A stretch of DNA of 34,875 bases, from the NCBI GenBank assembly GCA_012033055.1, contig JAAUPR010000027.1:3902-38776 (forward strand). Direction: 5' to 3'. A program made the translations under genes and the position numbers. Shown one piece after another: positions 1 through 34,875 of this stretch (the first letter of the stretch is position 1; the number at the start of each line of letters is the position of its first letter). The notes under the pieces are model-generated. The model saw nothing but the letters and a program-made list of their open reading frames with translations. It made no database searches and was not told where the DNA came from. The stretch comes from Limnothrix sp. RL_2_0 (GTDB lineage Bacteria; Cyanobacteriota; Cyanobacteriia; Cyanobacteriales; MRBY01).

Positions 1-153
1 GATGTCTGCACGCTGGCTAAATTTCGCCCATACTAATTGATAGCCTAAGCTTGTAATCCCGACGGTGTAAGTATTTGGGAAGGCAAAAACAAGGGCGATC
101 GCATTTTGCTCTGGGGTAACAGGCTCGAAAAGTAAGCGTTCGTTTTCAAACAA
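1..153 (-). CDS. Radical SAM protein, N-terminal part only (runs off left edge)
   Basis: Reading the minus strand leftward gives an open frame reaching base 1 with residues such as FENERLLFEPVTP followed by AFPNTYTVGITSLGYQLVW. I recognise this as the N-terminal, B12-binding-like region of a cyanobacterial radical SAM protein family whose members usually start a few residues before an ERLLF-type motif. No ATG lies in this frame; the frame is closed by a TAG near 210, and the TTG at 153-151 fits the family's usual start best, so a TTG start is inferred. No Shine-Dalgarno is visible. The catalytic CxxxCxxC cluster would lie beyond the window, so the radical SAM call rests on N-terminal resemblance alone. 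A 22-bp tandem repeat lies just upstream. Confidence 0.5.
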   Translation of the reverse strand, partial: MFENERLLFEPVTPEQNAIALVFAFPNTYTVGITSLGYQLVWAKFSQRADI

Positions 154-180
154 AGTAATTTTGGGAGGGGGCGTTTTTTC

Positions 181-230
181 TCTGTTTGCTATTGTAAGCG
201 AGTCTGTTTGCTATTGTAAGCGAGTCTGTT
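181..230. repeat. 22-bp tandem repeat, two copies plus a 6-base partial
   Basis: The 22-mer beginning TCTGTTTGCTATTG is repeated exactly at 181-202 and 203-224, and its first six bases recur at 225-230. It lies between the stop of the YdcF-like gene and the start of the radical SAM gene, so it is in the leader of the latter. Function is unknown. Confidence 0.85.
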
Positions 231-256
231 TTGCTTCAGGGAATGGCGGCGATCGC

Positions 257-874
257 CTAATCATTACGAACCCAATACTTCAGCCATGCAGGGATTTCAC
301 GGAAAGTGGAATAAACGTCGCGACCTTCTACAAATACTGGATAGGCAGAACCCACCGATTCAAAACCCGCGTTACGTAGCGAGAGTTTAGCGCGAGAAAG
401 ATGAAACAGTTGCGACACCGCAATTACCGATTTTTCTGTGCCCAGTAGCTCCGCCGAATTCACTGCCGTGAGGTGACTATTATTTCCTTGGGAATCAACG
501 ACAATGCGATTTTTGGGAACCCCTGCAGCTTGCAAATATTGCGCCATTACCGCCGCTTCGTCATGGCCTTCTTTGCCGACACCGCCACTAACGAGCAGGT
601 TCGTCACTTGCCCGGTTTCAAATAATTGGAGCGCTTTATCCAAACGAGCTTTTAATCTTGGGGATGGTTCACCGTTTGGATAAACTTGATTGCCGTAGAC
701 AATGGCAAAATTTGCCCGCTGAATATCGCTCCGCGCCCCATCGATATACAATGCACCCACTGCAACACCGAGGGCTGACACACAGGCGATCGCCGAGATT
801 TTTAAGAGGCGTAGGGTCTTGCGCTGAGATTTAAGGGACATGGATAGGAAGTTGCTTGGTAAGTTTGACATCAC
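257..874 (-). CDS. YdcF/SanA-like DUF218 membrane-anchored protein
   Basis: A 205-residue protein. Residues about 23-44 form one hydrophobic segment after a basic stretch (KSQRKTLRLLK), fitting a signal anchor. The rest matches the DUF218/YdcF fold: an AIVYGNQVYPNGEPSPRL entry motif, a strand ending LLVSGG, DEAAVMAQYLQAAGVP, and DSQGNNSHLTAVNS near the usual conserved region. Family members sit in the envelope and are tied to cell-wall or vancomycin-barrier phenotypes (SanA) or are uncharacterised; a reaction cannot be assigned. The start could be base 874 or the Met at 841, which leaves the anchor intact. It lies downstream of the giant autotransporter on the same strand with 73 bases between, so cotranscription is possible. 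Confidence 0.8.
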   Translation of the reverse strand: MMSNLPSNFLSMSLKSQRKTLRLLKISAIACVSALGVAVGALYIDGARSDIQRANFAIVYGNQVYPNGEPSPRLKARLDKALQLFETGQVTNLLVSGGVGKEGHDEAAVMAQYLQAAGVPKNRIVVDSQGNNSHLTAVNSAELLGTEKSVIAVSQLFHLSRAKLSLRNAGFESVGSAYPVFVEGRDVYSTFREIPAWLKYWVRND

Positions 875-947
875 AACCCTTCAATTGCCCCGACTGGATT
901 TCCTGAAACGGCGATCGCCATCTCTCTTTTCATGAAGCGCAAAATAT

Positions 948-2135
948 CTAGAAAGAGAACTTCATTTTAAAGTCAGCCCCATGCACAGTGGTATTACGGG
1001 AGAATTGACCCCAATAACCAAGCTTCATCGAGACACCGTTGACAAATAACAACTCAACATTTGCTGCCGCATCAAAAATACTGCGATCGCCTTGGCTCGT
1101 CACTTCAAAAGATTCAACCTCAGGCGCACCAGCTAATTTTGCCGAAGTTGCAGGACTGGGGTCAGTGAGATAGTGGGTATAACCAAGGTAGACAGTCGGA
1201 CGAATCGTGAGATTGTTGTCTTTAAACTCGCCCCCAAATTCGATGGCTGGGTTCAAGGTGACATAGGCTTGGCTGCTCGCATCCACGAGTAAATTTAATG
1301 CGCCTGCCCCAGTTTCCTCAAAGCTTTGGGTCTTGACCCTCGTTGCACCAAAATCAAGCATTGGTCGAACATACCAACCGCCACCTGCATCAATGTCGTG
1401 GGAAACCCGCAGCGATGACCCAAAGAAAGAGGCTTCCTGTTCGCTAGTGACGCGATCGCCGAAGGGGAAAATATTAAATCGTTCTGCATCAAATTCACCA
1501 GAACCACCCACGATGCTTAAACCAATATCCGTAGAACCCCAAGATTTCTTAAGAGCAATACCGGCTTGGTTGGAAGAGCCATTCATCATCGCGGGCTGGA
1601 CGGAGGAGGCAGTCTCATAAACGCTAGTGCCAGCAGCTACAGCCAAGTACCATTGTTTACCGAGGTTAAGCTGTGTACCAGCCGAAACCGCCGAGGCGGA
1701 GGTCTCAAAATCAAAATATTCATAGGTGCGATCGCCATTATGTCCCAGAGCTGCCACATCAATCCAGAGACATTCCCCTTCCGTAATCACCCGGCGATCG
1801 CCGCTGGTTTTGCAGGTAAATAGATCTTCGGTTAACTGTCGCGATGTAAGTTGGAAATTAGTATGAATTGACCCATAAATTTCTGGGGATAGACTATCAA
1901 AAGGAGTGCCGAGATTGAGGGGTTCTTTAAGGGCAAAAATCGCTTCAATTAGTGGGGCGATCGCCTCAGAGCTACCCGCCAACTGCACCCGATTCAGATA
2001 ATCACCAAAAGCAGTTTGATTACGATTAAGAACGCCAAACCCAGTGAAACTCACATCAACATCAAGGAACGCAATCTTATCCGTAGAATCGATGAAATAT
2101 TCAACAATGACAGACTCAGGAACCACCAAGTTCAA
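948..2135 (-). CDS. Autotransporter segment 5: C-terminal outer-membrane beta-barrel
   Basis: A 395-residue frame open upstream to about 2346, adding a stem (IAGNYIQTETADFDLNLDF, RLNITQDASLEGNLNV). The last 260 residues show amphipathic alternating strands typical of an autotransporter barrel: SAGTQLNLGKQWYLAVAAG, GGGWYVRPMLDFGATRV, LTIRPTVYLGYTHYL and GVSMKLGYWGQFSRN. The chain ends ADFKMKFSF, the terminal aromatic residue being the usual BAM recognition signature. If expressed alone from an internal start it would lack a signal peptide and could not be exported, so it is functional only as the 3' end of the giant gene. Confidence 0.8.
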   Translation of the reverse strand: MNLVVPESVIVEYFIDSTDKIAFLDVDVSFTGFGVLNRNQTAFGDYLNRVQLAGSSEAIAPLIEAIFALKEPLNLGTPFDSLSPEIYGSIHTNFQLTSRQLTEDLFTCKTSGDRRVITEGECLWIDVAALGHNGDRTYEYFDFETSASAVSAGTQLNLGKQWYLAVAAGTSVYETASSVQPAMMNGSSNQAGIALKKSWGSTDIGLSIVGGSGEFDAERFNIFPFGDRVTSEQEASFFGSSLRVSHDIDAGGGWYVRPMLDFGATRVKTQSFEETGAGALNLLVDASSQAYVTLNPAIEFGGEFKDNNLTIRPTVYLGYTHYLTDPSPATSAKLAGAPEVESFEVTSQGDRSIFDAAANVELLFVNGVSMKLGYWGQFSRNTTVHGADFKMKFSF

Positions 2136-2260
2136 AGTTTCTTTAGTGATTGTGCCTTCCGTCGCCGCAAAAATCAGGTTGCGTTGACCCGGTTTAATAT
2201 TGGCGATGCCCCGAGTGAGGACATTTAAATTTCCTTCGAGGGAAGCATCTTGGGTAATGT

Positions 2261-4849
2261 TTAAGCGATCAAGGGAATCATCCGTAAAGTCGAGATTGAG
2301 ATCAAAATCAGCCGTCTCAGTTTGGATATAGTTTCCGGCGATCGCGTCGTATAGATCGATTGATCACCGGGAGAAATCAGACCCTTATTCATAAAAGTAC
2401 TCTGGTTGTCCTCACCAATCAACATCTGCTGACCAGTAAAGACAGAAGCACCAAGCTCACTGGTAAAGCTATTCACCCCACCACCAAGATTCATGTTGCC
2501 GTAGAAAACGCCCGTTGACTTATTGAGGACAGTTTCATTACCCTCTTCACCCACGACGGTATAACCATCTGGCGTCAGCAGCATCACACCGGGAATAGTC
2601 GTACTTGGGGTAATCTCCGATGCCGCAATGACAAAGCCCCCTTCATTGGTGAATCTATTTTCTGCACCACCAGAAATTCGAACCCCGGTGCCACTATCAT
2701 TCATGAAAATGGTTTTATCCTCGGTGAGGTTAACGGTGATATTGCCTTGGTTCTCTACACTTAGAGATTGGGCATAGATGCCGGTATTGCCCTCGCCGCT
2801 AGCAACGAGATTGCCATCAAGCTCAACATCAACAATGCCAGAATTGGCGATAGTCACTGTAGTGGGGTCAGTACTTGCTGCGGTATTTCCCCCAGCATTC
2901 ATAGCAAATATGTCATCGACTAAACCGCCACCACCACCGAGACTCTGGGCAAAGATACCAAAGGAGCGATCGCCAGTAACCGCCACATCTCCAGCTTGCG
3001 TGTAATCAATGTTGCCGCCACTGCCACTATTTGCGGCACTCTTATTAATCGTGATTTGTGACTCATCTAAATCAGTGAGGACAAAACCACCACCACCACC
3101 GATGGATTGGAGCACAACACCGTGGGATAGTTCACCAGAGGTAGAGACATTACCTGTCTTCGTGAAATTGATATCGCCGCCGTTACCAGTAGACCCATCT
3201 TCTGCACCAATATTGATCGTTGCGCTACTCAGTCCGGTGATCGTCGTCAAACCACCACCAGCACCAATAGCTTGAATCAGTTTGCCAGTGGAGCGATCGC
3301 CCATGGTTGTCGTATCACCCGTCTCAATGACGGTAATCGTGCTAGCACTATTGTTGTAGCTGGGGTCAGCTCCTAAAATCACATTAGCTGTCGCGCCGGA
3401 ACTTGCTACAGGGGTTATACCATCAGCAGCAACCGTATCAATATCTAGCTTGAATTGACCACCGCCACCACCAATAGATTGCACGGCAGAAGCCGTTGAG
3501 CCATTCCCCAAAGTTGTCGTGCTACCAGTTTGTGTTTGATTGATCGTGTTACCAGCAGAATTATTTGTATTAAGAGCACCAAGTCTCGCAGCAACATTGA
3601 AGTCTGTCGTCTCATTCAGCACAACCTGTTGATTAACTGTGCCACCGCCACCGCCAATGGATTGAGTTAGTGAACCGGAGGAATTGTCGCCAACAGTCAG
3701 CACATTAGCTCTTTGCTCAACCTCCATGGTGCTACCAACCGCATCGGTTGCCTGATTGGAGCCAATTTGAATTTCAGATTTAAGTTCTGCTTCTGTAAGG
3801 GTAGGAATGGCTTCTGTACCAAAATCACTAAAGTCGAGGAAGAGATTGGTTGTGCCACCGCCACCGTTAATGCCTTGGTTATTGGTCGCCTGACTATCTT
3901 TGCCAAGCATCACAATATCACCAGTTGCATTTACCGTTACCGTACCCGACTCACCGCTAGAGCCACCCCCCACTACTGTTTTTATGATGGCATCAGCGAC
4001 GGTCCACAGGGGACTAGAAAATGAATAAGCGGCATTACCACCACCACCACCGACGGACTGGGCAAAGATACCGTAGGCATCGTCGCCACGGGCAGTAATT
4101 GTGCCAGAATGATCGACTAAAACATCGCCACCATCGGCACCAGTACCACCAAAGCCACCCATGGCAAAGGTCAAAAGGGAACCGGCGATCGCCGAAGCAG
4201 GATTCGACGAAAAACCACTGGTAGAAAAAGCAGCCGCAAAACCACCATCGCCACCACCACCACCGACGCTTTGGGCATAGATACCATAGGCTTCATCACC
4301 ACTCACATCAATCGAACCAGTATTTGTCACAGTTACCTTGTCCGCGTTATTGCCGGAGCCGCCTTGTCCACCAATAGCAAAGGTTGCATTGATCGCCGAC
4401 ATACTAGAGGAAGGGTCAGGTAAGCCTAAATCGAGATTTAAACTTAGCCCCCCCGTACCACCGCCACCACCAACACTCTGAGCCAAAATGCCATGGGATG
4501 CATTTCCTTCTGTGAAAATTGAGCCGTTATTCGTAACATCAACCTCACCACTAACCCCGCCACTATTACCGTTACCACCGACAGTTAAGCCAAATTTGGT
4601 CTCCGGAGTACCAGAGCTTCTGATATTCACCAGGGTTCCGGCGATCGCCTGACCACCATTACCACCACCACCACCAAGACTTTGGGCAAAAATACCGTAG
4701 GAATTATCCTTTAAGGTGCGAATAGTTCCCGTTTCTTGGTTTAGAACCGTAACCTTGCCACCAGCTCCACCGACACCGCCAGTGCCACCGACCACAGCCG
4801 AAGCATTAAATCTTCCTTTACCACTAATGAGACTCACATCCGCCGCCAT
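2261..4849 (-). CDS. Autotransporter segment 4: C-terminal passenger repeats
   Basis: An 862-residue frame with about eleven further, more diverged repeat cores (GIFAQSLGGGGGNGG, GSLTQSIGGGGGTVN, GKLIQAIGAGGG). It changes near the end into a non-repetitive autotransporter-like stem: GGVNSFTSELGASVFTG, MLIGEDNQSTFMNKG and LISPGDQS. A LISPGD-type motif followed by INGNY-like residues commonly leads into the pertactin-like stem and barrel. The frame is open upstream to the C7 run at 4863-4869, where one base appears missing, so its first Met is not a true start. After about 2347 the residues (RSPETISKLRR) are out of frame; the barrel continues in the next segment. Confidence 0.7.
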   Translation of the reverse strand: MAADVSLISGKGRFNASAVVGGTGGVGGAGGKVTVLNQETGTIRTLKDNSYGIFAQSLGGGGGNGGQAIAGTLVNIRSSGTPETKFGLTVGGNGNSGGVSGEVDVTNNGSIFTEGNASHGILAQSVGGGGGTGGLSLNLDLGLPDPSSSMSAINATFAIGGQGGSGNNADKVTVTNTGSIDVSGDEAYGIYAQSVGGGGGDGGFAAAFSTSGFSSNPASAIAGSLLTFAMGGFGGTGADGGDVLVDHSGTITARGDDAYGIFAQSVGGGGGNAAYSFSSPLWTVADAIIKTVVGGGSSGESGTVTVNATGDIVMLGKDSQATNNQGINGGGGTTNLFLDFSDFGTEAIPTLTEAELKSEIQIGSNQATDAVGSTMEVEQRANVLTVGDNSSGSLTQSIGGGGGTVNQQVVLNETTDFNVAARLGALNTNNSAGNTINQTQTGSTTTLGNGSTASAVQSIGGGGGQFKLDIDTVAADGITPVASSGATANVILGADPSYNNSASTITVIETGDTTTMGDRSTGKLIQAIGAGGGLTTITGLSSATINIGAEDGSTGNGGDINFTKTGNVSTSGELSHGVVLQSIGGGGGFVLTDLDESQITINKSAANSGSGGNIDYTQAGDVAVTGDRSFGIFAQSLGGGGGLVDDIFAMNAGGNTAASTDPTTVTIANSGIVDVELDGNLVASGEGNTGIYAQSLSVENQGNITVNLTEDKTIFMNDSGTGVRISGGAENRFTNEGGFVIAASEITPSTTIPGVMLLTPDGYTVVGEEGNETVLNKSTGVFYGNMNLGGGVNSFTSELGASVFTGQQMLIGEDNQSTFMNKGLISPGDQSIYTTRSPETISKLRRLILISISTLRMIPLIA

Positions 4850-4934
4850 TGCGCCATTACCACCCCCCCACCGAGAGATTGCGCAAAAATACCGTGAGCC
4901 ACTTCACCATTAGTAGAGATGCCACCACTATTAG

Positions 4935-7900
4935 TCACCCCAACCTCGCCACCATACATGCCAGCACCACCATTACCACCGACAATGACATTGATATTCG
5001 AACCGCTGGAAGAATAACCCGTACGAGCAGCCCCCCCTCACCGCCACCACCACCAACAGACTGCGCCAAGATGCCAACCGCTTTATCTGCATTCGTTGCA
5101 ACTGTCGCTGAGCTAGTCACGATCACATCGCCGCCAAAGCCACCAGTACCACCAGTACCACCGACGCGAACATTGAAATTAAGATCATTACCGTCCGCAG
5201 TGGCATTCGAAATCCCATCCGTCAGATCACCAGTCGAGACCTCACCCAAATTTTCATCATAGCCACCAAGACCACCACCACCGCCGACGGATTGCGCAAA
5301 GATAGCATGGGCATCCTCTCCGAAAGTAGTGACCGACCCTTCCGCATCAACCGTGACATCTCCAGCAAAGCCGCCTGTTCCGCCTTCTAAGCCAACGCTA
5401 ACTTCCACCGAAGCACCGGGAGTCGCATCATCAGGGGGATCAATGGAAGCAGACACTGAAGTCGTCGTACTCGTGCCCCCACCGCCACCAACGGACTGGG
5501 CAATCAAGCCATATGCCCCCTTGCCCCGAGTCACAATAGCCCCCGTAGAATCAAGGGTGACATCGCCAGCTTCACCACCACTGCCGCCTCTTCTGCCAAT
5601 TTCGACAAGGATACCAATCGCACCGCCAGACTCCAATGTGCCATCCTGACCAGTGGCAACATCAAGCAGCACCGTTTTGATGTCTTTTTCAACGACAGAA
5701 TCGTCACTACTTTCTGTGAAAGGTGCATCCAGATTTAGGAAAGTTGCGTCCGAACCGTTGTCAGCATTACCACCGCCCCCACCAATGGATTGAGCCATGA
5801 TGCCAAAAGATAGATCTCCAATGGTTTCAATATCGCCAACATGGACGACATCAACTTGAGCGCTGTTGCCCCCATCTGCCGGCTGTCCCCCTAGGGAAAA
5901 ACCAATGGCTGGATTATAGTCAGAGGGGCTAGAACTGCCATCATCAAAGAAGCTGTCTAAGAAGCTGAAGTTGGCATGGGTGGAATTGTAATTGACGTTG
6001 GCATTACCACCACCACCACCAATCGATTGGGCGATAATACCGTGGCTATTTCTGCCTTGGGTCTTGATATTGCTGTAGTTATTGACTTCTACGGTAGATC
6101 CTGAAGTTGCAGTGCCGCCAGCGCCACCAATTGTGACTTGACCCACGAGACCGGGCACTTCTGTGAACACATAGCCCGCATTAAAGTTGATGCCAGCATC
6201 ACCGCCGCCGCCGCCAATACTAGAGGCTTCGATACCATAGGAACCAACTCCGTTTGTTGTGATATTGCCAGCAGAGGTGGAAGCATTACCACGATTAACA
6301 ACCACAGAGCCTGCATTACCAGCCCCACCACCGGAACCACCAACGGCAACTTGTATGGGAGAGTTGTTGATGGCAACGACCCCTGTGATATTGAATGCGC
6401 CTGTGCCACCGCCACCACCAACGGATTGAGCGAGCAGACCACCGGAGAAGTCACCCTCAGTAGTAATTGAACCATCTTGGTTAGCGGCGACATTGCCAGC
6501 GTTGCCACCGTCACCCCCGGAACCACCAACGCCAATCCCGACAGCGGCTCCATTGCCTTGCTTCCCTACTCCAGAGGCTGCACCTGTGATATTGAAACCA
6601 CCGTTACCGCCGCCGCCACCAATGGATTGCACGATAACGCCTTTAGCTTCGTTGCCTTGGGTCATAATTGCGCCTGTTGCTTCGGTTAAGGTGACGTTAC
6701 TGGCATTGCCACCGCCACCACCGGAACCACCAACGCCAACGCCCACAACACCACTACCTGTTTTTGCGCCGGAACCGACAATCGAAATATTAAAGCCGCC
6801 ATTACCGCCGCCGCCACCGAGGGACTGGGCCAAAATGCCACCGGAGCGATCGCCTGTTGTGGAGATTGGAGAGATTGCCCTAGCAACGACTGCTGCTGCG
6901 TCACCGCCACCGCCACCAGAGCCACCTAAACCAACATTGACAGCACCAGAACCTTTGCCAGCACCGGAACCATTAAGCGAGATATTAAAACCACCATTAC
7001 CGCCGCCGCCACCAAGGGATTGGGCAGTGAATCCTGTAGCATCTGCGCCGAGGGTTGTAATCTTGCCCGTTAGGCTGGCGTTGACTGTGCTTGCATCACC
7101 GCCATCACCACCGGAGCCGCCAACACCCACATTGACGCTGGCACTACCTGTGCCTGCTCCAGAGCCGGAAGTTGCAATGGTAAAGCCACCATTACCGCCA
7201 CCACCACCAAGGGATTGAGCCAGAAAACCACCGGAGCGATCGCCTGTTGTCGAAATTTCAGATGTCACAGTAGCCGTGACAGCCGCCGCATCACCACCGC
7301 CACCGCCAGAACCGCCAACCCCCACATTAATTGCGCCGGAACCTGTTCCTGCACCAGAACCAGATAGTGAAATATCAAAGCCACCATTACCACCACCACC
7401 ACCAAGAGATTGAGCCGTGAATCCGACCGCATCTATGCCACGGGTTGTAATATTTCCGGTCATGGTTGCAGCAACACCACCAGCATTGCCTCCGTTACCG
7501 CCGAAGCCACCAATGCCGACACTTACAGCGCCAGAACCTGTCCCCGCACCGGAACCAGATGCTGAAATATTAAAGCCACCATTACCACCGCCACCACCAA
7601 TGCTTTGGGCCATTAAGCCAGAGGAGCGATCGCCTTTAGTGGTGATATTCCCGACAACTTTTGCTGTAACGTCATCAGCAGCTCCGCCACCACCACCAGA
7701 GCCACCCACACCAACGGTTAATGTGCCGCTACCTACGCCTGCACCACTACCATTCACGTTGACGCTAAAGCCACCATTACCACCGCCACCACCAATACTT
7801 TGGGCCGCAAAAGCTGTGGCATCGGATCCTTCTGTAGAAATATTTCCTTCTGCCGTCGCGTTGACGGTACTTGCATCGATACCGGTTCCGCCTTTACCAC

Positions 7901-10900
7901 CGACACTAATGCCTAAGGCACCACTGCCCGTGCCAGCGCCACTACCAGAAACACCGACATTAAAGCCGCCATTACCACCACCACCACCGAGGGACTGGGC
8001 TAAGAAACCAGAGGAACCATCGCCGATTGTGGAAATATCTTGTTTTGCAGTTGCTGTTACGGCTCCAGCGGCTCCGCCAGAGGCTCCACTGCCACCGACA
8101 CCAACATTTAATGTGCCACTGCCTACGCCTGCTCCGCTTCCCGTCAAGGCCACGCTAAAACCACCGTTACCACCACCACCACCGATGGATTGCGCCACAA
8201 ATCCAGCTGCGTCTTTTCCTTCTGTGGTGATCGTGCCCTCTGCTGTGGCATCAACAATGCTTGCGGATCCGCCATCGCCGCCAGAACCACCCACGCCGAC
8301 ATTGACTGTGCCACTACCTGTACCCGCTCCGGAACCGGAAGCGGTCACGCTAAAGCCACCATTGCCGCCACCGCCGCCGAGACTTTGGGCCACAAAACCA
8401 GCTGAGCGATCGCCTAGTGTAGAGATATTTCCTTTGGCGATCGCTGTAACTGCATCTGCTGTGCCGCCATTACCACCGGATCCACCAACGCCAACATTAA
8501 CTGCACCACTGCCAACCCCAGCACCAGAACCAGTCACGCTTACGGTGAAACCACCGTTGCCACCACCACCACCAATACTTTGGGCAGTAAAGGCCGTAGC
8601 ATCAACACCTTCTGTCGAGATTGTTCCTTCCGCTGTGGCATCAACTATGCCTGCATTACCGCCAGTACCACCGGATCCACCGACACCAACAGCGACGGAG
8701 CCACTGCCTGTACCCGCTCCAGATCCATTGGCGGTGACACTAAAACCACCATTACCGCCGCCACCACCGAGACTTTGGGCAACGAAACCAGCCGAGCGAT
8801 CGCCTTTTGTCGAAATATTATTTGTTGCCTTGGCGATCACACTGCTTGCATCGCCTGCACCACCACCAGAGCCCCCAACCCCGACAGTTAAAGCACCACT
8901 ACCAACCCCTGCGCCACTCCCTGCAATGTTGACATTAAAGCCACCATTACCACCGCCACCACCAATACTTTGGGCAGCAAAAGCTGTTGAATCATCGCCT
9001 TCAGTACGAATCGTGCCATTGGCCGTGGCATCAACTGTACCGCCAGTACCACCACCACCGGAACCGCCCACACCAATGGATGCTGCACCACTACCAACCC
9101 CAGCACCAGAACCTGTAGCACTGACGACGAAGCCACCATTACCACCGCCACCACCAAAGGATTGAGCGAGGAAACCAAAGGAGTTATTACCCTGCGTAGA
9201 TAGATTCTGACTGGCTAAAGCCGTGACACCACCGCCATTGCCAGCACCACCACCGGTGCCACCAACCGCAATACTGAGGGAGCCACTACCAACACCTGCC
9301 CCCGACCCATTGGCATCCACACTAAAGCCACCATTACCGCCGCCACCACCAATACTTTGGGCAGCAAAAGCTGTCGATTCATCCCCTTCTGTACTAATTG
9401 TGCCGTTTGCTGTGGCATTAACGGTGCTTCCATTGCCGCCACCACCACCGGATCCACCAACACCAACACTAATGGCACCACTACCAACACCGGCTCCCGT
9501 GCCCGATGCCGTCACATTAAAGCCACCATTACCACCGCCACCACCGAGACTTTGGGCGAGTAAACCATAGGAATTCTTTTGCTTAGTGACAATATTGCCC
9601 GAAACCAAGGTTGTCACCGTGCCTGCATTGCCACCACCAGCGCCAGTACCGCCCACGCCCACATTCACTGTGCCGCTGCCTACCCCTGCGCCACTGCCAG
9701 TCAGTGCAACAGTAAAGCCACCGTTACCACCGCCGCCACCGAGACTTTGGGCAACGACTGCATGGGAATTTTCACCGTCGGTGTTGACATCATTCGCTAC
9801 GCTCAAATCAACATTTGCGCCAATCCCCGCTGTACCGCCAGAACCGCCAACGCCCACAGAAACACCGCCACTCCCAACGCCTGCGCCACTACCGGATGCA
9901 GTAATGCTAAAGCCGCCGTTACCACCACCACCGCCAACACTCTGGGCAAGGATGGTGATCGCCTCATCTCCAGAAGTCGTGATCGAAGTGTCCGTTAAAC
10001 TCGTCTTTTCTTTAACAGTTAAAATGACATCGCTCGCATCACCGCCACCGCCACCAGAGCCACCAACGCCAACCGATACAGCACCACTACCAACACCAGC
10101 ACCATCCCCTGTTGCCGAGATCGTAAAACCACCATTACCGCCACTGCCCCCAATCGACTGCGCCACAATACCCGAAGCCTTATCTCCAGAAGTATTCACC
10201 CCACCAGTGAAATCTGCCTCAACAACGCCACCAGCACCGCCACTAGAACCATTGCCACCGACAGCCACTCCGATAGAACCACTGCCGACACCAGCACCCG
10301 ATCCCGTCGCTGTGATACTAAAACCACCATTACCACCGCCACCACCGATCGATTGAGCCACAAATCCAGATGAGCGATCGCCAATAGTTGAAATGAAGCC
10401 ATCAAAAGTTGCATCAGCTTTCGCACCGTTGCCGCCAGTCCCACCATTCCCACCAAGACCAACAGAAATACTACCACTGCCGACACCAGCACCCGATCCC
10501 GTCGCCGTAATATTAAATCCACCATTACCACCGCCACCACCAATCGACTGGGCAACCACTGCATGGGAATTCTCGCCACCGGTCGTGACATCGTTCGCAA
10601 CGGTTAAATCAACAGTATTACCATCACCAGCCGAACCACCAGAACCACCAACACCAACGTTGACCGCACCACTACCGACACCTGCACCACTGCCAGTAGC
10701 ACTAACGACAAAGCCACCATTACCACCACCACCACCAACACTCTGGGCTAAGACACCTATCGAATCATTTCCAGATGTTGTGATACTCCCTGTCGATGTG
10801 GAAGCAATAACTACGCCAGAGGTGCCACCAGTCCCACCGGAACCGCCAACCCCGACATTCACTGTGCCACTACCCACACCTGCACCACTGCCGGAAAGGG

Positions 10901-11960
10901 CAATATTAAAGCCACCATTACCGCCACCACCACCGAGACTTTGGGCATTAAAACCAATGGAACTATTTCCAGAAGTAGAAATCACCCCTGTTGAAGCAGC
11001 ATTTACACTGCCGCCTACGCCACCGCCACCGCCGGAACCCCCCACGCCGATACTGATTGCACCACTACCAACACCTGCCCCAGAACCAGAAGCAACAAAA
11101 GTAAAGCCGCCGTTACCACCACCACCGCCCACAGACTGGACTAAAACACCGCCAGAATTAGCTGCGGTTGTTGTGACATTAGATTGCAAATCAGCTTTGA
11201 CTGTGCCACCAGTACCGCCGCTACCGCCAGAACCACCAACATTTACCCCAATTGCGCCGGAAGCGACACCTGCTCCAGATCCGCCAACACCGACTGAATA
11301 ACCACCGTTACCACCACCGCCACCGACGGATTGCACGAGAATACCGATGGCATCACTACCAGCAGTAGAAATAGAACCAGATCGGGTTGCTGCTGTGACT
11401 TGTCCGCCATTGCCACCGGAACCAGCGGAACCTCCAACGCCAACATTAATCGATGCAGAAGCAATGCCTGCGCCAGAACCTGAAACAGCTACGCTGCCGC
11501 CACCATTACCGCCACCGCCACCGACGGATTGGGCTAGAAAACCGGTCGAGTTATTACCTTGGGTTGTGATATCGCCTTCGATACCAACAGAGACTATGCC
11601 ACCAGTTCCACCAGCACCGCCAGCTCCCCCAACACCAACCGAAATGGCACTACTAAACGTCGCACCACCGCTACCTGTAATGGCAACAGCAACACCACCA
11701 TTCCCGCCACCACCGCCGACGGATTGGGCTAGAAAACCGGTCGAGCGATCGCCTGTTGTGAGAATACTGCCACTGAAGCCAGTACTTGTCAGCATATTGG
11801 AGGCATTAAAAGATCCTGCTGTCACCCGACCGCCACTACCACCAGCAGAGCCATCACCGCCAACTGCAATTCCTAAAGATGCCGAGGCTGGGCCACCAGA
11901 TGCCGCTAGGCTCACTGCATAACCACCATTACCACCACCGCCGCCGACGCTTTGGAGCAT
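4935..11960 (-). CDS. Autotransporter segment 3: core passenger of about 35 glycine-rich repeats
   Basis: A 2,341-residue uninterrupted frame with about 35 copies of a 65-68-residue module. Each copy has a turn (STxGDRSxG), the core AQS(V/I/L)GGGGGNGGF, a strand of alternating small and hydrophobic residues ending GSGAGVGSG or GSGAGTGSG, then VNVGVGGSGGxGG and a short VTAT strand. The first 28 copies are very regular; the last seven diverge and gain acidic inserts. No cysteine is evident, as usual for passengers. The family resembles large glycine-rich autotransporter adhesins of proteobacteria; the ligand is unknown. The last about 35 codons after the G7 tract at 5031-5037 are out of frame; the correct reading there is AARTGYSSSGSNINVIVGG. 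The plus strand over this region encodes only proline-rich shadow frames. Confidence 0.75.
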   Translation of the reverse strand: MLQSVGGGGGNGGYAVSLAASGGPASASLGIAVGGDGSAGGSGGRVTAGSFNASNMLTSTGFSGSILTTGDRSTGFLAQSVGGGGGNGGVAVAITGSGGATFSSAISVGVGGAGGAGGTGGIVSVGIEGDITTQGNNSTGFLAQSVGGGGGNGGGSVAVSGSGAGIASASINVGVGGSAGSGGNGGQVTAATRSGSISTAGSDAIGILVQSVGGGGGNGGYSVGVGGSGAGVASGAIGVNVGGSGGSGGTGGTVKADLQSNVTTTAANSGGVLVQSVGGGGGNGGFTFVASGSGAGVGSGAISIGVGGSGGGGGVGGSVNAASTGVISTSGNSSIGFNAQSLGGGGGNGGFNIALSGSGAGVGSGTVNVGVGGSGGTGGTSGVVIASTSTGSITTSGNDSIGVLAQSVGGGGGNGGFVVSATGSGAGVGSGAVNVGVGGSGGSAGDGNTVDLTVANDVTTGGENSHAVVAQSIGGGGGNGGFNITATGSGAGVGSGSISVGLGGNGGTGGNGAKADATFDGFISTIGDRSSGFVAQSIGGGGGNGGFSITATGSGAGVGSGSIGVAVGGNGSSGGAGGVVEADFTGGVNTSGDKASGIVAQSIGGSGGNGGFTISATGDGAGVGSGAVSVGVGGSGGGGGDASDVILTVKEKTSLTDTSITTSGDEAITILAQSVGGGGGNGGFSITASGSGAGVGSGGVSVGVGGSGGTAGIGANVDLSVANDVNTDGENSHAVVAQSLGGGGGNGGFTVALTGSGAGVGSGTVNVGVGGTGAGGGNAGTVTTLVSGNIVTKQKNSYGLLAQSLGGGGGNGGFNVTASGTGAGVGSGAISVGVGGSGGGGGNGSTVNATANGTISTEGDESTAFAAQSIGGGGGNGGFSVDANGSGAGVGSGSLSIAVGGTGGGAGNGGGVTALASQNLSTQGNNSFGFLAQSFGGGGGNGGFVVSATGSGAGVGSGAASIGVGGSGGGGTGGTVDATANGTIRTEGDDSTAFAAQSIGGGGGNGGFNVNIAGSGAGVGSGALTVGVGGSGGGAGDASSVIAKATNNISTKGDRSAGFVAQSLGGGGGNGGFSVTANGSGAGTGSGSVAVGVGGSGGTGGNAGIVDATAEGTISTEGVDATAFTAQSIGGGGGNGGFTVSVTGSGAGVGSGAVNVGVGGSGGNGGTADAVTAIAKGNISTLGDRSAGFVAQSLGGGGGNGGFSVTASGSGAGTGSGTVNVGVGGSGGDGGSASIVDATAEGTITTEGKDAAGFVAQSIGGGGGNGGFSVALTGSGAGVGSGTLNVGVGGSGASGGAAGAVTATAKQDISTIGDGSSGFLAQSLGGGGGNGGFNVGVSGSGAGTGSGALGISVGGKGGTGIDASTVNATAEGNISTEGSDATAFAAQSIGGGGGNGGFSVNVNGSGAGVGSGTLTVGVGGSGGGGGAADDVTAKVVGNITTKGDRSSGLMAQSIGGGGGNGGFNISASGSGAGTGSGAVSVGIGGFGGNGGNAGGVAATMTGNITTRGIDAVGFTAQSLGGGGGNGGFDISLSGSGAGTGSGAINVGVGGSGGGGGDAAAVTATVTSEISTTGDRSGGFLAQSLGGGGGNGGFTIATSGSGAGTGSASVNVGVGGSGGDGGDASTVNASLTGKITTLGADATGFTAQSLGGGGGNGGFNISLNGSGAGKGSGAVNVGLGGSGGGGGDAAAVVARAISPISTTGDRSGGILAQSLGGGGGNGGFNISIVGSGAKTGSGVVGVGVGGSGGGGGNASNVTLTEATGAIMTQGNEAKGVIVQSIGGGGGNGGFNITGAASGVGKQGNGAAVGIGVGGSGGDGGNAGNVAANQDGSITTEGDFSGGLLAQSVGGGGGTGAFNITGVVAINNSPIQVAVGGSGGGAGNAGSVVVNRGNASTSAGNITTNGVGSYGIEASSIGGGGGDAGINFNAGYVFTEVPGLVGQVTIGGAGGTATSGSTVEVNNYSNIKTQGRNSHGIIAQSIGGGGGNANVNYNSTHANFSFLDSFFDDGSSSPSDYNPAIGFSLGGQPADGGNSAQVDVVHVGDIETIGDLSFGIMAQSIGGGGGNADNGSDATFLNLDAPFTESSDDSVVEKDIKTVLLDVATGQDGTLESGGAIGILVEIGRRGGSGGEAGDVTLDSTGAIVTRGKGAYGLIAQSVGGGGGTSTTTSVSASIDPPDDATPGASVEVSVGLEGGTGGFAGDVTVDAEGSVTTFGEDAHAIFAQSVGGGGGLGGYDENLGEVSTGDLTDGISNATADGNDLNFNVRVGGTGGTGGFGGDVIVTSSATVATNADKAVGILAQSVGGGGGEGGLLVRVILPAVRISMSLSVVMVVLACMVARLG

Positions 11961-12200
11961 GATGCCAGTGGATTTCGTCCCCTGTCGTTTCCACTAGGCT
12001 TAAGCCCGTTCCTTGAGATAGATTAACTAGACCGCCGTTTCCACCCGTGCCACCACTACCACCAATAGATACTGAAACAGAACCACCTATACCTGCTGTT
12101 GCTTGTACTGAACCACCCCCATTACCGCCACCGCCACCAACCGACTGCGCAAATAGACCCGTTGAGCGATCGCCCGTTGTCCGAATCACAGAAGGAGTGC
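4935..12200. repeat. Tandem array of about 195-200-bp coding repeats, with a two-unit higher-order period
   Basis: The passenger coding region is a tandem array whose unit is about 195-200 bp, seen for example in the spacing of the QS-GGGGG core near 7014, 7211, 7408, 7604, 7798, 7993, 8187, 8387 and 8578. Between about 6800 and 9000 the units alternate: one type carries GDRSxGF plus QSLGG and GAGTGSG, the other a GxDAT/GDDST turn plus QSIGG and GAGVGSG. This implies expansion by a dimer of about 390-400 bp. Confidence 0.8.
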
Positions 12201-13665
12201 TTGCATCTTGACCCTGTAAGGTCACATTGACATCCCCTGCAATATTTCCATCACCAGCCGTTCCACCGATCGCCACACCAACAAACAAACTTGTCGACGA
12301 TGAGCTACCACCATTACCGCCACCACCACCAATCGACTGCGCCAAAATACCACGCGACTCAGTACCAGCCGTTTCAATCGTTCCACCATGGATAACAGTG
12401 ACATCATCCCCAGTGCCACCACCACTGCCGCTACCGCCAAGCGAGACTAAACCAGACGTTGACGCACCATTACCACCACCAATACTTTGGACAATGATGC
12501 CATGGGAAAAATCACCAGTAGTATCGATGCTGCCATAATTATTCGCGATCACAGCAGCGCCATCACCACCACCATCACCACTACCACCAATACTGACAAG
12601 ACCACCAGAAGAGCCACTGTCACCACCACCACCACCAATACTCTGAGCAACCATGCCACGAGCCGTATCACCATTGGTCGAAATACTACCGTAGTTTTCA
12701 AGGGTGACTGTATTCCCGTCCCCAGCAGAACCACCCGTTCCCCCTAGAGCAACTAGACCATCGGCACCAGCCGTACTCCCGCCGCTCCCGCCAATGGACT
12801 GCGCTAAAATACCATCCGAAAAATCGCCACCATTACCATCATCACCAGTACGAATTTCGCCATTGCTTAAATTTTGGACAAGGACTGTCCCCGCGTCACC
12901 ACCATTCGCTGCATCACCACCAATGGCAACAAGGGCACCATTCCCCCCAGCAGAACCACCACCGCCACCAAGACTTTGAGCAAAAATCCCCTTGGCATTA
13001 TCGCCACGGGTCACAATTAAACCGTTATTCCTCGCCGTGACATTACCACCATCACCGCCATTGTTCGCATTACCTTGAAGAGAAACGATCAGGTTGCCAG
13101 AAGTACCGGAACTGCCACCGGAACCACCGATACTCTGCACTAAAATGCCGTGGGCGTCATCTGCATTCGTGACGATACTTGCCCCTTGATTACTGGTGAC
13201 AGATACATTCCCACCATCGCCGGGGTTGCCACCACTACCACTACCGCCAACTATGCCAAATTGTGAGCCACCACTGCCTCCAGTATTACTTACACTCAGG
13301 CCATAAATGCCGACGGCTCCTGCACCTGTCGTACTAACATCACCATTGTTTGTAACATTGACGCTACCGCCATCGCTTGTATCTCCACCAGAACCACCGC
13401 TCGGCGCGGCAAAACCACTACCACCATCCCCCGCTGCACCACTTTGGCTGTACGCAAAGATGCCATGCTTATCCACACCAGTCGAGGCAGCCTGATTATT
13501 GTTTGTGAGGTTTACTGTGCCGCCAGAACCAGCATCTCCACCTGAACGACCCGAGAAAAAGGATAGATAGGAATCTCCTCCTTCACCGCCATCTCCACCA
13601 ATACTTGCTACTTCGATGGCAATCTGGTTGTTTGCACTAATATCAATATTATTTGTGGCACTCAC
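11929..13665 (-). CDS. Autotransporter segment 2: N-terminal passenger repeats
   Basis: A 578-residue frame, open upstream to about 13878 in the same frame, so the true segment begins at the frameshift near 13863 and not at its first Met. It carries about ten degenerate copies of the passenger module, e.g. GIFAQSLGGGGGSAG, GILAQSIGGSGGSTAG and GMVAQSIGGGGGDSG, separated by VTNNG/STTGD turns. The two or three N-terminal copies are the most diverged (VASIGGDGGEGG, GIFAYSQSGAAG). Beta-strand/turn periodicity suggests a beta-helical or fibrous passenger (inference). The last 10-15 codons (EIHWHHAPKRRRRWW) are out of frame after an extra base at 11973-11975; the correct continuation is the next segment. 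Confidence 0.7.
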   Translation of the reverse strand: MSATNNIDISANNQIAIEVASIGGDGGEGGDSYLSFFSGRSGGDAGSGGTVNLTNNNQAASTGVDKHGIFAYSQSGAAGDGGSGFAAPSGGSGGDTSDGGSVNVTNNGDVSTTGAGAVGIYGLSVSNTGGSGGSQFGIVGGSGSGGNPGDGGNVSVTSNQGASIVTNADDAHGILVQSIGGSGGSSGTSGNLIVSLQGNANNGGDGGNVTARNNGLIVTRGDNAKGIFAQSLGGGGGSAGGNGALVAIGGDAANGGDAGTVLVQNLSNGEIRTGDDGNGGDFSDGILAQSIGGSGGSTAGADGLVALGGTGGSAGDGNTVTLENYGSISTNGDTARGMVAQSIGGGGGDSGSSGGLVSIGGSGDGGGDGAAVIANNYGSIDTTGDFSHGIIVQSIGGGNGASTSGLVSLGGSGSGGGTGDDVTVIHGGTIETAGTESRGILAQSIGGGGGNGGSSSSTSLFVGVAIGGTAGDGNIAGDVNVTLQGQDASTPSVIRTTGDRSTGLFAQSVGGGGGNGGGSVQATAGIGGSVSVSIGGSGGTGGNGGLVNLSQGTGLSLVETTGDEIHWHHAPKRRRRWW

Positions 13666-13760
13666 CGTTGGCCCATCGGCTCCATCCTTACCGTCGGTCG
13701 GGGGAACAACTAAAGCACCATCGCGTCCGTTATCGCCGTCTTTCCCATATTCGATTCGTC

Positions 13761-14132
13761 TTACGCCATCAGCACCGGATTCGTTGATAGAAGGCTCTTG
13801 TGTACCGATCTCTCCTGTTGGAAACAGGGTCGTGGTGGTGAAGTCGTTAAAGGTTTGCTGATCACTAGAGTGGTTGTGCTAGTCGCTGGATTCGTGACTG
13901 ATTGTCCAACGGTTGATGATTGGGAAGGATCTGGGGGAGGGGTTTGGGCGATCGCCGCCTGAGGAGGAACAAAAAAGGAAAAAGCAATCGTTACCCATGC
14001 AGGGCTTCCGAGGGTGATCACACGTCCCAGCGTAAACAGAAATGCGATTAGATTGATAGAAGTGTTTTTGTTGAGAAAGCAATTGTTGTTCACTAATTTA
14101 GTTGAGATGCGTGGATATGAATCGGAAGTCAT
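13761..14132 (-). CDS. Autotransporter segment 1: signal peptide and start of passenger
   Basis: From the Met at 14132 the frame encodes a basic/asparagine-rich leader, then a hydrophobic stretch (NLIAFLFTL ... WVTIAFSFFVPP) ending QAAIAQTPPPDP, which resembles a long Sec signal peptide cut after an AIAQ-type site. The leader is about 60 residues, longer than a normal signal peptide, as is common in large autotransporters. Downstream of about 13863 this frame drifts into non-homologous residues and stops at 13761, whereas frame +1 carries the sensible continuation (TTTTLFPTGEIGTQEPS, then KDGDNGRDG and KDGADGP). The functional part of this frame is therefore about 13864-14132. Confidence 0.65.
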   Translation of the reverse strand: MTSDSYPRISTKLVNNNCFLNKNTSINLIAFLFTLGRVITLGSPAWVTIAFSFFVPPQAAIAQTPPPDPSQSSTVGQSVTNPATSTTTLVISKPLTTSPPRPCFQQERSVHKSLLSTNPVLMA

Positions 14133-14650
14133 ACATCTCAATCCTAATAGGAGAACCCAAGTCATTCGATGAAGATTCTGTAATGCTACGACTTCAGTTT
14201 TTTTTGAATGAATTAATTTGGAAACAAATCAATGCTATTCCCAGTGATCTCTGCATTAACTAAAAACAAGCATAAGCCTTTAAATTCTTTCATAGCAATG
14301 TTTGTAAGACCCTAGTCGTTTTAAATAAAAATCGAAAGAGTACGATAGCAGCCAAAGTCCTTTTTGTCATTGGACAAACATCACAAGTCTCCAAAAGCAA
14401 AGATGGTGTTCTTGAAGGCTTAAGTTTCGATACATCAACATTTATAAAATCAATACATTTATAGATCTTTCAAACAAGACCAGTCAAAACTATTCATATC
14501 AGTCTTATTTCATTTCAAAAAATCATCAAAATACATTTCAAAGGCCATATTTAATAATATTAAATTCGTGGTTTTAAACCATTGATTGATAATATCAAAA
14601 GAAACAGAAGGAAGGCGATCGCCCCCATGTTTTTTTATAAAACGACAATA
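14133..14650. other. AT-rich intergenic region between the giant autotransporter and the kefC-like gene
   Basis: About 500 bases without a gene on either strand. Both flanking genes are on the minus strand, so it should hold the kefC-like gene's 3' end and the autotransporter's promoter and leader. It is strongly AT-rich. The only clear structure is a run of three short inverted repeats at 14549-14598. I could not assign a promoter with confidence. Confidence 0.5.
14549..14598. repeat. Three consecutive short inverted repeats with one-base centres
   Basis: Perfect dyads: ATTTAATA-A-TATTAAAT at 14549-14565, TGGTTT-T-AAACCA at 14569-14581 and TTGATA-A-TATCAA at 14586-14598. Their centres (14557, 14575, 14592) are 17-18 bases apart. 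They lie 53 bases beyond the stop of the kefC-like gene and about 420 bases before the autotransporter start. They could be operator half-sites or weak terminator stems, but AT-rich DNA yields such dyads readily. Confidence 0.6.
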
Positions 14651-16537
14651 CTACGAAACATCTTTGCGGAGATTGGTAGTGTCCCAAGCCTGATTGACCT
14701 CTTGGGGGAGATCATAGTTATCAGCCTGAAAAATCTCTTGTAGATCATCAGAAAGTTGATTAGAACGAGCCACTAAACCGCTTTCATCTTCATGGATTTC
14801 TGCCATCTCGTACATCGCTTCAATATCATGATGGCGAAAGGTTTGGGCATCCCGGTGGGCACGATAGGCTCGGAATCCCAACAATTTCAGCGCTTCGATC
14901 CCCATATGCAAAGATGACTCAAAGGTTTCCCGCTCAATGACATCAACTTTGCGATGAATAAGCTGGTAGGCATGACGACGATCCACAGCCCTCGCCAAAA
15001 TTTTCAGGTGGGGAAAGTGCTTATGGATCATGTCCACCATGTATAGCGATTTTTCGATGTTGTCGATGGCAATAATCATCAATTTTGCATCCTCTGCCCC
15101 GGCGGAATGGAGCAGATCCATGCGGCTGGGATCGCCATAAAACACTTTGTGCCCGAATTTACGCAACATCTCAATGTGGGCTGGATCGTTGTCGAGTACC
15201 GTTGTCTGGAAGCCGTTGGCAATGAGTAACCGATCAATAATTTGACCGAAACGACCGAATCCCGCAATGATCACTGGGGTAGGGCCATTATCGATAGTAT
15301 CGGGCTGGCGATCGCCCACCTTAATTGCAAAACGTGGTTGGATCAACATTTCATTGATGATCATCACCACTGGCGTTAAACCCATGGATAGAGCCACTGC
15401 CACGACGAGAGGGGATGTGACTTCGGGGGGTAAAACCTTACTTTGTTGGGCAAAAGAAAACAGTACAAAGCCAAATTCTCCCCCTTGGGCGAGGGCTGAG
15501 GCAAAGAAAAAGTTCTCGTTGAGAGGCTGACCAGAAAAGCGTCCGAGGGCAAACAAAATCAAGCCTTTGATCACAATTAGCGCAGTCACCAATTCAGCAA
15601 TTAAAAGGGGTTGGGTAAGCAACACATTAAAATCGATGCTGGCTCCCACCGAGATAAAAAATAGTCCAAGCAATAACCCTTTAAAAGGTTCGACGTTAGT
15701 TTCTAATTCATGGCGATATTCATTATCCGCAAGGACAACTCCGGCGACAAATGTGCCCAACGCAGGGGAAAGGCCGACTTTTTGCATGACTAAAGCGATA
15801 CCAATCACCAGTAGTAAAGCGGTGGCGGTGAATAGCTCCCGGAGGCGGGTATCGGCAATGAAACGGAAGATAGGACGCACAAGGAAACGTCCAGCGACAA
15901 TAATGCCACCCACTGCACCCATGACAAGAAGGGTCTGTTGCCAAGCGGGGGAAGTATTCGCGGCTTCGGTGGCGGCGACGAGGAAAATATTCGTGGAGGC
16001 AAAAACCTGATCATGTTCTCCCATCTCCAGCAGGGGCATCAACGCCAACATGGGAATGACGGCAATATCTTGAAACAGCAGCACAGAGAAACAAGCTTGT
16101 CCGGCTTCGGTGCGCATCAAGCCTTTTTCGGTCAGGGTTTGGAGAACGATCGCCGTCGAAGAGAGTGCCAAGGTCATGCCAATGGCTAGACCCATTTTCC
16201 AAGGTAAACCGAAGGCGATCGCCACCCCCATAAAAATCCCCGTAGTGATGGCGACCTGTAGACCACCGACCCCCAAAATAGGCCCCCGCATTCGCCAGAG
16301 GAGAGAAGGTTGCAACTCCAGACCAATAAGAAATAGCATCATCACCACCCCAAATTCGGCGAAGTGCATAATGTCTTCCTGTTCCCCCACAAAGCCGAGG
16401 GCAAAGGGGCCAATCACCACCCCAGCAATCAAATAGCCCAGTACCGACCCCAATCCCAACCGTTTAGCAATAGGCACAGACAGGACAGCAGCCATTAGAT
16501 AAATAAACGCTTGAAAGAGAAAACTTTCACCTTGCAT
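14651..16537 (-). CDS. KefC/KefB-like potassium:proton antiporter with TrkA-N domain (CPA2)
   Basis: A 628-residue protein of typical KefB/KefC length. Residues 1-400 hold about twelve hydrophobic segments of the Na+/H+ exchanger fold, including FQDIAVIP (155-162), the conserved acidic motif of CPA2 exchangers, and ALAQGGEFGFVLF (348-360). Residues 420-540 form a TrkA-N/RCK domain with the dinucleotide-binding GFGRFGQ (426-432) and an acidic residue (D449) at the end of the second strand. The tail from 560 is hydrophilic and acidic. It should sit in a plasma or thylakoid membrane and move K+ outward in exchange for H+. It overlaps the flavodoxin-like kefF/kefG gene by 11 bases, the usual ancillary arrangement, which supports a Kef rather than a generic Na+/H+ role. 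Gating ligand is not shown. Confidence 0.88.
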   Translation of the reverse strand: MQGESFLFQAFIYLMAAVLSVPIAKRLGLGSVLGYLIAGVVIGPFALGFVGEQEDIMHFAEFGVVMMLFLIGLELQPSLLWRMRGPILGVGGLQVAITTGIFMGVAIAFGLPWKMGLAIGMTLALSSTAIVLQTLTEKGLMRTEAGQACFSVLLFQDIAVIPMLALMPLLEMGEHDQVFASTNIFLVAATEAANTSPAWQQTLLVMGAVGGIIVAGRFLVRPIFRFIADTRLRELFTATALLLVIGIALVMQKVGLSPALGTFVAGVVLADNEYRHELETNVEPFKGLLLGLFFISVGASIDFNVLLTQPLLIAELVTALIVIKGLILFALGRFSGQPLNENFFFASALAQGGEFGFVLFSFAQQSKVLPPEVTSPLVVAVALSMGLTPVVMIINEMLIQPRFAIKVGDRQPDTIDNGPTPVIIAGFGRFGQIIDRLLIANGFQTTVLDNDPAHIEMLRKFGHKVFYGDPSRMDLLHSAGAEDAKLMIIAIDNIEKSLYMVDMIHKHFPHLKILARAVDRRHAYQLIHRKVDVIERETFESSLHMGIEALKLLGFRAYRAHRDAQTFRHHDIEAMYEMAEIHEDESGLVARSNQLSDDLQEIFQADNYDLPQEVNQAWDTTNLRKDVS

Positions 16538-17165
16538 GGGCTGTTACCTCGGCGGAATTAATGACTTGGCTCATATCTTGATTGATATAGGCGAGTTGGG
16601 GCAGGTTTTCCCACTGAATCTTATTGTGGTGCAGGGCTTGGAGTATCTGGCGATAATGCTGACCATGGCGTTGGAGATCGTCCTGTGTGCAGCTTTTGAT
16701 TGCCCCATGGATCACGAAAGGCGGTAGATAATCCATGCCACAGAGCCGTGACGTTTGCTCAAAGGGCACAAGTAATTCCCTCATGGTGTAATAGTTGTCT
16801 CCCTCCCGGCAGTAAGCGTCCCTTGTTCCCCCTGTAGAGATGACGGAGAGGAATTTTTTCCCCCGTAATGCCTTCCCTTCATGACCGTAGGCAAAGCCGT
16901 ACTCCAAGACTAAATCTTGCCATTTTTTTAAAATTGATGGGCTGCTATACCAGAAGAAAGGATGCTGGAAAATAATGATGTCGTGGTCAAGTAGTAACTG
17001 CTGTTCCCGTGGCACGTTGATGTGTAAATCGGGATATTCTTCGTAAAGGTCGTTAATGGTCACGCCATCGAGATCGGCGATCGCCTGCAAGAGCTGAATA
17101 TTGACCCGCGATTTTTGGAGAGCCGGGTGGGCAAACAGAATCAAAATCCGATTTTTAGCAGCCAT
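16527..17165 (-). CDS. KefF/KefG-like NAD(P)H quinone oxidoreductase, ancillary subunit
   Basis: Flavodoxin-like fold protein of the NAD(P)H dehydrogenase (quinone)/KefF-KefG family. Visible features are NRILILFAHPALQKSRVN (FMN phosphate loop region), DIIIFQHPFFWYSSPSILK with KWQDLVLEYGFAYG (the conserved HPxxWYxxPxxLKxWxD block), and KKFLSVISTGG. In enterobacteria such proteins bind the Kef channel and are needed for full activity. The stop region overlaps the start of the kefC-like gene by 11 bases, so the two are surely cotranscribed and probably translationally coupled. The start is set at the ATG at 17165 because the family begins within a few residues of the first strand; an upstream ATG at 17204 would add 13 residues. 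No strong ribosome site precedes either. Confidence 0.85.
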   Translation of the reverse strand: MAAKNRILILFAHPALQKSRVNIQLLQAIADLDGVTINDLYEEYPDLHINVPREQQLLLDHDIIIFQHPFFWYSSPSILKKWQDLVLEYGFAYGHEGKALRGKKFLSVISTGGTRDAYCREGDNYYTMRELLVPFEQTSRLCGMDYLPPFVIHGAIKSCTQDDLQRHGQHYRQILQALHHNKIQWENLPQLAYINQDMSQVINSAEVTAHAR

Positions 17166-17410
17166 AACACACAGCAAAATTTGGTGGGACAGTCTTAGGG
17201 TCATTGTGATCTGAAATTCACCAGAATGTTAGCTTCTTGCTAAAAAATCTTCCGTAATAAATATCAAGAACGACAAAATACTGGGTTTAGGGCAAGCTTT
17301 TGCCGACCTATTGTGATCAAAATTTTTAGACAGGCGATCGCCCGCTGGATTGAAAAAAATCATCTATTCTTGAGGAGAGAGAATCCTTTTACGGATCACC
17401 AAATTTTTTT

Positions 17411-19339
17411 ATGGCAAACCCCGCGATCCACCCCGACACGATAGAAGATGTACGGCAGCGCGTGGATATCACTGAAGTGGTATCGGATTATGTGGTGCTA
17501 AAAAAACGGGGTAAGGATTTATTGGGGTTGTGCCCCTTCCACGACGAGAAAACGCCCAGTTTTACGGTCAGTCCATCGAAGCAGTTTTACCATTGTTTTG
17601 GCTGCCAGGCGGGGGGCAATGCCATCAAGTTTTTGATGGAGATTAACAAAAATTCCTTCGCTGAAGTTGTGCTCGAACTGACGCGCCGTTACCAAATTCC
17701 CCTCAAAACTCTCGAACCGGAACAACGGGAGGAGATTCAGCGGCAGTTATCCCTAAAAGAACAGCTCTATGAAATTGTGGCGATCGCCGCCAGTTTTTAT
17801 CAGTACGCGCTCCGGCAACCCCAAGGGGAAATTGCTCTAAATTATGTTTTAAAAGACCGCCAATTATCTGAGGAGACAATCCAAAAATTCGGCATTGGTT
17901 ATGCGCCCGGTGGTTGGGAAACCCTCTATCGCTATTTAGTTGAACAAAAACGTTACCCCATCGCCCTTGTGGAAGAGGCTGGATTAATTAAACCGCGCCA
18001 GTCTGGGAGTGGTCATTATGATCAATTCCGCGATCGCCTGATGATTCCGATCCATGACACCCAAGGTCGGGCGATCGCCTTTGGTAGCCGCACTTTGACC
18101 GGGGAGGAACCGAAATATCTCAACTCTCCAGAAACGCCTTTATTTAGCAAAAGTTTTACCCTATTTGCCCTCGACAAAGCCAAAACGGCGATCGCCAAAC
18201 AGGATCAAGCCATCGTGGTGGAAGGATATTTTGATGCGATCGCCCTCCATGCAGCCGGATTCGAGCAAGCCGTCGCATCCCTCGGTACAGCCTTCACCCA
18301 AGGTCAAGTCAAACAACTTTTGCGCTACACCGAATCGAAGCAAATTATCCTCAATTTCGACGCAGATAAAGCAGGCATTAAAGCGACCCAGCGGGCATTA
18401 ACCGAGATTGAACCACTTATTTATTCCGGGCAAGTACAGGCGCGAGTTTTAAACTTACCGGGGGGGAAAGATGCAGACGAATTTTTACTCTCAGAACAGG
18501 GCATTCCCAATTATAAAACTGCCCTAGAAGAAGCCCCTTTATGGATCGATTGGCAACTGCAACAGCTCCTTTTAGGACAAGATTTAAATGAAGCGGATCA
18601 GATGCAAAAAATTGGTCGTAAAAGTATTCGCATCCTCGCAAAAATTCAAGATCAAACCCTCCGCAGTCACTATATTTCTACCTTTGCCCAAGCGATTAGT
18701 AACGGCGATCGCCAACATTACCAACAGCTCCAAGAAAACTTTTATTACCAAGTAAAACGCCTTCAAAAATCCCTGCGGCAAAAGGAAGAAAGCCCAGCCG
18801 AAATCGAAGAATTACCCGTTGCCACCACCTCAATTACCTTGGTACAAGCGGAGGAACTTTTGTTACGTTTATATCTGCATAATGCCCCTTACCGTCGCCA
18901 AATTGAGACCCAACTTACTGAACAGCAATTAATGTTTAGCCTTTCCCATAATCGTTGGTTGTGGCAGCAAATTATCGAAATTCCGACTGAAACAAAACAA
19001 AATCTTTTACATAATCAACTATTAGGCAAAATCCTTGATATTCTCACTAATTATCCTGACAAGATGCAGATTCTTGGCCATTTGCTCTATTTAAACGAGA
19101 AGAAAGAAATTGATGTATTTCGTGTGCCCCTACAAATCCGAGCGGCGATCGCCACCATGGAGCGCGTCAACTGGGCAAAACATCGCAGTTATTGCCTTGA
19201 ACAGTGGAAGAATCTCGATGCGAGCCATAAAGACTACGGTTATTATTTGCAAGAATTTTATCAAGCCGACAAAAAGCTCAAAGAAATCGACGCTGAACGC
19301 AATTTTAGCAATCTAGAAATTATTCGCCACGAAGTCTAA
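17411..19339 (+). CDS. dnaG: DNA primase
   Basis: A 642-residue DnaG that makes RNA primers at the replication fork. The N-terminal CHC2 zinc ribbon shows C41, H44, C62 and C65 (LCPFHDEKTPS ... YHCFGC). The catalytic core has YLNSPET at 237-243 and the TOPRIM domain with E271 (VVEGYFDA) and D317/D319 (NFDADKAG). The C-terminal 200 residues are less conserved and would form the helicase-binding region. Length is normal for a cyanobacterial DnaG. The ATG at 17411 gives MANPAIHPDTIEDV, the family's usual start. The 200-base upstream gap separates it from the divergent kefF-like gene and presumably holds its promoter. No lesions are seen. Confidence 0.96.
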   Translation: MANPAIHPDTIEDVRQRVDITEVVSDYVVLKKRGKDLLGLCPFHDEKTPSFTVSPSKQFYHCFGCQAGGNAIKFLMEINKNSFAEVVLELTRRYQIPLKTLEPEQREEIQRQLSLKEQLYEIVAIAASFYQYALRQPQGEIALNYVLKDRQLSEETIQKFGIGYAPGGWETLYRYLVEQKRYPIALVEEAGLIKPRQSGSGHYDQFRDRLMIPIHDTQGRAIAFGSRTLTGEEPKYLNSPETPLFSKSFTLFALDKAKTAIAKQDQAIVVEGYFDAIALHAAGFEQAVASLGTAFTQGQVKQLLRYTESKQIILNFDADKAGIKATQRALTEIEPLIYSGQVQARVLNLPGGKDADEFLLSEQGIPNYKTALEEAPLWIDWQLQQLLLGQDLNEADQMQKIGRKSIRILAKIQDQTLRSHYISTFAQAISNGDRQHYQQLQENFYYQVKRLQKSLRQKEESPAEIEELPVATTSITLVQAEELLLRLYLHNAPYRRQIETQLTEQQLMFSLSHNRWLWQQIIEIPTETKQNLLHNQLLGKILDILTNYPDKMQILGHLLYLNEKKEIDVFRVPLQIRAAIATMERVNWAKHRSYCLEQWKNLDASHKDYGYYLQEFYQADKKLKEIDAERNFSNLEIIRHEV

Positions 19340-19362
19340 AAAAACAGATTTTTCAGTGATAA

Positions 19363-19857
19363 TTATTTGCTTAGTTCAAAGGCGATCGCCAACCGACAAT
19401 CCTGCCACTTCTCTGCATTTGTTAGCTCATAATCCGTAATAAAGCGTGTATCCTCAGCAAAATATTTTAGTTTTTCTGTCATCAATTCATTTAATAAAAT
19501 ACGCATCGCCTTCAAAACATCCGCAGGAGTATCCTCGTCTTCTTCTAACATCGTCTCTGCAAACCCATGAACCAATTTTTTACGGTGTTTGCGGGGTGCA
19601 AGGGAGATATTCCAAGCGGTTACTGCTATGGAAATAAACTCATCTCGATCTTCTGGCTCCGCTAAAAAGTCTTGATATGGCGAAATAAAATCAATAAATA
19701 CCCCTGACATTTTCGGCATATTATCTGGCGCACGAACCGTCCGAATCTGCTGTTTTTGCAATCGCTGCCCAAGCCGATCTAGCGCAGCCGGTTCATCTGA
19801 TTGGTGGGGCAAATCTCCTGATTTTTTTGACATTAATTTCTTACTCCTGCTCGACAT
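19363..19857 (-). CDS. Conserved-looking hypothetical protein
   Basis: A 164-residue protein I do not recognise. The first 45 residues are polar and basic (MSSRSKKLMSKKSGD, then QRLQKQQIRTVRAP), followed by a helical, acidic core: FIDFISPYQDFLAEPEDRDE, VTAWNISLAPRKHRKK, AETMLEEDEDTPADV and LLNELMTEKLKYFAED. No membrane segment, signal peptide or catalytic motif is evident; it is probably cytoplasmic. It is convergent with dnaG, with only 23 bases between stops, and I see no clear terminator there. Codon use and the HIP1 site near its 3' end match the chromosome, so no sign of recent transfer. Confidence 0.7.
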   Translation of the reverse strand: MSSRSKKLMSKKSGDLPHQSDEPAALDRLGQRLQKQQIRTVRAPDNMPKMSGVFIDFISPYQDFLAEPEDRDEFISIAVTAWNISLAPRKHRKKLVHGFAETMLEEDEDTPADVLKAMRILLNELMTEKLKYFAEDTRFITDYELTNAEKWQDCRLAIAFELSK

Positions 19858-19951
19858 CGCAATATCTTTATATTCTAGATCACTCCATTAATACAGTCTG
19901 TCAGAAATTTACATTGCAGAAAATTTAGTAGAAAAAAAGCTCTAAATAACA

Positions 19952-20407
19952 TTATTTTAGCGATAATCTATGTTGAAATTTTGCCTTCACTTGCTCAATA
20001 AAATCTGACCAAACTTGATTGGGTTGCCAGATATTAGTCATTAATACTTCTGCATCTTTTTCGGAGTAATTACAATATTGAATGTTGTATAAAAAGATAA
20101 AACAAGACACGCGCACATTCATAGCACAATGTACCCAGATCATTTTATTTTGGTGTGCCTGCATCACTGAACAGAACAGATCATCTTGCTCAATTTTTGG
20201 CGCTTCCCACTCTAACGGGATATGCACGGAGTTCATGCCACAGACTGTGACTAATTCTCCTTCGTTGGCGATCGCCCCATGAGAAGTCGGCATGGCAATA
20301 TTGACCACCGTCTGATAGCCCAAACTAGCTATATCTAAAAACTGATGAGGCGCAGGTTATCCTGATATTGCCAGAGAAGGATGAATAATCAAATAGTTAA
20401 TAATATT
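19952..20407 (-). pseudogene. Protein tyrosine/dual-specificity phosphatase-like protein with an N-terminal nonsense codon
   Basis: The open part (TTG at 20323 to 19952) encodes GYQTVVNIAMPTSHGAIANE, then HIPLEWEAP, IWVHCAMNVRVSCFIFLY and NIWQPNQVWSDFIEQV. These match a bacterial DSP/beta-lactamase-hydrolase-like phosphatase family with an HCxxxxR signature (one residue shorter than the classical HCX5R loop). The same frame upstream reads IIHPSLAISG, then TAA (20359-20357), then PAPHQFLDIASLG. Family members carry SGQP here, so CAA to TAA is the simplest explanation. Translation could restart only after the stop, dropping the first strand and helix. No ATG start is visible upstream. I infer a recently inactivated gene; an unusual short product is possible. 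Confidence 0.6.
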
Positions 20408-20692
20408 CCTATGGCTTCGTTCTACAGCTTTTAATTTCAAACATTATATTGCCTGACGAATTAAGTATAAAATCCTAATAGATAAAAGATTAAAAACTAG
20501 ATTCAGGCCAATGTTTTAACTAATGTTGGCGAAACTTTAAACAATCATTTATCCAATAGACTTTTTCGTCTAAACAAAGATCTCTTCTTCACCGTTTCTT
20601 CATAGTTCTCAATCAGTTCTATGGAAACAGTTTGAGCAGAAGCTGATAGGATATATCATTGCAGACAAACTTGCTTTTATTAGAAAATTTTT

Positions 20693-21859
20693 ATGAGTAA
20701 AGAATCAGGTCTAATTGCTCCCCACGGCGGACAATTAATTAACCGAATTGCCTCAGAGGCAGAGAAAAAAGAATTCCTCGCCCAAGCCGAAACCCTTCCC
20801 CGCGTGACCCTTGACGCTCGTGCCCAGTCCGACCTCGAAATGATTGCCATTGGTGGCTTTAGTCCCCTCAAAGGCTTCATGGAGCAGTCCGATTATGATG
20901 CTGTTGTCGGAGAGATGCACCTCAGTAATGGTCTACCCTGGGCAATTCCTGTGACCCTCCCCGTCTCCGAAGAGATTGCGGAACCTCTCAAGGAAGGTAA
21001 TTGGGTACGCCTTGATGATGCGGATGGTCGCTTTATTGGTGTCCTCGAACTCACTCAAAAGTTCCACTACAACAAAGCCCACGAAGCGATTAACGTCTAC
21101 AAAACAGACGAAGAAAAGCATCCCGGCGTTAAGGTTGTCTACGATCAAGGCGCGGTTAACCTTGCTGGCCCAGTGTGGTTATTAGAGCGAGATCCTCACC
21201 CTCTTTTCCCTATTTATCAGATTGATCCTGCTGCATCCCGTGCGGCTTTTGCGGAGCGGGGCTGGAAAACGGTTGTGGGCTTCCAAACTCGTAATCCTAT
21301 CCACCGCGCCCATGAATATATTCAGAAGTGTGCTCTAGAAACGGTTGATGGCTTATTTCTCCATCCTCTTGTTGGTGCGACGAAAAGTGATGATATCCCT
21401 GCGGATGTGCGGATGCGTTGCTACGAAATCATGATGGAAAATTATTTCCCGAAAGAACGTGTGATCCTTGCGATTAATCCTTCGGCGATGCGGTATGCTG
21501 GCCCCCGTGAAGCGATTTTCCATGCTTTAATTCGTAAAAATTATGGTTGTACTCATTTCATCGTGGGTCGTGATCATGCGGGTGTGGGTGACTATTACGG
21601 TACGTATGAAGCGCAGGAAATGTTTGATAATTTCGACCCGGCGGCGCTTGGTATTACGCCAATGAAATTTGAGCATGCTTTTTATTGTAAGAAGACTGAG
21701 CAAATGGCAACGTCAAAAACAAGTCCGAGTGGCCCTGAAGATCGGGTTCACCTATCTGGTACAAAGGTGCGGGAAATGCTCCGTAATGGTGAACTTCCTC
21801 CCCCACAATTCTCGCGTCCTCTTGTTGCTGCTGAGTTAGCTCGCGCTATGCATAAATAA
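20693..21859 (+). CDS. sat: Sulfate adenylyltransferase (ATP sulfurylase)
   Basis: A 388-residue ATP sulfurylase that joins sulfate and ATP to give adenosine 5'-phosphosulfate and pyrophosphate, the first step of assimilatory sulfate reduction. Diagnostic motifs: [12 protein letters not shown] (198-209; the HxxH-type nucleotide loop), [17 protein letters not shown] (224-240), and [17 protein letters not shown] (292-308). The length is that of single-domain bacterial/cyanobacterial enzymes, with no fused APS kinase. ATG at 20693 gives [13 protein letters not shown], typical for the family. It stands alone, divergent from the broken phosphatase gene, and is followed by a good terminator at 21926-21959. 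Confidence 0.96.
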
Positions 21860-21925
21860 GTAAGAAAAGATGGCGATCGCCGTAATATTTTCATCACATC
21901 GCTATTCGGTTTAAATATTATGTTT

Positions 21926-21959
21926 GACCCCTACGAGACTAGATCTTGTGGGGTTTTTT
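21926..21959 (+). terminator. Rho-independent terminator after sat
   Basis: The stem CCCC-(T)-ACGAG at 21928-21937 pairs with CTTGTGGGG at 21945-21953, with one bulged T and one G-T pair. A run of six T follows at 21954-21959. It lies 67 bases after the sat stop, in sat's orientation. Confidence 0.75.
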
Positions 21960-22015
21960 ATCGCCTTCTGGATTCTGTTTTACACTTGGGGAGAGTCTCT
22001 TGATTTAGCACGATT

Positions 22016-22441
22016 ATGGAACCTCTCTCGGCGATCGCCATTACGTCCCTAGCTTTTATTGCCACGAAAGCGGGTGAAAAAGCCCTCGATAAATCCCTTG
22101 ATGCGGCATGGGATAAAGCGAATCTGCTCCGTAAAAAGATTTGGGATAAGTTGCGGGGGGATGAATACGCAGAAGCAGCTCTCACTAAGGCAGAGGCAGG
22201 GGATGAATCAGCAATTGAGGATGTGGCGGATTGTCTGAAAGTGGCAATGAAGCGAGATCCTGAGTTTGCGGAAGAAGTCCAGCAACTAGCCCAGCAAATC
22301 GTCAATATCGGGGAAGCACATGGAGATATTTTTAATGTGTTTGGTGGTCAGTTAAATCAATTTAAAGACAATAAAGCTCCTATTTTGAAAGATGTTGATA
22401 ACAGTACAATTACTTTCAACACAACAAATAATAATTATTGA
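22016..22441 (+). CDS. N-terminal effector-associated-like domain protein next to NB-ARC gene
   Basis: A 141-residue protein. Residues 1-50 (MEPLSAIAITSLAFIATKAG, then EKALDKSLDAAWDKA) resemble the small helical domain found at the N-terminus of many cyanobacterial NB-ARC and other STAND proteins. Residues 50-110 are acidic and helical. The C-terminus is asparagine/threonine-rich (KDVDNSTITFNTTNNNY), like the polar linkers that precede the NTPase domain in such proteins. It ends in TGA at 22439-22441. The next 12 codons in the same frame are open (ANSPDDDPVQQK) and run straight into the NB-ARC frame, so this may be the front half of one protein split by a stop. Direct function is not known. 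Confidence 0.65.
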   Translation: MEPLSAIAITSLAFIATKAGEKALDKSLDAAWDKANLLRKKIWDKLRGDEYAEAALTKAEAGDESAIEDVADCLKVAMKRDPEFAEEVQQLAQQIVNIGEAHGDIFNVFGGQLNQFKDNKAPILKDVDNSTITFNTTNNNY

Positions 22442-22477
22442 GCGAACTCGCCGGATGATGATCCGGTTCAACAAAAA

Positions 22478-23437
22478 TTGTCACCGATTAATATCAAAAC
22501 CCGTGGTGCTGGCGATCGCTTCGTCGGGCGGGAGGATAAGCTGCGGGAACTAGCTGAAAGTCTAGATTCAGGTCAGGCTGTGGCAATCTCGGCTCTGACC
22601 GGGATGGGTGGCATCGGCAAGAGTGAGTTGGCGTTGCAATATGCACTGAAAAGTCACGAGGTGGGCAAATATCCGGGCGGAATCTGTTGGCTAGAAGTGC
22701 GGGCACAAAATCCAGGTCTGCAAATTGTGGAATATGGTCGTGCTCATCTGGGTTTGGCGGACAAAATACCTGATGGAGAACTGCAAACTCAGGTGGATTT
22801 TTGTTATCGCAATTGGCGGCAGGGTGAGGCACTGATTGTTTTCGATGATGTGGTGGACTATGACGAAATCAAGCCCTATCTCCCGCCGATAGAACCACGG
22901 TTTAGGGTTCTGCTAACCACTAGAAAAAAGCTGGGGTCGCCAGTCCAGAGGCTCGATCTGGATGTGCTATCTCTGCCTGATGCAATGGCGCTATTAACTA
23001 AATATGTGACGGATGGGCGAGTCACCCAAGAAAAAGAAACGGCAGAAAAGCTTTGTGAATGGTTGGGTTGTTTACCGTTGGCGATTGAGATTATGGGGCG
23101 GTATCTGGCAGAAGATGAGGATCTGAGCCTCGGGGAACTGCTGTCAGAGTTGCAGGAGGTGCGGCTAGAGGCGGACATTTTTCAGACGAAATACCCGGAG
23201 ATGACGGCAACGCGGGAGGTGGTGGCAGCGTTTGAGCTGAGTTGGCAGCGGTTATCGGAGACGGGGCAAGAGTTGGCGCGGTTATTGAGTTTATTTGCGG
23301 CGGCGGCCATCCCTTGGGAGCTAGTGGAAGATACAGAGATATTTGAGAAAAGGGCGTTACGGAATGCCCGAAAAGAATTGGTGAAGTTAAATCTATTGAA
23401 ACGTACTGCCGAAAAAGCTATGAGTTGCATCCTTTGA
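22478..23437 (+). CDS. NB-ARC (STAND) NTPase segment
   Basis: This frame gives a P-loop NTPase of the NB-ARC clade. DRFVGRED (13-20) opens the domain. GMGGIGKS (42-49) is Walker A, ALIVFDDV (118-125) is Walker B, LLTTRKK (145-151) is the sensor arginine region, and LGCLPLAIEIMG (196-207) is the GLPL motif. A helical linker (FELSWQRLSETGQEL) fits the ARC2/winged-helix part. The TTG at 22478 is the listed start, but the frame is open back to the TGA at 22439-22441, in phase with the preceding gene. The last 7-8 codons are out of frame after the A5 run at 23412-23416. Confidence 0.8.
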   Translation: MSPINIKTRGAGDRFVGREDKLRELAESLDSGQAVAISALTGMGGIGKSELALQYALKSHEVGKYPGGICWLEVRAQNPGLQIVEYGRAHLGLADKIPDGELQTQVDFCYRNWRQGEALIVFDDVVDYDEIKPYLPPIEPRFRVLLTTRKKLGSPVQRLDLDVLSLPDAMALLTKYVTDGRVTQEKETAEKLCEWLGCLPLAIEIMGRYLAEDEDLSLGELLSELQEVRLEADIFQTKYPEMTATREVVAAFELSWQRLSETGQELARLLSLFAAAAIPWELVEDTEIFEKRALRNARKELVKLNLLKRTAEKAMSCIL

Positions 23438-23994
23438 TTCGGGAATATTTTCAGCAGCAGGAACCGACGGACGACTATAAACAAGCGGTATGTAGAGCAT
23501 TGGTGCAGTTTGCTGAACAAATTCCGCAGGTTTCGACATTGGAGCAAATCGGAGCATGGGAGCCTTCCATTCCCCACCTAACCGAAGTTGCCAAAACACT
23601 CAATCCTTGGCTGAGAGAAGCAGATTTATATACCCCCTATGCCCGTTTAGGTCAGTTTTATTGGGGTCAGGGCTTATATGGTTTAGCTCAACCTTGGTAT
23701 GAATTGGGCAGAGAGGTTTGTGAAAAACAGTTAGGCACAGACCACCCCTCTGTTGCCACCAGTCTCAATAACCTTGCTGAGTTGTATCGTGCCCAAGGGA
23801 AATATGCAGAAGCGGAACCTCTCTACCGGCGATCGCTCTCTATTTACGAAAAACAGTTAGGGGCAGACCATCCCTCTGTTGCCACCAGTCTGCATAATTT
23901 AGGCACACTCTATTATCAACAGGGCAATTATCCAGAAGCCGAAAATTTGATTTCCCGCTGCTTTAAAGATTTTTCAGCAGTCTCTCGGCAATGA
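23425..23994 (+). CDS. TPR sensor segment of the NB-ARC gene
   Basis: The frame covers LHPLIREYFQQQ, the usual junction between NTPase and repeat regions, then helical pairs, and at least two canonical kinesin-light-chain-like TPR units. These are HPSVATSLNNLAELYRAQGK with YAEAEPLYRRSLSIYEKQLG, and HPSVATSLHNLGTLYYQQGN with YPEAEN. TPRs of this class bind peptides or form the ligand-sensing arch of STAND proteins. It continues the preceding NB-ARC frame after a missing base. The last about 15 codons (SRCFKDFSAVSRQ) are off frame; the correct tail ends at 24061. Fossil copies of this TPR DNA recur downstream at 24505, 25309, 26108 and 26920. Confidence 0.75.
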   Translation: MHPLIREYFQQQEPTDDYKQAVCRALVQFAEQIPQVSTLEQIGAWEPSIPHLTEVAKTLNPWLREADLYTPYARLGQFYWGQGLYGLAQPWYELGREVCEKQLGTDHPSVATSLNNLAELYRAQGKYAEAEPLYRRSLSIYEKQLGADHPSVATSLHNLGTLYYQQGNYPEAENLISRCFKDFSAVSRQ

Positions 23995-24083
23995 CCATCC
24001 CAATACCCGAACCGTTCAAGAGTCGCTCAATATAGTTCAGCAAGCTATGCTTGGAGAGTAATTTTGTTCGTCAAAAATGTCCT

Positions 24084-24302
24084 ATGGAAACAATTACGAT
24101 TTCTGTGCCACCGGATATTGCCCAAGCCTACAACGCCGCCGATGATACAAAACAGCAACAGCTCCAAAAAATTGATTACAGCCTTTTTTCGAAAAACGTA
24201 GTTCAGGATCCTCTATGGCAGGCGATCGCAGAACTCCAGAAACAGGCGGCTGAAAATGGATTAACCCAAGAAATCCTAGACGAAATCTTGCAAAATGACT
24301 AA
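24084..24302 (+). CDS. Putative antitoxin of a PIN-type toxin-antitoxin pair
   Basis: A 72-residue protein starting METITISVPPDIAQAYNAAD. A short beta-strand followed by helices is typical of small ribbon-helix-helix or similar DNA-binding antitoxins; the second half (QAIAELQKQAAENGLTQEIL) is helical and would bind the toxin. The start is set at the ATG at 24084; the frame runs back to 24051 but that part overlaps the TPR tail. It overlaps the PIN gene by 8 bases, a typical antitoxin-first operon, so the pair is translationally coupled. Confidence 0.65.
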   Translation: METITISVPPDIAQAYNAADDTKQQQLQKIDYSLFSKNVVQDPLWQAIAELQKQAAENGLTQEILDEILQND

Positions 24303-24483
24303 AGCACGAGTCATTCTCGATACAAATACCCTCGTGAGTAGAGATCCAAAAGACAATAAATTTTTGGAGTTAGCAGTCGATGGCAACGCAGATTATTTAA
24401 TCACAGGCGATCAAGATCTACTGATTCTTCATCCTTTTCAGAAAACTCAAATCATCACCCCAGCCCAATTTCTTAAACTGTAA
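24295..24483 (+). pseudogene. PIN-domain toxin with internal deletion
   Basis: Sixty-two residues. The start ARVILDTNTLVS is a PIN-domain first strand with its catalytic Asp. It jumps directly to RDPKDNKFLELAVDGNADYL followed by ITGDQDLLIL and IITPAQFL, the C-terminal third of PIN proteins of the COG1569 type. Full members have about 130-140 residues, so some 70-75 residues (including the central acidic catalytic residue) are missing, in frame. The reading frame is intact, but the RNase active site is incomplete, so I expect no toxin activity. Its antitoxin gene remains complete upstream. Confidence 0.7.
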
Positions 24484-24504
24484 TGTCTAAAAAAAGTCAG
24501 TAAA

Positions 24505-24630
24505 AGGCGATCGCCATCTATCCGAGAAAAACAGTTAGGTGCAGAAAATCCCAATACCCAAACCATTCAAGGATGGCTCAACACAGTTCAGCAAGCTATC
24601 CTGAACGAAGATGGAGAGACTTCGCTTTAG
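24505..24630 (+). repeat. TPR-coding fossil between the PIN and MntA genes
   Basis: Open without a start codon from 24508 to the TAG at 24628-24630, encoding RSPSIREKQLGAENPNTQT then IQGWLNTVQQAILN. It parallels the TPR gene's RSLSIYEKQLG unit and its C-terminal tail (TVQESLNIVQQAMLGE). The match is diverged, so it is an old paralogous copy rather than a fresh duplication. Confidence 0.75.
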
Positions 24631-24639
24631 ACTGTCGCA

Positions 24640-24948
24640 ATGCAAACTGTTCCAATTTCTCTTACACAACCGCAAATAGAGAATTTTTGCGAAAAATATT
24701 CCGTGGCGACCTTGGCATTATTTGGGTCAGTGCTGCGAGACGATTTTCATGCGGATAGCGATGTGGATATTCTCGTAAACTTTCTCCCTAATCAAACCCC
24801 CACTTTCTTTACCTTGAGTGATATGCAAGATGAACTCACCGAGATAGTGGGCAAAACAGTTGATCTCCGCACTCCAGAGGAATTAAGCCCTTATTTTCGA
24901 GAGCGAGTTCTAGCAGAAGCCATGGTGATCTATGACAGAAATCGATGA
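24640..24948 (+). CDS. mntA: MntA-like nucleotidyltransferase antitoxin
   Basis: A 102-residue minimal nucleotidyltransferase. LALFGSVLRDDFHADSDVDI contains the GS (29-30) and DxD (D41, D43) motifs of the polymerase-beta-like fold that bind the nucleotide and metals. In characterised pairs MntA neutralises the HepT toxin by adding AMP units to a tyrosine near the HepT active site. It overlaps the hepT start by 17 bases, so the two are coupled. The ATG at 24640 follows the TPR fossil's stop by nine bases. All key residues are present, so the module looks functional. Confidence 0.85.
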   Translation: MQTVPISLTQPQIENFCEKYSVATLALFGSVLRDDFHADSDVDILVNFLPNQTPTFFTLSDMQDELTEIVGKTVDLRTPEELSPYFRERVLAEAMVIYDRNR

Positions 24949-25279
24949 TCTAACCCGACTTCGACATATGCGTGATGCAGCCCAAGAAATTTTGATGTTT
25001 CTGGATAACCAAACAAAAGAAGATTTGTCGAATAACCGTATGTTGCAACTAGCCGTTATCAAAGATCTAGAAATTATTGGTGAAGCAGCAAATAAGGTTT
25101 CTGGCGAGATAAAACGGCAATATCCAGCAATTCCGTGGCGGCAAATGGTCGGGATGCGTAACCGTCTCGTCCATGTCTATTTCGGGATTAATGTTGGGGT
25201 TATCTGGCGCACGGTACAAGAAAATATTCCAGCTCTTCTTCGGGATCTAGAACAAGCTTTATCTGACTTTCGATCATGA
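24932..25279 (+). CDS. hepT: HepT-like HEPN toxin (DUF86)
   Basis: A 115-residue all-helical HEPN protein. RNRLVHVYF supplies the RNase motif R-X4-H (R76, H81) followed by X-Y (Y83), the tyrosine AMPylated by MntA in the RX4HXY class. LAVIKDLEIIGEAANKVS is the conserved central helix of the DUF86 family. The protein would cleave RNA (tRNA in studied examples) when released from control. It forms a two-gene operon with the upstream nucleotidyltransferase. Length and motifs are complete. Confidence 0.87.
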   Translation: MTEIDDLTRLRHMRDAAQEILMFLDNQTKEDLSNNRMLQLAVIKDLEIIGEAANKVSGEIKRQYPAIPWRQMVGMRNRLVHVYFGINVGVIWRTVQENIPALLRDLEQALSDFRS

Positions 25280-25308
25280 TGTTGACCGTGTAAGCATACT
25301 CCCACAAG

Positions 25309-25382
25309 GTTTTGCATCTATCATTATTGCCCAAGCTCAAGGAAAATATACTAAAACAGATGAGAAACTATCAAGACAGTAG
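25309..25382 (+). repeat. TPR-coding fossil after hepT
   Basis: Bases from 25324 read IIAQAQGKYTKTDEKLSR to a TAG at 25380-25382, a worn form of the RAQGKYAEAEPLYRRS unit of the TPR gene. The 52 bases from 25309 align without gaps, at about three in four positions, to those from 26108, and many differences are transitions. The end overlaps the stop of the small minus-strand antitoxin gene. Confidence 0.65.
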
Positions 25383-25568
25383 CAGTCTTTTTGCATCATC
25401 TAATGAAACCGTTTCCGAATCTGTTTCCGACTTTTTCGCTGCTCTCAACGCCATCAAATCTTCCCAATCCTCTAGAATTTCTTGAATTTTGAGAAACTCT
25501 TCATAAGGCAACACAGCAAATTCTTTTTGACCATTTTTACTCAGAAACTCTGGATGTAACTCAATCAT
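25371..25568 (-). CDS. Putative small antitoxin of the RelE pair
   Basis: A 65-residue protein, MIELHPEFLSKNGQKEFAVL then PYEEFLKIQEILEDWEDL. The start resembles Phd/YefM-type antitoxins (short strand, then a PYEEF-type helix), and the acidic helical tail would wrap the toxin. It follows the RelE gene by 12 bases in the same operon, in toxin-first order. Autoregulation of the operon is usual in such systems but no operator was identified. Confidence 0.7.
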   Translation of the reverse strand: MIELHPEFLSKNGQKEFAVLPYEEFLKIQEILEDWEDLMALRAAKKSETDSETVSLDDAKRLLLS

Positions 25569-25580
25569 TACTGTTGACTC

Positions 25581-25859
25581 CTATCGATAAGACTTACTGC
25601 GATGTAAAACCCGATAAATAATAATTTCGTCTTCTTCAATCTCAAATAAAATCCGGTATTGTCCAACTCGTAAACGATATTCTGGCGTGAAGTTCGTCAA
25701 TTTTTTGACATCTCCCTGCAAGTCAGTCTGTAAGATTTCGATTTTTTCTAAGATATTACGAGCAAACTTTTGCGGGATTTTCTTCAGATCTTTGATTGCT
25801 TGAGGCCTGAACCTTGCTTCATACTGCACTAGATTATCAAACTTGAAATTTTGGGACAA
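25581..25859 (-). CDS. RelE/ParE-superfamily toxin
   Basis: A 92-residue protein with the RelE fold. FRPQAIKDLKKIPQKFARNI holds the N-terminal helices, YRLRVGQYRILFEIEED the central strands with conserved basic residues, and IIIYRVLHRSKSYR the C-terminal strand with catalytic/binding His and Arg. Members cleave mRNA on the ribosome (RelE) or poison gyrase (ParE); motifs here favour the RelE-like side but do not prove it. It sits 29 bases after a VapB-like antitoxin gene and 12 bases before its own small antitoxin gene, all on the minus strand. Confidence 0.85.
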   Translation of the reverse strand: MSQNFKFDNLVQYEARFRPQAIKDLKKIPQKFARNILEKIEILQTDLQGDVKKLTNFTPEYRLRVGQYRILFEIEEDEIIIYRVLHRSKSYR

Positions 25860-25888
25860 TGTTAAATATTCTAGCGGCGAATCAAGAC

Positions 25889-26089
25889 TTATGCTTGTTG
25901 TCGCTGAGTCTTGTAGTTGTAGTGAGCATCATAATCAATTGTGCCGAATAACTCGATTACCTTTAAGCGTTTGCGCCGTTGAACATATTCTTGGAGAGCC
26001 TTTTCCACTAGAGTATCAGCAGTCATTTGGCTGTCTAGTTCTAGGGCTTCCTGCAAAAGAGCATCGTTGATATTTAGAGATGTGACCAT
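25889..26089 (-). CDS. Orphan VapB-type antitoxin
   Basis: A 66-residue protein, MVTSLNINDALLQEALELDS followed by ALQEYVQRRKRLKVIELFG and a DYDAHYNYKTQR tail. This is the VapB form whose partner is a VapC PIN RNase normally encoded immediately downstream with overlap. Here the following gene is RelE after only 29 bases, and no VapC frame is seen. It may be an antitoxin left after loss of its toxin, or have been recruited to the RelE operon as a regulator (inference). Confidence 0.75.
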   Translation of the reverse strand: MVTSLNINDALLQEALELDSQMTADTLVEKALQEYVQRRKRLKVIELFGTIDYDAHYNYKTQRQQA

Positions 26090-26107
26090 CTAAGCTGCTC
26101 CTAAAAG

Positions 26108-26247
26108 ATTTTGTCTCTATTATTATTGCCCAAGCCCAAGAAAAATATGCTGAAGTGGAATTTCTTTGTTGGCGATCGCTCTCGATTAGAGAAAAGCAGT
26201 TAGGGGCAGACCATCCCGACGTTGCCACCAGTCTCTATAATTTCTAG
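26108..26247 (+). repeat. TPR-coding fossil between the vapB-like and Uma2 genes
   Basis: An open, start-less frame reads IIAQAQEKYAEVEFLCW, then RSLSIREKQLGADHPDVATS and LYNF to the TAG at 26245-26247. It is a clear relative of the TPR gene's RSLSIYEKQLGADHPSVATS unit. It is the best preserved of the four fossils. Confidence 0.85.
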
Positions 26248-26280
26248 ACTAAAATAGCGATAGTAATTCAGCGAGAATTT

Positions 26281-26886
26281 ATGCCGATGGTGACCACAAC
26301 CACGCAACAACCACAACAGTTGTCCCTCGAAGCATTTCTCCAACGACCAGAGACAAAACCTGCTACCGAATTCTTTCACGGCAGCCTGACCCAGAAGCCA
26401 ATGCCCACAGGAAAACATAGCCGTTTGCGGAGTCGTCTTACCCGTGAAATTGACCAGAGAACAGAAGCACCCGAAATTGCCCTAGCCTTAACAGAATTAC
26501 GTTGCACCTTTGGCGGACGATCTCTCGTACTCGATATTGCCGTCATCCGTTGGGAAAATCTGCCTTGGGATGAAGACGAGACAATCGGCGATCGCTTTGA
26601 GCAATGTCCAGACTGGGTGATTGAAATCCTCTCACCCCAACAGCCTCAATATCTGGTGATGGAAAAAATTCTTTTCTGTCTACAGCACGGTACGGCAATG
26701 GGTTGGCTGATTGATCCCTACGTCGAAAGCATTACCGTTTTCAGAAAAGACAAAACTCCCACATTGCATTTGAGTCAGCCACTTCCAGAAACACAGGATA
26801 CACCTCTGCCCATGCTTGATGACTTAGGTGACTGGAAACTGTATGCAAAAGATTTATTTGGCTGGCTGAAACGTCCAAGTCATTAA
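26281..26886 (+). CDS. Uma2 family endonuclease-like protein (DUF820)
   Basis: A 201-residue protein of the Uma2/DUF820 family, abundant in cyanobacteria. It shows the opening LSLEAFLQRPETKPATEFFHG, the KPMPTGKHSRLRSRL block, the core LVLDIAVIRWENLP, PDWVIEILSP with the conserved acid, and KILFCLQHGTAMGWLIDP. These are the PD-(D/E)xK-like elements (D, E and K) of the fold. Members are thought to be nucleases, often linked to mobile elements, but most are uncharacterised. It stands alone on the plus strand between two TPR fossils. Length is normal and the frame intact. Confidence 0.82.
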   Translation: MPMVTTTTQQPQQLSLEAFLQRPETKPATEFFHGSLTQKPMPTGKHSRLRSRLTREIDQRTEAPEIALALTELRCTFGGRSLVLDIAVIRWENLPWDEDETIGDRFEQCPDWVIEILSPQQPQYLVMEKILFCLQHGTAMGWLIDPYVESITVFRKDKTPTLHLSQPLPETQDTPLPMLDDLGDWKLYAKDLFGWLKRPSH

Positions 26887-26919
26887 TAACAATTCACTAC
26901 CTTAGAACATGAAATTGAA

Positions 26920-26967
26920 AGGCGATCGCCCCCAACCCAAGACAAATAGTTAGGAGCAAACATCACA
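26920..26967 (+). repeat. TPR-coding fossil abutting gyrB
   Basis: Bases 26920-26958 align without gaps to the fossil at 24505-24543 with 31 of 39 positions identical (AGGCGATCGCC, then AGTTAGG). It corresponds to the RSxSIxEKQLGA part of the TPR unit but is no longer readable as protein, with a TAG in frame. It ends two to three bases before the gyrB stop. Confidence 0.6.
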
Positions 26968-26969
26968 AT

Positions 26970-28916
<1,947 letters not shown>

Positions 28917-28952
28917 CTAGAAAACTGTTCCGCGTTCTTTTTTGCTAAATCA

Positions 28953-28995
28953 GTCAAAAATTATAGCACAAAAGGATTGTGGGGACTAAAGGCAA
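28953..28995 (-). promoter_or_regulatory. Probable gyrB promoter
   Basis: The minus strand has an exact TATAAT at 28965-28960, about 65 bases upstream of the gyrB ATG. No good -35 hexamer stands at the standard 16-18-base distance, so recognition may depend on an activator or a supercoiling-sensitive -10 region, as for other gyr promoters. Inference only. Confidence 0.4.
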
Positions 28996-29166
28996 GGGTT
29001 GACGGGGTGTTTGAGGCGGGGTGTGGTCACCGTATTTACCTTGGTCAAAATTTGAATTTCAAATATTACTTTACTAGTACGTCCATTTTACCTTAGAGTT
29101 ACGGTTCTATCCCTAAGTTTTGCAACGGTTTTGGGGCGATCGCCGCCTCTATTCAAAAACGTTGCT

Positions 29167-29940
29167 TTAAAGGCGTCGTTCAGTGATCAACATCCGGCGG
29201 TAGGATAGCCAGCCTCCAAAAATCATGGCGATCGCAAAGATGCTGAGGAACCATAAATGATTGGCAATGCTGGAAATTTCTGCCCCTTCAGCCCATAGCC
29301 CCACGAGGGATTCATTCATGTGAAAAATGGGGTTATATTGTGCGGCTCGGAGCAATTTATCGGGGAACAGTGAGGTCGGCAAAAAGGCTCCCCCTAAAAT
29401 TAATAGGGGCACACCAAAGGTTGCAACCAAGGCATTGACATCTTCAGTGCGCTTCGCCAATTGCGTCCCCAAAATGAAGCCCACTCCCACATAGGCGATG
29501 ATGCTCAACAAAATAATGGCGATACCCACTAAAACCGAGCCTTCAAACACTGAACCCATAAAAACGGCGATCGCAAAAACCAGTAAAGCCTGTCCAATCC
29601 CAATGCAACAGTGGGCGAAAAAAATACCTAGAAAATAAGACGTGCCGCTGAGGGGAGAAATAAAGAGTCGTTTGAGGGTGTGTTGTTCCCGTTCCGATAC
29701 TACTGTTGCAACACTGCCGCCCAGACAGCTAAAAAATAATGCCGCCCCCACTAATGTGGAAGGAGCCGCAAATTCCATCGCCTCGGCAAGGGTCAAACCA
29801 GCCCGTTCCGAAAGGATAAACCCGTTTAAAAAGAGTAGCGATACCGGAAATAAGCACCAGAAAATTAGACTCCGTTTCCGTCGCCATAACTCCAACAAAA
29901 TCCTCTGGGTGACGGCGATGGTTTCTTGCCAGTATTTCAT
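29167..29940 (-). CDS. ABC-2 type transporter permease
   Basis: A 257-residue integral membrane protein of the ABC-2 permease family, of the kind used for drug, lipid or polysaccharide export. Six hydrophobic segments can be seen, beginning SLIFWCLFPVSLLFLNGFIL. The VVSEREQHTLKRLFISPLSG stretch after the second segment is the conserved cytoplasmic coupling helix that touches the ATPase, and FGVPLLILGGAFLPTSLFP is the typical 5th-segment motif. No ATPase gene lies next to it in this window: its upstream neighbours are the 54-residue protein and ParA. Its partner must lie elsewhere. Substrate cannot be inferred. Confidence 0.85.
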   Translation of the reverse strand: MKYWQETIAVTQRILLELWRRKRSLIFWCLFPVSLLFLNGFILSERAGLTLAEAMEFAAPSTLVGAALFFSCLGGSVATVVSEREQHTLKRLFISPLSGTSYFLGIFFAHCCIGIGQALLVFAIAVFMGSVFEGSVLVGIAIILLSIIAYVGVGFILGTQLAKRTEDVNALVATFGVPLLILGGAFLPTSLFPDKLLRAAQYNPIFHMNESLVGLWAEGAEISSIANHLWFLSIFAIAMIFGGWLSYRRMLITERRL

Positions 29941-29992
29941 CTCTTGCTATCACTAACCCTCAACAGGCTCAAAGTATTGCCACAGTATATTT

Positions 29993-30157
29993 TTAGAACG
30001 TTTGGTTCAGTTCAACGAGCAACTCATCCAATTCTTCAAGGGCTTGGTTCACATCAAGGCGCAACGTCCCTAAATTGGGTTTTTCAAGGAGCTTCACAAG
30101 GGCTTCGCGCTTACCTTGGATTACTTCAATAGTGGCTTTGATAGAAAATTCAGACAT
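29993..30157 (-). CDS. Small 54-residue acidic protein downstream of the ParA-like gene
   Basis: The ATG at 30157 gives MSEFSIKATIEVIQGKREAL, KLLEKPNLGTLRLDVNQALE and ELDELLVELNQTF. A longer frame back to a TTG at 30217 exists but its leader looks like intergenic translation. The protein is predicted to be mostly two amphipathic helices with leucine spacing, capable of a coiled coil. I do not recognise a named family. It follows the ParA-type gene by 86 bases on the same strand, so it may be cotranscribed and act with it, as small partners do with other ParA-type ATPases. That is inference. Confidence 0.65.
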   Translation of the reverse strand: MSEFSIKATIEVIQGKREALVKLLEKPNLGTLRLDVNQALEELDELLVELNQTF

Positions 30158-30243
30158 GGTAGTAAAAAAATTTAGATGAACAAAGAGGTAAACAACGAAA
30201 AATAAGAGTAATAGCAAAGAGGGCGATCGCCGCCGTTTTAGAA

Positions 30244-31206
30244 CTATTCAATATCCGCGAGATTAATGCGACCGGGACTGCGATCAGTGATCCCCCCCGC
30301 ATCCTTGAGCTTCTCAAGAAATTCCCCAGATAACTTTTGAAACGCCTTCGCCCCAGCCGTCGCAGGCATCGAAATCACCACCGGTTGGAACGTATCGAGG
30401 GCTTTCGCCACATTCACATCCATCGGAATCTTATTCTTGAAAAGTTGAGTCGAAGTGAAATCATCACTGACCCGCCGCATTACCTGATTGTAATAGCGAT
30501 TTAGGAGGCTGCCCCCCGACAGAATAAAGACAATGCCCAAAAGATTTAGCTTAATCGGATCGAGATTATCGGGATCAGTATTTTCGTGACTTTCCTTGAG
30601 GGCGCGAATACGACGTTGCAAGAGCTGAATACCAACCACAGAGAGAGGTTCTGGACGGGCAGGGAGAATATAAAAATCGCTAGCCGCCAAGCCACTCCGG
30701 GTCACAAGGTTATAGCCGGGAGCACAGTCCATGATGATGAAATCATAATTATCCATCACCGGCTCAAGGATTTTTTTAATCAAAATCAGCTCAAAACTAT
30801 TCCAAATCGACTGGAAATCAGTGCTGCTATCCTTTGACGCTTTTTTGTGGAGCATCTCAGAAACGAGATATTCATCGTAGAGTTCGATGTCTCCGGGGAG
30901 TAAATCTAGTCCTTGAACATTGGCAATAAAAGGACAAATAATGTCGTTGATGTCGTAACTTTGCTTGAGCTTGAGGGTCGGCTTGATGGTCGTCTCGATG
31001 AGATAACTGATGGTGCGCCGGGCTTTACGGATGCGGGCAAAGTCTTGGGGGGGCATCAAGCTAAGGGTGGCACTAATCTGAGAGTCAAGATCAACAACAA
31101 GCACACGCTTTTTGTGGTGGCGGGCAAGACAGGCGGCAAGGTTAACGGTTAGGGTTGTTTTCCCAACGCCCCCTTTCATGTTGACTGTACTGATGATGAG
31201 TGCCAT
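30244..31206 (-). CDS. ParA/MinD-type ATPase
   Basis: A 320-residue P-loop ATPase of the ParA family. The deviant Walker A is KGGVGKTT (11-18) with the signature lysine K11, VLVVDLDSQ (35-43) holds the switch I region, and FIIMDCAPGYN (156-166) is Walker B. Residues 60-150 hold inserts not found in the smallest ParAs. Such proteins form gradients on the nucleoid to position plasmids, chromosome origins or protein cargo (e.g. carboxysomes by McdA). A standard ParB gene is not present here; the only close downstream gene encodes 54 residues. The ATG at 31206 is chosen because the family begins within ten residues of the P-loop. Confidence 0.88.
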   Translation of the reverse strand: MALIISTVNMKGGVGKTTLTVNLAACLARHHKKRVLVVDLDSQISATLSLMPPQDFARIRKARRTISYLIETTIKPTLKLKQSYDINDIICPFIANVQGLDLLPGDIELYDEYLVSEMLHKKASKDSSTDFQSIWNSFELILIKKILEPVMDNYDFIIMDCAPGYNLVTRSGLAASDFYILPARPEPLSVVGIQLLQRRIRALKESHENTDPDNLDPIKLNLLGIVFILSGGSLLNRYYNQVMRRVSDDFTSTQLFKNKIPMDVNVAKALDTFQPVVISMPATAGAKAFQKLSGEFLEKLKDAGGITDRSPGRINLADIE

Positions 31207-31433
31207 AGAAGCTTGTGTTTGAGTTTTAAATTAAGGTTTTAAAAATGCTGTGCCTTTGGGCGAGGTAAAGGGATTTTACGCTAGTATTTTGTAGCTATTG
31301 TACCGCCATCTCCTTTTTTGCTTAAAGTGACTAAAGGATGATTTTGTATTTTTGACTTGGGCGACAAGATTTTGATTGTGGGCTTGCGATACGGGGTTTA
31401 GGCAAAAATTTTGCAATCTCAACGGGTGTAGAT

Positions 31434-32525
31434 GTGGATTTTTGGGACAGTTTAACGGAATACCTCTGTTTAGAAGTGGCTCCATTGACGGTGGATATTG
31501 ATCAGGATGGGCAGGTCTTGGGCTGGGTTTTGCAGGGTTTGGGCGATCGCCACCTCCTTGCCCTTAGGGTTCCCAAAGAATACGGTGGCTGCGGGTTTTC
31601 CCAGGTAGAGTATTACGAAGCGACGGTAAAAATTGCGGCGGCATCAGGGATTTTAGCGTTTTTGCAAACCCAACACCAGAGTGCTGCGACCCAGATTGCT
31701 CGTTTCGGTTCAGCGGCTCAGAAGGCTTTATTGCCGGCGATGGCGACGGGTCAGGTCAAAATTGGGGTGGGCTTTTCCCATCTACGACGACGGGGTAAAC
31801 CGGCATTACAGGCGACTCCTTTGGGAGAGGGTTTTTCGTTAACGGGGATGATTCCGTGGGTTACGGGGCATGGTTTTTTCTCGCGGGCGATCGCCGGAGC
31901 GACTTTACCCAATGGCGATGAACTGTACGCTTTTATTCCCCTGAAGACATCTCAGCAAACTGGGGGCGGTCAGATTGATTGCGGTCAAGCCTTGCCCCTT
32001 GCGGCCATGGGTCTGAGCAATACCGTCAGCGTCACCCTACAACAATGGCGCATTGAATCTGAAGACATCCTCGTGATTAAACCTGCTGGTAGTATCCAAA
32101 CCGGCGATCGCCAGAAAGTATTGCACCATGGATTCTTTGCCCTCGGCTGTGCCTATGGCGTGATTAGATTTTTGGAATTCGCCGAATTTCAGCACATACG
32201 CCCCCTACGACAACAGCTCAATCAACTACACAAAGACATGTTTGCGGCGATCGCCTCCCCCCCAGCCCCCTACCAAACCCAGCTACAACTCCGTATCCAA
32301 GCCATAATAATGGCTCAACAATATGCGGCGATCGCCCTAACTCTCGCCGGAGGAGCAGGAAACATCCTCACCCACCCCGCCCAAAAACTCTATAGAGAAG
32401 CCCTAATGTTCAGCATCTTCGGACAAACCCAAACCCTACGCAACGCAACATTACAAACATTGATCCCCTCGAAAATTACAAGATATACTGATAAACCAAG
32501 CCAAGCGGGTGTAGTTCAGTGGTAG
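31434..32525 (+). CDS. Acyl-CoA dehydrogenase-like flavoprotein
   Basis: A 363-residue protein of the acyl-CoA dehydrogenase fold. The N-terminal helical domain reads LALRVPKEYGGCGFSQVEYY with LAFLQTQHQSAATQIARFGS; the middle beta domain has LTGMIPWVTGHGFFSRAIAG. The C-terminal helices end LTLAGGAGNILTHPAQKLYR with the FSIFGQTQTLRNATL tail. The catalytic glutamate and substrate are not clear, and it may act on something other than an acyl-CoA thioester. GTG at 31434 is the listed start; a frame-compatible GTA two codons upstream is not a start, and ATG at 31432 is out of frame. The stop at 32525 lies inside the following tRNA gene. Divergent from the ParA gene. Confidence 0.78.
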   Translation: MDFWDSLTEYLCLEVAPLTVDIDQDGQVLGWVLQGLGDRHLLALRVPKEYGGCGFSQVEYYEATVKIAAASGILAFLQTQHQSAATQIARFGSAAQKALLPAMATGQVKIGVGFSHLRRRGKPALQATPLGEGFSLTGMIPWVTGHGFFSRAIAGATLPNGDELYAFIPLKTSQQTGGGQIDCGQALPLAAMGLSNTVSVTLQQWRIESEDILVIKPAGSIQTGDRQKVLHHGFFALGCAYGVIRFLEFAEFQHIRPLRQQLNQLHKDMFAAIASPPAPYQTQLQLRIQAIIMAQQYAAIALTLAGGAGNILTHPAQKLYREALMFSIFGQTQTLRNATLQTLIPSKITRYTDKPSQAGVVQW

Positions 32526-32576
32526 AACGTCAGCTTCCCAAGCTGAATGTCGTGGGTTCGAATCCCATCATCCGCT
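32505..32576 (+). tRNA. tRNA-Gly (CCC anticodon)
   Basis: A complete cloverleaf. The acceptor stem GCGGGTG pairs with CATCCGC. The D arm contains GTTCAGTGGTAGAAC. The anticodon stem TCAGC/GCTGA encloses the loop TTCCCAA (anticodon CCC, reading GGG). The T arm is GTGGG-TTCGAAT-CCCAT. CCA is not encoded. Base 32576 (T) is the discriminator. It overlaps the last seven codons of the acyl-CoA dehydrogenase-like gene. Confidence 0.95.
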
Positions 32577-32856
32577 TTTCACTAAAAGTCTTTCTCTGAA
32601 AGCTTTCTGGACATTTTTTCACGTAGGAGAGGATCACTTAGATAGTTCTCTTGTTCTTTGATTTTGGACTTTGATTGGGTCAAGTTAAACCTCCCCATTG
32701 CCGGCCTGTATAATTTTGAACGGCCTTAACCTTTTGCAAGAGTTCCATTGGGTTTATTTCGTAATTCTTTGGGCTAAATTTAATACAAAATAGATAAAAA
32801 AAGGTCAAATATGGGGGGTAAAACACTTGCCATCCAAGGATTCATTTGTCGCCCAA

Positions 32857-34875
32857 TTAAATCACTTTGGTATAACTTTGATCGAGGCTCTCTGCTTCTA
32901 ATCTAGCATCAATATCTGGATTGTTAATGACTGTTTCAAGGATACGAATAATGCTGTTTTCAAAGGCTAGTTGAAAGTCTGTGTCTTGGGAATAGTTTTT
33001 ATAAAGCGTTAGTTCTTTACGGCGTTCGCTATTTACAGCTTGTTTGATGAGTTGGGCGATCGCCAGTCGGCTATTTTGCGGGTCGGGGTTATTGATGACT
33101 TGGGTTTGGTAATCGGGGTTTTTGGCAACGCTCCGGGCAATGTTGAGCAGTTTGATTTTTTGTTCTTCGGGGGTTGTATCCCATGCAGAAAAGTGAGATT
33201 GGTTAAAAAGGGCAATAATTTCGTCTAGGGGGTTAAACTGTTTTTCTTCTTCGTGGTAGCCCCTAGGGTTGGGGTTTTGGGGTTTGAGTTCGCTGGTGCT
33301 TTCATCGAGGGCGATCGCCGCGTTGAGGGTGACTCGTTCGATGCCATAGGTACTGAGATCAACACTATTGAGCAGTTCATCAATTTGATCCTGTTGGGGA
33401 TCTTTGACGATGAGTTTGGGGATGAGAAATTTTAGGAACCAATGGAGTTTTTCCCAGTCGAGATTATTAAAAGGGATTAAACAGGCGAGTTGGGCATAAA
33501 TTTTGACGAATTGTTTGGCTTTGATTTTGTAATCGATTTTGTCTTCATCACTGAGTTCTAGTTCTTCGTTAAAGCGTTGGGCGGCGGTGTCCATGAGGGG
33601 GCTAAGGAGATCTGCTTCTACGCCATCGAAAAAGAGTTGGTTAAATTCGTTTACTTCGTGGGTTTCGTATACGCCGAGGGCATCAAGGCTTTCTTTGAGG
33701 TCGTGCAGTACATTAACGTCGGTAGCTTCGTTGAGACTGGTGGCGGTGTAGAACTGATCGAAGGCTTGTTTGATCTCACTCGTGCTGTTGGCAAAGTCGA
33801 GGATCAGGGTTTCGGTTTTGCCCATTTTGTTATTGCAACGGTTCAGGCGGGAGAGGGCTTGGACGGCTAACACTCCTTGTAATGTTTTGTCGATATACAT
33901 GGTGTGAAGTAATGGCTCGTCAAATCCTGTTAAAAATTTATTGGCGACGACTAATAGGCGATAATCACTGTTTTTGAATTTGTCTTCGATATCTTTACTG
34001 GGGAAGTTGTTCAGGGAATCTTCGGTGTGTTCGATGCCGTCTATGTTCTTTTTGCCGGAAAAGGCAACGATCGCCCCAAAGTTAGCATTTTTAGTTTTGA
34101 GTAGTTTTTGGATCTCGAAATAATATTGAATGGCCGTTTTAATATTACGGGTGACGACCATACCCCGTGCTTGTCCTTTGAGCTTTTTGGGTCTAACCAC
34201 ATTTTCTAGGAAGTGATCCACCATAATTTCGGCTTTCGTGGCGATGGTTTTGGGGTTACTCTCCACGTAGGCTTTAAGTTTTTTCTGGGCTTGTTTTGTG
34301 TCGAACAGGGGATTGTCTTCAATGGATTTTTGGATCTCGTAGTAGCTTTTATAGGTGGTGTAGTTGGCGAGGACATCGAGAATAAAACCTTCTTCGATCG
34401 CCTGTTTCATGGAGTAGAGATGAAAGGGGTGGAAGCTGCCATCGGGTTGTTTGATGCCAAATTTTTCGAGGGTAGTATTTTTCGGGGTGGCAGTGAAAGC
34501 GAAGTAAGACGCATTTTTACTAAGTTTGCGCCCTTCCATCACCTTGAGGATTTTGTCTTGGTTATCTTCGGGTTCTTCTTCTTCATTTTTGTTGAGGGTC
34601 ATGGTCATGGTGTCGGCGGATGTGCCGCTCTGACTGCTATGGGCTTCATCGATAATCACTGCAAAACGTTGATTCCCTAAGCCTTCGATGCCTTCGACGA
34701 TAAATCTAAATTTTTGGATGGTACTGATAATGATTTTTTTGCCAGATTCGAGGGCTGTTTTCAGGTCTTCGGCGCGGTTGGCATGGGCAACAATATTTTT
34801 GATTTCGGAAAAGTCTTTGATGTTATCCCGTAATTGTTTGTCGAGGTTACGGCGATCGGTCACCACAATGACGGA
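32857..34875 (-). CDS. hsdR: Type I restriction enzyme R subunit (HsdR), C-terminal part (runs off right edge)
   Basis: The frame continues to base 34875, so the nuclease (PD-(D/E)xK) N-terminus and start are outside the window. The visible 672 residues carry the SF2 helicase motor: VVTDRRNLDKQL near the front, VIIDEAHSSQSGT (DEAH box, motif II), FAFTATPKNTTLEKFG (motif III), and KFLTGFDEPLLHTMY with ALSRLNR (motifs V-VI). The C-terminal helical domain follows. HsdR translocates DNA and cuts it at a distance when HsdM and HsdS recognise unmethylated sites. No hsdM or hsdS gene is visible here; they may lie to the right. The frame is intact. The gene ends 281 bases past tRNA-Gly, which is a common insertion boundary. 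Confidence 0.93.
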   Translation of the reverse strand, partial: SVIVVTDRRNLDKQLRDNIKDFSEIKNIVAHANRAEDLKTALESGKKIIISTIQKFRFIVEGIEGLGNQRFAVIIDEAHSSQSGTSADTMTMTLNKNEEEEPEDNQDKILKVMEGRKLSKNASYFAFTATPKNTTLEKFGIKQPDGSFHPFHLYSMKQAIEEGFILDVLANYTTYKSYYEIQKSIEDNPLFDTKQAQKKLKAYVESNPKTIATKAEIMVDHFLENVVRPKKLKGQARGMVVTRNIKTAIQYYFEIQKLLKTKNANFGAIVAFSGKKNIDGIEHTEDSLNNFPSKDIEDKFKNSDYRLLVVANKFLTGFDEPLLHTMYIDKTLQGVLAVQALSRLNRCNNKMGKTETLILDFANSTSEIKQAFDQFYTATSLNEATDVNVLHDLKESLDALGVYETHEVNEFNQLFFDGVEADLLSPLMDTAAQRFNEELELSDEDKIDYKIKAKQFVKIYAQLACLIPFNNLDWEKLHWFLKFLIPKLIVKDPQQDQIDELLNSVDLSTYGIERVTLNAAIALDESTSELKPQNPNPRGYHEEEKQFNPLDEIIALFNQSHFSAWDTTPEEQKIKLLNIARSVAKNPDYQTQVINNPDPQNSRLAIAQLIKQAVNSERRKELTLYKNYSQDTDFQLAFENSIIRILETVINNPDIDARLEAESLDQSYTKVI

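What the first reader, a model, noticed from the sequence alone, without database searches (positions are those of the whole stretch)
948..14132. Very large cyanobacterial autotransporter-like surface protein with more than 50 repeats
Joining the five segments gives about 4,400 residues with a signal peptide, over 50 AQS(V/I/L)GGGGG cores and a classical barrel. Type V autotransporters of this size are uncommon, and few are described in cyanobacteria. The passenger could mediate cell adhesion, aggregation or phage exclusion (inference).
Basis: partly seen in the sequence, partly recalled or inferred. Interest (0 to 1): 0.6.

Follow-up and report, generated by a model that had tools for sequence, protein, structure and literature searches.

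The report
Giant glycine-repeat autotransporter, frameshifted in window
This cyanobacterium carries a broken copy of a very long, glycine-rich cell-surface protein anchored by a standard outer-membrane barrel; intact single-gene copies exist in two sister species and the same repeat is common in Proteobacteria, so it is an interesting but not unprecedented surface protein, probably acquired by gene transfer.

Summary
The minus strand, 948-14165, spans about 4,400 codons: signal-peptide-like N-terminus, Gly-rich repeat passenger, and a C-terminal barrel matching PF03797 (E 2.9e-27). It has 37 exact AQS(V/I/L)GGGGG cores (48 relaxed), not over 50. Two sister species carry the protein as one open frame (4,170 and 5,150 residues), so the 'separate genes' refuter fails. 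The window copy is broken by about five frameshifts plus an N-terminal deletion; two breaks sit on G7 tracts. Pseudogene, slippage and sequencing error cannot be told apart. The family is not new: the same repeat, often with the same 65-residue period, occurs in at least 119 stretches, mostly proteobacterial, and 45/45 readable C-termini are PF03797. Barrel phylogeny puts the window trio among them and rejects one clade of the sampled cyanobacterial barrels (AU p 7e-5), suggesting horizontal acquisition. Autotransporters are not rare in cyanobacteria (67/386 genomes; open frames up to 9,433 residues). Most interesting: two moderate-confidence models suggest a beta-helix flanked by a glycine-rich polyproline-II bundle, in line with a (GGX)3 pattern. 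Adhesion is the likeliest role; phage exclusion has no support.

The parts
13761..14165 (-). N-terminal segment: start, hydrophobic signal-peptide-like stretch (...VPPQAAIAQTPPPDPS) and first linker; frame lost near 13865
   Evidence: a similar junction (AIAQT/AITQS..PDPS) in the N-termini of G004 and G005; no signal-peptide predictor was available
11929..13665 (-). N-terminal passenger segment (578-aa ORF; homology in this frame spans 11980-13869) with diverged, mostly shorter AQS repeats
   Evidence: 77% identity to G005 residues 182-814
4935..11960 (-). Main repeat block, 2,341-aa ORF, 34 cores, mostly 65-residue period
4863..5037 (-). Short third-frame piece (about 52 aa, one more repeat) bounded by two G7 tracts, each one base short relative to G005
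2261..4849 (-). C-terminal passenger segment, 862-aa ORF, diverged repeats (homology in this frame 2345-4867)
948..2342 (-). C-terminal segment: end of passenger plus barrel; homology in this frame begins at 2342 although the listed TTG-start ORF begins at 2135
1014..1748 (-). Autotransporter beta-barrel (PF03797); the protein ends ...MKFSF
   Evidence: coordinates follow from residues 130-374 of the 948-2135 ORF

Best explanation
It is a disrupted copy of a giant type Va autotransporter, most likely an adhesin or matrix fibre. Shown: one gene in relatives; about 50 Gly-rich repeats followed by a PF03797 barrel; Omp85 and TamB proteins encoded in the genome. Inferred: Sec exports the protein, BAM/TAM-type machinery inserts the barrel, and the repeats fold outside the cell as a long beta-helix fibre through which cells adhere or aggregate. 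Inferred: an ancestor of this genus acquired the gene horizontally from the pool of AQS-repeat autotransporters found mainly in Proteobacteria. In this assembly the frame is broken in about five places, so the copy is a recent pseudogene, or shows tract slippage or sequencing error.
For: Barrel profiles; intact single-frame homologues in G005 and G004; at least 119 AQS-repeat stretches, mostly Proteobacteria, with the repeats in one long ORF in nearly every locus and 45/45 readable C-termini matching PF03797; barrel tree and AU test p 6.7e-5; repeat pattern in only 3 genera of the 386 sampled phylum genomes; Omp85 and TamB in the genome; purifying selection, dN/dS 0.07-0.30 against G005, with no stop codon inside the segments compared; repeat models resemble autotransporter beta-helices Vag8 (Z 9.1, 9.0) and pertactin (Z 8.8).
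Against: No expression or functional data; the adhesin role rests on fold class and architecture only. No dedicated signal-peptide prediction. The barrel tree has long branches and four AQS barrels lie outside the main AQS clade. Repeat models have mean pLDDT of only 68-70, with the other models of each run lower.
Confidence: 0.72

Rival explanations
1. The gene is intact in the living strain; the frameshifts are sequencing or assembly errors in a G-rich repeat array.
For: Two of the five breaks sit on G7 tracts, and the gene has only three runs of 7 or more; no nonsense changes against five indels; no faster change of the window copy than of G005 with G004 as third sequence.
Against: Splits elsewhere in this genome are rare: one among 44 matched genes; J1 includes a loss of about 75 residues relative to G005, and J2 and J4 are not long homopolymers.
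Confidence: 0.4
2. The gene is a genuine pseudogene, recently inactivated in this strain.
For: Five indels in about 4,070 codons against roughly 0.3 expected from the sampled background (Poisson P about 1.5e-5); an N-terminal deletion relative to G005; the gene is absent from three of the six genomes of the genus, so it is dispensable.
Against: The background rate rests on a single event in a small sample; no nonsense mutations; low dN/dS.
Confidence: 0.5
3. The pieces are separate genes or a multi-gene array.
For: They appear as five ORFs in the window.
Against: One open frame in G005 and in G004, aligned across all pieces.
Confidence: 0.02
4. The passenger acts in phage exclusion, or as a secreted enzyme or toxin, rather than as an adhesin or matrix fibre.
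For: Only the expected surface location; the window also holds defence-like genes.
Against: No enzymatic, toxin or other domain in any passenger segment by Pfam or NCBIfam.
Confidence: 0.05

Closest known systems
AQSxGGGGGNGG-repeat autotransporters of Proteobacteria (e.g. loci in Ruegeria L077, Martelella L089, Desulfuromonadaceae L081)
   Same: Same repeat core, often the same 65-residue period, very long ORFs; PF03797 barrel at the C-terminus wherever it could be read
   Different: Cyanobacterial host; window copy frameshifted; barrel forms its own clade with G005 and G004, nearest to a Planctomycetota MAG
Type Va autotransporter beta-helix passengers (Bordetella Vag8 7akv, pertactin 2iou)
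   Same: Type Va barrel; models resemble their parallel beta-helix (VIA Z about 9)
   Different: About 50 Gly-rich repeats with (GGX)3 stretches; no sequence relative in the PDB
Glycine-rich polyproline-II bundles (springtail antifreeze protein 7jjv, snow flea 2pne/3bog; Obg and T-even phage adhesin as reviewed in PMC8409303)
   Same: Gly at a fixed phase of three; two models align to 125 of 126 residues of 7jjv at 1.7 A, Z 14.2 and 13.2
   Different: Here predicted as a layer along a beta-helix in a bacterial repeat protein; Foldseek itself gives only E 0.01 and 0.14
PF03797 autotransporters of other cyanobacteria (family f41 above all)
   Same: Same phylum and barrel family; by coordinates and frame, AQS cores lie inside the giant open frames of G379, G402 and G408
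   Different: Their sampled barrels fall outside the window's clade and they hold few exact cores (2-4 against 30)

Membership tests
Type Va (classical) autotransporter | C-terminal PF03797 beta-barrel ending in an aromatic residue | tested here: met
   E 2.9e-27; ends ...MKFSF
Type Va (classical) autotransporter | Passenger and barrel in one polypeptide | tested here: met
   Met in G005 and G004; in the window copy the frame is broken
Type Va (classical) autotransporter | Sec signal peptide | tested here: inconclusive
   Hydrophobic stretch followed by an AxA-like site in window, G005 and G004, by inspection only
Type Va (classical) autotransporter | Parallel beta-helix passenger | tested here: inconclusive
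   Models of mean pLDDT 68-70 align to Vag8 at Z about 9
Type Va (classical) autotransporter | Passenger displayed at the cell surface | not testable with these tools
   Needs experiment
AQSxGGGGGNGG-repeat autotransporters (grouping made here) | AQSxGGGGGNGG repeats upstream of a PF03797 barrel in one ORF | tested here: met
AQSxGGGGGNGG-repeat autotransporters (grouping made here) | Barrel groups with barrels of that set | tested here: met
   In a 44-row set (100/100) with 41 AQS barrels; one clade of all sampled cyanobacterial barrels rejected, AU p 6.7e-5; four AQS barrels lie on the other side
Glycine-rich polyproline-II bundle | Bundle of PPII helices with Gly at a fixed phase of three | tested here: inconclusive
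   GGX phase in 21 window units and 162 units of other loci; two models match 7jjv; low Foldseek significance; no experiment
Anti-phage defence system | Demonstrated phage-resistance phenotype | not testable with these tools
   No indication found; passenger segments have no Pfam or NCBIfam domain; PADLOC not run

The most novel reading that the evidence does not exclude
The widespread AQS-repeat autotransporters have an undescribed composite fold: a parallel beta-helix in which every 65-residue repeat adds two (GGX)3 polyproline-II helices, so that a glycine-rich PPII layer runs along the whole fibre as a flat, repetitive binding surface.
Probability: 0.35. Interest if true: 0.65.

Novelty: new member of a known kind. 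Interest (0 to 1): 0.42.

Why it matters
It ties giant cyanobacterial surface proteins to a large repeat family of Proteobacteria that has no passenger model in Pfam or NCBIfam, and suggests gene transfer between phyla. If the beta-helix plus polyproline-II architecture is right, it would be a fibre design shared by many environmental bacteria and open to direct structural and adhesion tests.

Tried and rejected
tblastn of the repeat against plasmids gave no match, but BLAST's low-complexity filter may have masked the Gly-rich query, so this is not evidence of absence. The search for related loci with the barrel in genome contigs found nothing. PDB sequence searches with barrel and repeat gave no relative. 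Paper searches for the repeat motif gave only unrelated text; searches for cyanobacterial autotransporters of this type and for autotransporters with polyproline-II bundles found none in the held library. The curli CsgA match (Z 9.4) was set aside because of its 8.3 A rmsd. The separate-genes reading was rejected. Promoter- and terminator-like sites were no more frequent than in shuffles.

Full report
Observation. On the minus strand the window holds ORFs 13761-14165, 11929-13665, 4935-11960, 2261-4849 and 948-2135, together a span of about 4,400 codons. The last carries PF03797 (E 2.9e-27) and TIGR01414; it is the only PF03797 match in this 4.13 Mb, 97% complete genome. The genome is cyanobacterial: eight phycobilisome-domain matches and 60 copies of GCGATCGC (the HIP1 octamer, own knowledge) in the window against about 0.4 expected from base composition. 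Repeat cores: 37 exact AQS[VIL]GGGGG and 48 relaxed, below the 'over 50' claimed; the commonest spacing is 65 residues. The passenger pieces have no Pfam or NCBIfam match.

One gene, broken here. Three of the six genomes held for the genus carry the protein. In G005 (82% identity over the last 395 residues) and G004 (71%) it is one open frame of 4,170 and 5,150 residues stop to stop. Their proteins align to the window pieces in order but across frame changes. The breaks are: J1 near 13865, with loss of about 75 residues relative to G005; J2 near 11985, one base extra; J3a at the G7 tract 5031-5037 and J3b at the G7 tract 4863-4869, one base fewer each; and J4 near 2342. Two of the three G7 tracts in the gene are break sites.

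Pseudogene or error? Sampled contigs of the same genome (about 260 kb outside the window) compared with about 1.2 Mb of G005 gave one split outside this gene among 44 matched genes, so roughly 0.3 breaks would be expected in this gene against five seen (Poisson P about 1.5e-5). That background rests on one event, and some window matches may be shadow ORFs, so the figure is rough. Against long decay: no nonsense codons in the segments compared, dN/dS 0.07 for the C-terminal segment and 0.10-0.30 for two passenger segments (synonymous sites near saturation), and no faster change than in G005. I leave pseudogene, tract slippage and sequencing error open.

Relatives. In nearly all loci the repeats sit in one long ORF, often with periods of 61-66 residues. 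Of 45 ORFs whose C-terminus could be read, all 45 match PF03797. In 386 genomes of the phylum PF03797 occurs in 67, with open frames up to 9,433 residues, so large autotransporters are not rare there; the exact repeat pattern occurs in only 7 genomes of 3 genera. By coordinates and reading frame, the cores of G379, G402 and G408 lie inside their giant PF03797 open frames (arithmetic, not read base by base), so the repeat is present in a second cyanobacterial lineage.

Origin. A barrel tree of 65 rows places the window trio in a 100/100 set with 41 AQS-repeat barrels from other phyla, next to a Planctomycetota MAG, and apart from 17 other cyanobacterial barrels. Holding all cyanobacterial barrels together is rejected, AU p 6.7e-5. 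Long branches call for caution, and four AQS barrels lie on the other side. Horizontal acquisition is the best inference, its donor unknown.

Fold. Two AlphaFold2 models of five repeats, one from window rows only and one with rows from other phyla added, have mean pLDDT 69.9 and 68.3 and a similar strand order. They share rows, so they are not fully independent. VIA aligns both to autotransporter beta-helices (Vag8 Z 9.1 and 9.0; pertactin 8.8 for the first) and, more strongly, to the nine-helix polyproline-II springtail antifreeze protein 7jjv (Z 14.2 and 13.2, 1.7 A over 125 of 126 residues). Foldseek alone is not significant (E 0.01 and 0.14), and repeats can score high by arrangement alone. 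The sequence agrees with the idea: glycine is nearly fixed at unit positions 5, 6, 8, 9, 11, 12 and 34, 35, 37, 38, 40, 41 (80-100% in 21 window units and in 162 units from other loci), while the third position of most triplets is not glycine. Gly-rich PPII bundles are known in a carboxylase, Obg, T-even phage adhesins and snow flea antifreeze proteins (PMC8409303); no autotransporter example turned up in the papers searched.

Mechanism. From established knowledge of type V secretion, the protein would be exported by Sec and its barrel inserted with BAM/TAM-type help; this genome encodes Omp85 and TamB proteins. Shown: architecture, family, one gene in relatives, disruption here. Inferred: surface display, fibre, adhesion or aggregation. 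Phage exclusion has no support.

Verdict. A real giant type Va autotransporter gene, disrupted in this assembly; a new member of a widespread repeat family without a passenger model in the libraries searched; with a structurally interesting and testable prediction.

Noticed in passing
window 22478-23994 (+): NB-ARC ORF (22478-23437) followed by an overlapping TPR ORF in another frame (23425-23994): possibly a second frameshifted gene, of the STAND type.
   Followed up: partly
window 24640-25279 (+): Adjacent nucleotidyltransferase (Polbeta) and HepT-like ribonuclease: a MntA/HepT-type toxin-antitoxin pair.
   Followed up: no
window 25581-25859 (-): ParE-family toxin ORF.
   Followed up: no
window 26281-26886 (+): Uma2-family putative endonuclease.
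   Followed up: no
window 32857-34875 (-): Helicase / type I restriction R-subunit-like ORF running off the window end.
   Followed up: no
window 181-231: Perfect 22-bp tandem repeat, 2.3 copies, downstream of the autotransporter gene.
   Followed up: no
window 7417-9165 and 10393-11301 (+): Long proline-rich ORFs opposite the glycine repeats; they mirror the GGN codons and are not evidence of genes.
   Followed up: no
G402:C1 and G408:C1 (other cyanobacteria, family f41): Open frames of 9,151 and 9,433 residues with split PF03797 matches at the C-terminal end and AQS cores near the other end, in frame by coordinates: far larger than the window's gene.
   Followed up: partly
window 4448-4454 (-): The third G7 tract of the gene, not shifted in this assembly; with the two shifted ones a candidate slippage site.
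   Followed up: no
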